From Streptomyces rapamycinicus NRRL 5491 (GTDB taxonomy: Bacteria > Actinomycetota > Actinomycetes > Streptomycetales > Streptomycetaceae), in assembly GCF_024298965.1 (NCBI RefSeq), contig NZ_CP085193.1, positions 9,920,001 through 9,984,000 of the forward strand: a DNA stretch of 64,000 nt, given 5' to 3'. Of the stretch, positions 1 to 64,000 are shown in pieces. The stretch's first letter is position 1. Each line of letters opens with the position of its first letter. Position numbers and translations under genes: made by a program. Under the pieces are notes generated by a model. It worked only from the letters and a program-made list of their open reading frames with translations, made no database searches and was not told where the DNA came from.

Positions 1-1980
1 GCACGCCGCGTTCGGTCACCAGGTGCCGGGCGGCGATCCCCGCCAGCACACCTGAACCGCCCGTGATCAGGACCGTGCCATCCGGATCCCACGTCCTTTC
101 AGGCTCAGGCTCTTCGGCATGTGTGCGGGTCAGCCGTGGTACTTCGTACCGGCCGTCGCTGACCCGCAGCCGCGGCTCATCCAGTCCGACCGCCGCCGCC
201 AGCTGATCCTGGGTGAGGGCGTCGTCGCTTTCGACCAGGACGAACCGGCCGGGGTGTTCGGACTGGGCCGAGCGCATCAACCCCGACACCCCAGCAGCGG
301 CCAACCCGGTGCCGGTCCGCACCACCAGCGTGCTGTCGCTGAAGCGCTCCCCGCCAAGCCACTCCTGGAGTGTGTGGAGGACCTGAGCGGTCAGCTTTCG
401 TGTTTGCTCCAGCGGATCGTCGCTGTCGGGGAGTGCGGTGAAGACCGCCACCTCGGGTACCGGCACATCGCCGTCCGCCGCCAGGTCTTCAAACGCACCC
501 ACCGTCAGGCCGGTCTGCTGGGGGGTGGGGATTCCTGCCCAGGTCAGGGTGAGCAGGTCGTCGGTGCTGGTGGCCGGTTCGTATACGGGGACGGTGCGCA
601 GGGTGAGCGAGCGGGCGGTCAGGACGGGGAGGCCTGTGCTGTCGGTGGCCTCTGCCGACAGGGTGCCGTCATCGTGTGAGGTGAGGCGGACGCGCAGCTC
701 GCCGGGATTGCCGGCGTGCAGGGTCAGGCCCTGCCACACGGCGGGAGTCTCCTCGCCTACGGTGGTGAGCGCGGCGGCCATCAGGCCGGGATGAAGCACA
801 AACCTGGTGGCATCATGGGCATCGTCCAGGGCCACCTCGGCGAAGATGTCGCTGCCCAGGCGCCACACCGCCCGCAGTGAGGGTGCCGATGTCCCGACCG
901 GGACCGCACCGGCCGGCGGCCACACCCCACCGGCCTGCCAGCCGACCGCGGCAGCGGCCACACCCGTAGTGGTGGCCAGGGTTGCGGTGGCCAAGCAGGT
1001 CCAGGGCTCGCCGTCACCGTAACGGGCGTGGACACTGAGCCGGCGCCGACCGCCCTCATCCGGTTCGCCCACCCAGGTCTGTACCTCGACGGCGCCATCA
1101 TCGGGAAGCAGCAGCAACGCTTCCACACTCAGATCCTCAACCAGACCGCAGCCGACCTCGTCCGCCGCTGCCAGCGCCATCTCCACGAACACCGTCGCGG
1201 GCAGAACCGTCTGGTCCCGCAGCCACAGATCACCGCTCCGGGAAACCCGGGCAGTGAACAACACCCCACTGGCCTCGGCCAGCCGCACCACCGAACCCAG
1301 CAACGGATGACCACCCGCAGTCGCCCGGTCCGTGCCCTCAAGCCAGTACCGCTGGTGCTGGAAGGCGTACGTCGGAAGATCCAGCACCCGGGTTACCGGG
1401 ACATCACCCAGCACCGCGGACCACTCGACACTCACGCCGTTCACGTACAGGTGAGCCAGGGCACCGACAGCGGCCTGCGCCTCATGGTCACCGTGCAGCA
1501 TCGCGACACCGTCGACCAGGCGGGCCAGTGACCGGTCGGCACCCAGCTCGACGAACACCGCATCCTCGAACGAGGCCACCTGCTCGCCGAACCGGACCGT
1601 GTCCCGGACCTGCCGCACCCAGTACTCAGCGGTCATCACCTGATCACCAGCGGCCATGGCGACCTGCGGCGTCCGGTAGGTCAGGCCTTCAGCGACCGCC
1701 CGGAACTCCTCCAGCATCGGTTCCATACGGGCGGAATGGAACGCGTGACTGGTCGCCAGCCGCGTCCACTTCCCCAGCCCCTCCGCGGCCTGCAGCACGG
1801 CGGCCTCATCACCGGAGAGAACCACCGACGACGGGCCGTTGACCGCGGCGATCTCCACACCCTCACCCAGCACGGCCCGAGCCTCATCCTCCGAGACCGG
1901 GACAGCGACCATCACCCCACCCGCAGGCAGAGCCTGCATCAGACGAGCCCGCGCCGACACCAAAGTGCAGGCATCCTCCA
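1..1980 (-). repeat. Inverted near-copy, arm A (module 11 AT-DH-KR)
   Basis: Reverse complement matches 20558-22537 with coordinates summing to 22538 throughout, so there is no net indel. The first 59 bases checked are identical. A few substitutions occur, for example near 1509-1517. The match weakens at about 1990-2037, where module 11 instead carries a patch seen in module 9. Confidence 0.88.
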
Positions 1981-3787
1981 ACGACCACACCCCGGACACA
2001 TACGCAGCCGCAAGCTCACCCACCGAATGGCCGATCACCGCGTCCGGCCGTACACCCCACGATTCCAGCAACCCGAACAGAGCCACCTGCAAAGCGAACA
2101 GGGCCGGCTGGGCATAGCCGGTCTCATTCACATCGAGATCGGGCACATCCAGCAGATCCCACACCTGCTGATGGATCCGCGCGAAGACGGGAAACGCGGC
2201 GGCCAGTTCCTCACCCATACCAGCACGCTGCGACCCCTGACCCGGGAAGACGAACACCACCCGCGGATCAGACACCGCGGTACCGGAGACAGTGCCGTCA
2301 CCCAGCAGCACCCCACGGTGTTCGAACATCGACCGTGTCATCGCCAGTGTTGACGCGACAGCCCGCATATCCACCCCGGGCGACGCCGCCAGATACGCGC
2401 GCAGCCGGTCCTCGTGTGCGTTCAGGGCCGGTAGCGTCTTGGCGGAAATCACCAGAGGCACCGGCTCCGAGCCCATCACCGGCGCTTCTACGGGCTGGGC
2501 GGCGTCTTCAGCCTGCGTGGGGGGTGCGCTCTCCAGGATGACGTGGGCATTAGTGCCACTGACTCCAAAGGAGGACACGCCTGCCCGGCGCGGCCGGCCA
2601 ATCTCCGGCCACGGCTGGTTTTCCGTCACCAGCTCAACCGCACCCGCCGTCCAGTCCACATGCCGCGACGGCTCATCCACATGCAACGTACGCGGCACCA
2701 AAGCATGCCGCAGGGCCATCACCATCTTGATGACACCCGATACGCCAGCGGCGGCCTGGGTATGACCGATGTTTGATTTCAGCGATCCGAGCAGCAGGGG
2801 CTGTTCACGGTCCTGGCCGTAGGTGGCGATCACGGCTTGGGCTTCGATCGGGTCGCCCAGCGTCGTACCCGTGCCGTGGCCCTCGACCACGTCCACCTCG
2901 GCTGTGGTCAAACCGGCGTTGCTGAGCGCGGTCTGGATCACTCGCTGCTGGGAGGGGCCGTTCGGCGCGGTCAGGCCGTTGGACGCGCCGTCCTGGTTGA
3001 CCGCCGAACTGCGGACCACCGCCAGCACCTGGTGACCCTTGGCCTCAGCGTCCGACAAACGCTCCACCAGCAGCACACCGATGCCCTCGGAGAATCCGGC
3101 ACCGTCCGCACTGTCCGCGAAGGCTTTGCTGCGGCCGTCGGTGGCCAGGCCACGCTGCCGGGCGAATTCGGTGAAGACGTCCGGCGTGGCCATCACGGTG
3201 ACACCGCCGACCAGGGCCAGGGAACATTCCCCCTGCCGCAGGGCGTACCCCGCCTGATGCAACGCCACCAGCGACGAAGAACATGCGGTGTCCACCGTGA
3301 TGGCGGGGCCTTCGAGGCCGAAGAAGTACGACACCCGGCCGGAGAGCACGCTGGGACCGGATGTGGTGCCATAACCCTCAAGGTCAGCACCGGCACCGGC
3401 GCCGTAGCCGCCTGGGTAAGCGCCTATGAAGACGCCGGTGTCGCTGCCGCGAAGGGAACCGGGCTCGATCCCGGCCCGTTCGAACGCCTCCCAGGACACC
3501 TCCAGGACCAGTCGCTGCTGTGGATCCATCGCCAACGCCTCACGCGGGCTGATCCCGAAGAACGAGGCGTCGAAACCGCCTGCGGAGTCCAGGAAGCCAC
3601 CCTGCACGCAGTACGACTTCCCGGACGCGTCCGGATCAGGGTCGTACAGGTTCTCGACGTCCCAGCCACGGTCGGCGGGGAAGTCGGAAATCGCGTCCGT
3701 ACCCGACTCGACCAAGCGCCACAGATCCTCCGGCGACGACACCCCACCCGGCAGACGGCACGCCATACCCACAATCGCCAACGGCTC
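1..3787 (-). other. PKS module 11: KS-AT(malonyl)-DH(inactive)-KR (cut)
   Basis: The KS begins at 3787. The AT has the malonyl signature HAFH (1747-1736) and [14 protein letters not shown]. The DH-like region after the AT reads [15 protein letters not shown] where an active DH has HxxxGxxxxP, so it should not dehydrate. The KR nucleotide-binding loop GGSGVLAG lies at about 60-30 and the rest is outside the window. A malonyl extension with ketoreduction only would leave a hydroxyl on the carbon that becomes C16 in rapamycin. No ER is present. From about position 1 to 1980 the DNA is a near-copy of module 2 in inverted orientation. Confidence 0.88.
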
Positions 3788-3886
3788 GGTGTTGGCGGCG
3801 GCAAGTGCTTCCAGTTTGGCGCGGGTGGTGTGCAACTCCGCAGTCGCCCAGCGAAGATATTCGACCACTTTGTCTTGCTCAGGCAT
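1..3886 (-). CDS. rapC: Modular type I polyketide synthase, rapC-like (module 11, partial, runs off left edge)
   Basis: Type I PKS subunit expected to perform late chain extension in a rapamycin-type assembly line. The frame is open from the ATG at 3886 to the window edge (1295 codons). This start is chosen because AAGGAG (3900-3895) lies 8 nt upstream. Residues 1-33 (begins [20 protein letters not shown]) form a charged helical N-terminal docking segment, which should pair with the C-terminus of the rapB-like protein. A KS starts near residue 34 ([23 protein letters not shown]). A malonyl-type AT follows (GQGSQ, GHSVGE, HAFH at 1747-1736), then a DH region lacking the catalytic His motif, then a KR whose NADPH-binding loop lies within the last ~100 bases. 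It follows the NRPS by 4 nt and is probably cotranscribed and translationally coupled. Rapamycin RapC has four modules, so about three more should lie to the left. The symbol rests on architecture and context. Confidence 0.93.
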
Positions 3887-3890
3887 GGCG

Positions 3891-6800
3891 CTATCTCCTT
3901 GCGTGGCCGTTTGCTGCGTATGCCTTGGATACGCGTACGGAGGGGGTGGCAGAGACAACGTGCAACGTCGACTCGACCGAGGAAAGCAGACTCTGAATTC
4001 TCGCGGGGTCGAATAGGGATCCGTCGAATACGACAGTTCCGTGCAGGGCGCTGTCATCGTCGAAGAGCCAGATGGCGAGTTCGCCGTTCCCGACCCCCAG
4101 ATCGGCCTCGACCATGCCGAAGCGCTCGATGGTGGTGCCAGGCAGGACGAGATCCGAGGTCAGCGAGCTGATCAGCTGGAACTGCACGAGCGGCGGGGGG
4201 AGTTCGGATGCCGTGGCCGTGGCCGTGGCCGTGGCCGTGGCCGTGGCCGTGGCCTGTATCGCCGCATAGGGGAGGTCCTGGTGCGCGTGAGCACCCAGGA
4301 CCGCGGTCTGGACGCGTCGCAGGACCTCGCGGAACGTCGGATCGTCGGAGAGATCGACACGGAGGGCGGCAACCTTGGCGAAGAAGCCGATCAGGTGGTC
4401 GATCTCGGGTCGGCCACGATTGGCGAAAGGGGTTGCCACCAGAATGTCGTCCAGGCCTGACAACCCGGCTGCGGCCAGCGTGAAGGCTCCGAGCATGGTT
4501 TCGTAAAGGGTCACGCCCTCTGCCTGCGCGAGCCTCCGCGCTGCGGCTGTCGCATCCGGGGAAACCGTCCACTCGAGGGATTTCCCGATCGGATCCGCAA
4601 GCTTTCGCGGCCTGTCGGTGGGCAGTTCCAGTGCGACAGCGCCCTTGAGGTGCTCTCGCCAGTAGGCGTCGTGTTCCTCGCGGATGGACCCGGACAGGGC
4701 CTCGTGCTCCCAGCGGGCGAAGTCCGAATATGTCGTGCCGACTTCCGTCAGTCCCGCGACGGGACCGCCGGCCAATTCGGCGTACAGCGCGGACAGCTCG
4801 CGTACCAGAACGTCGAAGGACCAGCCGTCGCCCGCGATGTGGTGCAACATCAGGATGAGGATGTGGTCGTCTTGCTCCAGCCGCAGCAGAACGGCGCGGA
4901 GCAGAATACCGTCGACCAGGTCGAAGGGACGTTCAAGTTCGTTCTTGGCGATCTCTGCCGCCGCCGCTTCACGGTCGGTCGTGTCTTTCCCGGTCACCTC
5001 GATGAACTCGGCCCTCACCGGCGCGGGCTCGCGGACGATCTGCACGAAGCCGTCGCCGTCGTCGCGGAAGCCTGTTCGCAGTGGCTCGTGACGCGCGACG
5101 ATCCGGGTCAGAGCGGTGTCGAGTACGGTGCGGTCGATCTCCCCGCGCAGCCGGAATCCGTACGGGCAGACGGGAAATGCGCCCAGGTCGAGCAGCGAAT
5201 CACTGATCCCGAGCAGCTGCTGCTGGGCCAGCGAGATCGGTGCGGGCGTGGTCCGCGGCGATGGCGCGAGCACGGGCATGTCCCGCGACGACATCGACCC
5301 GATGGCCTGGGCGAGCAAGGCGGGAGTCCGGACGTCGAACAGCGTACGAAGCGGTAGATCGCAGCCCAGCTCGGCACGGATACGCGAGACGGCGCGGGAG
5401 GCGAGCAGCGAGTGGCCGCCGAGAGCGAAGAAATCGTCGTGCACGCCGACGGTTTGCACCTCGAGCACGTCAGCGTAGATCCCGCAAACCGTGGATTCGG
5501 TCGCGTTGCGCGGGGAGACTGGCGAGGTGGGGGCCGGTGACCAGCTTTCCGGGGCGGGGAGCGCACGCCGGTCGGTCTTTCCGCTCGTCGTCAGCGGCAG
5601 CTTGTCCAGGACGATGAACGCGGACGGGACCATGTAAGAGGGGAGCCGCGCCTCGACATGACCGCGCAATTCGACGGCGAGGTCCCCGGCATCCGAGTGG
5701 GGCACCACGTAGGCGACCAGCCGTTTGTCGCCGCGGTCGTCTTCTCGGACGGTCACCGCGGCCTGAGTTATGGCCGCGTGTTCGGACAGGGCCGTCTCGA
5801 TCTCGCCGAGTTCGATCCGGATGCCCCGGATCTTGACCTGGTCGTCGATTCTCCCGAGAAACTCGAGATTTCCGTCCGGCAGCCGCCGGGCCAGGTCACC
5901 GGAGAGGTACATCCTCGGCTCCGAGCCGGTACCTTCGGTGATGAATCGCTGCCGGGTCAGTTCGGGCCGGGCCAGGTAGCCGCGGGCCAGACCGATCCCC
6001 GATATGCAGACCTGCGCCGCTACGCCGTCGGGTACGGGACGAAGCGCGTCGTCGAGAAGGTGGATGCGCGTGTTGTCGATCGGCTTCCCGATAGGGGTCG
6101 TGGCCGGCCAGGCGGAGACGTCCTCGGGCAGTGTGTAGCCCGTGACGAGTTGGCTCTCCGCCGGGCCATAGTGGTTGTGCACCCGCAGATGCGGGCGGTG
6201 CAGGCACACCTCTCGCAACTTGCCGTCCAGCACGAGCGCCTCGCCGCCCTGGCAGAGGTGACGCAATGTCGACAAGCCCGTGCCCTGCGGGTCGACGTGC
6301 TCGACCAGCGCGCGCAGCACCGTGGTGGGTGCGTAGATGCGCGTGATACGGCTGTCGTCGATCCATTGTGCGAGTCGCGCGGGGTCCAGCCGTATGTCGT
6401 CGGGGGGAATGACAAGCGTGCCCCCGAGCAGCGCGGAGAAGATTTCCTGAACCGAGTAGTCGAAGGTCGCGGTGATGAACTGGGCGGTGCGACTGGCCGG
6501 TTCGCGACCCATCGTGCGTTCCTGCCACAGCAGCAGGTTGACGACGCAGATGCCGGGCATGAGCACGGCCTTGGGACGGCCCGTGGAACCGGAGGTGTAA
6601 ATCGCATAGGCCAGGCTGTTGCGGTCGGTCGTCACATCGGGCGGGCTTGCGGGCTGATTCTCGAGGCCGGGGTCGTCCGGGAGAATGATGTCGCGGACAT
6701 CGGGGAACCGAGTCCGGTACGTCTCCTGAGCGATGACCGTGGATATGCTGGAATCGTCCAACACGAAACGGGTGCGCTCGATGGGATGCTCGGGGTCGAT

Positions 6801-8519
6801 GGGCACATAGGCCGCGCCGGCTTTGAGAATGCCGAGCATGCCCACGATCATATCGGCGCCTCGGTCGACGCAAAGACCGACTAGTTCGCCGGGGCGAACG
6901 CCTTTGTGTCGCAGCAGATGCGCCATCTTATTGGCCCGCCCACCGAGTTCGGCATAGGTGAGTGTGACCCGTTCGTCGACGACGGCGATCGCGTCGGGGT
7001 TTCTTGCTGCCGCGTCCGCCAGCAATTCCGGCAGCGAATCGAACGGCAAGTCTCGGTCTGTTTCGTTCGCTTCGACCGTCGGCAGGTCGGTACCGATCTC
7101 CGGCGCGAGTGAAATCTGCGAGATCGGAACGTCCGGGTTGTCGAGTACGCTGCGCAGGACGAGAGTGAACTGATCCAGCATTCGTTCTATACGAGGCCCG
7201 TCGAAGAGCGCTCGGCTGTACCAGACCTCGCCCGTCAGCCTGTCCCCGGCGGGATCCTCGTAGACATGGAACTCCAGATCCATGCGGGTGAAGAACTGGT
7301 TCATATCGAACGGCTCGACCGCGATTCCCGGCAGCGTAAACGTGTTCGACGCCAGCGGCATGAGCTGGAAGAGCACCTGCACGACCGGGTTCACCGACAG
7401 GTCGCGCTGCGGTGCGACCTTCTCGACGAGGAGGTCGAACGGCAGCTCGGCGTTCGCGAACGCGCCCATGGCGTTCGTACGGGTCCGCAGGAGGAGCTCG
7501 CGGAAGGTCGGATCACCTGACAGATCGCCGCGCAGCACCACCGTGTTCACGAACATGCCGATCAGCCCCTCCACCTCCGCGTGATTGCGGTTGGCGATCG
7601 GGGTGCCGACCAGGACGTCATCGGTGCGCGCGTAGTGGGACAGCACCACCTGGAAGGCGGCCAGCAGCGACATGAACAGCGTGGTGCCCGTCGACCGGCT
7701 CAGTTCTTTGGCCGCGGTCACCAATTCCGTCGGCGGGCACCAGGCCACCGTGCCCGCGTCCGAACTGCCGACCGGCGGTCGTGGCCGGTCGGCCGGCAAT
7801 CCCAGCACCATCGGGGCGTCCCGCAGGTTCTCCTGCCAGTAGTCCAGCCGCTTTTGCAGCTTGGTGCCCGACAACGCCTTGCGTTCCCACTGGGCGAAGT
7901 CCGCGTACTGCGACGGGAGTGCGGGCAGATCGGCCTCCGCACCGCGAAGCAGCGCCGCGTACTGCGCCGAGAGCTCCATCCGCAGGATGGCCAGCGACCA
8001 GCCGTCGCCCGCGATGTGATGCACCGTGAGCGCCAGCACGTGGTCATCGTCGGCGAGTCGTACCAACAACGCTCTCATCACAGGACCGGCGTGCAGGTCG
8101 AACGGCTCGGCCGTCTCCCGCCGGACCAACGCTCTGGCGTGGTCCTCGTCCCGGGCGTCCAGTTCGCGCAGGCGCACGACATCCGCGGGCTGGATCCGCT
8201 GGAGCGGCTCGCCGTCCTCCGCGTCGAATACGGTCCGAAGCGCCTCGTGGCGGCTTGCGACGAGGCCGAGAGCGCGCCTGAGGATCACGGTGTCCAGGGC
8301 GCCCCGCAGCCGCTGCACGAGCGGCAGATTATAGGAATTGCTGTCGGGTGCGAGCTGCTGCATGAGCCATAGACGTTGCTGCGAGAAAGACGCCGGAAGT
8401 GGCCCGTTCCGATCGGCGCGACTGATGCCGCGCTCGTCAAGTCTGCGACGCTGACGCTGCGTCCGCGAAACAGCGAAAGCCGGTTTGAGCGGCCTTGGGC
8501 GGGGACTGTCGGAAGCCAT
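3891..8519 (-). CDS. rapP: Nonribosomal peptide synthetase C-A-PCP-C, pipecolate-incorporating type (rapP-like)
   Basis: A 1542-residue NRPS. Condensation domain 1 spans about 41-470 (HHIAGDG at 167-173). The adenylation domain spans about 490-985 ([10 protein letters not shown] at 641-650, [11 protein letters not shown] near 889, SGK near 979-981). The PCP spans about 1005-1075 with carrier Ser1037 in LGGHS. A terminal condensation domain spans about 1090-1515 (HHIAGDG at 1226-1232). There is no thioesterase. By established knowledge RapP/FkbP have this order and size: they activate pipecolate, acylate it with the finished polyketide, and the last C domain is thought to close the macrolactone. 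Aligning the A domain by eye to GrsA gives the pocket code D-Y-Q-Y-C-G-H-L-V-K. I cannot assign this without a database, though Gln at the third position also occurs in proline/pipecolate-type codes. The start is chosen for AGGAG 6 nt upstream. An (ACGGCC) repeat encodes an Ala-Thr tract at 1423-1437. Confidence 0.95.
3895..3900 (-). promoter_or_regulatory. Ribosome binding site for the rapC-like PKS; coupling to the NRPS stop
   Basis: AAGGAG read 3900-3895 sits 8 nt upstream of the PKS ATG (3886). It lies at the very end of the NRPS reading frame, whose TAG stop is 3893-3891. Only 4 nt separate stop and start, so ribosomes finishing the NRPS can reinitiate directly. Confidence 0.8.
4210..4254 (-). 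repeat. Hexanucleotide tandem repeat (CGTGGC on +, about 7.5 copies) in the NRPS terminal C domain
   Basis: Period-6 perfect repeat of 45 nt. On the coding strand it alternates ACG and GCC codons, giving Ala-(Thr-Ala)7 at residues 1423-1437. It lies just after DLPYAAIQ in the terminal C domain. In C domain 1 the matching stretch is the non-repetitive [14 protein letters not shown]. Gain or loss of units keeps frame, so replication slippage would change tract length by Thr-Ala pairs without inactivating the gene. Confidence 0.95.
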
Positions 8520-8525
8520 TCACCT

Positions 8526-8530
8526 CTCCT
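8526..8530 (-). promoter_or_regulatory. Ribosome binding site of the NRPS gene
   Basis: AGGAG read 8530-8526, 6 nt upstream of the ATG at 8519-8517. It supports this start for the NRPS. Confidence 0.75.
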
Positions 8531-8636
8531 GGAAAGGCGTTCGTTATCTGCGGTCGGAGACGGCCTTCCCAAACAAATCCAATGGAGGGTTTCCGGGTCC
8601 TCCCGGTGACCTATGTGCACCTTCTTGTGGCACGGC

Positions 8637-8711
8637 TGGACTGCGGTGTAATGGATGGCCCGAAGGGCCGAGCATGCCTTGATCCAAGAAGACACCTCAG
8701 GCCGCAGTCCA
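8637..8711. repeat. Inverted repeat TGGACTGCGG / CCGCAGTCCA in the divergent promoter
   Basis: Perfect 10-bp arms at 8637-8646 and 8702-8711, separated by 55 nt. The interval contains a second palindrome, GGCCC-GAA-GGGCC (8657-8669). In DNA the arms could be paired operator sites; in RNA they could close a long stem. CTTCTTG (8621-8627) and CAAGAAG (8685-8691) form a third pair that interleaves with this one, so both cannot nest in a single hairpin. Confidence 0.7.
8657..8669. repeat. Palindrome GGCCC-GAA-GGGCC
   Basis: Perfect 5-bp arms with a 3-nt centre inside the loop of the larger 8637-8711 inverted repeat. It could be a short hairpin in a transcript or a small operator. There is no T-run after it on either strand, so it is unlikely to be an intrinsic terminator. 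Confidence 0.5.
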
Positions 8712-8715
8712 CGCA

Positions 8716-8773
8716 ACCCCCTAGACGTCCTGCCTGCTGAATCGTGCGCAGAAGGGTGATCAACATAGGGGGT
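8716..8773. promoter_or_regulatory. Inverted G-rich boxes ACCCCCTA / TAGGGGGT, candidate regulator sites
   Basis: Perfect 8-bp arms at 8716-8723 and 8766-8773, with centres 50 bp apart. The right copy extends into GGGGGTGGAGGGG (8768-8780). That resembles the G-rich MalT-type box (GGGGA[T/G]GAGG) recognised by the family to which LAL activators belong. The placement between two divergent starts suits a shared activator. The binding protein is inferred, not shown. Confidence 0.45.
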
Positions 8774-8783
8774 GGAGGGGTAT

Positions 8784-8796
8784 GGAGAACTTCTCC
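8784..8796. promoter_or_regulatory. Palindrome GGAGAA-C-TTCTCC
   Basis: Perfect 6-bp arms around a single central base, 4 nt to the right of the G-rich box. Its size suits a small dimeric repressor or activator half-site pair. No regulator can be named. Confidence 0.4.
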
Positions 8797-8891
8797 GCGA
8801 GACTGCTATCGTTCGGATGGGATTGTCGGTGGTGCGTCGCTGGTGGCTGATTGCAGTCGGTTTAGAGTTATCAGAAACACCGTACTTTGCC

Positions 8892-8897
8892 GGAAGG
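8892..8897 (+). promoter_or_regulatory. Ribosome binding site that decides the rapA-like start
   Basis: GGAAGG lies 7 nt before the ATG at 8905. The in-frame TTG at 8887 would put this Shine-Dalgarno inside the coding sequence and leave no ribosome site of its own, so ATG 8905 is preferred. Confidence 0.75.
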
Positions 8898-8904
8898 TGT
8901 ATTA

Positions 8905-11900
8905 ATGTCACGCGCGGAACTGGTACGGCCTATTTATGATCTGCTTCGCGCGAATGCTGAACGGCTCGGCGACAAAATAGCGTACGTGGACTCGCGGCTC
9001 GCACTGACGCATGCCGAACTGGCCACGCGGACCGGACGGATCGCCGGGCACCTGGTGGACATGGGTGTGGACCGGGGCGACCGGGTCGCGATCCTGCTGG
9101 GGAACCGCGTCGAGAACATCGAAAGCTATCTGGCGATCGCCCGGGCCAGCGCGGTTGCCGTACCGCTCAACCCGGACGCGACCGAGGCCGAGGTCGCCCA
9201 CTTCCTGTCGGACAGCGGCGCCGTAGCCGTCATCACCGACTCCGCTCATCTCGACGATGTGCGTCGCACGGCCCCCGCAGCGACCATCGTTCTGGTGGGC
9301 GAGGAACGAACTCCCCCAGGAGTACGGTCATTCGCCGAGCTGGCCACCACCGAGCCCCTCCGGCCGCCACGCGACGACCTGGGGCTCGATGAACCAGCCT
9401 GGATGCTCTACACCTCCGGCACCACGGGCACCCCGAAGGGCGTCCTGTCGACCCAGGGCAGCGGCCTCTGGTCCGCGGCGTATTGCGATATCCCCGCCTG
9501 GGAGCTGACCGAGAACGACGTTCTGCTCTGGCCCGCGCCGCTGTTCCACAGCCTCGCCCTCCACCTGTGTCTCTTGGCCACCACCGCCGTCGGCGCCACT
9601 GCGCGGATCATGAACGGCTTTGTGGCGAGCGAGGTGCTCGAAGAGCTCACGGAGCATCGGTGCACCGTGCTCGTCGGCGTGCCGACGATGTTCCGCTATC
9701 TCCTGGGAGCCGCCGACACGTTCGAACCACGGACGTCGTCGCTGAAAATGGGCCTGGTCGCCGGCTCCGTCGCGCCGGCTTCCCTCATCGAGGGCTTCGA
9801 GGACGTCTTCGGCGTACCGCTGCTCGACACCTACGGCTGCACCGAGACCAGCGGATCCCTCACCGTCAACTGGCTCAGCGGGCAACGGATCCCCGGTTCG
9901 TGCGGCCTCCCCGTCCCGGGGCTGTCCCTGCGCTTCGTCGATCCCATCAGCGGCGCCGACGTCGCGGACGGCGAAGAGGGCGAACTGTGGGCCAGCGGAC
10001 CGAGCATCATGATCGGCTACCACGAGCAGCCCGAAGCCACGGCAGAGGTGCTTTCGGACGGGTGGTACCGCACCGGTGACCTGGCCCGCCGCAGCGAGAC
10101 GGGACACGTCACCATCACCGGCCGGATCAAGGAACTCATCATCCGCGGTGGTGAGAACATCCACCCGCACGAGATCGAGGCAGTGGCGCTCGACGTGCCC
10201 GGGGTCAAGGATGCGGCAGCGGCAGGCAAGCAGCACCCCGTACTCGGCGAGATTCCCGTGCTGTACGTCGTGCCGGAAACGGGCGGTGTCGACACTGACA
10301 TGGTGCTCGCCGTGTGCCGCGAACGGTTGTCGTACTTCAAGGTGCCAGAGGAGATCTACCGGGTCGACGCCATCCCGCGGACCGCGTCCGGCAAGGTGAA
10401 GCGCTCCTCCCTCACGGAGAAACCGGCCGAATTGCTCGCCGGAGCGAGCGGCGGCGAAACCCTGCACCGGCTGGAGTGGATTCCCCTCGACCCGCCGAAA
10501 CAGGCCTCCCCGGACGGCCGCCATGTGGTCGTACGCGTCGACTCCCTGCCGTCCGACGCCGCCGACCTGGCCGGCGCGGTCCGCGATCTCGCGCAGTCCT
10601 GGCTCGCCGACAAGCGGCGTGCCGATTCGACACTCGTCTTCGTCACCCGCCGTGCCGTGCACACTGGTCCCTCCGACCTCCCGGTCCCCGAGCACGCAGC
10701 GGCGTGGGACGCGATCCGCCGGGAACAGACGGAGAACCCCGGCGTCTTCGTCGTCATCGACGTCGACTTCGACGATGCCGACCCCGACCCCGACGACACC
10801 CTCCTGCGGGCCCTCGCCGGGCTCGGAGAACCACAGCTCGCGCTGCGCGACGGTAATCCGCTCGTCCCGCGACTGGCCCACGCGAACACCGCGGACAGCG
10901 ACTCGCTCACGATCCCCGAGGACCGTGCGTGGCTGCTGGAGCACTCCCGCAGCGGAACCCTGCGAGACCTCGCCCTGGTACCCGCCGATACCGCTGAGCG
11001 GCCCTTGCGCCCCGGCGAGGTGCGGATAGCCGTGCGCGCCGCGGGTCTGAACTTCCGGGATGTTCTCATCGCTCTGGGCACGTACCCAGGTGAGGGACTG
11101 ATGGGAGGTGAGGCCGCGGGCGTGGTGCTCGAGGTCGGCCCGGAAGTACACGACCTGACCCCGGGAGACCGGGTCTTCGGGCTCGTGGGAAGTGCGTTCG
11201 GGGCGGTCGCGATCACCGATCGCCGTCTGCTCGGTGCGATACCCGATACGTGGTCCTTCGCGACGGCGGCGTCCATCCCCATCGTGTTCGCCACCGCCTA
11301 CTACGGGCTCGTGGACCTGGCCGGGCTGAGTGCGGGTGAGTCCGTGCTGATCCACGCCGCGGCGGGTGGCGTGGGCATGGCAGCGACCCAGATCGCCCGC
11401 CACCTCGGCGCGCGGATCCACGCGACCGCCAGCGCGGGCAAGCAGCACATCCTGCGTGAGGCGGGCCTGGAGGACACCCGGATCGCGGACTCCCGCACAC
11501 TCGCATTCCGGGAAGCGTTCCTGAACACCACCGACGGCCAGGGTGTCGACGTCGTCCTCAACTCTCTCAGCGGTGACTTCGTCGATGCTTCGCTCGACCT
11601 GCTGCCCCGCGGTGGCCGGTTCCTGGAAATGGGCAAGACCGACATCCGCGACGCGGACCGGATCACCGCGGACCGGCCTGGTACCACCTATCAAGCGTTC
11701 GACCTCCTGGACGCCGGCCCGGACCGGCTGCGGGAAATCATCGCCGAGCTGCTCGAACTGTTCGCACAGGGCGTGCTGCGGCCGCTGCCCGTACTGACCT
11801 GGGATATCCGCAAGGCCCGCGACGCGTTCAGCTGGATGAGCCGCGCCCGCCACACCGGCAAGATCACCTTCACCATTCCCCGGCGACTCGACCCCGACGG

Positions 11901-12822
11901 TACGGTCCTGATCGCCGACGGAGCAGGCGCCCTGACGGGAACCGTCGCCCGGCATCTGGTGGCCGAACAGGGCGTGCGTCATCTGCTGCTGCTGTCCCGC
12001 AGCACCCCGGACGAAGCACTGATCAACGAGCTGATCGAGTCGGGCGCCCGGGTCGACACGGCGGTCTGTGACGTGTCGGATCGTGCCGGGCTGGTGCGGA
12101 CACTGGCCGGGATAGCACCGGAACGCCCTCTCACCGCAGTGATCCACACCGGCGGTCCCGCCGTTGCCCACGAGAGCCACCAGCTGCACCGCCTCACGAA
12201 AGGCCTCGACCTCGCCGCCTTCGTCGTCTTCAGCCAAGACGCGCCCGCCTCCGTGGACGCCCTCGCCCGGCGCCGCCGCGCCGAAGGCCTGCCGATCACG
12301 GCGATCGCCTGGGGCATACCCGAAGCCGAAGCGGTCGTGGTCAGGGGACCCCTGCTGGGCCGCGCGATGGCTTCCGCCGACTCGGCGCACATCGTCACCC
12401 GTCTGAACACCGTCGGTCTGCGAGCACTGGCCGCGGCCGACACGCTTCCCCCGCTCCTCCAGAACTTGGTCGGTGCGCACACCGACACCACCGAACAGCA
12501 GGCATGGTCGCGGCAGTTCCTAGCCGCGGAGGCTGCCAGAGAACAGGCGTTGCGCGATCTCGTCCGCAGCAGCGTCACGGACATCCTGGGCCTCTCCGCG
12601 GCCGATCGGTACGCCCCTGACAAGACGTTCCGCGAGATGGGCATCGACTCGCTGACCTCGGTGGAACTGCGCAACAGCCTGGCCAAGGCAACGGGTCTGC
12701 GGCTGCCAGCCACGTTGGTGTTCGACTATCCGACCCCGGCCGTGCTCGTCGTCCGGTTGGGGGAGTTGTTCACGGGCGAGAGCCCCGCCCCGGAGCGCGC
12801 GGTGTCGGCGGTGGGGCAAGGC
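8905..12822 (+). other. Loading module: CoA ligase - ER - KR remnant - ACP
   Basis: The CoA-ligase (AMP-forming) domain spans about residues 1-510: YTSGTTGTPKG at 169-179, YRTGDL and GGENIHPHEIE, catalytic-type Lys497 in GKVKRSS. An ER follows (about 10930-11870; ALGTYPGE, NADPH loop HAAAGGVGMAATQ). The ACP carries Ser1249 in MGIDSL. Between ER and ACP lies a KR-like stretch (about 11884-12330) with a damaged loop (ADGAGALTG) and deletions that remove the Lys, Tyr and Asn region. A KR structural half also precedes the ER. In rapamycin and FK506-type systems such a module activates dihydroxycyclohexenecarboxylate, and the ER saturates the ring. There is no loading AT or KSQ. Confidence 0.92.
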
Positions 12823-15800
12823 GAGCCGTTGGCGATCGTGGGTATGGCGTGCCGTCTGCCGGGCGGTGTGTCGTCGCCGGAGGATCTGTGGCGCTTGGTC
12901 GAGTCGGGTACGGACGCGATTTCCGGTTTTCCCACCGACCGTGGCTGGGACGTCGACGGCCTGTTCGATCCGGACCCGGACGCGTCCGGGAAGTCGTACT
13001 GCGTGCAGGGTGGCTTCCTGGACACCGCGGCCGGCTTCGATGCCTCGTTCTTCGGGATCAGCCCGCGTGAGGCGTTGGCGATGGATCCGCAGCAGCGGCT
13101 GGTGCTGGAGGTGTCCTGGGAGGCGTTCGAGCGGGCCGGTATCGAGCCCGGCTCCGTGCGAGGCAGCGACACCGGTGTCTTCATGGGCGGTTTCCCCGGC
13201 GGCTACGGCGCCGGCGCCGACCTTGAGGGTTTCGGCGCGACCGCTGGTGCGGCGAGTGTCTTGTCCGGCCGGGTGTCGTATTTCTTCGGCCTCGAAGGCC
13301 CCGCCATCACGGTGGACACGGCCTGCTCGTCATCGCTGGTGGCGTTGCACCAGGCGGGGTATGCCCTGCGGCAGGGTGAGTGCTCGCTGGCCCTGGTCGG
13401 CGGTGTCACGGTGATGGCTACGCCGCAAAGTTTCGTGGAGTTCTCCCGCCAGCGCGGCCTGTCAGCCGATGGCCGGTGTAAAGCCTTCGCCGACGCCGCG
13501 GATGGCACGGGGTGGGCCGAGGGCGTCGGCGTGCTTCTGGTGGAGCGCTTGTCGGATGCTCAGGCCAAGGGCCACCAGGTGTTGGCGGTGGTGCGGGGCT
13601 CGGCTGTGAACCAGGACGGTGCGTCGAACGGTCTGTCCGCGCCGAACGGTCCTTCGCAGCAGCGGGTGATCCGGGCCGCTCTCAGCAACGCCGGTCTGGC
13701 GCCGCACGAGGTGGATGTGGTCGAGGCGCACGGCACGGGTACGACGCTGGGTGACCCGATCGAGGCCCAGGCGGTGATCGCCACTTACGGCCAGGACCGT
13801 GAGCAGCCTGTGTTGCTGGGGTCGTTGAAGTCGAACATTGGTCATGCGCAGGCCGCGGCGGGTGTGTCGGGTGTCATCAAGATGGTGATGGCGCTGCGGC
13901 ACGGTTTCGTGCCGCGCACACTGCATGTGGATGAGCCGTCGCGGCATGTGGACTGGTCGGCGGGCGCGGTTGAGCTGGTGGCGGAGAACCGGTCCTGGCC
14001 CGCCACCGGTCGGCCGCGCCGGGCGGGTGTGTCGGCCTTCGGGGTCAGCGGTACGAACGCCCACGTCATCCTGGAGGGTGCACCGGCACAGTCCGTGGAC
14101 GACGCGGCCGGCTCAACACCCGTAGTGGATTCGGAGCTGGTGCCGTTGGTGGTGTCGGCGAAGTCGTTGCCTGCTCTGGCCGAGGTCGAGGGCCGGTTGC
14201 GTGCGTATCTGGCGGCGTCGCCCGGGGCGGATGTGCGGGCTGTGGGGTCGACGCTGGCGGTGACGCGGTCGCTGTTCGAGCACCGTGCCGTGCTGCTGGG
14301 GGATGACAGCGTCACCGGCACCGGCACCGCTGTGTCTGATCCTCGGGTGGTGTTTGTTTTCCCGGGTCAGGGGTGGCAGTGGCTGGGGATGGGCAGTGCG
14401 CTGCGCACTTCGTCGATGGTGTTCGCCGAGCGGATGGCCGAGTGTGCGGCGGCGTTGAGTGAGTTCGTGGACTGGGATCTGTTCGCCGTGCTGGATGATC
14501 CGGCGGTGGTGGCCCGGGTTGATGTGGTTCAGCCTGCTTCGTGGGCGGTGATGGTTTCGCTGGCCGCGGTGTGGCAGGCGGCCGGTGTGCGGCCGGATGC
14601 GGTGGTCGGTCATTCGCAGGGTGAGATCGCCGCGGCGTGTGTGGCGGGTGCGGTGTCGTTGCGGGATGCGGCGCGGGTTGTGACGTTGCGCAGTCAGGTG
14701 ATCGCGCGGGGGCTGGCGGGCCGGGGTGCGATGGCATCGGTTGCGTTGCCCGCGCAGGATGTCGAGCTGGTCGACGGGGCGTGGGTCGCGGCTCGTAATG
14801 GTCCCGCGTCTACGGTGGTTGCGGGTGCGCCGGAGGCGGTGGACCGTGTGCTGGCGGTTCATGAGGCGCGGGGGGTGCGGGTGCGGCGGATCGCCGTTGA
14901 CTACGCCTCGCACACCCCGCACGTCGAGCTGATCCGTGACGAGCTGCTGGGTGTCATCGCCGGTGTTGATTCGCGGGCTCCGGTGGTGCCGTGGCTGTCG
15001 ACGGTGGATGGGACGTGGGTCGAAGGCCCCTTGGACGCGGAGTACTGGTACCGGAACTTGCGTGAGCCGGTGGGTTTCGAGCCCGCCGCCGGCCAGTTGC
15101 AGGCCCAGGGTGACACCGTGTTCGTGGAGGTCAGCGCCAGCCCGGTGTTGTTGCAGGCGATGGACGACGATGTCGTCACGGTTGCCACGCTGCGTCGTGA
15201 CGACGGGGACGCCACCCGGATGCTCACCGCCCTGGCGCAGGCATATGTCGAGGGCGTGACTGTCGACTGGCCTGCGGTGCTGGGTACCACCGCAGCCCGG
15301 GTGCTGGACCTTCCGACGTACGCGTTCCAGCACCAGCGGTACTGGCTCAAGGGCGTGGACCGGGCGGCTGCCGATGGTCATCCACTGCTGGGCACGGTAG
15401 TGGCGCTGCCCGGCTCCGATGGTGTGGTGCTGACCGGGCGGGTGTCGCTGGCCACGCATGCGTGGCTGGCCGATCACGCGGTGCGGGGCAGTGTGCTGCT
15501 GCCCGGGACCGCATTTGTTGAGCTGGTCGTCCGCGCCGCCGGCGAGGTGGGGTGTGACGTTGTCGATGAGCTGGTGATCGAAACCCCGCTCCTGCTGCCG
15601 CAGACTGGCGGTGTGCAAATGTCCGTATCGGTCGCCGAGGCCGACGAGTCCGGGCACCGCGCGGTGATGGTCTTCTCCCAGGCGGACAACACCGATACGT
15701 GGACCCGGCACGTCACGGCGACAGTCAGCACCTCTGACTCGACGGTCTCGCAGCCGGAGTTCGCTGCTTGGCCCCCCGCAGGGGCAGAGCCGCTTGACCT

Positions 15801-18800
15801 TAGTGATTTCTACGACCAGCTGACTGGGGCCGGTTACGAGTACGGTCCCGCGTTCCAGGGGCTGCGGACTGCGTGGCGCGACGGCAACACCGTCTTCGCC
15901 GAGGTTGCTCTGGCTGAGGAGCAGGCGCAGGAGGCGGCACGGTTCGCGGTGCATCCGGCGCTGTTGGACGCCGCCCTCCACGCCAGCAATTTGAGCACAC
16001 TCGACACCGCCGAGCAGGGTGTGCGGCTGCCGTTCTCCTGGAACCAGGTTTGGGTCCACGCCACAGGGCCGGTGATGCTGCGTGTCGCGATAACACGAAC
16101 AGCGGACGGCTGGAGTGTGCTGGTCGCTGACGACAGTGGCCGGCCAGTGGCTAGCGTCGGTTCGCTCGTGACACGGGTGGTGACGGCCGACGCGCTTGGT
16201 TCCGCTGCCGATGAGCTGCTCGCCCTGACGTGGATGGAGATCCCGGCTCCTCAGGGGACCGGTCTGACGGTCGGCCGGTTCGAGGATCTGGTGTCGGGTG
16301 GTGATGTGCCGGTGCCCGAGGTGGTGGTGTTCACCGCACTTCCCGGCAGCAGCGAGACTCCGCTGGACCCGCTGGACCCGCTGGCACAGACTCGCACGTT
16401 GACCGCCCAGGTTCTCCAGGCAGTTCAGGCATGGCTGGCCGGGGAAGGCTTCACGAACAGCACGCTGGTCGTGCGGACCGGTACCGGTTTGGCCGCCGCC
16501 GGGGTGTCGGGGTTGATGCGTTCGGTCCAGTCGGAGCATCCGGGCCGGTTCGTTCTGGTGGAATGCGACGACGACACCCTCACCCCGGACCAGTTGGCGG
16601 CGACTGTCGGATTGGACGAGCCGCGGCTGCGGGTCTGCGACGGCCGGTTCGAGGTACCGCGGCTGGCGCGGGCGAATACGCCGGAAAGCAGCCCGCTGAC
16701 GATCCCCGACAGTCGTGCCTGGCTGTTGGAACAACCCCGCAGCGGAACCTTGCGGGACCTCGCTCTGGTACCCACCGACACCGCCGAACGGCCCCTGCAA
16801 TCCGGTGAAGTACGAGTAGACGTACGCGCCGCAGGACTCAACTTCCGCGACGTCGTCGTGGCCCTCGGCATGGTTGACGACAAACGCCTGGCAGGCGGTG
16901 AGGCTGCGGGCGTGGTGCTCGAGGTCGGTCCGGAGGTCCAGGATCTGGCCCCGGGAGACCGAGTGTTCGGTCTTGTGGGCGGTGGGTTCGGGGCGGTCGC
17001 GATCGCTGATCGCCGAATGCTGGGTGTGATTCCTGACGGGTGGTCGTTCACTACGGCGGCGTCCGTCCCGGTTGTGTTCGCCACCGCGTACTACGGGCTG
17101 GTGGATCTGGCCGGGCTGAGTGCGGGTGAGTCCGTGCTGATCCACGCCGCCGCGGGTGGTGTCGGCATGGCAGCCACCCAGATCGCCCGCCACCTCGGCG
17201 CGCGGATCTACGCGACCGCCAGCACCGGGAAACAACACATCCTGCGCGAAGCCGGTCTCGAAGACACCCACATCGCCGACTCCCGCACACTGAGTTTCCA
17301 GGAAACCTTCCTCAACAACACACACGGCCAGGGCGTCGATGTCGTCCTGAACTCCCTCAGCGGTGACTTCGTCGACGCCTCCCTCGACCTGCTGCCCCGC
17401 GGCGGCCGGTTCATCGAGATGGGCAAGACCGACATCCGTGACCCGCACCAGGTCACCGCCGACCGGCCGGGCACCACCTACCAGGCCTTCGACCTGATGG
17501 ACGCCGGCCCGGACCGGCTACGGGAAATCATCACCGAACTCCTCACCCTGTTCACGCAAGGCGTCCTACTGCCCCTGCCGGTGCAGGCCTGGGACATCCG
17601 CCAGGCCCGCGATGCGTTCAGCTGGATGAGCCGCGCCCGCCACATCGGCAAGATCGTCCTCACCATCCCCCGCCGGCCGGACCCCGACGGCACCATCCTG
17701 ATCACCGGCGGCTCCGGCGTCCTGGCAGGCATCCTCGCCCGCCACCTGGCAGCCGAACACGGTGCACGTCACCTCCTGCTGCTGTCCCGCACCACCCCCG
17801 ACCAAGCACTGATCAAGGAGCTTGCCGAGCTGGGCGCCCACGTCGACACAGCCACCTGCGACGTGTCGGACCGTGCCGGGCTGGCGCGCGTACTGGCGGG
17901 CGTATCACCCGAACACCCCCTGACCGCCGTGATCCACACCGCCGGCGCACTCGACGACGGCGTCGTGGAATCCCTCACCACACAACAGCTCGACACGGTG
18001 CTACGGCCCAAGGCCGACGGCGCCTGGCACCTACACGAACTCACCCAGAACACCGACCTGGCGGCGTTCGTCATGTATTCCTCGGCTGCTGGTGTGCTCG
18101 GTAGTGCGGGGCAGGGTAATTATGCGGCGGCCAATGCGTTCGTGGATGCGCTGGCTGAGCAGCGTCGTGGTGAGGGGCTGCCCGCGCTGGCGGTGGCGTG
18201 GGGTCTGTGGGAGGACACCAGTGGTCTGACCGCGAAGATGACCGATACGGACCGTGACCGGATCCGGCGTGGTGGCCTGCGGGCGATCTCCGCGGGCCGG
18301 GGGATGGGCTTGCTCGATGCCGCGTCACGTCATGGTGAGCCGGTGCTGCTCGCTGCGTCGATGGAGCCTGTGCGTGATGTCGAGGTTCCGGCGCTGCTGC
18401 GTTTGTTGCATCGTCCGGTTGCCCGGCGGGCTGCTTCTACCGGTGATTCGTCGGTGCAGTGGCTGGCCCGGTTGGCGCCGGTGGAGCGGGAGAAGGCGCT
18501 GCTGAAGCTGGTGTGTGATGGCGCCGCGACGGTTCTGGGACATGCCGACGCCAGCACGATTCCGGCGACTGGTGCGTTCAGGGATCTGGGCGTGGATTCG
18601 CTGACGGCGGTGGAGCTGCGGAACGGTCTGGCGAAGGCGACAGGGTTGCGGTTGCCCGCCACGTTGGTGTTCGACTACCCGACCCCGGCCGCTTTGGCTG
18701 CGCGGTTGGAGGAGCTGTTCACCGGCGAGAACCCTGCACCGGTACGTACGTCGGTGTCGGTGGTGGCGCAGGACGAGCCGTTGGCGATTGTGGGTATGGC

Positions 18801-21800
18801 GTGCCGTTTGCCGGGTGGGGTGTCGTCGCCTGAGGATCTGTGGCGTCTTCTGGAGTCGGGTACGGACGCGGTCTCCGGATTCCCCACCGATCGTGGCTGG
18901 GATGTGGAGAATCTGTTCGGCCCCGCAGTCGGCAACTCCTATCGCTTGCAGGGTGGCTTCCTGGATGCCGCGGCTGGTTTCGATGCCTCGTTCTTCGGGA
19001 TCAGTCCGCGTGAGGCGTTGGCGATGGATCCGCAGCAGCGGTTGGTGCTGGAGGTGTCCTGGGAGGCGTTTGAGCGGGCCGGGATCAAGCCCGGTTCCGT
19101 ACGCGGAACTGATACCGGTGTTTTCATGGGTGCGTACCCCGGTGGCTACGGCATCGGTGCCGACCTCGGCGGCTTCGGGACAACTGCCGGTGCGGTGAGT
19201 GTCCTGTCGGGTCGGGTGTCGTATTTCTTCGGATTTGAGGGCCCGGCGTTCACGGTCGACACGGCGTGTTCGTCGTCGTTGGTGGCGTTGCATCAGGCGG
19301 GGTATGCCCTGCGGCAGGGTGAGTGTTCGCTGGCCCTGGTCGGTGGTGTCACTGTGATGGCCACGCCGCAGACTTTCGTGGAGTTCGCTCGTCAGGGTGG
19401 CCTGGCCGGTGACGGTCGCAGTAAGGCGTTCGCGGACAGTGCGGACGGCGCCGGCTTCTCCGAGGGCGTCGGTGTGCTGTTGGTGGAGCGGCTTTCCGAT
19501 GCCCGTCGTAACGGTCACCAGGTGCTTGCGGTGGTGCGGGGATCGGCGGTCAATCAGGACGGTGCGTCGAACGGTCTGACCGCGCCGAATGGTCCTTCGC
19601 AGCAGCGGGTGATCCGGGCCGCTCTCAGCAACGCGGGTCTGAGTACGGCTGAGGTGGATGTGGTCGAGGCGCACGGCACGGGTACGACGCTGGGTGACCC
19701 GATCGAGGCCCAGGCGTTGATGGCGACCTATGGCCAGGATCGTGAGCAGCCGTTGCTGCTGGGTTCGGTGAAGTCGAATCTGGGTCATACGCAGGCTGCT
19801 GCGGGTGTGTCGGGTGTCATCAAGATGGTGATGGCGCTGCAGCGCGGTTTCGTGCCGCGTACGTTGCATGTGGATGAGCCGTCACGGCATGTGGACTGGT
19901 CGGCGGGCGCGGTGCAGCTCGTGACGGAGAACCAGCCCTGGCCCGGCACCGACCGGCCTCGCCGGGCAGGTGTGTCGTCCTTCGGGATCAGTGGCACCAA
20001 CGCCCACGTCATCCTGGAAAGCGCACTCCCCACACAGCCTGCGGGCAACACAGTGGTCGAGTCGGCACCGGAGTGGGTGCCGTTGGTGATTTCGGCGAGG
20101 ACCCAGTCGGCACTGGCTGAATACGAGGGCCGGTTGCGTGCGTATCTGGCGGCGTCGCCCGGGGCGGATACGCGGGCTGTGGCATCGACGCTGGCGATGA
20201 CACGGTCGGTGTTCGAGTACCGGGCCGTACTCATTGGAGATGACACCGTCACCGGTACCGCGGCGACCGATCCGCGGGTGGTGTTCGTCTTCCCGGGTCA
20301 GGGGTCGCAGCGTGCTGGTATGGGTGAGGAACTGGCCGCCGCGTTCCCCGTCTTCGCGCGGATCCATCAGCAGGTGTGGGATCTGCTGGATGTGCCCGAT
20401 CTCGATGTGAATGAGACCGGGTATGCCCAGCCGGCCCTGTTCGCTTTGCAGGTGGCTCTGTTCGGGTTGCTGGAATCGTGGGGTGTACGGCCGGATGCGG
20501 TGGTCGGTCACTCTGTCGGTGAGCTCGCCGCCGGATACGTCTCCGGGTTGTGGTCGTTGGAGGATGCCTGCACTTTGGTGTCGGCGCGGGCTCGTCTGAT
20601 GCAGGCTCTGCCTGCGGGTGGGGTGATGGTCGCTGTCCCGGTCTCGGAGGATGAGGCTCGGGCCGTGCTGGGTGAGGGTGTGGAGATCGCCGCGGTCAAC
20701 GGGCCGTCGTCGGTGGTTCTCTCCGGTGATGAGGCCGCCGTGCTGCAGGCCGCGGAGGGGCTGGGGAAGTGGACGCGGCTGGCGACCAGTCACGCGTTCC
20801 ATTCCGCCCGTATGGAACCGATGCTGGAGGAGTTCCGGGCGGTCGCTGAAGGCCTGACCTACCGGACGCCGCAGGTCGCCATGGCCGCTGGTGATCAGGT
20901 GATGACCGCTGAGTACTGGGTGCGGCAGGTCCGGGACACGGTCCGGTTCGGCGAGCAGGTGGCCTCGTTCGAGGATGCGGTGTTCGTCGAGCTGGGTGCC
21001 GACCGGTCACTGGCCCGCCTGGTCGATGGCATCGCGATGCTGCACGGTGACCATGAGGCGCAGGCCGCTGTCGGTGCCCTGGCTCACCTGTACGTGAACG
21101 GCGTGAGTGTCGAGTGGTCCGCGGTGCTGGGTGATGTCCCGGTAACCCGGGTGCTGGATCTTCCGACGTACGCCTTCCAGCACCAGCGGTACTGGCTTGA
21201 GGGCACGGACCGGGCGACTGCGGGTGGTCATCCGTTGCTGGGTTCGGTGGTGCGGCTGGCCGAGGCCAGTGGGGTGTTGTTCACTGCCCGGGTTTCCCGG
21301 AGCGGTGATCTGTGGCTGCGGGACCAGACGGTTCTGCCCGCGACGGTGTTCGTGGAGATGGCGCTGGCAGCGGCGGACGAGGTCGGCTGCGGTCTGGTTG
21401 AGGATCTGAGTGTGGAAGCGTTGCTGCTGCTTCCCGATGATGGCGCCGTCGAGGTACAGACCTGGGTGGGCGAACCGGATGAGGGCGGTCGGCGCCGGCT
21501 CAGTGTCCACGCCCGTTACGGTGACGGCGAGCCCTGGACCTGCTTGGCCACCGCAACCCTGGCCACCACTACGGGTGTGGCCGCTGCCGCGGTCGGCTGG
21601 CAGGCCGGTGGGGTGTGGCCGCCGGCCGGTGCGGTCCCGGTCGGGACATCGGCACCCTCACTGCGGGCGGTGTGGCGCCTGGGCAGCGACATCTTCGCCG
21701 AGGTGGCCCTGGACGATGCCCATGATGCCACCAGGTTTGTGCTTCATCCCGGCCTGATGGCCGCCGCGCTCACCACCGTAGGCGAGGAGACTCCCGCCGT

Positions 21801-24800
21801 GTGGCAGGGCCTGACCCTGCACGCCGGCAATCCCGGCGAGCTGCGCGTCCGCCTCACCTCACACGATGACGGCACCCTGTCGGCAGAGGCCACCGACAGC
21901 ACAGGCCTCCCCGTCCTGACCGCCCGCTCGCTCACCCTGCGCACCGTCCCCGTATACGAACCGGCCACCAGCACCGACGACCTGCTCACCCTGACCTGGG
22001 CAGGAATCCCCACCCCCCAGCAGACCGGCCTGACGGTGGGTGCGTTTGAAGACCTGGCGGCGGACGGCGATGTGCCGGTACCCGAGGTGGCGGTCTTCAC
22101 CGCACTCCCCGACAGCGACGATCCGCTGGAGCAAACACGAAAGCTGACCGCTCAGGTCCTCCACACACTCCAGGAGTGGCTTGGCGGGGAGCGCTTCAGC
22201 GACAGCACGCTGGTGGTGCGGACCGGCACCGGGTTGGCCGCTGCTGGGGTGTCGGGGTTGATGCGCTCGGCCCAGTCCGAACACCCCGGCCGGTTCGTCC
22301 TGGTCGAAAGCGACGACGCCCTCACCCAGGATCAGCTGGCGGCGGCGGTCGGACTGGATGAGCCGCGGCTGCGGGTCAGCGACGGCCGGTACGAAGTACC
22401 ACGGCTGACCCGCACACATGCCGAAGAGCCTGAGCCTGAAAGGACGTGGGATCCGGATGGCACGGTCCTGATCACGGGCGGTTCAGGTGTGCTGGCGGGG
22501 ATCGCCGCCCGGCACCTGGTGACCGAACGCGGCGTGCGTCATCTCCTGCTGCTGTCCCGCAGCGCCCCGGATGAGGCGCTGATCGGCGAGCTTGGTGAAC
22601 TGGGGGCCCGGGTCGAGACAGCGGCCTGTGACGTGTCCGATCCTGCCGCGCTGACGCAGGTGCTGGCGGGTGTCTCGCCGGAGCATCCCCTGACGGCCGT
22701 GATTCACACCGCGGGCGTGGTGGATGACGGTGTTGTGGAGTCTTTGACCGTGCAGCGGCTGGAGACGGTACTGCGGCCCAAGGCCGACGGTGCGTGGAAC
22801 CTGCACGAGCTCACCCGGGATGCCGACCTGGCCGCGTTCGTCATGTATTCCTCCGCCGCCGGTGTGCTCGGTAGTGCGGGGCAGGGCAACTACGCGGCGG
22901 CCAATGCGTTCCTGGACGCGCTGGCTGAGCAGCGTCACGCTGAGGGTCTGCCCGCACTCGCGGTGGCCTGGGGTCTGTGGGAGGACGCCAGTGGCCTGAC
23001 CGCGCAACTGACCGACACGGACCGTGACCGGATCCGGCGCGGTGGCCTGCGGGCCATCTCCGCCGAGCACGGGATGGGGCTGTTCGACAGCGCGTCACGC
23101 CACAGTGAACCGGTTCTGGTGGCCGCGCCGATGGAGCCGGTACGGGACGCGGAAGTCCCGGCATTGCTGCGGTCGTTGCACCGCCCGATTGCTCGGCGGG
23201 CCGCTGCCGCCGGTGGAGCGCGGTGGCTGGCCGCCCTGGCACCGGCCGAGCGGGAGAAGGCACTGCTGAAGCTGGTGTGTGACAGTGCCGCGACGGTTCT
23301 GGGACACGCCGACACCAGCACCGTCTCCGTAGCCGCCGTGTTCAGGGATCTGGGTGTGGATTCGCTGACTGCGGTGGAACTACGGAACAGTCTGGCGAAG
23401 GCGACGGGGTTGCGGCTGCCCGCCACGTTGGTGTTCGACTATCCGACTCCGACGGCTTTGGCTGTTCGGCTGGGGGAGTTGTTCACCGGCGAGAACCCCG
23501 TACCGGTACGCGGGCCGGTGTCGGCGGTGGCGCAGGACGAGCCGCTGGCGATCGTGGGAATGGCCTGCCGCCTACCTGGTGGAGTCTCGTCGCCTGAGGA
23601 TCTGTGGCGTCTCCTGGAGTCGGGTACAGATGCGGTCTCCGGTTTCCCCACCGACCGTGGCTGGGACGTCGAGAACCTGTACGACATGGCTGGAAAATCG
23701 CACCGTGCTGAGGGTGGCTTCCTGGATGCCGCGGCTGGCTTTGATGCCGGATTCTTCGGCATCAGTCCGCGTGAGGCGTTGGCGATGGATCCGCAGCAGC
23801 GGCTGGTGCTGGAGGTGTCCTGGGAGGCGTTCGAGCGGGCCGGGATCGAGCCCGGTTCCGTGCGCGGCAGCGACACCGGCGTCTTCATGGGCGCGTACCC
23901 CGGTGGTTACGGTGCCGGTGCTGACCTCGGCGGCTTCGCGGCCACCGCCAGCGCGACCAGTGTCCTGTCCGGCCGGGTGTCGTACTTCTTCGGCCTCGAA
24001 GGCCCCGCGTTCACAGTCGACACAGCGTGTTCGTCGTCGCTGGTCGCCCTGCACCAGGCGGGGTATGCCCTCCGGCAGGGAGAGTGCTCGCTGGCCCTGG
24101 TCGGCGGTGTCACCGTGATGGCCACGCCGGAGCTCTTCACCGAGTTCTCGCGGCAGCGTGGTCTGGCCTCCGATGGCCGGTGCAAGGCGTTCGCAGACAG
24201 CGCGGATGGCACGGGATGGGCTGAAGGCGTTGGTGTGCTGCTGGTAGAGCGACTTTCCGACGCCCAGGCCAAGGGCCATCAGGTGTTGGCGGTGGTCCGT
24301 AGCTCGGCGGTCAACCAGGACGGCGCGTCCAACGGTCTGACCGCGCCGAACGGCCCCTCCCAGCAGCGGGTGATCCAAGCCGCTCTCAGTAACGCCGGCC
24401 TCGCCGCGCACGAGGTGGATGTGGTCGAGGCCCACGGCACGGGTACGACGCTGGGCGACCCGATCGAGGCCCAGGCGGTGATCGCCACTTACGGTCAGGA
24501 CCGGGAACGGCCCCTGCTGCTGGGCTCGCTGAAGTCGAACATCGGTCATGCTCAGGCCGCCTCGGGCGTGTCGGGTGTCATCAAGATGGTCATGGCCCTG
24601 CAGCACAACACGGTTCCCCGCACCCTGCACGTGGATGAGCCGTCGCGGCACGTGGACTGGGCGGCGGGTGCGGTTGAGCTGGTGAGGGAGAACCAGCCCT
24701 GGCCCGGCACCGACCGGCCCCGTCGGGCGGGCGTGTCGTCCTTCGGAGTCAGCGGCACCAACGCCCACGTCATCCTGGAGAGCGCACCCCCCGCTCAGCC

Positions 24801-27800
24801 CGCGGAGGAGGCGCAGCCTGTTGAGACGCCGGTGGTGGCCTCGGATGTGCTGCCGCTGGTGATATCGGCCAAGACCCAGCCCGCCCTGACCGAACACGAA
24901 GACCGGCTGCGCGCCTACCTGGCGGCGTCGCCCGGAGTGGATACGCGGGCTGTGGCATCGACGCTGGCGGTGACACGGTCGGTGTTCGAGCACCGCGCCG
25001 TACTCCTTGGAGACGACACCGTCACCGGCACCGCTGTGTCCGATCCCCGGGTGGTGTTTGTTTTCCCGGGGCAGGGGTGGCAGTGGCTGGGGATGGGCAG
25101 TGCGCTGCGGGATTCGTCGGTGGTGTTCGCCGAGCGGATGGCCGAGTGTGCGGCGGCGTTGAGTGAGTTTGTGGACTGGGATCTGTTCACGGTTCTGGAT
25201 GATCCGGCGGTGGTGGACCGGGTTGATGTGGTCCAGCCCGCTTCGTGGGCGGTGATGGTTTCCCTGGCCGCGGTGTGGCAGGCGGCCGGTGTGCGGCCGG
25301 ATGCGGTGATCGGCCATTCGCAGGGTGAGATCGCCGCGGCGTGTGTGGCGGGTGCGGTGTCGTTGCGGGATGCCGCCCGGATCGTGACCTTGCGCAGCCA
25401 GGCGATCGCCCGGGGCCTGGCGGGCCGGGGCGCGATGGCATCCGTCGCCCTGCCCGCGCAGGATGTGGAGCTGGTCGACGGGGCCTGGATCGCCGCCCAC
25501 AACGGTCCCGCCTCCACCGTGATCGCGGGCACCCCGGAAGCGGTCGACCATGTCCTCACCGCTCATGAAGCGCGAGGGGTGCGGGTGCGGCGGATCACCG
25601 TCGACTATGCCTCGCACACCCCTCATGTCGAGCTGATCCGCGACGAACTGCTCGACATCACTAGCGACAGCAGCTCGCAGGCCCCGCTCGTGCCGTGGCT
25701 GTCGACCGTGGACGGCTCCTGGGTCGACAGCCCGCTGGACGGGGAGTACTGGTACCGGAACCTGCGTGAGCCGGTCGGTTTCCACCCCGCCGTCGGCCAG
25801 TTGCAGGCCGAGGGTGACACCGTGTTCGTGGAGGTCAGCGCCAGCCCGGTGTTGTTGCAGGCGATGGACGACGATGTCGTCACGGTTGCCACGCTGCGTC
25901 GTGACGACGGCGACGCCACCCGGATGCTCACCGCCCTGGCACAGGCCTATGTCCACGGCGTCACCGTCGACTGGCCCGCCATCCTCGGCACCGCCACAAC
26001 CCGGGTACTGGACCTTCCGACCTACGCCTTCCAGCACCAGCGGTACTGGCTCAGGAGCGTGGACCGGGCGGCTGCCGACGGTCATCCACTGCTGGGCACC
26101 GTAGTGGCACTGCCCGGCTCCGACGGTGTGGTGCTCACCGGGCGGGTGTCGCTGGCCACCCATACATGGCTGGCCGATCACGCGGTCCGGGGCAGTGTCC
26201 TGCTACCCGGGACCGCATTTGTGGAACTGGTCGTCCGCGCCGCCGACGAGGTCGAGTGCGACGTCGTTGACGAGTTGGTGATCGAAACCCCGCTCCTGCT
26301 GCCGCAGACCGGAGGCGTCCAACTGTCCGTGTCCGTCGGCGGAGCCGACGAGTCCGGGCACCGCGCGGTGATGGTCTTCTCCCAGGCGGACAACACCGAT
26401 ACCTGGACCCGGCACGTCACGGCGACAGTCAGCACCTCTGACTCGACGGTCTCGCTGCCGGAGTTTGCCTCGTGGCCACCAGCCCAGGCCCGGCCGGTGA
26501 GCGTGGCCGACTTCTACGACCGGCTGGCTGCGGCAGGTACCGAGTACGGTCCCGCGTTCCAGGGGCTGCAGGCCGCGTGGCGTGACGGGGACACCGCCTA
26601 CGCCGAGGTTGCTCTGGCCGAGGAGCAGGCGCAGGAGGCGGCACGGTTCGCGGTGCATCCGGCGCTGTTGGACGCCGCCCTGCACGCCAGCGTCTTGAAC
26701 ACACCCGACGCTGAGCAGCAGAGCCTGCGGATGCCGTTCTCCTGGAGCCACGTCCAAGTCCATGCCACTGGCTCGGCCACGCTGCGTGTTGCGATGACAC
26801 CGACAACAGACGGCTGGAGTGTGCACGTCGCCGATGACGACGGTCGGCCGGTGGCCACCATCGGCTCATTCGTGACGCGCCCGGTGACAGCCGACGCGCT
26901 CGGCTCCGCAGCCGATGACCTGCTCAGGGTGGTCTGGACGGAGATCCCCATTCCCCAGCAGACCGGTCTGACCACTGGCCGGTTCGAGGATCTCGTGGAC
27001 GCCGATGTGCCGGTGCCCGAGGTGGTGGTCTACACCGCGCGTCCCGACACCGACGGCAGCCCTGATCCGCTGGCACAGACTCGCACGTTGACCGCCCAGG
27101 TTCTCCAGGCAGTCCAGGCATGGCTGGCCGGGGAACGTTTCACCGACAGCACGCTGGTCGTGCGGACCGGCACCGGGTTGGCCGCCGCCGCGGTGTCAGG
27201 GCTGATGCGTTCGGTCCAGTCGGAGCACCCGGGCCGGTTCGTTCTGGTGGAAGGCGACGACGACACCCTCACCCCGGACCAGCTGGCGGCGACCGCCGGG
27301 CTGGACGAGCCGCGGCTGCGGGTCTGCGACGGCCGGTTCGAGGTACCGCGGCTGGCGCGGGCGAATACGCCGGAGAGCAGCCCGCTGACGATCCCCGACG
27401 ATCGTGCCTGGCTGCTGGAACAACCCCGCAGCGGAACCCTGCAAGACCTCGCTCTGGTACCCACCGACACCGCCGAACGGCCCCTGCGACCCGGCGAAGT
27501 ACGCATAGACGTACGCGCCGCAGGCCTGAACTTCCGCGACGTTCTTATCGCGCTCGGCACTTATCCCGGTGAGGCTGTGATCGGGGCTGAAGCTGCGGGC
27601 GTGGTGCTCGAGGTCGGCCCGGAGGCCCACGACCTGGCCCCGGGAGACCGAGTGTTCGGTCTTGTGGGCGGCGGATTCGGGGCGGTCGCGATCGCCGACC
27701 GTCGAATGCTCGCCGTGATTCCTGATGGCTGGTCGTTCACTACGGCGGCGTCCGTGCCGGTTGTGTTCGCCACCGCGTATTACGGGCTGGTGGATCTGGG

Positions 27801-30800
27801 CGGGCTGAGTGCGGGTGAGTCCGTGCTGATCCACGCCGCCGCGGGTGGTGTGGGCATGGCAGCGACCCAGATCGCTCGCCACCTCGGCGCGCAGATCTAC
27901 GCGACCGCCAGCGCGGGCAAGCAGCACATTCTGTACGAGGCGGGTCTGGACGGCACTCGGATCGCGGATTCCCGCACCACGGGCTTCCGGGAAGCGTTCC
28001 TGAACACTACCGACGGCCGGGGTGTCGATGTCGTCCTGAACTCCCTCAGCGGTGACTTCGTCGACGCCTCCCTCGACCTGCTGCCCCGCGGCGGCCGGTT
28101 CGTGGAAATCGGCAAGACCGACATCCGCGACCCGCACCGGATCACCGCCGACCGGCCCGGCACCACGTACCAGGCGTGCGACCTGATGGACGTCGGCCCG
28201 GACCGGCTGCGGGAGATCATTACCGAAATCCTCAGCCTGTTCGGACAAGGCGTCCTACAGCCGCTGCCCGTACAAACTTGGGACATTCGCCAAGCTCGCG
28301 ATGCGTTCAGCTGGATGAGCCGCGCGCGGCACATCGGCAAGATCGTCCTCACCATCCCCCGCCGGCCGGACCCCGACGGCACCATCCTGATCACCGGCGG
28401 TTCCGGCGTTCTGGCAGGCATCCTCGCCCGCCACCTGGCAGCCGAACACGGTGCACGTCACCTCCTGCTGCTGTCCCGCACCGCTCCCGACGAAGCACTG
28501 ATCAAGGAGCTTGCCGAGCTGGGCGCCCGGGTCGAGACAGCGGCCTGCGACGTGTCGGACCGTGCCGGGCTGGCACGGGTGCTGGCGGGCGTATCACCGG
28601 AACACCCGCTGACGGCGGTGATCCACACCGCCGGCGCACTCGACGACGGCGTCGTGGAATCCCTCACCACACAACAGCTCGACACGGTGCTACGGCCCAA
28701 GGCCGACGGCGCCTGGCACCTACACGAGCTCACCCGGGATGCCGACCTGGCGGCATTCGTCGTGTACTCGTCGGCTGCCGCTGTGCTGGGTAATGAGGGG
28801 CAAGGCAACTACGCGGCGGCGAACGCGTTCCTGGACGCCCTGGCCGAACAACGGCGTACCCAGGGCCTGCCCGCACTCGCGCTGGCGTGGGGTCCGTGGG
28901 AGTACACCGGGGACCTGACCGCGCAACTGACCGGCACCGACCAGGACCGGATCCGGTGCAGCGGCATGCGAACCATCACCGCTGAGGACGGAATGCGGCT
29001 GTTCGACACCGCGTCGCACCATGGCGAACCGCTCTTGGTGCCCGCGGTGTTGGACCCGACCCGAGACGGCGAAGTCCCTGCGTTGCTGCGTTCGTTGCGT
29101 CGCCCGATTGCCCGGCGGGCCGCTTCCGCCGACGGTGGGGTGCAGTGGCTGGCCGCCCTGGCACCGGCCGAGCGGGAGAAGGCGCTGCTGAAGCTGGTGT
29201 GTGACAGTGCCGCCATGGTTCTGGGGCACGCCGACGCACGCAGCATTCCGGCGGCTGGCGCGTTCAAGGATCTGGGTGTGGATTCGCTGATGGCGGTGGA
29301 ACTACGGAACGGTCTGGTGAAGGCGACGGGGTTGCGGTTGCCGGCCACGTTGGTGTTCGACTATCCGACCCCGACGGTCTTGGCTGCTCGGTTGGACGAG
29401 TTGTTCACCGGCGAGAACCCTGCACCGGTACGCGGGCCGGTGTCGGTGGTGGGGCAGGACGAGCCGTTGGCGATTGTGGGTATGGCGTGCCGTTTGCCGG
29501 GTGGGGTGTCGTCGCCGGAGGATCTGTGGCGTTTGGTCGAGTCGGGTACGGATGCGGTCTCCGGATTTCCCACTGACCGTGGCTGGGACGTGGAGAACCT
29601 GTACGACTCTGATCCGGAGGCGGCGGGGAAGTCGTATTGCGTGCAGGGTGGCTTCCTGGACACGGCGGCTGGCTTCGACGCCGGATTCTTCGGGATCAGT
29701 CCGCGTGAGGCGTTGGCGATGGATCCGCAGCAGCGGCTGCTGTTGGAGGTGTCCTGGGAGGCGTTCGAGCGGGCCGGGATCGAGCCCGGTTCCGTACGCG
29801 GCAGCGACACCGGCGTTTTCATAGGGGCATTCCCCGTTGGCTACGGCGCCGGGTTCGATCGCGAAGGTTATGGCGCCACGTCCGGCCCCAGCGTGTTGTC
29901 CGGCCGGGTGTCGTACGTCTTCGGCCTTGAGGGCCCGGCGATCACGATGGACACGGCGTGCTCCTCGTCCCTGGTTGCTTTGCATCTGGCGGCGCAGGCG
30001 TTGCGCAATGGTGAGTGTTCGATGGCGTTGGCCGGTGGTGTGACGGTGATGGCCACGCCGGAGGTCTTCACCGAGTTCGCCCGGCAGCGTGGTCTGGCCT
30101 CCGATGGCCGGTGCAAGGCGTTCGCGGACAGTGCGGACGGTGCCGGTTTCTCCGAAGGCGCGGGTCTGCTGCTGGTCGAGCGGCTGTCCGACGCCCGCCG
30201 TAACGGTCACCAGGTGTTGGCGGTGGTGCGTGGATCGGCGGTGAACCAGGACGGTGCGTCGAACGGTCTGACCGCGCCGAATGGTCCTTCGCAGCAGCGG
30301 GTGATTCGGGCCGCTCTCAGCAATGCGGGTCTGAGTACGGCTGACGTGGATGTGGTCGAGGCGCACGGCACGGGTACGACGCTGGGTGACCCGATCGAGG
30401 CCCAGGCGCTGCTGGCGACCTATGGCCAGGACCGTGAGCAGCCGTTGCTGCTGGGCTCGTTGAAGTCGAACATCGGTCATACGCAGGCTGCCTCGGGTGT
30501 GTCGGGTGTTATCAAGATGGTGATGGCGCTGCGGCACGGTTTCGTGCCGCGCACGTTGCATGTGGATGAGCCGTCGCGGCATGTGGACTGGGCGGCGGGT
30601 GCGGTTGAGCTGGTGAGGGAGAACCAGCCCTGGCCCGGCACCGACCGGCCCCGCCGGGCAGGCGTGTCATCCTTCGGAGTCAGCGGCACCAACGCCCACG
30701 TCGTCCTGGAGAGCGCACCCCCCGCACAGCCCGCGGAAGAGGAGCAGCCTGTTGAGACGCCGGTGGTGGCCTCGGATGTGCTGCCGCTGGTGATATCGGC

Positions 30801-33800
30801 CAAGACCCAGCCCGCCCTGACCGAACACGAAGACCGGCTGCGCGCCTACCTGGCGGCGTCGCCCGGGGCGGATACGCGGGCTGTGGCATCGACGCTGGCG
30901 GTGACGCGGTCGGTGTTCGAGCACCGCGCCGTACTCCTTGGAGATGACGCCGTCACCGGCACCGCGGTGACCGACCCCCGGGTGGTGTTTGTTTTCCCGG
31001 GGCAGGGGTGGCAGTGGCTGGGGATGGGCAGTGCACTGCGGGATTCCTCGGTGGTGTTCGCCGAGCGGATGGCCGAGTGTGCGGCGGCGTTGAGTGAGTT
31101 TGTGGACTGGGATCTGTTCGCCGTGCTGGATGATCCGGCGGTGGTGGACCGGGTTGATGTGGTTCAGCCTGCTTCGTGGGCGGTGATGGTTTCGCTGGCC
31201 GCGGTGTGGCAGGCGGCCGGTGTGCGGCCGGATGCGGTGATCGGTCATTCGCAGGGTGAGATCGCCGCGGCCTGTGTGGCCGGTGCGGTGTCACTACGCG
31301 ATGCCGCCCGGATCGTGACCTTGCGCAGCCAGGCGATCGCCCGGGGCCTGGCGGGCCGGGGCGCGATGGCATCCGTCGCCCTGCCCGCGCACGAGATCGA
31401 GCTGGTCGACGGGGCCTGGATCGCCGCCCACAACGGTCCCGCCTCCACCGTGATCGCGGGCACCCCGGAAGCAGTCGACCATGTCCTCACCGCTCATGAA
31501 GCACGAGGGGTGCGGGTGCGGCGGATCACCGTCGACTATGCCTCGCACACCCCCCACGTCGAGCTGATCCGCGACGAACTACTCGGCATCACCGCCGGTA
31601 TCGGTTCGCAGCCTCCGGTGGTGCCGTGGCTGTCGACGGTGGACGGCTCCTGGGTCGACAGCCCGCTGGACGGGGAGTACTGGTACCGGAACCTGCGTGA
31701 GCCGGTTGGTTTCCACCCCGCCGTCAGTCAGTTGCAGGCTCAGGGCGACGCCGTGTTCGTGGAGGTCAGCGCGAGTCCGGTGTTGTTGCAGGCGATGGAC
31801 GACGATGTCGTCACGGTTGCCACGCTGCGTCGTGACGACGGGGACGCCACCCGGATGCTCACCGCCCTGGCACAGGCCTATGTCCACGGCGTCACCGTCG
31901 ACTGGCCCGCCATCCTCGGCACCACCACGGCCCGGGTGCTGGACCTTCCGACCTACGCCTTCCAACACCAGCGGTACTGGGTCAAGAGCGTGGACCGGGC
32001 GGCTGCGGATGGTCATCCGTTGCTGGGTGCGGTGGTGGAGTTGCCTGAATCCGATGGTGTGCTGTTGACCGGGCGGGTATCGCTGGCCACCCACGCGTGG
32101 CTGGCTGATCACGCGGTCTGGGGCAGTGTCCTGCTGCCCGGTACCGCATTTGTGGAGCTGGTTGTCCACGCCGCTGGCGAGGTCGGTTGTGACGTTGTCG
32201 ATGAGCTGGTGATCGAAACCCCGCTCCTGCTGCCGCAGACCGGCGGTGTGCAATTGTCCGTGTCCGTCGGCGAGGCCGACGAGTCCGGACACCGGGTGGT
32301 GACGGTCTTCTCCCGGGCGGACAACGCCGATACCTGGACCCGGCACGTTTCCGCCACCGTCAGGGTTTCCGACACGACTGTCCCACCGTCGGACCTCACC
32401 GCGTGGCCACCTGCGCAGGCCAAGCCGGTGGACGTGGCGGGCTTCTACGACCAGCTGACCGGGATGGGTTACGAGTACGGACCTGCCTTCCAGGGTTTGC
32501 AGGCCGCGTGGCGTGATGGGGACACTGTCTTCGCCGAGGTTGCTCTGGCTGAGGAGCAGGTGCGGGAGGCGGCGCGATATGCCGTGCATCCGGCTCTACT
32601 GGATGCGGCTCTGCATGCCTGCACCTTGAATGCGTCCGATGCCGAGGTGGGTGTGGGGCTGCCGTTCTCCTGGAACGGTGTTCGGGTCCATGCTGGTGGT
32701 TCGGCCATGTTGCGTGTCGCGGTGACGCAGGCGGCGGATGGCTGGAGTGTGCGGGTCGCTGATGACATCGGTCGGCCGGTGGCTAGCGTGGGTTCGCTCG
32801 TGACGCGCCCGGTGACGGCCGACGCGCTCGGTTCCGCTGCCGATGACCTGCTCGCCTTGACCTGGGCAGGAATCCCCACCCCCCAGCAGACCGGCCTGAC
32901 GGTCGGCCGGTTCGAGGAGCTGGTGTCGGACGGTGATGTGCCGGTGCCCGAGGTGGCGGTCTTCACCGCACTCCCCGACAACGACGACGACCCGCTGGAG
33001 CAAACACGAAAGCTGACCGGTCAGGTCCTCCAGGCAGTTCAGGAGTGGCTTGGCGGGGAGCGCTTCAGCGACAGCACGCTGGTGGTGCGGACCGGTACTG
33101 GTTTGGCCGCTGCTGGGGTGTCGGGGTTGATGCGGTCGGCCCAGTCCGAACACCCCGGCCGGTTCGTCCTGGTCGAGAGTGATGACGACGCCCTCGCTCC
33201 GGATCAGCTGGCGGCGGCGGTCGGACTGGATGAGCCGCGGCTGCGGATCAGCGACGGCCGCTTCGAAGCGCCACGACTGACCCGTACGCATGCCGCTGAA
33301 CCCGAGTCAGAGAAGGTGTGGGATCCGGATGGCACGGTCCTGATCACCGGTGGTTCGGGTGTGCTGGCGGGGATCGCCGCCCGGCACCTGGTGGCCGAAC
33401 GCGGCGTGCGTCATCTCCTTCTGCTGTCCCGCAGCGCCCCGGACGAGGCACTGATCAACCAACTCGGCGAACTGGGAGCCCGGGTCGAGACAGCGGCCTG
33501 TGACGTGTCCGATCGTGCCGCGCTGGCCCAGGTGCTGGCGGGTGTGTCACCGGAGCACCCCCTGACGGCCGTGATTCACACCGCGGGCGCACTCGATGAC
33601 GGTGTGGTCGAATCTTTGACCGCGCAGCGGCTGGACGCGGTGTTGCGGCCCAAGGCCGATGGCGCGTGGAACCTGCACGAGCTCACCCGGGATGCCGACC
33701 TGGCGGCGTTCGTCATGTATTCCTCCGCCGCCGGTGTGCTCGGTAGTGCGGGGCAGGGCAACTACGCGGCGGCCAATGCGTTCGTGGACGCGCTGGCTGA

Positions 33801-34593
33801 GCAGCGTCGTGCCGAGGGTCTGCCCGCACTCGCGGTGGCCTGGGGTCTGTGGGAGGACGCCAGTGGCCTGACCGCGAACCTGACCGACACGGACCGTGAC
33901 CGGATCCGGCGCGGTGGCCTGCGGGCCATCTCCGCCGAGTACGGGATGGGGCTGTTCGACAGCGCGTCACGCCATAGTGAACCGGTTCTGGTGGCCGCGG
34001 CGATGGAGCCGGTACGGGACGCGGAAGTCCCGGCGCTGCTCCGGTCGTTGCACCGGCCGATTGCTCGCAGGGCCGCCTCTACCGGTGACTCGTCAGTGCA
34101 GTGGTTGGCAGCTTTGGCACCGGAGGAACGGGCGAAGGCGTTGTTGAGGGTGGTGTGTGACAGCGCCGCGACGGTTCTGGGACACGCCGACATCGACAGC
34201 ATTCCCGTGACCGCGGCGTTCAAGGATCTGGGTGTGGATTCGCTGACCGCAGTGGAGCTGCGGAACAGTCTGGCGAAGGCGACGGGGCTGCGGCTGCCCG
34301 CCACGTTGGTGTTCGACTACCCCACCCCGACGGCCCTGGCCGCCCGGCTGGACGAGTTGTTCGCTCCGGCGGAGCCGGAACCTCGCCTCCACGAGCAGGA
34401 GCTACGCCGAGCGCTCGCGGGGATCTCGATTGACAAGTTCCGGGAGGCCGGTGTGCTGGACACGCTGCTGAGGCTGGCAGCCATGGAGGGCCTGGCCGTT
34501 CCAAAGCCCGATTCGGAATCCGATGACGAGGCCTTCGTCGATGAGATGGACGCTGACGCTCTCATCAAGCACGTGCTGGAGGAAGAACGATGA
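8905..34593 (+). CDS. rapA: Modular type I polyketide synthase, rapA-like: CoA-ligase loading module plus modules 1-4
   Basis: An 8562-residue PKS subunit that primes and begins the polyketide chain. Order: loading CoA ligase-ER-(KR remnant)-ACP, residues 1-1306; module 1 (KS-AT-DH-ER-KR-ACP), 1307-3290; module 2 (KS-AT-dead DH-KR-ACP), 3291-4878; module 3 (KS-AT-DH-ER-KR-ACP), 4879-6852; module 4 (KS-AT-DH-KR-ACP) and docking tail, 6853-8562. AT motifs give methylmalonyl, malonyl, methylmalonyl, methylmalonyl. The CoL-ER-ACP loading module followed by four such modules is the established layout of RapA, and the length is also close to what I recall for RapA. The start is ATG 8905, preceded by GGAAGG. 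The C-terminal tail (about 8490-8562, acidic and helical, ending ALIKHVLEEER) is a docking domain for the next protein, whose gene overlaps by ATGA. The symbol rests on architecture, not on a sequence search. Confidence 0.95.
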   Translation: MSRAELVRPIYDLLRANAERLGDKIAYVDSRLALTHAELATRTGRIAGHLVDMGVDRGDRVAILLGNRVENIESYLAIARASAVAVPLNPDATEAEVAHFLSDSGAVAVITDSAHLDDVRRTAPAATIVLVGEERTPPGVRSFAELATTEPLRPPRDDLGLDEPAWMLYTSGTTGTPKGVLSTQGSGLWSAAYCDIPAWELTENDVLLWPAPLFHSLALHLCLLATTAVGATARIMNGFVASEVLEELTEHRCTVLVGVPTMFRYLLGAADTFEPRTSSLKMGLVAGSVAPASLIEGFEDVFGVPLLDTYGCTETSGSLTVNWLSGQRIPGSCGLPVPGLSLRFVDPISGADVADGEEGELWASGPSIMIGYHEQPEATAEVLSDGWYRTGDLARRSETGHVTITGRIKELIIRGGENIHPHEIEAVALDVPGVKDAAAAGKQHPVLGEIPVLYVVPETGGVDTDMVLAVCRERLSYFKVPEEIYRVDAIPRTASGKVKRSSLTEKPAELLAGASGGETLHRLEWIPLDPPKQASPDGRHVVVRVDSLPSDAADLAGAVRDLAQSWLADKRRADSTLVFVTRRAVHTGPSDLPVPEHAAAWDAIRREQTENPGVFVVIDVDFDDADPDPDDTLLRALAGLGEPQLALRDGNPLVPRLAHANTADSDSLTIPEDRAWLLEHSRSGTLRDLALVPADTAERPLRPGEVRIAVRAAGLNFRDVLIALGTYPGEGLMGGEAAGVVLEVGPEVHDLTPGDRVFGLVGSAFGAVAITDRRLLGAIPDTWSFATAASIPIVFATAYYGLVDLAGLSAGESVLIHAAAGGVGMAATQIARHLGARIHATASAGKQHILREAGLEDTRIADSRTLAFREAFLNTTDGQGVDVVLNSLSGDFVDASLDLLPRGGRFLEMGKTDIRDADRITADRPGTTYQAFDLLDAGPDRLREIIAELLELFAQGVLRPLPVLTWDIRKARDAFSWMSRARHTGKITFTIPRRLDPDGTVLIADGAGALTGTVARHLVAEQGVRHLLLLSRSTPDEALINELIESGARVDTAVCDVSDRAGLVRTLAGIAPERPLTAVIHTGGPAVAHESHQLHRLTKGLDLAAFVVFSQDAPASVDALARRRRAEGLPITAIAWGIPEAEAVVVRGPLLGRAMASADSAHIVTRLNTVGLRALAAADTLPPLLQNLVGAHTDTTEQQAWSRQFLAAEAAREQALRDLVRSSVTDILGLSAADRYAPDKTFREMGIDSLTSVELRNSLAKATGLRLPATLVFDYPTPAVLVVRLGELFTGESPAPERAVSAVGQGEPLAIVGMACRLPGGVSSPEDLWRLVESGTDAISGFPTDRGWDVDGLFDPDPDASGKSYCVQGGFLDTAAGFDASFFGISPREALAMDPQQRLVLEVSWEAFERAGIEPGSVRGSDTGVFMGGFPGGYGAGADLEGFGATAGAASVLSGRVSYFFGLEGPAITVDTACSSSLVALHQAGYALRQGECSLALVGGVTVMATPQSFVEFSRQRGLSADGRCKAFADAADGTGWAEGVGVLLVERLSDAQAKGHQVLAVVRGSAVNQDGASNGLSAPNGPSQQRVIRAALSNAGLAPHEVDVVEAHGTGTTLGDPIEAQAVIATYGQDREQPVLLGSLKSNIGHAQAAAGVSGVIKMVMALRHGFVPRTLHVDEPSRHVDWSAGAVELVAENRSWPATGRPRRAGVSAFGVSGTNAHVILEGAPAQSVDDAAGSTPVVDSELVPLVVSAKSLPALAEVEGRLRAYLAASPGADVRAVGSTLAVTRSLFEHRAVLLGDDSVTGTGTAVSDPRVVFVFPGQGWQWLGMGSALRTSSMVFAERMAECAAALSEFVDWDLFAVLDDPAVVARVDVVQPASWAVMVSLAAVWQAAGVRPDAVVGHSQGEIAAACVAGAVSLRDAARVVTLRSQVIARGLAGRGAMASVALPAQDVELVDGAWVAARNGPASTVVAGAPEAVDRVLAVHEARGVRVRRIAVDYASHTPHVELIRDELLGVIAGVDSRAPVVPWLSTVDGTWVEGPLDAEYWYRNLREPVGFEPAAGQLQAQGDTVFVEVSASPVLLQAMDDDVVTVATLRRDDGDATRMLTALAQAYVEGVTVDWPAVLGTTAARVLDLPTYAFQHQRYWLKGVDRAAADGHPLLGTVVALPGSDGVVLTGRVSLATHAWLADHAVRGSVLLPGTAFVELVVRAAGEVGCDVVDELVIETPLLLPQTGGVQMSVSVAEADESGHRAVMVFSQADNTDTWTRHVTATVSTSDSTVSQPEFAAWPPAGAEPLDLSDFYDQLTGAGYEYGPAFQGLRTAWRDGNTVFAEVALAEEQAQEAARFAVHPALLDAALHASNLSTLDTAEQGVRLPFSWNQVWVHATGPVMLRVAITRTADGWSVLVADDSGRPVASVGSLVTRVVTADALGSAADELLALTWMEIPAPQGTGLTVGRFEDLVSGGDVPVPEVVVFTALPGSSETPLDPLDPLAQTRTLTAQVLQAVQAWLAGEGFTNSTLVVRTGTGLAAAGVSGLMRSVQSEHPGRFVLVECDDDTLTPDQLAATVGLDEPRLRVCDGRFEVPRLARANTPESSPLTIPDSRAWLLEQPRSGTLRDLALVPTDTAERPLQSGEVRVDVRAAGLNFRDVVVALGMVDDKRLAGGEAAGVVLEVGPEVQDLAPGDRVFGLVGGGFGAVAIADRRMLGVIPDGWSFTTAASVPVVFATAYYGLVDLAGLSAGESVLIHAAAGGVGMAATQIARHLGARIYATASTGKQHILREAGLEDTHIADSRTLSFQETFLNNTHGQGVDVVLNSLSGDFVDASLDLLPRGGRFIEMGKTDIRDPHQVTADRPGTTYQAFDLMDAGPDRLREIITELLTLFTQGVLLPLPVQAWDIRQARDAFSWMSRARHIGKIVLTIPRRPDPDGTILITGGSGVLAGILARHLAAEHGARHLLLLSRTTPDQALIKELAELGAHVDTATCDVSDRAGLARVLAGVSPEHPLTAVIHTAGALDDGVVESLTTQQLDTVLRPKADGAWHLHELTQNTDLAAFVMYSSAAGVLGSAGQGNYAAANAFVDALAEQRRGEGLPALAVAWGLWEDTSGLTAKMTDTDRDRIRRGGLRAISAGRGMGLLDAASRHGEPVLLAASMEPVRDVEVPALLRLLHRPVARRAASTGDSSVQWLARLAPVEREKALLKLVCDGAATVLGHADASTIPATGAFRDLGVDSLTAVELRNGLAKATGLRLPATLVFDYPTPAALAARLEELFTGENPAPVRTSVSVVAQDEPLAIVGMACRLPGGVSSPEDLWRLLESGTDAVSGFPTDRGWDVENLFGPAVGNSYRLQGGFLDAAAGFDASFFGISPREALAMDPQQRLVLEVSWEAFERAGIKPGSVRGTDTGVFMGAYPGGYGIGADLGGFGTTAGAVSVLSGRVSYFFGFEGPAFTVDTACSSSLVALHQAGYALRQGECSLALVGGVTVMATPQTFVEFARQGGLAGDGRSKAFADSADGAGFSEGVGVLLVERLSDARRNGHQVLAVVRGSAVNQDGASNGLTAPNGPSQQRVIRAALSNAGLSTAEVDVVEAHGTGTTLGDPIEAQALMATYGQDREQPLLLGSVKSNLGHTQAAAGVSGVIKMVMALQRGFVPRTLHVDEPSRHVDWSAGAVQLVTENQPWPGTDRPRRAGVSSFGISGTNAHVILESALPTQPAGNTVVESAPEWVPLVISARTQSALAEYEGRLRAYLAASPGADTRAVASTLAMTRSVFEYRAVLIGDDTVTGTAATDPRVVFVFPGQGSQRAGMGEELAAAFPVFARIHQQVWDLLDVPDLDVNETGYAQPALFALQVALFGLLESWGVRPDAVVGHSVGELAAGYVSGLWSLEDACTLVSARARLMQALPAGGVMVAVPVSEDEARAVLGEGVEIAAVNGPSSVVLSGDEAAVLQAAEGLGKWTRLATSHAFHSARMEPMLEEFRAVAEGLTYRTPQVAMAAGDQVMTAEYWVRQVRDTVRFGEQVASFEDAVFVELGADRSLARLVDGIAMLHGDHEAQAAVGALAHLYVNGVSVEWSAVLGDVPVTRVLDLPTYAFQHQRYWLEGTDRATAGGHPLLGSVVRLAEASGVLFTARVSRSGDLWLRDQTVLPATVFVEMALAAADEVGCGLVEDLSVEALLLLPDDGAVEVQTWVGEPDEGGRRRLSVHARYGDGEPWTCLATATLATTTGVAAAAVGWQAGGVWPPAGAVPVGTSAPSLRAVWRLGSDIFAEVALDDAHDATRFVLHPGLMAAALTTVGEETPAVWQGLTLHAGNPGELRVRLTSHDDGTLSAEATDSTGLPVLTARSLTLRTVPVYEPATSTDDLLTLTWAGIPTPQQTGLTVGAFEDLAADGDVPVPEVAVFTALPDSDDPLEQTRKLTAQVLHTLQEWLGGERFSDSTLVVRTGTGLAAAGVSGLMRSAQSEHPGRFVLVESDDALTQDQLAAAVGLDEPRLRVSDGRYEVPRLTRTHAEEPEPERTWDPDGTVLITGGSGVLAGIAARHLVTERGVRHLLLLSRSAPDEALIGELGELGARVETAACDVSDPAALTQVLAGVSPEHPLTAVIHTAGVVDDGVVESLTVQRLETVLRPKADGAWNLHELTRDADLAAFVMYSSAAGVLGSAGQGNYAAANAFLDALAEQRHAEGLPALAVAWGLWEDASGLTAQLTDTDRDRIRRGGLRAISAEHGMGLFDSASRHSEPVLVAAPMEPVRDAEVPALLRSLHRPIARRAAAAGGARWLAALAPAEREKALLKLVCDSAATVLGHADTSTVSVAAVFRDLGVDSLTAVELRNSLAKATGLRLPATLVFDYPTPTALAVRLGELFTGENPVPVRGPVSAVAQDEPLAIVGMACRLPGGVSSPEDLWRLLESGTDAVSGFPTDRGWDVENLYDMAGKSHRAEGGFLDAAAGFDAGFFGISPREALAMDPQQRLVLEVSWEAFERAGIEPGSVRGSDTGVFMGAYPGGYGAGADLGGFAATASATSVLSGRVSYFFGLEGPAFTVDTACSSSLVALHQAGYALRQGECSLALVGGVTVMATPELFTEFSRQRGLASDGRCKAFADSADGTGWAEGVGVLLVERLSDAQAKGHQVLAVVRSSAVNQDGASNGLTAPNGPSQQRVIQAALSNAGLAAHEVDVVEAHGTGTTLGDPIEAQAVIATYGQDRERPLLLGSLKSNIGHAQAASGVSGVIKMVMALQHNTVPRTLHVDEPSRHVDWAAGAVELVRENQPWPGTDRPRRAGVSSFGVSGTNAHVILESAPPAQPAEEAQPVETPVVASDVLPLVISAKTQPALTEHEDRLRAYLAASPGVDTRAVASTLAVTRSVFEHRAVLLGDDTVTGTAVSDPRVVFVFPGQGWQWLGMGSALRDSSVVFAERMAECAAALSEFVDWDLFTVLDDPAVVDRVDVVQPASWAVMVSLAAVWQAAGVRPDAVIGHSQGEIAAACVAGAVSLRDAARIVTLRSQAIARGLAGRGAMASVALPAQDVELVDGAWIAAHNGPASTVIAGTPEAVDHVLTAHEARGVRVRRITVDYASHTPHVELIRDELLDITSDSSSQAPLVPWLSTVDGSWVDSPLDGEYWYRNLREPVGFHPAVGQLQAEGDTVFVEVSASPVLLQAMDDDVVTVATLRRDDGDATRMLTALAQAYVHGVTVDWPAILGTATTRVLDLPTYAFQHQRYWLRSVDRAAADGHPLLGTVVALPGSDGVVLTGRVSLATHTWLADHAVRGSVLLPGTAFVELVVRAADEVECDVVDELVIETPLLLPQTGGVQLSVSVGGADESGHRAVMVFSQADNTDTWTRHVTATVSTSDSTVSLPEFASWPPAQARPVSVADFYDRLAAAGTEYGPAFQGLQAAWRDGDTAYAEVALAEEQAQEAARFAVHPALLDAALHASVLNTPDAEQQSLRMPFSWSHVQVHATGSATLRVAMTPTTDGWSVHVADDDGRPVATIGSFVTRPVTADALGSAADDLLRVVWTEIPIPQQTGLTTGRFEDLVDADVPVPEVVVYTARPDTDGSPDPLAQTRTLTAQVLQAVQAWLAGERFTDSTLVVRTGTGLAAAAVSGLMRSVQSEHPGRFVLVEGDDDTLTPDQLAATAGLDEPRLRVCDGRFEVPRLARANTPESSPLTIPDDRAWLLEQPRSGTLQDLALVPTDTAERPLRPGEVRIDVRAAGLNFRDVLIALGTYPGEAVIGAEAAGVVLEVGPEAHDLAPGDRVFGLVGGGFGAVAIADRRMLAVIPDGWSFTTAASVPVVFATAYYGLVDLGGLSAGESVLIHAAAGGVGMAATQIARHLGAQIYATASAGKQHILYEAGLDGTRIADSRTTGFREAFLNTTDGRGVDVVLNSLSGDFVDASLDLLPRGGRFVEIGKTDIRDPHRITADRPGTTYQACDLMDVGPDRLREIITEILSLFGQGVLQPLPVQTWDIRQARDAFSWMSRARHIGKIVLTIPRRPDPDGTILITGGSGVLAGILARHLAAEHGARHLLLLSRTAPDEALIKELAELGARVETAACDVSDRAGLARVLAGVSPEHPLTAVIHTAGALDDGVVESLTTQQLDTVLRPKADGAWHLHELTRDADLAAFVVYSSAAAVLGNEGQGNYAAANAFLDALAEQRRTQGLPALALAWGPWEYTGDLTAQLTGTDQDRIRCSGMRTITAEDGMRLFDTASHHGEPLLVPAVLDPTRDGEVPALLRSLRRPIARRAASADGGVQWLAALAPAEREKALLKLVCDSAAMVLGHADARSIPAAGAFKDLGVDSLMAVELRNGLVKATGLRLPATLVFDYPTPTVLAARLDELFTGENPAPVRGPVSVVGQDEPLAIVGMACRLPGGVSSPEDLWRLVESGTDAVSGFPTDRGWDVENLYDSDPEAAGKSYCVQGGFLDTAAGFDAGFFGISPREALAMDPQQRLLLEVSWEAFERAGIEPGSVRGSDTGVFIGAFPVGYGAGFDREGYGATSGPSVLSGRVSYVFGLEGPAITMDTACSSSLVALHLAAQALRNGECSMALAGGVTVMATPEVFTEFARQRGLASDGRCKAFADSADGAGFSEGAGLLLVERLSDARRNGHQVLAVVRGSAVNQDGASNGLTAPNGPSQQRVIRAALSNAGLSTADVDVVEAHGTGTTLGDPIEAQALLATYGQDREQPLLLGSLKSNIGHTQAASGVSGVIKMVMALRHGFVPRTLHVDEPSRHVDWAAGAVELVRENQPWPGTDRPRRAGVSSFGVSGTNAHVVLESAPPAQPAEEEQPVETPVVASDVLPLVISAKTQPALTEHEDRLRAYLAASPGADTRAVASTLAVTRSVFEHRAVLLGDDAVTGTAVTDPRVVFVFPGQGWQWLGMGSALRDSSVVFAERMAECAAALSEFVDWDLFAVLDDPAVVDRVDVVQPASWAVMVSLAAVWQAAGVRPDAVIGHSQGEIAAACVAGAVSLRDAARIVTLRSQAIARGLAGRGAMASVALPAHEIELVDGAWIAAHNGPASTVIAGTPEAVDHVLTAHEARGVRVRRITVDYASHTPHVELIRDELLGITAGIGSQPPVVPWLSTVDGSWVDSPLDGEYWYRNLREPVGFHPAVSQLQAQGDAVFVEVSASPVLLQAMDDDVVTVATLRRDDGDATRMLTALAQAYVHGVTVDWPAILGTTTARVLDLPTYAFQHQRYWVKSVDRAAADGHPLLGAVVELPESDGVLLTGRVSLATHAWLADHAVWGSVLLPGTAFVELVVHAAGEVGCDVVDELVIETPLLLPQTGGVQLSVSVGEADESGHRVVTVFSRADNADTWTRHVSATVRVSDTTVPPSDLTAWPPAQAKPVDVAGFYDQLTGMGYEYGPAFQGLQAAWRDGDTVFAEVALAEEQVREAARYAVHPALLDAALHACTLNASDAEVGVGLPFSWNGVRVHAGGSAMLRVAVTQAADGWSVRVADDIGRPVASVGSLVTRPVTADALGSAADDLLALTWAGIPTPQQTGLTVGRFEELVSDGDVPVPEVAVFTALPDNDDDPLEQTRKLTGQVLQAVQEWLGGERFSDSTLVVRTGTGLAAAGVSGLMRSAQSEHPGRFVLVESDDDALAPDQLAAAVGLDEPRLRISDGRFEAPRLTRTHAAEPESEKVWDPDGTVLITGGSGVLAGIAARHLVAERGVRHLLLLSRSAPDEALINQLGELGARVETAACDVSDRAALAQVLAGVSPEHPLTAVIHTAGALDDGVVESLTAQRLDAVLRPKADGAWNLHELTRDADLAAFVMYSSAAGVLGSAGQGNYAAANAFVDALAEQRRAEGLPALAVAWGLWEDASGLTANLTDTDRDRIRRGGLRAISAEYGMGLFDSASRHSEPVLVAAAMEPVRDAEVPALLRSLHRPIARRAASTGDSSVQWLAALAPEERAKALLRVVCDSAATVLGHADIDSIPVTAAFKDLGVDSLTAVELRNSLAKATGLRLPATLVFDYPTPTALAARLDELFAPAEPEPRLHEQELRRALAGISIDKFREAGVLDTLLRLAAMEGLAVPKPDSESDDEAFVDEMDADALIKHVLEEER
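12823..18774 (+). other. PKS module 1: KS-AT(methylmalonyl)-DH-ER-KR-ACP
   Basis: KS active Cys1474 (tgc 13324-13326) in DTACSSS. AT GHSQGE near 14608 and YASH at 14902-14913 indicate methylmalonyl-CoA. DH motif HAVRGSVLLP at 15475-15504. ER about 16690-17670, reading ALGMVDD where the other three ERs read ALGTYPG. KR about 17683-18330 with LDD (B-type) and YSSAAGVLGSAGQGNY intact. ACP Ser codon at 18598-18600 in LGVDSL. Full reduction of the starter-derived carbonyl fits the C36 methylene of rapamycin, and the extender fits the C35 methyl. Confidence 0.92.
16921..21010 (+). repeat. Direct duplication, copy 1 (module 1 ER-KR-ACP to module 2 KS-AT)
   Basis: Aligns to 48492-52581 at a constant offset of 31571. 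The duplicated unit crosses a module boundary: ER (part), KR, ACP, then the next KS and AT. Similarity is strongest at the start of the ER block, in the KR-ACP end (from about 18240) and across KS-AT. Confidence 0.8.
18775..23538 (+). other. PKS module 2: KS-AT(malonyl)-DH(inactive)-KR-ACP
   Basis: The KS carries DTACSSS and HGTGT. AT GQGSQ, GHSVGE and HAFH (20791-20802) indicate malonyl-CoA. At about 21290-21346 the DH-like region reads [15 protein letters not shown], without the HxxxGxxxxP catalytic motif. KR about 22450-23100 has intact Ser/Tyr/Asn and VDD. ACP LGVDSL near 23350. The outcome is a beta-hydroxyl, matching the C34 oxygen that forms the macrolactone. The AT-to-KR stretch recurs almost unchanged, inverted, in module 11. 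Confidence 0.92.
20558..22537 (+). repeat. Inverted near-copy, arm B (module 2 AT-DH-KR)
   Basis: Partner of 1-1980 in the opposite orientation, about 18.5 kb away. It covers the end of the malonyl AT, the inactive DH and the start of the KR. The partner continues beyond the left window edge, so the full length of the pair is unknown. Confidence 0.88.
23539..29460 (+). other. PKS module 3: KS-AT(methylmalonyl)-DH-ER-KR-ACP
   Basis: AT YASH at 25606-25617. DH motif starts with His codon 26179-26181 (HAVRGSVLLP). ER about 27380-28350 (ALGTYPGE, GGVGMAATQ). KR about 28369-29090 with [27 protein letters not shown] and AAANAF. The ACP reads LGVDSLMAVELRN. Every reductive motif I can check is present, yet rapamycin keeps a ketone at the carbon this module would reduce (C32). 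The KR C-terminal half diverges from its siblings (WGPWEYTGDL; RCSGMRTI against RRGGLRAI elsewhere), a possible cause of inactivity. Confidence 0.9.
23900..26180 (+). repeat. KS-AT near-copy family (module 3 copy; others in modules 6 and 10)
   Basis: The KS second half and methylmalonyl AT recur at 39835-42115 (module 6, offset 15935) and, for the AT part, at about 61478-62520 (module 10, offset 36563). Identical rare stretches, such as GACATCACTAGCGACAGC in the AT, are present in all three. Confidence 0.78.
32109..33900 (+). repeat. DH-KR near-copy (module 4; partner in module 9 at 57794-59585)
   Basis: Constant offset of 25685 over about 1.8 kb, covering most of the DH and the KR structural and catalytic halves. 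Small patches differ, for example around 58540-58640. It ends with a 6-nt indel after the KR. Confidence 0.78.
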
Positions 34594-34685
34594 GGGAAGA
34601 TCAGCTTCTCGACGCATTGCGCAAGTCGGTCAAGGAGAACGCGCGGCTCCGCAAGGCGAACACGTCGTTGCGGGCAGCCATGGAC
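34366..34685 (+). other. Docking-domain pair across the rapA/rapB junction
   Basis: The upstream protein ends with a tail of about 75 residues predicted helical, with an acidic linker (DSESDDEAFVDEMDADA) and terminal HVLEEER. The downstream protein starts with 32 residues of alternating charged and leucine positions (LLDALRKSVKENARLRK). This is the usual C-/N-terminal docking pair of actinobacterial PKSs, ensuring transfer from ACP4 to KS5. Confidence 0.8.
34578..34593 (+). promoter_or_regulatory. ATGA stop/start overlap with internal RBS joining the rapA-like and rapB-like genes
   Basis: GGAGG (34578-34582) lies 7 nt before ATG 34590. The ATG shares two bases with the TGA stop of the upstream PKS (34591-34593). 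This is a translational coupling junction and should keep the two PKS subunits near equal amounts. Confidence 0.85.
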
Positions 34686-37600
34686 GAGCCGTTGGCGATT
34701 GTGGGTATGGCGTGCCGTCTGCCGGGTGGGGTGTCGTCCCCGGAGGATCTGTGGCGCCTTGTCGAGTCGGGTACGGACGCGATTTCCGGATTCCCCGCCG
34801 ACCGTGGCTGGGACGTCGAGAACCTGTACGACCCTGATCCGGAGGCGGCAGGCAAGTCGTACTGCGTGCAGGGCGGCTTCCTGGACTCCGCAGGCGGTTT
34901 CGACGCCTCGTTCTTCGGGATCAGTCCTCGTGAGGCGTTGGCGATGGATCCGCAGCAGCGGCTGGTCCTGGAGGCGTCCTGGGAAGCGTTCGAACGGGCC
35001 GGGATCGAACCCGGTTCCCTCCGCGGTAGCGACACCGGTGTTTTCATGGGTGCGTACCCCGGTGGCTACGGCGTTGGTGCCGACCTCGGCGGCTTCGGGG
35101 CAACTGCCGGTGCGGTGAGTGTCCTGTCGGGTCGGGTGTCGTATTTCTTCGGTCTCGAGGGGCCGGCTGTCACGGTGGACACGGCGTGTTCGTCGTCGTT
35201 GGTGGCGTTGCATCAGGCGGGGTATGCCCTGCGGCAGGGTGAGTGTTCGCTGGCCCTGGTCGGTGGTGTCACTGTGATGGCCACGCCGCAAAGTTTCGTG
35301 GAGTTCTCGCGGCAGCGTGGCCTGGCCTCCGACGGCCGGTGCAAGGCGTTCGCCGATGCCGCGGACGGCACGGGATGGGCTGAAGGCGCCGGCGTCCTGT
35401 TGGTAGAGCGTTTGTCGGATGCTCAGGCCAAGGGCCACCAGGTGCTTGCGGTGGTGCGGGGATCGGCGGTCAATCAGGACGGTGCGTCGAACGGCCTGTC
35501 CGCGCCGAACGGTCCTTCGCAGCAGCGGGTGATCCGGGCGGCTCTCAGCAATGCGGGTCTGAGTACGGCTGAGGTGGATGTGGTCGAGGCGCACGGCACG
35601 GGTACGACGCTGGGTGACCCGATCGAGGCCCAGGCGCTGCTGGCGACCTATGGCCAGGATCGTGAGCAGCCGTTGCTGTTGGGTTCGGTGAAGTCGAATC
35701 TGGGTCATACGCAGGCCGCTGCGGGTGTGTCTGGTGTCATCAAGATGGTGATGGCGCTGCAGCACGGTCTGGTGCCGCGTACGTTGCATGTGGATGAGCC
35801 GTCGCGGCATGTGGACTGGACGGATGGCGCGGTTGCGCTGGTGACGGAGAACCAGCCGTGGCCGGATATGGGTCGGCCTCGCCGGGCAGGTGTGTCGTCC
35901 TTCGGGATCAGTGGCACCAACGCCCACGTCATCCTGGAAAGCGCACCCCCCACGCAGGCTGTGGACGATGTGCCGCCTGCGGAGGCGCCGGTGGTGGCGT
36001 CGGAGTTGGTGCCGCTGGTGATTTCGGCGAGGACGTTGCCAGCTCTGGTCGAGTACGAGGACCGGCTGCGTGCGTATTTGGCGGCGTCGCCTGGGGTGGA
36101 CGTGCGGGGTGTGGCGTCAACGCTGGCGGTGACGCGTTCGGTGTTCGAGCACCGGGCGGTGCTCCTTGGAGATGACACCGTTACCGGGACCACGGTGTCT
36201 GATCCGCGGGTGGTGTTCGTCTTCCCGGGTCAGGGGTCGCAGCGTGCTGGTATGGGTGAGGAACTGGCCGCCGCGTTCCCCGTCTTCGCGCGGATCCATC
36301 AGCAGGTGTGGGGCCTGCTGGACGTGCCCGATCTGGAGGTGAACGAGACCGGCTATGCCCAGCCGGCCCTGTTCGCTTTGCAGGTGGCCCTGTTCGGGTT
36401 GCTGGAATCGTGGGGTGTACGGCCGGACGCGGTGGTCGGTCACTCTGTCGGTGAGCTCGCCGCCGGATACGTCTCCGGGTTGTGGTCGCTGGAGGATGCC
36501 TGCACGCTGGTGTCGGCGCGGGCCCGCCTCATGCAGGCCCTGCCCCCGGGTGGGGTGATGGTCGCCGTCCCGGTCTCCGAAGATGAGGCCCGGGCCGTGC
36601 TGGGTGAGGGTGTGGAGATCGCCGCGGTCAACGGCCCGTCGTCGGTGGTTCTCTCCGGCGATGAAACCGCAGTACTGCAGGCCGCAGCAGCCTTGGGCAA
36701 GTCAACACGTCTGGCAACCAGCCATGCCTTCCACTCCGCCCGCATGGAACCCATGCTGGAGGAGTTCCGGACGGTCGCCGAACGCCTCACCTACCAAACA
36801 CCCCGCCTCGCCATGGCCGCTGGTGATCGGGTGACGACGGCTGAGTACTGGGTGCGGCAGGTCCGGGACACGGTCCGGTTCGGCGAGCAGGTGGCCTCGT
36901 ACGAGGACGCGGTGTTCATCGAGCTGGGTGCCGACCGGTCGCTGGCCCGCCTGGTCGACGGTGTCGCGATGCTGCACACCGACCACGAGGCACAGGCCGC
37001 GATCAGTGCCCTGGCCCACCTGTATGTCAACGGCGTCACCGTCGACTGGACCGCGCTTCTGGGCGATGCTCCGGCAACACGGGTGCTGGACCTTCCGACA
37101 TACGCCTTCCAGCACCAGCGGTATTGGCTTGAGGGTGCGGACCGGGCGGCCGCGGGCGGTCATCCGCTGCTCGGGCCGGCGGTAGGGCTGGCCGAGGCCA
37201 GTGGAGTGCTGTTTACCTCGCAAGTTTCCCGGAGCGGTGATCTGTGGTTGCAGGACCAGACGGTCTTGCCCGCGACGGCGTTCGCCGAGATGGCGCTGGC
37301 AGCGGCGGACGAGACCGGCTGCGGCCTGGTCGAGGAACTCACCGTGGAAGCCTTGCTGCTGCTTCCTGACGATGGCGCCGTCCAGGTACAGACCTGGGTG
37401 AGCGAACCCGACGATGCCGGCCGCCGCCAGCTCAGTATCCACGCCCGTTACAGCGACGACGAGCTCTGGACACGCCTGGCCACCGCGACCCTGGCCACCA
37501 CCACCGGCAGGGTGTCCGGCTGGCAGGCCGGCGAGGCGTGGCCGCCGGCCGGTGCGGTCCCGGTCGAGGCCCGAGTACCGTCACTGCGCGGGGTGTGGCG

Positions 37601-40600
37601 CCGTGGCAGCGAAGTGTTCGCCGAGGTCGCCCTGGACGACACCCACGACGCCACCAGGTTTTTGCTTCATCCCGGCCTGATGACTGCCGCCTTCGCCGCC
37701 GTAGGCGAGGAGACTCCCGCCGCGTGGCAGGGCTTGACCCTGCACGCCCGCAACGCTGCCGAGCTGCGCGTCCGCCTCACCTCACAGGATGACGAGACCC
37801 TGTCGGTAGAGGCCGTCGACAGCACAGGGCTTCCTGTCCTGACCGCCCGCTCCCTCGCGCTGGACGCCGTTCCCGTCAACGAACCGGCCACCAGTGCCAC
37901 CGACCTGCTCACCCTGACCTGGGCAGGAATCCCCACCCCCCAGCAGACCGGTCTGACGGTGGGTGCGTTTGAAGACCTGGCGGCGGACGGCGATGCGCCG
38001 GTGCCCGATGTCGTGGTGTTCACCGCGCTCCCCGGCAACGACGACCCGCTGGCACAGACTCGCATACTGACCGCGCAGGTTCTGCGGACAGTCCAGGAGT
38101 GGATTGGCGGGGAACGCTTCAGCGACAGCACGCTGGTGGTGCGGACCGGTACTGGTTTGGCCGCGGCAGCGGTGTCGGGGTTGATGCGCTCGGCCCAGTC
38201 CGAACACCCCGGCCGGTTCATCCTGGTGGAAAGTGATGACGACGCCCTCACTCCGGACCAGCTGGCCGCGACTGTCGGATTGGACGAGCCGCGGCTGCGG
38301 ATCAGCGACGGCCGGTACGAAGTACCACGGCTGACCCGCGCACATGCCGATGAGCCTGAGCCTGAAAGGGCGTGGGATCCGGATGGCACGGTCCTGATCA
38401 CGGGCGGTTCCGGCGTTCTGGCGGGGATCGTCGCCCGGCACCTGGTGGCCGAACGTGGTGTGCGTCATCTCCTGCTGCTGTCTCGCGGCACTCCGGACCG
38501 GGCGCTGCTCAGCGAGTTGGCCGAGTTGGGTGCCGCGGTGGACACAGCGGCCTGTGACGTGTCGGATCGTGCAGAGCTGGCGCGAGTGTTGGCGCGTGTG
38601 TCGCCGGAGCACCCGTTGACGGCGGTGATTCATACCGCGGGCGTGGTGGATGACGGTGTCGTTGAGTCCCTGAGCGCGCAGCGGCTGGAGACCGTATTCC
38701 GGCCCAAGGCCGATGGTGCTTGGCATTTGCACGAGCTCACCCGGGACGCCGACCTGGCGGCGTTCGTCATGTATTCCTCGGCTGCCGGTGTCATGGGCGG
38801 TGCGGGTCAGGGTAACTACGCGGCGGCAAACGCGTTCCTGGACGCGCTCGCCGAAGAACGCCGAGCCGAGGGCCTGCCCGCACTCGCGGTGGCCTGGGGC
38901 CTCTGGGAGGACGCCAGCGGCCTGACCGCGCAACTGACCGACACGGACCGTGACCGGATCCGGCGCGGTGGCCTGCGGGCCATCTCCGCCGAGCACGGGA
39001 TGCGGCTGTTCGACAACGCGTCACGCCACAGTGAACCGGTTCTGGTGGCCGCGCCGATGGAGCCGGTACGGGACGCGGAAGTCCCGGCATTGCTGCGGTC
39101 GTTGCATCGTCCGAACGTCCGGCGTGCCGCTCTCGCCGGTGGAGCGCAGTGGCTGGCAGCCCTGGCGCCGGAGGAGCGGGCGAAGGCACTGCTGAAGGTG
39201 GTGCGTGACACCGCCGCGACGGTTCTGGGGCACGCCGATGCCCGCACCATTCCGGTGACCGGAGCGTTCAGGGATCTGGGCATTGATTCGCTGACCGCGG
39301 TGGAACTACGGAACGGTCTGGCGAAGGTGACGGGGTTGCGGTTGCCGGCCACGTTGGTGTTCGACTATCCGACCCCGGCGGTCTTGGCTGCTCGGCTGGG
39401 GGAGTTGTTCACCGGCGAGAATCCTGTATTGGTGCGCACCGCCTCGGTGGTGGGGCAGGACGAGCCGCTGGCGATCGTGGGTATGGCCTGCCGTCTGCCC
39501 GGCGGGGTGTCGTCGCCTGAGGATCTGTGGCGCCTTGTGGAGTCGGGTACGGATGCGATTTCCGGTTTCCCCGCCGACCGTGGGTGGGACGCGGAGAGCC
39601 TGTTCGATCCGGACCCGGACGCGGTCGGGAAGTCGTACTGCGTAGAGGGCGGCTTCCTCGACAGCGCAGCCAGCTTCGACGCCGGATTCTTCGGCATCAG
39701 CCCACGCGAGGCTCTGGCGATGGACCCGCAGCAGCGGCTGATCATGGAGGTGTCCTGGGAGGCCTTCGAGCGGGCCGGGATCGAGCCCGGTTCCGTGCGC
39801 GGCAGCGACACCGGCGTCTTCATGGGCGCGTACGCCGGTGGCTACGGTGCCGGTGCTGACCTCGGCGGCTTCGCGGCCACCGCCAGCGCGACCAGTGTCC
39901 TGTCCGGCCGGGTGTCGTACTTCTTCGGCCTCGAAGGCCCCGCCATCACGGTGGACACGGCGTGTTCGTCGTCGCTGGTGGCATTGCACCAGGCGGGGTA
40001 TGCCCTGCGGCAGGGGGAGTGTTCCCTGGCCCTGGTCGGTGGTGTCACGGTGATGGCCACGCCGCAAAGTTTCGTGGAGTTCTCGCGGCAGCGTGGTCTG
40101 GCCTCCGATGGCCGGTGCAAGGCGTTCGCAGACAGCGCGGATGGCACGGGATGGGCTGAAGGCGTTGGTGTGCTGCTGGTAGAGCGGCTTTCCGACGCCC
40201 AGGCCAAGGGCCATCAGGTGTTGGCGGTGGTCCGTAGCTCGGCGGTCAACCAGGACGGCGCGTCGAACGGCCTGTCCGCGCCGAACGGCCCCTCCCAGCA
40301 GGGGGTGATTCGGCAGGCGCTGGCCAACGCGGGTCTGACCACGGCCGAGGTGGATGTGGTCGAGGCCCACGGCACGGGTACGACGCTGGGCGACCCGATC
40401 GAGGCCCAGGCGGTGATCGCCACTTACGGTCAGGACCGGGAACGGCCCCTGCTGCTGGGCTCGCTGAAGTCGAACATCGGTCATGCTCAGGCCGCCTCGG
40501 GCGTGTCGGGTGTCATCAAGATGGTCATGGCCCTGCAGCACAACACGGTTCCCCGCACCCTGCACGTGGATGAGCCGTCGCGGCACGTGGACTGGGCGGC

Positions 40601-43600
40601 GGGTGCGGTTGAGCTGGTGAGGGAGAACCAGCCCTGGCCCGGCACCGACCGGCCCCGTCGGGCGGGCGTGTCGTCCTTCGGAGTCAGCGGCACCAACGCC
40701 CACGTCATCCTGGAGAGCGCACCCCCCGCTCAGCCCGCGGAGGAGGCGCAGCCTGTTGAGACGCCGGTGGTGGCCTCGGATGTGCTGCCGCTGGTGATAT
40801 CGGCCAAGACCCAGCCCGCCCTGACCGAACACGAAGACCGGCTGCGCGCCTACCTGGCGGCGTCGCCCGGAGTGGATACACGGGCTGTTGCATCAACGCT
40901 CGCGGTGACACGGTCGGTGTTCGAGCACCGCGCCGTACTCCTTGGAGACGACACCGTCACCGGCACCGCTGTGTCCGATCCCCGGGTGGTGTTTGTTTTC
41001 CCGGGGCAGGGGTGGCAGTGGCTGGGGATGGGCAGTGCGCTGCGCGATTCCTCGATCGTGTTCGCCGAGCGGATGGCCGAGTGCGCGGCCGCGTTGCGCG
41101 AGTTCGTGGACTGGGACCTGTTCACGGTTCTGGATGATCCGGCGGTGGTGGACCGGGTTGATGTGGTCCAGCCCGCTTCCTGGGCGATGATGGTCTCCCT
41201 GGCCGCGGTGTGGCAGGCGGCCGGTGTGCGGCCGGATGCGGTGATCGGCCATTCACAGGGTGAGATCGCCGCGGCGTGTGTGGCGGGTGCGGTGTCGATG
41301 CGGGATGCCGCCCGGATCGTGACCTTGCGCAGCCAGGCGATCGCCCGGGGCCTGGCGGGCCGGGGCGCGATGGCATCCGTCGCCCTGCCCGCACAGGATG
41401 TCGAGCTGGTCGACGGGGCCTGGATCGCCGCCCACAACGGTCCCGCCTCCACCGTGATCGCGGGCACCCCGGAAGCGGTCGACCATGTCCTCACCGCTCA
41501 TGAAGCGCGAGGGGTGCGGGTGCGGCGGATCACCGTCGACTACGCCTCGCACACCCCGCACGTCGAGCTGATCCGCGACGAACTGCTCGACATCACTAGC
41601 GACAGCAGCTCGCAGGCCCCGGTCGTGCCGTGGCTGTCGACCGTGGACGGCTCCTGGGTCGACAGCCCGCTCGATGTGGAGTACTGGTACCGGAACCTCC
41701 GTGAGCCGGTCGGTTTCCACCCCGCCGTCGGCCAGTTGCAGGCCCAGGGCGACACCGTGTTCGTCGAGGTCAGCGCCAGCCCGGTGCTGTTGCAGGCGAT
41801 GGACGACGATGTCGTCACGGTTGCCACGCTGCGTCGTGACGACGGCGACGCCACCCGGATGCTCACCGCCCTGGCACAGGCCTATGTCCACGGCGTCACC
41901 GTCGACTGGCCCGCCATCCTCGGCACCACCACAACCCGGGTACTGGACCTTCCGACCTACGCCTTCCAACACCAGCGGTACTGGGTCGAGGGTGTGGATC
42001 GCTCGGCTGCGGGTGGTCATCCGTTGCTGGGTGTGGCCGTGGAGTTGCCGGACTCCAATGGTGTGGTGCTGACCGGGCGGGTGTCGCTGGCCACCCATAC
42101 ATGGCTGGCCGATCACGCGGTCCGGGGCAGTGTCCTGCTCCCCGGGACCGCATTTGTGGAACTGGTCGTCCGAGCCGCCGACGAGGTCGAGTGCGACGTT
42201 ATCGATGAGCTGGTGATCGAAACCCCGCTCCTGCTGCCGCAGACCGGAGGCGTCCAACTGTCCGTGTCCGTCGGCGGAGCCGATGAGTCCGGACACCGCG
42301 CGGTGACGGTCTTCTCCCGGGCGGACAACGCGGACACATGGACCCGGCACGTTTCCGCCACGATCAGCGCCTCTGATGCACCCCTCTCGCTGCCGGAGTT
42401 TGCCTCGTGGCCGCCAGCCCAGGCCCAGCCGACGAACGTGGCCGACCTCTACGACCGGCTGGCTGCCGCGGGTACCGAGTACGGTCCCGCGTTCCAGGGG
42501 CTGCAGGCCGCGTGGCGTGACGGGGACACCGTCTACGCCGAGGTCGTCCTCGCTGAGGAGCAGGCGCAGGAGGCGGCACGGTTCGCGGTGCATCCGGCGC
42601 TGTTGGACGCCGCCATGCACGCCAGCGTCCTGCACACACCCGATACCGACCAGCAGAGCGTGCGGATGCCGTTCTCCTGGAACCACGTCCAAATCCGAGC
42701 GACCGACACAGCCATGCTGCGCGTCGCGGCAACACCGACAACAGACGGCTGGAGTGTGCGGGTCGCCGACGACACCGGCAGGCCCGTGGCCACCATCGGT
42801 TCCCTCGTCACCCGGCCGGTGACAGCCGACACACTCGGCTCCGCTGCCGATGACCTGCTCACGCTGGTATGGACGGAGATCCCGACTCCCCAGCAGAGCA
42901 GCCTGAGCGTCGGCAGGTACGAAGACCTGGCGGACGGTGACGTGCCGGTCCCCGACGTGGCGGTCTACACCGCACGTCCCGAGGCCGACGGCAGCCCTGA
43001 TCCGCTGGTACAGACTCGTACGCTGACCGCCCAGGTGCTCCAGACGGCCCAGGCGTGGCTTGGCGGGGAGCGCTTCACCGACAGCACACTGGTCGTGCGG
43101 ACCGGCACCGGGCTGGCCGCCGCCGCGGTGTCAGGGCTGATGCGTTCAGCCCAGTCGGAACACCCCGGCCGCTTCGTCCTGGTGGAAAGCGACGACGACA
43201 GCCTCACCCTCCACCAACTGGCCGCTACCGTCGGACTGGACGAGCCCCGGCTGCGGGTCAACGACGGCCGGTTCGAAGTGCCACGGCTGGCCCGGGTGAA
43301 CGCCGCTGAGCCCGAATCTGAAACGGTGTGGGACCCGCATGGCACGGTCCTGATCACAGGCGGCTCCGGCGTCCTGGCAGGCGCCCTCGCCCGCCACCTG
43401 GTCACCGAACGTGGCGTACGTCATCTCCTGCTGCTGTCCCGCACCACTGCCGACGAGGGGTTGCTCAACGAACTCGGCGAGCTGGGCGCTCGGGTCGAGA
43501 CGGCGGACTGCGACGTGTCGGACCGTGCCGGGCTGGCGCGGGTGCTGGCGGGCGTATCACCGGAACACCCGCTGACGGCGGTGATCCAAACCGCCGGCGC

Positions 43601-46600
43601 ACTCGACGACGGCGTCTTGGAGACCCTGACCGCGCAGCGGCTGGACACGGTCCTACGGCCCAAAGCCGACGGCGCCTGGCACCTGCACGAACTCACTCGC
43701 AACACCGGCCTGGCCGCGTTCGTCATGTATTCCTCGGCCGCCGGTGTCATGGGTAATCCGGGGCAGGGCAACCTCGCGGCGGCCACCGCGTTCTTGGACG
43801 CGCTGGCCGAGCAACGTCGTGCCGAGGGGCTGCCCGCACTCGCACTCGCCTGGGGTTCGTCAGAAGAGACCAGTGACCTGATCGGTCTGCGGACCATCTC
43901 CGCCGAGCGTGGGATGCGCCTGTTCGACAGCGCATCGCATCGTGGCGAGCCGCTTCTGATGGCCGCGTCGCTGGATCCGGCACGGGCCGCGGAGGTTCCG
44001 GCGTTGCTGCGTTCGTTGCGTCGCCCGGTCGCCCGGCGGGCCGCTTCCGCCGACGGTGGGGTGCAGTGGCTGGCCGCCCTGGCACCGGCCGAGCGGGAGA
44101 AGGCGCTGCTGAAGGTGGTGTGTGACAGTGCCGCCGTGGTCCTGGGGCACGCCGACGCCCGCACCATTCCCGTGACCGGTGCGTTCAAGGATTTGGGCGT
44201 GGATTCGCTGACCGCGGTGGAGCTGCGGAACAGCCTGGTGAAGGCGACGGGGCTGCGGCTGCCCGCCACGATGGTGTTCGACTATCCCACCCCGACCGCC
44301 TTGGCTGCTCGGTTGGACGAGTTGTTCACCGGCGAGAACCCTGCACCGGTACGCGAGCCGGTGCCGGCGGTGGCGCAGGACGAGCCGTTGGCGATTGTCG
44401 GTATGGCGTGCCGTCTGCCGGGCGGTGTGTCGTCGCCGGAGGATCTGTGGCGCTTGGTCGAGTCGGGTACGGACGCGGTCTCCGGCTTTCCCACCGACCG
44501 TGGCTGGGACGTCGAGGGCCTGTTCGATCCGGATCCGGACGCGGCCGGGAAGTCGTACCGCGCTGAGGGCGGCTTCCTGGACACGGCGGCTGGCTTCGAC
44601 GCCGGATTCTTCGGGATCAGTCCGCGTGAGGCGTTGGCGATGGATCCGCAGCAGAGGCTGCTGTTGGAGGTGTCCTGGGAGGCCTTCGAGCGGGCCGGGA
44701 TCGAGCCCGGTTCCGTACGCGGCAGCGACACCGGCGTCTTCATTGGCGCGTTCCCCGTTGGTTACGGCGCCGGTGCTGCCCGCGAGGGTTACGGTGCGAC
44801 CGCGGCTCCCAACGTGTTGTCCGGCCGGCTGTCGTACTTCTTCGGCCTTGAGGGTCCGGCGATCACGATGGACACGGCGTGCTCCTCGTCCCTGGTTGCT
44901 TTGCATCTGGCGGCGCAGGCGTTGCGCAATGGTGAGTGTTCGATGGCGTTGGCCGGTGGTGTGACGGTGATGGCCACGCCGGAGGTCTTCACCGAGTTCG
45001 CCCGGCAGCGTGGTCTGGCCTCCGACGGCCGGTGCAAGGCGTTCGCGGACAGTGCGGATGGTGCCGGTTTCTCCGAAGGCGCGGGTCTGCTGCTGGTCGA
45101 GCGGCTCTCCGACGCCCGCCGCAACGGCCACCAGGTGCTCGCAGTCGTTCGCGGATCGGCAGTCAACCAAGACGGCGCGTCCAACGGCTTCACGGCGCCG
45201 AACGGACCCGCCCAGCAGCGGGTGATCCGGCAGGCGCTGGCCAACGCGGGTCTGACCACCGCCGAGGTGGATGTGGTCGAGGCACACGGCACGGGTACGA
45301 CGCTGGGTGACCCGATCGAGGCCCAGGCGGTGATCGCCACCTACGGTCAGGACCGTGAGCAGCCTCTGCTGCTGGGCACATTGAAGTCGAACGTCGGACA
45401 TACGCAGGCTGCCGCAGGTGTGTCGGGTGTCATCAAGATGGTGATGGCCCTGCAGCACAGCACGGTGCCGCGCACCCTGCATGTGAACGAGCCGTCGCGG
45501 CATGTGGACTGGTCGGCGGGTGCGGTTGAGCTGGTGACGGAAAACCAGTCCTGGCCCGTCACCGGTCGGCCGCGCCGGGCGGGTGTGTCGGCCTTCGGGG
45601 TCAGTGGTACGAACGCGCATGTCGTCCTTGAGAGCGCACCACCCGCCCAGTCTGTGAACAACGCGCAGCCCGTAGCGACACCAGTTGTGGCCTCGGAGCT
45701 GGTGCCGCTGGTGATATCAGCCAAGACGCTCCCGGCGCTGACCGAACACGAGGACCGGCTGCGCGCCTACCTGGCGGCGTCGCCCGGGGCGGATATGCGG
45801 GCTGTGGGGTCGACGCTGGCGCTGACGCGTTCGGTGTTCGAGCACCGTGCCGTACTCCTCGGCCACGACACCGTCACCGTCACCGGTACCGGCACGGCGG
45901 TGTCCAACCCCCGAGTGGTGTTCGTTTTTCCGGGGCAGGGGTGGCAGTGGCTGGGGATGGGCAGTGCGCTGCGGGGTTCGTCGGTGGTGTTCGCCGAGCG
46001 GATGGCCGAGTGTGCGGCGGCGTTGAGTGAGTTTGTGGACTGGGATCTGTTCGCGGTGCTGGATGATCCGGCGGTGGTGGACCGGGTTGATGTGGTTCAG
46101 CCTGCTTCGTGGGCGGTGATGGTTTCCCTGGCCGCGGTGTGGCAGGCGGCCGGTGTGCGGCCTGATGCGGTGATCGGCCATTCGCAGGGTGAGATCGCCG
46201 CGGCGTGTGTGGCCGGTGCGGTGTCGTTGCGGGATGCCGCCCGGATCGTGACCTTGCGCAGCCAGGCGATCGCCCGGGGCCTGGCGGGCCGGGGCGCGAT
46301 GGCATCCGTCGCCCTGCCCGCGCACGAGATCGAGCTGGTCGACGGGGCCTGGATCGCCGCCCACAACGGTCCCGCGTCTACGGTGGTTGCGGGTGCGCCG
46401 GAGGCGGTGGACCGTGTGCTGGCGGTTCATGAGGCGCGGGGGGTGCGGGTGCGGCGGATCGCCGTTGACTACGCCTCGCACACCCCGCACGTCGAGCTGA
46501 TCCGTGACGAGCTGCTCGACATCACCGCGGGTATCGGTTCGCAGGCTCCGGTGGTGCCGTGGCTGTCGACCGTTGATGGGACGTGGGTCGAGGGTCCGCT

Positions 46601-49600
46601 CGATGTGGAGTACTGGTACCGGAACCTGCGTGAACCGGTGGGCTTCGACTCCGCCGTCGGCCAGTTGCGTGCTGAGGGCGACACCGTGTTCGTGGAGGTC
46701 AGCGCGAGTCCGGTGTTGTTGCAGGCGATGGACGACGATGTCGTCACGGTTGCCACGCTGCGTCGTGACGACGGGGACGCCACCCGGATGCTCACCGCCC
46801 TGGCACAGGCGTTTGTCGAGGGCGTGACCGTCGACTGGCCCGCAATCCTGGGCACCGCCACGACACGGGTACCGGACCTTCCGACGTACGCGTTCCAGCA
46901 CCAGCGCTTCTGGGCCGAGGGTGCGGACCGGTCGGTTGCGGGCGGTCATCCGTTGCTGGGTGTGGCGGTGGAGTTGCCTGAGTCCGATGGTGTGCTGTTG
47001 ACCGGGCGGGTATCACTGGCCACGCATGCCTGGCTGGCTGATCACGCGGTGCGGGGCAGTGTGCTGCTGCCCGGTACCGGGTTTGTGGAGCTGGTCGTCC
47101 GCGCCGCTGATGAGGTGGGGTGTGACGTTGTCGATGAGCTGGTGATCGAAACCCCGCTGCTGCTGCCGTCGTCCGCTAGCGTGCACCTGTCCGTGTCGGT
47201 CGGCGAGGCTGACGAATCCGGGCGCCGGGGTGTGACGGTCTTTTCCCGTGCGGATGGCGCCGACGCCTGGACTCGCCACGTTTCGGCCACGATCGGCGTC
47301 TCTGGCGCTGCCCTCTCGCTGCCAGAGCTTGCTGCTTGGCCTCCCGCACAGGCACAGCCGGTGGGCCTGGGCGATTTCTACGACCGGCTGACCGGGGCCG
47401 GTTACGAGTACGGTCCCGCGTTCCAGGGGCTGCAGGCCGCGTGGCGTGACGGGGACACCGTCTTCGCCGAGGTGGCCCTGGCCGAGGAGCAGGCGGAGGA
47501 GGCGGCACGGTTCGCGGTGCATCCGGCGCTGTTGGACGCCGCCTTGCACGCCGGAATTCTGAACACACTCGACACCGCCGAGCAGGGTGTGCGGCTGCCG
47601 TTCTCCTGGAACGGTGTCCAGGTCCGGGCCACTGGCACGGCCACGCTACGCGTTGCGATAACACCAGTGACGGACGGCTGGAGTGTGCGGGTCGCCGACG
47701 ACAGCGGCCGACCGGTGGCTACCGTCGACTCGCTCGTAACGCGGCCGGTAACGGCCGACACGCTCGGTTCCGCTGCCGACGACCTGCTCACGGTGGTCTG
47801 GACGGAGATCCCCACCCCCCAGCAGACCGGCCTGAGCGTCGGCCGGTTCGAAGACCTGGCGGACGGTGATGTGCCGGTGCCCGAGGTGGTGGTCTGCACC
47901 GCACTCCCCGACAGCAGCGAGAACCCGCTAGCCCCGCTGGATCCGCCGGATCCGCTGGTACAGACCCGCACGTTGACCACCCAGGTTCTCCAGGCAGTTC
48001 AGGCATGGCTGGCCGGGGAACGTTTCACCGACAGCACGCTGGTCGTGCGGACCGGCACCGGGCTGGCCACCGCCGGGGTGTCGGGTCTGATGCGGTCTGC
48101 CCAGTCGGAACACCCCGGCCGGTTCGTCCTGGTGGAATGCGACGACAACCTCACCCTCCAGCAACTGGCCGCGACTGTCGGGTTGGACGAGCCGCGGCTG
48201 CGGGTCTGCGACGGCCGGTTCGAGGTACCGCGGCTGGCGCGGGCGAATACGCCGGAAAGCAGCCCGCTCACGATTCCCGGGGATCGTGCGTGGCTGCTGG
48301 AGCAGTCCCGCAGCGGAACCTTGCGGGACCTCGCGCTGGTACCCGCCGAAACCGCCGAACGGCCCCTGCAATCCGGTGAAGTACGAGTAGACGTACGCGC
48401 CGCAGGCCTGAACTTCCGCGATGTTCTCATCGCGCTCGGCACTTACCCCGGTGAGGCTGTGATCGGGGCTGAGGCTGCGGGCGTGGTGCTCGAGGTCGGT
48501 CCGGAGGTCCAGGATCTGGCCCCGGGAGACCGAGTGTTCGGTCTTGTGGGCGGTGGGTTCGGGGCGGTCGCGATCGCTGATCGCCGAATGCTGGGTGTGA
48601 TTCCTGACGGGTGGTCGTTCACTACGGCGGCGTCCGTGCCGGTTGTGTTCGCCACCGCGTATTACGGGCTGGTGGATCTGGCCGGGCTGAGTGCGGGTGA
48701 GTCTGTGCTGATCCACGCCGCCGCGGGTGGTGTCGGCATGGCAGCCACCCAGATCGCCCGCCACCTCGGCGCGCGGATCTACGCGACGGCCAGCACCGGT
48801 AAGCAGCACGTCCTGCGCGAGGCGGGTCTGGAGGATGCCCGGATCGGGGACTCGCGTACCACTGGCTTCCGGGAAATGGTTCTGGACACCACTGACAGCC
48901 GGGGTGTCGATGTCGTCCTGAACTCCCTCAGCGGTGACTTTGTCGATGCTTCGCTTGATCTGCTGCCTCGTGGTGGCCGGTTCGTCGAGATGGGCAAGAC
49001 CGACATCCGTGACCCGCACCAGGTCACCGCCGACCGGCCGGGTACCAGCTACCAGGCGTTCGATCTGATGGACGCCGGTCCGGACCGGCTGCGGGAGATC
49101 ATCGCCGATTTGCTCGCCCTGTTCGCGCAGGGTGTGCTATTGCCCCTGCCGGTGCGGGCCTGGGACATCCGTCAGGCCCGTGAGGCGTTCAGCTGGATGA
49201 GCCGTGCCCGCCACATCGGCAAGATCGTCCTCACCGTCCCTCAGCAACTCGACGCCAACGGCACGGTTCTGGTCACCGGTGGTTCAGGTGTCCTGGCGGG
49301 GATCGCGGCCCGGCATCTGGTGGCCGAGCAGGGTGTGCGTCATCTCCTGCTGCTGTCCCGCAGTACCCCGGACGATGCGCTGATCAACGAGCTCGGTGAG
49401 CTGGGCGCCCGGGTCGACACGGCGATCTGCGACGTGTCCGATCGTGCCGGGCTGGCACGGATACTCGCCGGTGTATCACCAGAGCATCCGTTGACCGCGG
49501 TGATTCACACCGCCGGCGCACTTGACGACGGCGTCGTGGAGTCCCTGACCGCGCAGCAGCTGGAGACGGTACTGCGGCCCAAGGCCGACGGCGCCTGGCA

Positions 49601-52600
49601 CCTGCACGAGCTCACCCGGGACGCCGACCTGGCGGCGTTCGTCATGTACTCCTCCGCCGCCGGTGTGCTCGGCAGCGGGGGACAGGGCAACTACGCGGCG
49701 GCCAACGCGTTCCTGGATGCCTTGGCTGAGCAGCGTCGTGGTGAGGGGCTGCCCGCGCTGGCGGTGGCGTGGGGTCTGTGGGAGGACGCCAGCGGCCTGA
49801 CCGCCGAAATGACTGACACGGACCGTGACCGGATCCGGCGTGGTGGCCTGCGGGCGATCTCCGCGGGGCATGGGATGGGCTTGCTCGATGCCGCGTCACG
49901 TCATGGTGAGCCGGTGCTGCTCGCTGCGGCGATGGAGCCTGTGCGTGAGGCCGAGGTTCCGGCGCTGCTGCGTTTGTTGCATCGTCCGGTTGCCCGGCGG
50001 GCTGCTTCTACCGGCGGCTCGTCGGTGCAGTGGCTGGCCCGGTTGGCGCCGGTGGAGCGGGAGAAGGCGCTGCTGAAGCTGGTGTGTGATGGCGCCGCGA
50101 CGGTTCTGGGACATGCCGACGCCAGCACGATTCCGGCGACCGCGGCGTTCAAGGATCTGGGCATCGATTCGCTGACCGCGGTGGAACTGCGGAACAGCCT
50201 GACGAAGGCCACGGGGCTGCGGTTGCCCGCCACGCTGGTGTTCGACTACCCCACCCCGACGGCCTTGGCAGCCCGGCTGGGGGAGTTGTTCGTCGGTGAA
50301 ACTCCTGTTCCGGTACGTACGTCGGTGTCGGTGGTGGCGCAGGACGAGCCGTTGGCGATTGTCGGCATGGCGTGTCGCTTGCCGGGTGGGGTGTCGTCGC
50401 CTGAGGATCTGTGGCGTCTTCTGGAGTCGGGTACGGACGCGGTCTCCGGATTCCCCACCGATCGTGGCTGGGATGTGGAGAATCTGTTCGGCCCCGCAGC
50501 TGGCGACTCCTATCGCTTGCAGGGTGGTTTCCTGGATGCCGCGGCTGGTTTCGATGCCTCGTTCTTCGGGATCAGTCCGCGTGAGGCGTTGGCGATGGAT
50601 CCGCAGCAGCGGTTGGTGCTGGAGGTGTCCTGGGAGGCGTTTGAGCGGGCCGGGATCGAGCCCGGTTCCGTACGCGGAACTGATACCGGGGTTTTCATGG
50701 GTGCGTACCCCGGTGGCTACGGCATCGGTGCCGACCTCGGCGGCTTCGGCGCCACCGCGAGCGCGGTCAGTGTCCTGTCCGGCCGGGTGTCGTACTTCTT
50801 CGGCCTCGAAGGCCCTGCCATCACGGTGGACACGGCGTGTTCGTCGTCGTTGGTGGCGTTGCACCAGGCGGGGTATGCCCTGCGGCAGGGTGAGTGTTCG
50901 CTGGCCCTGGTCGGTGGTGTCACCGTGATGGCCACGCCGCAGACTTTCGTGGAGTTCGCTCGTCAGGGTGGCCTGGCCGGTGACGGTCGCAGTAAGGCGT
51001 TCGCGGACAGTGCGGACGGCGCCGGCTTCTCCGAAGGTGTCGGTGTGTTGTTGGTGGAGCGTTTGTCGGACGCTCAGGCCAAGGGCCACCAGGTGCTGGC
51101 GATGCTGCGCAGTTCGGCGGTCAACCAGGACGGTGCGTCGAACGGTCTGACCGCGCCGAATGGCCCTTCCCAGCAGCGGGTGATCCAGGCTGCCCTCAGC
51201 AACGCCGGCCTTGCGGCACACGAGGTGGATGTGGTCGAGGCGCACGGCACGGGTACGACGCTGGGTGACCCGATCGAGGCCCAGGCGTTGCTGGCGACCT
51301 ATGGCCAGGATCGTGAGCAGCCGTTGCTGCTGGGTTCGGTGAAGTCGAATCTGGGTCATACGCAGGCTGCTGCGGGTGTGTCGGGTGTCATCAAGATGGT
51401 GATGGCGCTGCAGCGCGGTTTCGTGCCGCGTACGTTGCATGTGGATGAGCCGTCGCGGCATGTGGACTGGTCGGCGGGCGCGGTTGCGCTGGTGACGGAG
51501 AACCAGCCGTGGCCGGATATGGGCCGAGCGCGCCGGGCAGGCGTGTCGTCCTTCGGGATCAGTGGCACCAACGCCCACGTCATCCTGGAAAGCGCACCCC
51601 CCACTCAGCCTGCGGACAACGCGGTGATCGAGCGGGCACCGGAGTGGCTGCCGATGGTGATTTCGGCCAGGACCCAGTCGGCTTTGACTGAGCACGAGGG
51701 CCGGTTGCGTGCGTATCTGGCGGCGTCGCCCGGGGTGGATATGCGGGCTGTGGCATCGACGCTGGCGATGACACGGTCGGTGTTCGAGCACCGGGCCGTG
51801 CTGCTGGGAGATGACACCGTCACCGGTACCGCGGCGACCGATCCGCGGGTGGTGTTCGTCTTCCCGGGTCAGGGGTCGCAGCGTGCTGGTATGGGTGAGG
51901 AACTGGCCGCCGCGTTCCCCGTCTTCGCGCGGATCCATCAGCAGGTGTGGGACCTGCTCGATGTGCCCGATCTGGAGGTGAACGAGACCGGGTATGCCCA
52001 GCCGGCCCTGTTCGCTTTGCAGGTGGCTCTGTTCGGGTTGCTGGAATCGTGGGGTGTACGGCCGGATGCGGTGGTCGGTCACTCTGTCGGTGAGCTCGCC
52101 GCCGGATACGTCTCCGGGTTGTGGTCGTTGGAGGATGCCTGCACTTTGGTGTCGGCGCGGGCTCGTCTGATGCAGGCTCTGCCTGCGGGTGGGGTGATGG
52201 TCGCTGTCCCGGTCTCGGAGGATGAGGCCCGGGCCGTGCTGGGTGAGGGTGTGGAGATCGCCGCGGTCAACGGGCCGTCGTCGGTGGTTCTCTCCGGTGA
52301 TGAGGCCGCCGTGCTGCAGGCCGCGGAGGGGCTGGGGAAGTGGACGCGGCTGGCGACCAGCCACGCGTTCCATTCCGCCCGTATGGAACCGATGCTGGAG
52401 GAGTTCCGGACGGTCGCCGAAGGCCTGACCTACCGGACGCCGCAGGTCTCCATGGCCGCTGGTGATCAGGTGACCACCACTGAGTACTGGGTGCGGCAGG
52501 TCCGGGACACGGTCCGGTTCGGCGAGCAGGTGGCCTCGTACGAGGACGCCGTGTTCGTCGAGCTGGGTGCCGACCGGTCACTGGCCCGCCTGGTCGACGG

Positions 52601-55600
52601 CGTCGCGATGCTGCACGGCGACCACGAGGCGCAGGCCGCTGTCAGTGCCCTGGCCCACCTGTACGTCAACGGCGTCACCGTCGACTGGCCCGCGCTCCTG
52701 GGCGATGCTCCGGCAACACGGGTGCTGGACCTTCCGACGTACGCCTTCCAGCACCAGCGCTACTGGCTCGAGGGCACGGACCGGATGGCCGCGGGCGGCC
52801 ATCCGCTGCTGGGTGAGGCGGTGGCGGTTCCCGGCTCGGATGGTGTGCTGTTGACCGGGCGGGTGTCGTTGGCCACGCACCCGTGGCTGGCTGATCACGC
52901 GGTGCGGGGCAGTGTGCTGCTGCCCGGTACCGGGTTTGTGGAGCTGGTCGTCCGCGCCGCCGACGAGGTCGGTTGTGACGTCATCGACGAGCTGGTGATC
53001 GAGACGCCGCTCCTGCTGCCGCAGACCGGAGGCGTGCAACTGTCCGTCGCGGTCGCCGAGTCCGATGATTCCGGACGCCGGGCGGTGACGGTCTTCTCCC
53101 GGGCGGACAACGTCGATACCTGGACGCGGCACGCCACGGTCACGGTCAGCAACTCTGATACGACCCTCTCGCTGCCAGACCTCAGTGCGTGGCCACCTGC
53201 CCAGGCCCAGCCGGTGAACGTGGCCGACTTCTACGATCAGTTGACCGTGGTGGGCTACGAGTACGGTCCCGCGTTTCAGGGGCTGCAGGCCGCGTGGCGT
53301 GACGGCGACACCGTCTACGCCGAGGTCGCCCTCGCCGAAGAGCAAGCGCAGGACGCGGCCCGATACGCCGTGCATCCCGCGTTGCTGGATGCTGCCCTGC
53401 ACGCCGGGATCCTGAACACGCCCGACACCGAGCAGGGCGTGCGGTTGCCGTTCTCCTGGAACCAGGTTCAGGTCCACGCGGTCGGCTCGGCGATGTTGCG
53501 CGTCGCCGTGACACAGGCGGCGGACGGCTGGAGTGTGCGGGTCGCTGATGACACCGGCCGGCCGGTGGCCACCATCGGCTCCCTCGTGACTCGGCCGGTG
53601 ACGGCCGACACACTCGGCTCCACCACCGACGACCTGCTCGCCCTGACGTGGACGGAGATCCCGGCCCCTCAGGAGACCAGCCTGACCATAGGCCGCTTCG
53701 AAGACCTGGCGGACGCCGATGTGCCGGTGCCCGAGGTGGTGGTCTTCACCGCACGCCCCGACAGTAGCGAGAACCCGCTGGCCCAGACTCGTACGCTGAC
53801 CGCCCAGGTCCTGCAGAAGATCCAGGCGTGGCTGGCCGAGGAACGCTTCACCGACAGCACACTGATTGTGCGGATCGGCACTGGCTTGGCCGCTGCCGCG
53901 GTGTCGGGTCTGATGCGGTCGGCCCAGTCGGAACATCCGGGCCGGTTTGTCCTGGTGGAAAGCGACGACGACACCCTCGCCCCCGACCAGCTGGCGGCGA
54001 CCGTCGAATTGGATGAGCCGCGGCTGCGGATCAGCGACGGCCGGTTCGAAGTGCCACGACTGACCCGTACGCATGCCGCTGAACCCGAGTCAGAAAAGGT
54101 GTGGGATCCGGATGGCACGGTCCTGATCACCGGTGGTTCGGGTGTGCTGGCGGGGATCGCCGCCCGGCACTTGGTGGCCGAGCGTGGCGTGCGTCATCTG
54201 CTGCTGCTGTCCCGCAGCGCACCGGACGGGGCACTGATCAGCGAGCTTGGCGAACTGGGCGCCCAGGTGGCCACAGCGGTTTGCGACGTATCGGATCGCC
54301 CTGGGTTGGTGCGGGTGCTGGCGGACGTGTCACCGGAGCATCCCCTGACGGCGGTGATTCATACCGCGGGTGTGGTGGACGACGGTGTGGTGGAGTCCCT
54401 GACCGCGCAGCGACTGGACACGGTACTGCGGCCCAAGGCCGACGGTGCCTGGCACCTGCACGAGCTCACCCGTGACGCCGACCTGGCCGCGTTCGTCATG
54501 TACTCCTCGGCCGCCGGTGTATTCGGTAGCGCGGGGCAAGGCAACTATGCGGTGGCGAACGCGTTCCTGGACGCTCTCGCAGAGCAACGTCGTGCCGAGG
54601 GCCTGCCCGCACTCGCACTCGCCTGGGGCCTCTGGGAGGGCACCAGCGGCCTGACCGCCAATCTGACCGATACAGACCATGACCGGATCCGGCGCAGCGG
54701 CATGCGGGCCATCTCCGCCGAGCATGGAATGCGGCTGTTCGACGGCGCGTCACGCCGCAGCGACCCGGTTCTGGTGGCCGCGGCGATGGAGCCGGTACGG
54801 GAAGCCGAAGTCCCCGCGATGCTCCGGTCGTTGCACCGCCCGGTCGCCCGGCGGGCGGCCTCCGGCGGTGCGGTGCGGTGGCTGGCCGCTCTGGCGCCGG
54901 AGGAGCGGGCGAAGGCACTGGTGAAGGTGGTGTGTGACAGTGCCGCGACGGTTCTGGGACACGCCGACGTCGACAGTATTCCGGTGACCGCCGCGTTCAG
55001 GGATCTGGGCGTGGATTCGCTGACGGCGGTGGAACTACGGAACAGCCTGACGAAGGCCACGGGACTGCGGCTGCCCGCCACGTTGGTGTTCGACTACCCG
55101 ACCCCAGGTGCCCTGGCCGCCCGGTTGGAGGAGCTGTTCACCGGCGAGAATCCTGTTCAGGTACGCACGCCGGTGTCGGCGGTGGGGCAGGACGAGCCGT
55201 TGGCGATCGTGGGCATGGCCTGCCGCCTGCCTGGTGGGGTGTCGTCGCCTGAGGATCTGTGGCGCCTTGTGGAATCGGGTACGGATGCGATTTCCGGTTT
55301 CCCCACCGACCGTGGCTGGGACGTGGAGAACCTGTTCGACTCGGATCCGGATGCGGCCGGGAAGTCGTACTGCGTAGAGGGTGGCTTCCTGGCGACCGCT
55401 GCCAACTTCGATGCCTCGTTCTTCGGGATCAGTCCGCGTGAGGCGTTGGCGATGGATCCGCAGCAGCGGCTGGTGCTGGAGGTGTCCTGGGAGGCGTTCG
55501 AGCGGGCTGGGATCGAGCCCGGTTCCGTACGCGGCAGCGACACCGGCGTCTTCATGGGCGCTTTCCCGGGCGGTTACGGCATCGGCGCAGACCTCGAAGG

Positions 55601-58600
55601 TTATGGTGCGACCGCTGGCCTCAACGTGCTGTCCGGCCGGCTGTCGTACTTCTTCGGTCTTGAGGGGCCGGCCGTCACGGTGGACACGGCGTGTTCCTCG
55701 TCGCTGGTCGCCCTGCACCAAGCGGGGTATGCCCTGCGACAGGGTGAGTGCTCGCTGGCCCTGATCGGCGGTGTGACCGTGATGGCCACACCACATACCT
55801 TCGTGGAGTTCTCCCGGCAGCGTGGCCTGGCATCCGATGGCCGGTGCAAGGCGTTCGCCGACAGCGCGGACGGCACGGGATGGTCTGAGGGAGTCGGCGT
55901 CCTGCTGGTCGAGCGCCTGTCAGACGCTCAGGCCAAGGGCCACCAGGTATTGGCAGTGGTCCGCAGCTCGGCGGTCAACCAGGACGGCGCGTCGAACGGC
56001 CTGTCCGCGCCGAATGGCCCCTCGCAACAGCGGGTGATCCGGCAGGCGCTGGCCAACGCGGGCCTGACCACGGCCGAGGTGGATGTGGTCGAGGCCCACG
56101 GCACGGGTACGACGTTGGGTGACCCGATCGAGGCCCAGGCGGTGATCGCGACCTACGGTCAGGATCGTGACCAGCCTGTGCTGCTGGGTTCGGTGAAGTC
56201 GAACGTCGGTCATACGCAGGCTGCCGCGGGTGTGTCGGGTGTCATCAAGATGGTGATGGCGCTGCAGCACGGTCTGGTGCCGCGTACGTTGCATGTGGAT
56301 GAGCCGTCGCGGCATGTGGACTGGACGGATGGCGCGGTTGAGCTGGTGACGGAGAACCAGTCCTGGCCCGAAGCCGGTCGGCCGCGCCGGGCAGGCGTGT
56401 CGTCCTTCGGAGTCAGTGGCACTAATGCCCACGTCATCCTGGAGAGCGCACCCCCCACGCAGGCCGTGGACGATGTGCGGCCTGCGGATGCGCCGGTGGT
56501 GGCGTCGGTGATGGCCTCGGAGTTGGTGCCGTTGGTGATTTCGGCCAAGACGCAGTCGGCACTGGCTGAGTACGAGGGCCGGTTGCGTGCGTATCTGGCG
56601 GCGTCGCCCGGGGTGGATATGCGGGCTGTGGCATCGACGCTGGCGATGACACGGTCGGTGTTCGAGCACCGTGCGGTGATCGTGGGTGATGACACTGTTA
56701 GTGGGACCGCGGCGACCGATCCGCGGGTGGTGTTCGTCTTCCCGGGGCAGGGGTCGCAGCGTGCTGGTATGGGTGCGGAACTGGCCGCCGCGTTCCCCGT
56801 CTTCGCGCGGATCCATCAGCAGGTGTGGGACCTGCTCGATGTGCCCGATCTGGAGGTGAATGAGACCGGTTACGCCCAGCCGGCTTTGTTCGCTTTGCAG
56901 GTGGCTCTGTTCGGGTTGCTGGAATCGTGGGGTGTACGGCCGGACGCGGTGATCGGCCATTCGGTGGGTGAGCTTGCGGCTGCGTATGTGTCCGGGTTGT
57001 GGTCGTTGGAGGATGCCTGCACTTTGGTGTCGGCGCGGGCTCGTCTGATGCAGGCTCTGCCTGCGGGTGGGGTGATGGTCGCTGTCCCGGTCTCGGAGGA
57101 TGAGGCTCGGGCCGTGCTGGGTGAGGGTGTGGAGATCGCCGCGGTCAACGGCCCGTCGTCGGTGGTTCTCTCCGGTGATGAGGCCGCTGTGCTGCAGGCC
57201 GCGGAGGGGCTGGGGAAGTGGACGCGGCTGGCGACCAGTCACGCGTTCCATTCCGCCCGTATGGAGCCGATGCTGGAGGAGTTCCGGGCGGTCGCTCAAG
57301 GCCTGACCTATCACGCACCTGGTGTCGTGATGGCCGCTGGTGATCGGGTGATGACGGCTGAGTATTGGGTGCGGCAGGTCCGGGATACGGTCCGGTTCGG
57401 CGAGCAGGTGGCCTCATACGAGGACGCCGTGTTCGTCGAGCTGGGTGCCGACCGGTCACTGGCCCGCCTGGTCGACGGCGTCGCGATGCTGCACGGCGAC
57501 CACGAAACCCAGGCCGCGATCGGCGCCCTGGCCCACCTGTATGTCAACGGCGTCACCGTCGACTGGACCGCGCTGCTGGGTGATGTCCCGGTAACCCGGG
57601 TGCTGGATCTTCCGACGTACGCCTTCCAGCAGCAGCGGTATTGGGCTGAGGTCGGCCGGTCTGCCGATGTGTCGGGGGCGGGTCTGGATGCGGTGGGGCA
57701 TCCGTTGCTGGGTGCGGTGGTGGCGTTGCCGGGTTCGGATGGTGTGCTGTTGACCGGGCGGGTGTCGTTGGCCACGCATGCGTGGCTGGCTGATCACGCG
57801 GTGCGGGGCAGTGTGCTGCTGCCCGGTACCGGGTTTGTGGAGCTGGTTGTCCGCGCGGCTGATGAGGTGGGCTGCGACGTCGTTGACGAGCTGATCGTCG
57901 AAGCCCCGCTTCTGCTGCCGCAGACCGGCGGTGTGCAGGTGTCGGTATCGGTTGGTGAGGCTGACGAGTCCGGACACCGGGTGGTGACGATCTTCTCCCG
58001 GGCGGACAACGCCGATACCTGGGTCCGGCACGTTTCCGCCGTGATCAGTACCTCTGACTCGACGGTCTCGCTGTCGGAGTTTGCCTCGTGGCCACCAGCT
58101 CAGGCACAGCCGGTGGACGTGACGGGCTTCTACGACCGGCTGATGGCAGAAGGGTACGAGTACGGTCCCGCGTTCCAGGGTTTGCAGGCCGCGTGGCGTG
58201 ATGGGGACACTGTCTTCGCCGAGGTTGCTCTGGCTGAGGAGCAGGTGCGGGAGGCGGCGCGATATGCCGTGCATCCGGCTCTACTGGATGCGGCTCTGCA
58301 TGCCTGCACCTTGAATGCGTCCGATGCCGAGGTGGGTGTGGGGCTGCCGTTCTCCTGGAACGGTGTTCGGGTCCATGCTGGTGGTTCGGCCATGTTGCGT
58401 GTCGCGGTGACGCAGGCGGCGGATGGCTGGAGTGTGCGGGTCGCTGATGAGATCGGTCGGCCGGTGGCTAGCGTGGGTTCGCTCGTGACGCGCCCGGTGA
58501 CGGCCGACGCGCTCGGTTCCGCTGCCGATGACCTGCTCGCCTTGACCTGGGCGGAGATCCCGGCCCCTGAGGGGACCGGTCTGACGGTCGGCCGGTTCGA

Positions 58601-61600
58601 GGAGCTGGTGTCGGACGGCGATGTGCCGGTACCCGAGGTGGCGGTCTTCACCGCACTCCCCGACAACGACGACGACCCGCTGGAGCAAACACGAAAGCTG
58701 ACCGGTCAGGTCCTCCAGGCAGTTCAGGAGTGGCTTGGCGGGGAGCGCTTCAGCGACAGCACGCTGGTGGTGCGGACCGGTACTGGTTTGGCCGCTGCTG
58801 GGGTGTCGGGGTTGATGCGGTCGGCCCAGTCCGAACACCCCGGCCGGTTCGTCCTGGTCGAGAGTGATGACGATGCCCTCGCTCTGGATCAGTTGGCGGC
58901 GGCGGTCGGGTTGGATGAGCCGCGGCTGCGGATCAGCGACGGCCGCTTCGAAGCGCCACGACTGACCCGTACGCATGCCGCTGAACCCGAGTCAGAGAAG
59001 GTGTGGGATCCGGATGGCACGGTTCTGATCACCGGTGGTTCGGGTGTGCTGGCGGGGATCGCCGTCCGGCACCTGGTGACCGAACGCGGCGTGCGTCATC
59101 TCCTTCTGCTGTCCCGCAGCGCCCCGGACGAGGCACTGATCAACCAACTCGGCGAACTGGGGGCCCGGGTCGAGACAGCGGCCTGTGACGTGTCCGATCG
59201 TGCCGCGCTGGCCCAGGTGCTGGCGGGTGTGTCACCGGAGCATCCCCTGACGGCCGTGATTCACACCGCGGGCGTACTCGATGACGGTGTGGTGGAGTCC
59301 CTGACCGCGCAGCGGCTGGACGCGGTGTTGCGGCCCAAGGCCGACGGTGCGTGGAACCTGCACGAGCTCACCCGGGATGCCGACCTGGCGGCGTTCGTCA
59401 TGTATTCCTCCGCCGCTGGTGTGCTCGGCAGTGGGGGACAGGGCAACTACGCGGCGGCCAATGCGTTCCTGGACGCGCTGGCTGAGCAGCGTCACGCTGA
59501 GGGTCTGCCCGCGCTGGCGGTGGCCTGGGGTCTGTGGGAGGACGCCAGTGGCCTGACCGCGCAACTGACCGACACGGACCGTGACCGGATCCGGCGCGGT
59601 GGCCTGCGGGCCATCTCCGCCGAGCACGGGATGGGGCTGTTCGACAGCGCGTCACGCCACAGTGAACCGGTTCTGGTGGCCGCGCCGATGGAGCCGGTAC
59701 GGGACGCGGAAGTCCCGGCATTGCTGCGGTCGTTGCACCGCCCGGTCGCTCGGCGGGCCGCTGCCGCCGGTGGAGCGCGGTGGCTGGCCGCCCTGGCACC
59801 GGCCGAGCGGGAGAAGGCACTGCTGAAGCTGGTGTCTGACGGCGCCGCGACGGTTCTGGGACACGCCGACACCAGCACGATTCCGGCAACCACGGCGTTC
59901 AAGGATCTGGGCATCGATTCGCTGACCGCGGTGGAACTGCGCAACAGCCTGGCGAAGGCCACGGAGCTGCGGCTGCCCGCCACGCTGGTGTTCGACTACC
60001 CCACCCCGACGGCCCTGGCTGCCCGGTTGGACGAGTTGTTCACCGGCGAGAACCCCGCTCCGGTGCGCGGGCCAGTGTCGGCGGTGGCGCAGGACGAGCC
60101 GCTGGCGATCGTGGGAATGGCCTGCCGCCTACCCGGTGGAGTCTCGTCGCCGGAGGATCTGTGGCGCTTGGTCGAGTCCGGTACGGACGCGATTTCCGGC
60201 TTCCCAACCGACCGCGGCTGGGACGTCGAGAACCTGTACGATCCGGACCCGGACGCGCCCGGGAAGTCCTACAGCGTGCAGGGCGGCTTCCTGGATGCCG
60301 CGGCCGGTTTCGACGCCTCGTTCTTCGGGATCAGTCCGCGTGAGGCGTTGGCGATGGATCCGCAGCAGCGGTTGATGCTTGAGGTGTCCTGGGAGGCGTT
60401 CGAGCGGGCCGGGATCGAGCCCGGTTCCGTACGCGGCAGCGACACCGGCGTCTTCATAGGTGCTTACCCCGGTGGCTACGGCATCGGTGCCGACCTCGGC
60501 GGCTTCGGGACAACTGCTGGTGCGGCGAGTGTGTTGTCGGGCCGGGTGTCGTACTTCTTCGGTCTCGAAGGTCCCGCGTTCACGGTGGACACGGCGTGTT
60601 CGTCGTCGCTGGTGGCGTTGCATCAGGCGGGGTATGCCCTGCGACAGGGTGAGTGTTCGCTGGCCCTGGTCGGCGGCGTGACCGTGATGGCCACGCCGCA
60701 GACTTTCGTGGAGTTCTCGCGGCAGCGAGGCTTGTCAGCCGATGGCCGGTGCAAGGCGTTCGCTGACGCCGCGGACGGCACGGGGTGGGCTGAGGGCGTC
60801 GGCGTCCTATTGGTGGAGCGTTTGTCGGATGCTCAGGCCAACGGTCACCAGATATTGGCGGTGGTCCGTAGCTCGGCGGTGAACCAGGACGGTGCGTCGA
60901 ACGGCCTGTCCGCGCCGAACGGTCCTTCGCAGCAGCGGGTGATCCGGGCCGCTCTCAGCAACGCCGGCCTGGCGCCGCACGAGGTGGATGTGGTCGAGGC
61001 GCACGGCACGGGTACGACGCTGGGTGACCCGATCGAGGCCCAGGCGGTGATCGCTACTTACGGCCAGGGCCGCGGGGAGCCGCTGCTGCTGGGATCGCTG
61101 AAGTCGAACGTCGGCCATACCCAGGCTGCCGCAGGTGTGTCGGGTGTCATCAAGATGGTGATGGCCCTGCAGCACAGCATGGTGCCGCGCACGTTGCATG
61201 TGGATGAGCCGTCGCGGCATGTGGACTGGTCGGCGGGTGCGGTCGAGCTGGTGGCGGAGAACCAGCCGTGGCCGGAGACCGGCCGACCCCGTCGGGCAGG
61301 TGTGTCGTCGTTCGGGATCAGTGGCACTAACGCCCACGTCATCCTTGAGAGTGCACCGGCACAGTCTGTGGGCGACACGGCTGGCTCTACACCCGTACTG
61401 GTTTCGGAACTGGTGCCGCTGGTGATATCGGCCAAGACCCAGCCCGCCCTGACCGAACACGAAGACCGGCTCCGCGCCTACCTGGCGGCGTCGCCCGGAG
61501 TGGATATACGGGCTGTGGCATCGACGCTGGCGGTGACACGGTCGGTGTTCGAGCACCGCGCCGTACTCCTTGGAGATGAGACCGTCACCGGCACCGCGGT

Positions 61601-64000
61601 GTCCGACCCCAGGATCGTGTTCGTCTTTCCCGGGCAGGGATGGCAGTGGCTGGGGATGGGCAGTGCACTGCGCGATTCGTCGGTGGTGTTCGCCGAGCGG
61701 ATGGCCGAGTGCGCGGCGGCGTTGAGTGAGTTTGTGGACTGGGATCTGTTCGCCGTGCTGGATGATCCGGCGGTGGTGGACCGGGTTGATGTGGTCCAGC
61801 CCGCTTCCTGGGCGGTGATGGTTTCCCTGGCCGCGGTGTGGCAGGCCGCCGGTGTGCGGCCGGATGCGGTGATCGGCCATTCGCAGGGTGAGATCGCCGC
61901 GGCGTGTGTGGCGGGTGCGGTGTCGATGCGGGATGCCGCCCGGATCGTGACCTTGCGCAGCCAGGCGATCGCCCGGGGCCTGGCGGGCCGTGGTGCGATG
62001 GCATCCGTCGCCCTGCCCGCACAGGATGTCGAGCTGGTCGACGGGGCCTGGATCGCCGCCCACAACGGTCCCGCCTCCACCGTGATCGCGGGCACCCCGG
62101 AAGCGGTCGACCATGTCCTCACCGCTCATGAGGCACAAGGGGTGCGGGTGCGGCGGATCACCGTCGACTACGCCTCGCACACCCCGCACGTCGAGCTGAT
62201 CCGCGACGAACTGCTCGACATCACTAGCGACAGCAGCTCGCAGACCCCGCTCGTGCCGTGGCTGTCGACCGTGGACGGCACCTGGGTCGACAGCCCGCTG
62301 GACGGGGAGTACTGGTACCGGAACCTGCGTGAGCCGGTCGGTTTCCACCCCGCCGTCAGCCAGTTGCAGGCCCAGGGCGACACCGTGTTCGTCGAGGTCA
62401 GCGCCAGCCCGGTGCTGTTGCAGGCGATGGACGACGATGTCGTCACGGTTGCCACGCTGCGTCGTGACGACGGGGACGCCACCCGGATGCTCACCGCCCT
62501 GGCACAGGCCTATGTCCACGGCGTGACTGTCGACTGGCGCGCGGTGCTGGGTGATGTCCCGGCAACACGGGTGCTGGATCTTCCGACGTACGCGTTCCAG
62601 CACCAGCGGTATTGGGCTGAGGCCGGCCGGTCTGCCGATGTGTCGGGGGCGGGTCTGGATGCGGTGGGCCATCCGTTGCTGGGTGCGGTGCTGGCGATGC
62701 CGGGTTCGGATGGTGTGATGCTGACCGGGCGGGTATCACTGGCCACCCACGCGTGGCTGGCTGATCACGCGGTCCGGGGCAGTGTCCTGCTGCCCGGTAC
62801 CGGGTTTGTGGAGCTGGTTGTCCGCGCGGCTGATGAGGTGGGCTGCGACGTCGTTGACGAGCTGATCGTCGAAGCCCCGCTTCTGCTGCCGCAGACCGGC
62901 GGTGTGCAACTGTCCGTATCCGTCGGCGAGGCCGACGAGTCCGGACACCGCGCGGTGACGGTCTTCTCCCGGGCGGACAGCGCCGATGCCTGGGTCCGGC
63001 ACGTTTCCGCCACCGTCAGCGTGTCCGACACGACTGTGCCAACGTCGGACCTCACCGCGTGGCCACCTGCGCAGGCCAAGCCGGTGGACGTGGCAGGCTT
63101 CTACGACCAGCTGACCAGGGCGGGTTACGAGTACGGACCTGCCTTCCAGGGTTTGCAGGCCGCGTGGCGTGATGGTGACACCGTCTTCGCCGAGGTTGCT
63201 CTGGCTGAGGAGCAGACCCAGGACGCGGCACGATTCGCCGTCCACCCTGCGGTGTTGGATGCCGCCCTGCACGCCGGGATCCTGAACACACCCGATGCCG
63301 ACCGCGACACCGTGCGGTTGCCGTTCTCCTGGAACCACGTCCAGGTCCATGTCACTGGCTCGGCCACGCTGCGGGTCGCGATGACACGGGTCGCGGATGG
63401 CTGGGGTGTGCGGGTCGCTGATGACATCGGTCGGCCGGTGGCCACCATCGGCTCGCTGGTGACCCGTCCGGTGGCAGCCGATGCGCTCGGTTCTGCTGTC
63501 GATGATCTGTTCGCCCTGACGTGGACGGAGATCCCGGTCTCCCAGCAGGTCGGCGTGACGGTGGGCAAGTTTGAAGACCTCGCGGACGGCGAGGTGCCGA
63601 TGCCCGATGTCGTTGTGTTCACCGCACTCCCCGACAGCGGTGACCCGCTGGCACAGACTCGTCGGCTGACCGCTGAGGTTCTGCAGGCGGTGCAGGTGTG
63701 GCTGGCGGGGGAGCGTTTCACTGACAGTACGCTGGTTGTGCGGACCGGAACTGGTTTGGCCGCAGCCGCGGTGTCGGGGTTGATGCGTTCGGCTCAGTCG
63801 GAGCACCCGGGCCGGTTCGTCCTGGTGGAAAGTGACGACGACACCCTCACCCCGGACCAACTGGCCGCCACCGTCGGGCTCGATGAGCCGCGGCTGCGGG
63901 TCATCGACGGCCGGTACGAGGCACCGCGACTGACTCGTACGGGCGTCGCTGAGCCTGAGCCTGAAGGCGTCTGGGATCCGGATGGCACGGTTCTGATCAC
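34590..64000 (+). CDS. rapB: Modular type I polyketide synthase, rapB-like: modules 5-10 (partial, runs off right edge)
   Basis: The frame is open from ATG 34590 to the window end, 9803 codons with no stop. Residues 1-32 (begins MREDQLLDALRKSVKENARL) are a charged coiled-coil N-terminal docking segment facing the C-terminal tail of the upstream subunit. Modules follow: M5 from residue 33, M6 from 1625, M7 from 3265, M8 from 5253, M9 from 6869, M10 from 8503. AT order is malonyl, methylmalonyl, methylmalonyl, malonyl, malonyl, methylmalonyl. Reduction predicts hydroxyl, ketone, methylene, then three double bonds, exactly the rapamycin C28 to C18 pattern. RapB of rapamycin has six modules and, as I recall, a little over 10,000 residues. 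The missing piece here is therefore the M10 KR, its ACP and a docking tail. The symbol rests on architecture and position after the rapA-like gene. Confidence 0.94.
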   Translation, partial: MREDQLLDALRKSVKENARLRKANTSLRAAMDEPLAIVGMACRLPGGVSSPEDLWRLVESGTDAISGFPADRGWDVENLYDPDPEAAGKSYCVQGGFLDSAGGFDASFFGISPREALAMDPQQRLVLEASWEAFERAGIEPGSLRGSDTGVFMGAYPGGYGVGADLGGFGATAGAVSVLSGRVSYFFGLEGPAVTVDTACSSSLVALHQAGYALRQGECSLALVGGVTVMATPQSFVEFSRQRGLASDGRCKAFADAADGTGWAEGAGVLLVERLSDAQAKGHQVLAVVRGSAVNQDGASNGLSAPNGPSQQRVIRAALSNAGLSTAEVDVVEAHGTGTTLGDPIEAQALLATYGQDREQPLLLGSVKSNLGHTQAAAGVSGVIKMVMALQHGLVPRTLHVDEPSRHVDWTDGAVALVTENQPWPDMGRPRRAGVSSFGISGTNAHVILESAPPTQAVDDVPPAEAPVVASELVPLVISARTLPALVEYEDRLRAYLAASPGVDVRGVASTLAVTRSVFEHRAVLLGDDTVTGTTVSDPRVVFVFPGQGSQRAGMGEELAAAFPVFARIHQQVWGLLDVPDLEVNETGYAQPALFALQVALFGLLESWGVRPDAVVGHSVGELAAGYVSGLWSLEDACTLVSARARLMQALPPGGVMVAVPVSEDEARAVLGEGVEIAAVNGPSSVVLSGDETAVLQAAAALGKSTRLATSHAFHSARMEPMLEEFRTVAERLTYQTPRLAMAAGDRVTTAEYWVRQVRDTVRFGEQVASYEDAVFIELGADRSLARLVDGVAMLHTDHEAQAAISALAHLYVNGVTVDWTALLGDAPATRVLDLPTYAFQHQRYWLEGADRAAAGGHPLLGPAVGLAEASGVLFTSQVSRSGDLWLQDQTVLPATAFAEMALAAADETGCGLVEELTVEALLLLPDDGAVQVQTWVSEPDDAGRRQLSIHARYSDDELWTRLATATLATTTGRVSGWQAGEAWPPAGAVPVEARVPSLRGVWRRGSEVFAEVALDDTHDATRFLLHPGLMTAAFAAVGEETPAAWQGLTLHARNAAELRVRLTSQDDETLSVEAVDSTGLPVLTARSLALDAVPVNEPATSATDLLTLTWAGIPTPQQTGLTVGAFEDLAADGDAPVPDVVVFTALPGNDDPLAQTRILTAQVLRTVQEWIGGERFSDSTLVVRTGTGLAAAAVSGLMRSAQSEHPGRFILVESDDDALTPDQLAATVGLDEPRLRISDGRYEVPRLTRAHADEPEPERAWDPDGTVLITGGSGVLAGIVARHLVAERGVRHLLLLSRGTPDRALLSELAELGAAVDTAACDVSDRAELARVLARVSPEHPLTAVIHTAGVVDDGVVESLSAQRLETVFRPKADGAWHLHELTRDADLAAFVMYSSAAGVMGGAGQGNYAAANAFLDALAEERRAEGLPALAVAWGLWEDASGLTAQLTDTDRDRIRRGGLRAISAEHGMRLFDNASRHSEPVLVAAPMEPVRDAEVPALLRSLHRPNVRRAALAGGAQWLAALAPEERAKALLKVVRDTAATVLGHADARTIPVTGAFRDLGIDSLTAVELRNGLAKVTGLRLPATLVFDYPTPAVLAARLGELFTGENPVLVRTASVVGQDEPLAIVGMACRLPGGVSSPEDLWRLVESGTDAISGFPADRGWDAESLFDPDPDAVGKSYCVEGGFLDSAASFDAGFFGISPREALAMDPQQRLIMEVSWEAFERAGIEPGSVRGSDTGVFMGAYAGGYGAGADLGGFAATASATSVLSGRVSYFFGLEGPAITVDTACSSSLVALHQAGYALRQGECSLALVGGVTVMATPQSFVEFSRQRGLASDGRCKAFADSADGTGWAEGVGVLLVERLSDAQAKGHQVLAVVRSSAVNQDGASNGLSAPNGPSQQGVIRQALANAGLTTAEVDVVEAHGTGTTLGDPIEAQAVIATYGQDRERPLLLGSLKSNIGHAQAASGVSGVIKMVMALQHNTVPRTLHVDEPSRHVDWAAGAVELVRENQPWPGTDRPRRAGVSSFGVSGTNAHVILESAPPAQPAEEAQPVETPVVASDVLPLVISAKTQPALTEHEDRLRAYLAASPGVDTRAVASTLAVTRSVFEHRAVLLGDDTVTGTAVSDPRVVFVFPGQGWQWLGMGSALRDSSIVFAERMAECAAALREFVDWDLFTVLDDPAVVDRVDVVQPASWAMMVSLAAVWQAAGVRPDAVIGHSQGEIAAACVAGAVSMRDAARIVTLRSQAIARGLAGRGAMASVALPAQDVELVDGAWIAAHNGPASTVIAGTPEAVDHVLTAHEARGVRVRRITVDYASHTPHVELIRDELLDITSDSSSQAPVVPWLSTVDGSWVDSPLDVEYWYRNLREPVGFHPAVGQLQAQGDTVFVEVSASPVLLQAMDDDVVTVATLRRDDGDATRMLTALAQAYVHGVTVDWPAILGTTTTRVLDLPTYAFQHQRYWVEGVDRSAAGGHPLLGVAVELPDSNGVVLTGRVSLATHTWLADHAVRGSVLLPGTAFVELVVRAADEVECDVIDELVIETPLLLPQTGGVQLSVSVGGADESGHRAVTVFSRADNADTWTRHVSATISASDAPLSLPEFASWPPAQAQPTNVADLYDRLAAAGTEYGPAFQGLQAAWRDGDTVYAEVVLAEEQAQEAARFAVHPALLDAAMHASVLHTPDTDQQSVRMPFSWNHVQIRATDTAMLRVAATPTTDGWSVRVADDTGRPVATIGSLVTRPVTADTLGSAADDLLTLVWTEIPTPQQSSLSVGRYEDLADGDVPVPDVAVYTARPEADGSPDPLVQTRTLTAQVLQTAQAWLGGERFTDSTLVVRTGTGLAAAAVSGLMRSAQSEHPGRFVLVESDDDSLTLHQLAATVGLDEPRLRVNDGRFEVPRLARVNAAEPESETVWDPHGTVLITGGSGVLAGALARHLVTERGVRHLLLLSRTTADEGLLNELGELGARVETADCDVSDRAGLARVLAGVSPEHPLTAVIQTAGALDDGVLETLTAQRLDTVLRPKADGAWHLHELTRNTGLAAFVMYSSAAGVMGNPGQGNLAAATAFLDALAEQRRAEGLPALALAWGSSEETSDLIGLRTISAERGMRLFDSASHRGEPLLMAASLDPARAAEVPALLRSLRRPVARRAASADGGVQWLAALAPAEREKALLKVVCDSAAVVLGHADARTIPVTGAFKDLGVDSLTAVELRNSLVKATGLRLPATMVFDYPTPTALAARLDELFTGENPAPVREPVPAVAQDEPLAIVGMACRLPGGVSSPEDLWRLVESGTDAVSGFPTDRGWDVEGLFDPDPDAAGKSYRAEGGFLDTAAGFDAGFFGISPREALAMDPQQRLLLEVSWEAFERAGIEPGSVRGSDTGVFIGAFPVGYGAGAAREGYGATAAPNVLSGRLSYFFGLEGPAITMDTACSSSLVALHLAAQALRNGECSMALAGGVTVMATPEVFTEFARQRGLASDGRCKAFADSADGAGFSEGAGLLLVERLSDARRNGHQVLAVVRGSAVNQDGASNGFTAPNGPAQQRVIRQALANAGLTTAEVDVVEAHGTGTTLGDPIEAQAVIATYGQDREQPLLLGTLKSNVGHTQAAAGVSGVIKMVMALQHSTVPRTLHVNEPSRHVDWSAGAVELVTENQSWPVTGRPRRAGVSAFGVSGTNAHVVLESAPPAQSVNNAQPVATPVVASELVPLVISAKTLPALTEHEDRLRAYLAASPGADMRAVGSTLALTRSVFEHRAVLLGHDTVTVTGTGTAVSNPRVVFVFPGQGWQWLGMGSALRGSSVVFAERMAECAAALSEFVDWDLFAVLDDPAVVDRVDVVQPASWAVMVSLAAVWQAAGVRPDAVIGHSQGEIAAACVAGAVSLRDAARIVTLRSQAIARGLAGRGAMASVALPAHEIELVDGAWIAAHNGPASTVVAGAPEAVDRVLAVHEARGVRVRRIAVDYASHTPHVELIRDELLDITAGIGSQAPVVPWLSTVDGTWVEGPLDVEYWYRNLREPVGFDSAVGQLRAEGDTVFVEVSASPVLLQAMDDDVVTVATLRRDDGDATRMLTALAQAFVEGVTVDWPAILGTATTRVPDLPTYAFQHQRFWAEGADRSVAGGHPLLGVAVELPESDGVLLTGRVSLATHAWLADHAVRGSVLLPGTGFVELVVRAADEVGCDVVDELVIETPLLLPSSASVHLSVSVGEADESGRRGVTVFSRADGADAWTRHVSATIGVSGAALSLPELAAWPPAQAQPVGLGDFYDRLTGAGYEYGPAFQGLQAAWRDGDTVFAEVALAEEQAEEAARFAVHPALLDAALHAGILNTLDTAEQGVRLPFSWNGVQVRATGTATLRVAITPVTDGWSVRVADDSGRPVATVDSLVTRPVTADTLGSAADDLLTVVWTEIPTPQQTGLSVGRFEDLADGDVPVPEVVVCTALPDSSENPLAPLDPPDPLVQTRTLTTQVLQAVQAWLAGERFTDSTLVVRTGTGLATAGVSGLMRSAQSEHPGRFVLVECDDNLTLQQLAATVGLDEPRLRVCDGRFEVPRLARANTPESSPLTIPGDRAWLLEQSRSGTLRDLALVPAETAERPLQSGEVRVDVRAAGLNFRDVLIALGTYPGEAVIGAEAAGVVLEVGPEVQDLAPGDRVFGLVGGGFGAVAIADRRMLGVIPDGWSFTTAASVPVVFATAYYGLVDLAGLSAGESVLIHAAAGGVGMAATQIARHLGARIYATASTGKQHVLREAGLEDARIGDSRTTGFREMVLDTTDSRGVDVVLNSLSGDFVDASLDLLPRGGRFVEMGKTDIRDPHQVTADRPGTSYQAFDLMDAGPDRLREIIADLLALFAQGVLLPLPVRAWDIRQAREAFSWMSRARHIGKIVLTVPQQLDANGTVLVTGGSGVLAGIAARHLVAEQGVRHLLLLSRSTPDDALINELGELGARVDTAICDVSDRAGLARILAGVSPEHPLTAVIHTAGALDDGVVESLTAQQLETVLRPKADGAWHLHELTRDADLAAFVMYSSAAGVLGSGGQGNYAAANAFLDALAEQRRGEGLPALAVAWGLWEDASGLTAEMTDTDRDRIRRGGLRAISAGHGMGLLDAASRHGEPVLLAAAMEPVREAEVPALLRLLHRPVARRAASTGGSSVQWLARLAPVEREKALLKLVCDGAATVLGHADASTIPATAAFKDLGIDSLTAVELRNSLTKATGLRLPATLVFDYPTPTALAARLGELFVGETPVPVRTSVSVVAQDEPLAIVGMACRLPGGVSSPEDLWRLLESGTDAVSGFPTDRGWDVENLFGPAAGDSYRLQGGFLDAAAGFDASFFGISPREALAMDPQQRLVLEVSWEAFERAGIEPGSVRGTDTGVFMGAYPGGYGIGADLGGFGATASAVSVLSGRVSYFFGLEGPAITVDTACSSSLVALHQAGYALRQGECSLALVGGVTVMATPQTFVEFARQGGLAGDGRSKAFADSADGAGFSEGVGVLLVERLSDAQAKGHQVLAMLRSSAVNQDGASNGLTAPNGPSQQRVIQAALSNAGLAAHEVDVVEAHGTGTTLGDPIEAQALLATYGQDREQPLLLGSVKSNLGHTQAAAGVSGVIKMVMALQRGFVPRTLHVDEPSRHVDWSAGAVALVTENQPWPDMGRARRAGVSSFGISGTNAHVILESAPPTQPADNAVIERAPEWLPMVISARTQSALTEHEGRLRAYLAASPGVDMRAVASTLAMTRSVFEHRAVLLGDDTVTGTAATDPRVVFVFPGQGSQRAGMGEELAAAFPVFARIHQQVWDLLDVPDLEVNETGYAQPALFALQVALFGLLESWGVRPDAVVGHSVGELAAGYVSGLWSLEDACTLVSARARLMQALPAGGVMVAVPVSEDEARAVLGEGVEIAAVNGPSSVVLSGDEAAVLQAAEGLGKWTRLATSHAFHSARMEPMLEEFRTVAEGLTYRTPQVSMAAGDQVTTTEYWVRQVRDTVRFGEQVASYEDAVFVELGADRSLARLVDGVAMLHGDHEAQAAVSALAHLYVNGVTVDWPALLGDAPATRVLDLPTYAFQHQRYWLEGTDRMAAGGHPLLGEAVAVPGSDGVLLTGRVSLATHPWLADHAVRGSVLLPGTGFVELVVRAADEVGCDVIDELVIETPLLLPQTGGVQLSVAVAESDDSGRRAVTVFSRADNVDTWTRHATVTVSNSDTTLSLPDLSAWPPAQAQPVNVADFYDQLTVVGYEYGPAFQGLQAAWRDGDTVYAEVALAEEQAQDAARYAVHPALLDAALHAGILNTPDTEQGVRLPFSWNQVQVHAVGSAMLRVAVTQAADGWSVRVADDTGRPVATIGSLVTRPVTADTLGSTTDDLLALTWTEIPAPQETSLTIGRFEDLADADVPVPEVVVFTARPDSSENPLAQTRTLTAQVLQKIQAWLAEERFTDSTLIVRIGTGLAAAAVSGLMRSAQSEHPGRFVLVESDDDTLAPDQLAATVELDEPRLRISDGRFEVPRLTRTHAAEPESEKVWDPDGTVLITGGSGVLAGIAARHLVAERGVRHLLLLSRSAPDGALISELGELGAQVATAVCDVSDRPGLVRVLADVSPEHPLTAVIHTAGVVDDGVVESLTAQRLDTVLRPKADGAWHLHELTRDADLAAFVMYSSAAGVFGSAGQGNYAVANAFLDALAEQRRAEGLPALALAWGLWEGTSGLTANLTDTDHDRIRRSGMRAISAEHGMRLFDGASRRSDPVLVAAAMEPVREAEVPAMLRSLHRPVARRAASGGAVRWLAALAPEERAKALVKVVCDSAATVLGHADVDSIPVTAAFRDLGVDSLTAVELRNSLTKATGLRLPATLVFDYPTPGALAARLEELFTGENPVQVRTPVSAVGQDEPLAIVGMACRLPGGVSSPEDLWRLVESGTDAISGFPTDRGWDVENLFDSDPDAAGKSYCVEGGFLATAANFDASFFGISPREALAMDPQQRLVLEVSWEAFERAGIEPGSVRGSDTGVFMGAFPGGYGIGADLEGYGATAGLNVLSGRLSYFFGLEGPAVTVDTACSSSLVALHQAGYALRQGECSLALIGGVTVMATPHTFVEFSRQRGLASDGRCKAFADSADGTGWSEGVGVLLVERLSDAQAKGHQVLAVVRSSAVNQDGASNGLSAPNGPSQQRVIRQALANAGLTTAEVDVVEAHGTGTTLGDPIEAQAVIATYGQDRDQPVLLGSVKSNVGHTQAAAGVSGVIKMVMALQHGLVPRTLHVDEPSRHVDWTDGAVELVTENQSWPEAGRPRRAGVSSFGVSGTNAHVILESAPPTQAVDDVRPADAPVVASVMASELVPLVISAKTQSALAEYEGRLRAYLAASPGVDMRAVASTLAMTRSVFEHRAVIVGDDTVSGTAATDPRVVFVFPGQGSQRAGMGAELAAAFPVFARIHQQVWDLLDVPDLEVNETGYAQPALFALQVALFGLLESWGVRPDAVIGHSVGELAAAYVSGLWSLEDACTLVSARARLMQALPAGGVMVAVPVSEDEARAVLGEGVEIAAVNGPSSVVLSGDEAAVLQAAEGLGKWTRLATSHAFHSARMEPMLEEFRAVAQGLTYHAPGVVMAAGDRVMTAEYWVRQVRDTVRFGEQVASYEDAVFVELGADRSLARLVDGVAMLHGDHETQAAIGALAHLYVNGVTVDWTALLGDVPVTRVLDLPTYAFQQQRYWAEVGRSADVSGAGLDAVGHPLLGAVVALPGSDGVLLTGRVSLATHAWLADHAVRGSVLLPGTGFVELVVRAADEVGCDVVDELIVEAPLLLPQTGGVQVSVSVGEADESGHRVVTIFSRADNADTWVRHVSAVISTSDSTVSLSEFASWPPAQAQPVDVTGFYDRLMAEGYEYGPAFQGLQAAWRDGDTVFAEVALAEEQVREAARYAVHPALLDAALHACTLNASDAEVGVGLPFSWNGVRVHAGGSAMLRVAVTQAADGWSVRVADEIGRPVASVGSLVTRPVTADALGSAADDLLALTWAEIPAPEGTGLTVGRFEELVSDGDVPVPEVAVFTALPDNDDDPLEQTRKLTGQVLQAVQEWLGGERFSDSTLVVRTGTGLAAAGVSGLMRSAQSEHPGRFVLVESDDDALALDQLAAAVGLDEPRLRISDGRFEAPRLTRTHAAEPESEKVWDPDGTVLITGGSGVLAGIAVRHLVTERGVRHLLLLSRSAPDEALINQLGELGARVETAACDVSDRAALAQVLAGVSPEHPLTAVIHTAGVLDDGVVESLTAQRLDAVLRPKADGAWNLHELTRDADLAAFVMYSSAAGVLGSGGQGNYAAANAFLDALAEQRHAEGLPALAVAWGLWEDASGLTAQLTDTDRDRIRRGGLRAISAEHGMGLFDSASRHSEPVLVAAPMEPVRDAEVPALLRSLHRPVARRAAAAGGARWLAALAPAEREKALLKLVSDGAATVLGHADTSTIPATTAFKDLGIDSLTAVELRNSLAKATELRLPATLVFDYPTPTALAARLDELFTGENPAPVRGPVSAVAQDEPLAIVGMACRLPGGVSSPEDLWRLVESGTDAISGFPTDRGWDVENLYDPDPDAPGKSYSVQGGFLDAAAGFDASFFGISPREALAMDPQQRLMLEVSWEAFERAGIEPGSVRGSDTGVFIGAYPGGYGIGADLGGFGTTAGAASVLSGRVSYFFGLEGPAFTVDTACSSSLVALHQAGYALRQGECSLALVGGVTVMATPQTFVEFSRQRGLSADGRCKAFADAADGTGWAEGVGVLLVERLSDAQANGHQILAVVRSSAVNQDGASNGLSAPNGPSQQRVIRAALSNAGLAPHEVDVVEAHGTGTTLGDPIEAQAVIATYGQGRGEPLLLGSLKSNVGHTQAAAGVSGVIKMVMALQHSMVPRTLHVDEPSRHVDWSAGAVELVAENQPWPETGRPRRAGVSSFGISGTNAHVILESAPAQSVGDTAGSTPVLVSELVPLVISAKTQPALTEHEDRLRAYLAASPGVDIRAVASTLAVTRSVFEHRAVLLGDETVTGTAVSDPRIVFVFPGQGWQWLGMGSALRDSSVVFAERMAECAAALSEFVDWDLFAVLDDPAVVDRVDVVQPASWAVMVSLAAVWQAAGVRPDAVIGHSQGEIAAACVAGAVSMRDAARIVTLRSQAIARGLAGRGAMASVALPAQDVELVDGAWIAAHNGPASTVIAGTPEAVDHVLTAHEAQGVRVRRITVDYASHTPHVELIRDELLDITSDSSSQTPLVPWLSTVDGTWVDSPLDGEYWYRNLREPVGFHPAVSQLQAQGDTVFVEVSASPVLLQAMDDDVVTVATLRRDDGDATRMLTALAQAYVHGVTVDWRAVLGDVPATRVLDLPTYAFQHQRYWAEAGRSADVSGAGLDAVGHPLLGAVLAMPGSDGVMLTGRVSLATHAWLADHAVRGSVLLPGTGFVELVVRAADEVGCDVVDELIVEAPLLLPQTGGVQLSVSVGEADESGHRAVTVFSRADSADAWVRHVSATVSVSDTTVPTSDLTAWPPAQAKPVDVAGFYDQLTRAGYEYGPAFQGLQAAWRDGDTVFAEVALAEEQTQDAARFAVHPAVLDAALHAGILNTPDADRDTVRLPFSWNHVQVHVTGSATLRVAMTRVADGWGVRVADDIGRPVATIGSLVTRPVAADALGSAVDDLFALTWTEIPVSQQVGVTVGKFEDLADGEVPMPDVVVFTALPDSGDPLAQTRRLTAEVLQAVQVWLAGERFTDSTLVVRTGTGLAAAAVSGLMRSAQSEHPGRFVLVESDDDTLTPDQLAATVGLDEPRLRVIDGRYEAPRLTRTGVAEPEPEGVWDPDGTVLI
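34686..39461 (+). other. PKS module 5: KS-AT(malonyl)-DH(inactive)-KR-ACP
   Basis: AT GQGSQ, GHSVGE and HAFH (36723-36734) indicate malonyl-CoA. The DH-like region (about 37230-37296) reads [15 protein letters not shown], lacking the catalytic His motif. It is a diverged sibling of the module 2 and 11 dead DHs. KR about 38370-39050 is intact (VDD, YSSAAGVMGGAGQGNY). ACP LGIDSL near 39275. The outcome is a beta-hydroxyl, matching C28-OH of rapamycin. Confidence 0.91.
39462..44381 (+). other. PKS module 6: KS-AT(methylmalonyl)-DH-KR(inactive)-ACP
   Basis: AT YASH at 41541-41552. DH motif from His codon 42114-42116 is intact (HAVRGSVLLP). KR about 43326-43980 keeps GGSGVLAG and LDD, but GNYAAANAF of the other KRs reads GNLAAATAF. 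The catalytic Tyr is Leu (codon 43773-43775, residue 3062) and the Asn is Thr (43785-43787, residue 3066). About 20 residues after the active site are missing relative to the sibling KRs. No reduction is expected, so the DH has no substrate; this matches the C26 ketone. The KS also reads SQQGVIR instead of SQQRVIR. Confidence 0.92.
44382..50345 (+). other. PKS module 7: KS-AT(methylmalonyl)-DH-ER-KR-ACP
   Basis: KS active Cys3431, of the KS4-like subtype ([28 protein letters not shown]). AT YASH at 46470-46481. DH His codon 47043-47045. ER about 48250-49230 with ALGTYPGE and GGVGMAATQ; its first part resembles the module 3 ER and its later part the module 1 ER. KR about 49250-49900 is intact (ALDD, GQGNYAAANAF). 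ACP LGIDSL near 50155. Full reduction gives a methylene, matching C24, and the extender supplies the C23 methyl. Confidence 0.92.
48492..52581 (+). repeat. Direct duplication, copy 2 (module 7 ER-KR-ACP to module 8 KS-AT)
   Basis: Copy of 16921-21010 at offset 31571, with the same domain order and no net indel over about 4.1 kb. Upstream of 48492 module 7 resembles module 3 instead. Downstream of the AT module 8 switches to an active-DH type. Confidence 0.8.
50346..55193 (+). other. PKS module 8: KS-AT(malonyl)-DH-KR-ACP
   Basis: AT GQGSQ and HAFH (52362-52373) indicate malonyl-CoA. DH motif from His codon 52896-52898 (HAVRGSVLLP) is intact. KR about 54100-54760 has VDD, YSSAAGVFGSAGQGNY and AVANAF. 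ACP LGVDSL near 55005. The outcome is a double bond, the first of the rapamycin triene (C21=C22). KS and AT are near-copies of module 2, but the DH is of the active type and not the dead module 2 type. Confidence 0.91.
55194..60095 (+). other. PKS module 9: KS-AT(malonyl)-DH-KR-ACP
   Basis: AT GQGSQ and HAFH (57240-57251) indicate malonyl-CoA. DH His codon 57795-57797. KR about 59010-59690 with LDD and GQGNYAAANAF. ACP LGIDSL near 59905. The outcome is a double bond (C19=C20). The post-AT linker carries an insertion, GRSADVSGAGLDAV, shared only with module 10. The DH-KR part is a near-copy of module 4. Confidence 0.91.
60096..64000 (+). other. PKS module 10: KS-AT(methylmalonyl)-DH-KR (cut by window end)
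   Basis: AT YASH at 62169-62180 indicates methylmalonyl-CoA. DH His codon 62766-62768 is intact. The KR structural half is followed directly by WDPDGTVLI, the start of the KR catalytic half, at the window edge, so there is no ER. The expected outcome is the third triene double bond (C17=C18, with the C17 methyl). The post-AT linker insertion is shared with module 9. Confidence 0.88.

Follow-up and report, generated by a model that had tools for sequence, protein, structure and literature searches.

A tract around the active site shared by two ketosynthases of the rapamycin polyketide synthase: probable gene conversion constrained by incoming chemistry

The rapamycin synthase locus and the tract common to KS4 and KS7

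The window analyzed here, that is, the whole stretch of 64,000 nucleotides (G000:C1:9920001-9984000) from the 12.5 Mb genome of Streptomyces rapamycinicus NRRL 5491, is the rapamycin polyketide synthase (PKS) locus. On the plus strand lie rapA (8887..34593), which encodes a CoA-ligase-type loading region and modules 1-4 and was delineated from the ORF, Pfam domains and domain HMMs, and rapB (34590..64000; ORF and domain HMMs), which carries modules 5-10 and continues beyond the end of the window. The minus strand holds the start of rapC and, beside it, an ORF (3891-8519) of the size of RapP. There are 11 ketosynthase (KS) active sites in the window, and 14 KSs were extracted once the adjoining rapC stretch was added. 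The identification of the locus is based on these 14 KSs in three proteins, the CoA-ligase loading region, the extender pattern and the RapP-sized ORF next to rapC, together with the protein sizes and the product chemistry expected for rapamycin.

The two KSs of interest, both on the plus strand and both delineated with domain HMMs, are KS4 (29443..30723; residue n starts at window position 29443+3(n-1)), which takes the product of module 3, and KS7 (44364..45644), which takes the product of module 6. Both are elongating cis-AT type I ketosynthases, with the DTACSSS nucleophile motif, HGTGT, and SNIGH or SNVGH, and each shares its module with an AT and an ACP. Modules 3 and 6 presumably yield alpha-methyl beta-keto chains that give rise to the C32 and C26 ketones of rapamycin, and the GHSQG motif in AT3 and AT6, read as an AT signature, is consistent with the alpha-methyls of the chains that reach KS4 and KS7. 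We take these two to be the sole receivers of alpha-methyl beta-keto chains in the synthase, and the AT motifs agree.

The earlier note on this DNA described near-identical blocks in KS4 and KS7, at an offset of 14921, with common motifs around the active Cys, and this description is borne out: the ITMDTACSSS-type reading with GVFIGAFPVGYG upstream is found in both KSs, and the offset is exactly 14921. The near-identity of the blocks holds as well, with 93.8% identity at this offset across the quoted 29880-30250; the end at 30250 does not, given that the block stops near 30200. The shared tract extends over 29899..30200 in KS4 and 44820..45121 in KS7 (plus strand; 296/302 bases identical) and includes an exact run of 170 bases from 29935. 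It contains the codons of the active-site Cys (29959..29961 in KS4, 44880..44882 in KS7) and, four residues before the Cys, the codon of Met169 of KS4 (29947..29949) and its counterpart in KS7 (44868..44870), all on the plus strand. Upstream of the tract, both KSs have a dimer-interface loop that reads AFPV (29827..29838 and 44748..44759, plus strand) and that, located by alignment, corresponds to positions 1-4 of a published gatekeeping motif (PMC11321453). The N-terminal part of KS4 (29443..29778, plus strand) also changes in concert with KS7, and here KS4 resembles several other rap KSs too. Finally, there is a second tract common to modules 3 and 6, which covers the KR3-ACP3 linker and the start of ACP3 (29059..29240, plus strand) and, in module 6, the KR6-ACP6 linker and the start of ACP6 (43980..44161, plus strand); in windows starting at 29059 and 29119, module 3 is 91-97% identical to module 6.

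On both sides of the tract, KS4 and KS7 have the character of a mosaic drawn from other rap KSs. Over the tract, the nearest other rap KS is KS11 (82.8% by blastn), and in single 120-base windows other rap KSs reach up to 89%. The two majority motifs that the earlier note assigned to the other nine KSs in the window fared unequally: TVDTACSSS is present in 9/9, and the second motif in 8/9, the exception being KS9, which has LIGG. Outside the window, KS12 and KS13 are of the majority type; KS14 comes after a DH-ER-KR module and, with HLASQALRQRE, bears a partial resemblance to KS4 and KS7. The third-position GC of the tract is ordinary, and the possibility that the tract originated from foreign codon usage was dropped on this account; a GRINS-like skew was likewise dropped as a trait of these KSs, being not special to KS4 and KS7. 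A search for a close donor of the tract in 392 Streptomyces genomes (two best candidates each) yielded a best non-rap match of 82%, which is no better than the 83% of rap KS11, so that import and retention are indistinguishable by this measure.

Distribution of the motifs among other ketosynthases

The wider comparison included 413 KS rows from 195 ORFs, each annotated with the domains of the preceding module, which came from the S. rapamycinicus genome itself (11 regions), Streptomyces iranensis, an FK506/FK520-type cluster and other PKSs of one further genome (G361), and loci L011-L087. The procedure re-finds known motifs, with VMYH in 26/83 non-rap KSs that follow DH-KR and TNGQ in 23/52 that follow KR. 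The earlier note held the KS4/KS7 subtype to be private and to be tied to unreduced chains, such that the same subtype after reducing modules elsewhere would speak against the idea. Most of the motif turns out not to be private: exact HLAAQALRNGEC is present in 30/380 unique non-rap KSs, of which 16 come after DH-KR, 7 after ER, 3 after KR, 3 are the first in their protein and one comes after a loading module. Thus, for the block, carriers after reducing modules are the rule, with 26/30 following modules that possess a KR. Conversely, the 12-residue counterpart of HLAAQALRNGEC in the majority of rap KSs has no exact match among the same 380 non-rap KSs, so it would seem that, in this block, KS4 and KS7 hold a common actinomycete sequence and it is the remaining rap KSs that are unusual. 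Only two residues are rare outside rap KS4 and KS7, namely Met169 (1/387 rows, a set that includes three rap KSs of locus L011) and Val132 of the AFPV loop (2/387 rows); neither was seen after a KR-bearing module outside rapamycin, an absence that carries little weight at frequencies as low as these. A class-level draw of 394 genomes, with four candidates scored from each, gave, among the candidates scored, the S. rapamycinicus genome as the sole match to rap-type KSs at E<=1e-212, and in two Micromonospora genomes, none of the matches to the loading region exceeded 54%.

These comparisons bear directly on the possibility that KS4 and KS7 represent a general subtype of beta-keto-accepting KSs that recurs across synthases. 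Among 22 KSs that follow KR-less modules, 15 were retained after subtracting 6 that follow KSQ loading modules and one ambiguous case; the lack of a KR upstream was judged by HMMs derived from rap domains, which a very divergent KR could escape, and beta-keto delivery is presumed. Met169 or Val132 occurs in 0/15 of these KSs, and no match to AFPV was detected among the other presumed beta-keto receivers examined. The FK506/FK520-type cluster is so called for an arrangement of 4+2+4 modules, a loading region of the CoA-ligase type and a module 4 in which no KR was found by the domain HMMs; its KS5, which follows module 4, reads GFYY, TVD and HQAGQ. Pro149 is found in KS4/KS7, in FK KS5 and in 5/15 of the KSs that follow KR-less modules (a count that includes four near-copies), which would favor a common subtype; it is also present in 3/31 other rap/FK KSs.

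In a tree of 75 rows, KS4 and KS7 of S. rapamycinicus and S. iranensis form one clade (support 100) inside the rap clade. FK KS5 belongs in the FK clade and not with KS4/KS7, contrary to the expectation that KSs receiving beta-keto chains would cluster once FK506/FK520 KSs are included, and the other KSs after KR-less modules fall in several places. The keto label requires 11 changes on this tree compared to a mean of 17.6 under shuffling (0/500 shuffles as low), and is thus somewhat clustered, a pattern that near-copies can cause; at least 7 label changes are forced by well-supported branches, and a single clade of the rap keto KSs and FK KS5 is rejected (p-AU 0.0012). Furthermore, in the available part of one study, a classifier failed to separate beta-keto receivers from receivers of methylene or L-alcohol, other ketone pairings being separable (PMC13347036). 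Taken together, these data do not appear to support a general beta-keto-accepting KS subtype in this sample, and we consider its existence extremely improbable. In four loci (L013, L019, L034 and L084), AT-DH-ACP modules in which no KR was detected are followed by KSs that have a VTYQ or TTYQ loop in common, together with HLAWQALRQGEC, and that form a tight clade.

Ketone retention in modules 3 and 6

Could the shared tract, then, have to do with the retention of the two ketones? The earlier note tentatively offered the notion of a gate that lets the chain leave module 3 ahead of its reductive domains; put more generally, KS4 and KS7 would actively pick out beta-keto chains and take them away before functional reductive domains can act on them. 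Module 3 indeed possesses a DH-ER-KR loop (26074..29022, plus strand) that has the signature motifs of its DH and ER as well as the catalytic residues of its KR, and C32 is nonetheless a ketone. The catalytic residues of KR3 (28360-29022) are intact in both species, and the lid is normal in S. iranensis, which has been reported to produce rapamycin on the basis of LC-MS with data not shown (PMC4102860); inactivation of KR3 via changes in the lid (WGPWEYTG) was considered and dropped in view of the normal S. iranensis lid. Judging by these residues, KR3 looks intact in two rapamycin producers, so the C32 ketone does not seem to be accounted for by a visible lesion in KR3. This is compatible with a gate, as is the location of Val132 within the published gatekeeping loop (PMC11321453).

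The case of module 6 is different. KR6 (43326..43943, plus strand) has lost the catalytic Tyr in both species through different changes, namely Tyr->Leu (codon 43773) and Asn->Thr in S. rapamycinicus versus Tyr->Phe in S. iranensis, the lid-region deletion being common to both, and this loss speaks against a gate. Among the 12 KRs, KR3 has the highest dN/dS (0.25), which also counts against the gate, although KR5 (0.24) is close; the value for KR6 is 0.22. KR3 and KR6 are not specially alike (79.2%, with KR3 showing 78.3-87.3% to others), so the match between KS4 and KS7 is not simply that of a copied module. The module 3 loop has been called inactive, and its replacement by the module 7 loop gave 32-desketorapamycin, confirmed by NMR (PMC7419507); hence KS4 neither outruns an active loop, for which the chain waits, nor refuses the reduced chain. 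This published loop swap argues against a strict exclusion of reduced chains by KS4.

A similar message comes from work in which RapKS4 is described as substrate-tolerant and was used as such owing to the Phe at loop position 2 (PMC10402262). We take RapKS4 to be KS4 because KS4 has Phe at this position and KS5 has Tyr. The numbering in that paper is somewhat doubtful in that the KSs of the last two modules are said to lack an aromatic residue, whereas KS13 here has Tyr; in its available part, tolerance beyond the beta carbon is stressed, and neither KS7 nor a shared tract is mentioned. Thus, the tract is probably not a strict gate, and early release of the chain ahead of the reductive domains of module 3 is, in our estimation, very unlikely. 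The tract would not cause ketone retention at all; the KR6 devoid of the catalytic Tyr and the silent loop of module 3 would.

Concerted change in two species and the chemistry of the incoming chain

The KS4 and KS7 of S. iranensis DSM 41954 keep AFPV, TMD and LAAQALRNGE. The comparison of the two species allows sites to be classified as concerted, that is, alike within a species and different between species (R4=R7, I4=I7), or orthologous, with the opposite pattern. Within the tract, the ratio is 9 concerted to 1 orthologous as opposed to 22 : 53 for the KS outside it (Fisher p=0.0004), and 8/9 of the concerted tract sites are third codon positions; at residue 194, one species has Met in KS4 and KS7 alike, and the other has Leu. 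Thus, over a bounded tract, KS4 and KS7 are more alike within than between species, as befits a gene-conversion pair. The concert of KS4 and KS7 extends beyond the tract, with 10 concerted to 2 orthologous sites in 29443-29778, and by subtraction, the intervening 29779-29898, which holds the loop, has 1 : 16. AFPV is kept in all four copies although the loop DNA differs between KS4 and KS7.

The linker and ACP start shared by modules 3 and 6 are concerted as well (18 concerted vs 7 orthologous sites), which lends some credence to the idea that the tract in the KS co-adapts with the one in the KR-ACP linker to serve recognition between ACP3 and KS4 and between ACP6 and KS7, that is, docking and not substrate fit. 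Given that the nucleophile sits in the KS tract and that the whole ACP segment is not specially alike, modules 3 and 6 ranking 19 among 45 pairs, we regard this explanation as quite unlikely.

To what extent does KS similarity track the chemistry of the incoming chain? To address this, we assigned each of 12 rap KSs to a class according to the alpha/beta chemistry of its incoming chain, as presumed from the rapamycin structure, and compared identity within and between classes. Identity is higher within classes both for the whole KS (p=0.0002) and for the central 120 residues, 60 on each side of the Cys (p=0.0002), and the grouping persists without KS4 and KS7 (p=0.001). In the central 120 residues, rival labels do not account for the similarity (p=0.90 for the subunit, 0.14 for the KS's own extender, 0.09 for alpha chemistry alone and 0.15 for the upstream domain list, this list being our simplification that ignores activity and omits the short DHs of modules 2, 5, 11 and 12); over the whole KS, the rival labels also give low values (own extender, p=0.01; alpha alone, 0.02; upstream domain list, 0.03), so the central part alone makes a clean case. 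By segment, the grouping gives p=0.0002 for the central KS, 0.009 for the C-terminal KS and 0.05 for the N-terminal KS; beyond the KS, the values are 0.015-0.016 for the upstream KR and ACP, 0.02 for the KS-AT linker and 0.07 for the AT. KS2/KS8, KS6/KS13 and KS4/KS7 are mutual nearest neighbors. KS4 follows a full DH-ER-KR module, yet its nearest rap KS is KS7 rather than KS2 or KS8; KS12, which receives a beta-OH chain, is nearest to KS2/KS8, which receive fully reduced ones, and the nearest neighbors of KS5, KS9 and KS10 are in other classes. The proposal of the earlier note that KS specificity is matched to upstream redox state, taken broadly as the chemistry of the incoming chain, thus survives as a correlation inside rapamycin (p=0.0002) and fails as a general code in this sample (0/15, FK KS5). 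Within the synthase, the sequence comparisons support KS-substrate matching, as a correlation, and suggest that evolution matches each KS to the chemistry it receives.

The fraction of concerted sites follows the same classes in the 10 KSs for which both orthologs are available (KS2 and KS3 of S. iranensis are missing). In the tract, it is 0.43 within class vs 0.035 between (p=0.001); in the central KS, 0.28 vs 0.03 (p=0.001); in the N-terminal KS, 0.42 vs 0.13 (p=0.004); in the C-terminal KS, 0.25 vs 0.14 (p=0.05); and for the KS-AT linker together with the start of the AT, 0.34 vs 0.26 (p=0.28). This result leans on two pairs, with p=0.09-0.10 without KS6 and KS13, 0.02 without KS4 and KS7, and 0.008-0.03 without single members of these pairs. 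KS6 (39447-40727) and KS13 (rapC), which presumably both receive beta-hydroxy, alpha-H chains, are 97.7% identical, with 16 : 0 concerted to orthologous sites in the tract, a pattern more extreme than that of KS4/KS7.

What is directly observed is the tract common to KS4 and KS7, the fact that both species keep it and change it in concert, the grouping of KSs by chemistry class and the lesions in KR6. On this basis, the scenario that we favor, with a probability of roughly 0.55, is that the KS4/KS7 tract reflects gene conversion constrained by the incoming chemistry. KS4 and KS7 would be ordinary elongating KSs with a common tract that begins 20 residues ahead of the nucleophilic Cys and ends 80 residues past it (about 100 residues in all), and that gene conversion between them keeps in step, giving rise to the concerted sites. 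Other parts of the KS and AT would be exchanged more freely among modules of the same synthase. Selection for acceptance of the incoming chain would be the barrier, such that conversions in this part of the KS persist for the most part where both partners are supplied with chains of the same alpha/beta chemistry, and the tract would probably be tuned to, or at least compatible with, the alpha-methyl beta-keto chain, for which we infer a preference of KS4 and KS7. Confidence in this scenario is lowered by the whole-KS results for the rival labels and by the concerted N-terminal part, and it is limited by the fact that the synthase offers two beta-keto receivers only. A stronger version, under which conversion near the KS active site is fixed almost only between modules of the same chemistry and the tract with Met169 and Val132 is a selected fit to the alpha-methyl beta-keto chain, is conceivable, and we hold it tentatively, on the doubtful side of even odds.

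The principal competing account is neutral: chance conversion among similar KS genes would have produced a mosaic, an old tract of the generic type would have been retained in, or would have entered, KS4 or KS7 and would then have been copied, and chemistry would be irrelevant. Such a history fits the equal closeness of KS4 residues 167-211 to unrelated KSs and to rap KSs, as well as the presence of the block motif after all kinds of modules; moreover, one pair singled out post hoc from 66 says little on its own, and KS6/KS13 are needed for the class effect. It sits less well with the survival of the class grouping without KS4 and KS7 and its peak beside the Cys, with the absence from the 8 most concerted pairs in the tract of any pairing of KS4 or KS7 with another KS, and with the conservation of the loop residues while the loop DNA drifts. 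On balance, we deem the neutral account unlikely, if by no means negligible.

The scenario of conversion constrained by chemistry has clear precedents. Hirsch, Fitzgerald and Keatinge-Clay (2021) reportedly delineated the gatekeeping families of KSs in cis-AT PKSs. As in rapamycin, KS sequence in these families is matched to the alpha/beta chemistry delivered by the preceding module and varies in the dimer-interface loop, to go by the available part of a later study (PMC11321453); unlike the KSs with the VMYH and TNGQ motifs treated there, the rap KSs have neither motif, and KS4 and KS7 have AFPV. Homogenization of the rap KS and AT domains by gene conversion was described in 2014, and the authors suggested that KS conversions are less neutral, with KS sequences differing in fit (PMC4256081). 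The available part of that paper speculates on chain length, whereas here the putative barrier follows alpha/beta chemistry, the chains of KS4 and KS7 differing by three extensions; furthermore, the barrier would peak in the central KS and disappear in the KS-AT linker and the start of the AT, and it shows up in the comparison of S. rapamycinicus with S. iranensis. That cis-AT KSs fall into substrate subclusters within a pathway is likewise known already (cited in PMC13347036), and what is added here is the evidence of conversion from two species. No prior report of the KS4-KS7 tract was found in the literature searched, and Schwecke 1995 or Hirsch 2021 may contain one. The case is thus best read as a new example of known principles.

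If the incoming chemistry does filter conversion, engineers could read from the recent conversions within a synthase, free of assays, which KSs are interchangeable and which residues to spare; concerted-evolution maps of two related species would reveal KS specificity classes, and the filter would help explain how an assembly line keeps its fidelity under continual homogenization of modules. The KS4/KS7 tract and the two rare residues offer a limited number of candidate determinants of beta-keto acceptance that could be tested in a synthase that makes a drug.

Two further observations concern domains of other modules. The ACP of module 11 (rapC), which precedes KS12, reads GINSL, with Asp->Asn beside the phosphopantetheine Ser, and the other readable rows have GxDSL; in S. 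iranensis, the ACP of module 11 is GIDSL. DH5 (37152-37871) and, in rapC, DH11 and DH12 give shorter alignments, of about 238 residues, and have the highest dN/dS values among the 12 DHs compared (0.28-0.39), which fits modules that leave a hydroxyl.
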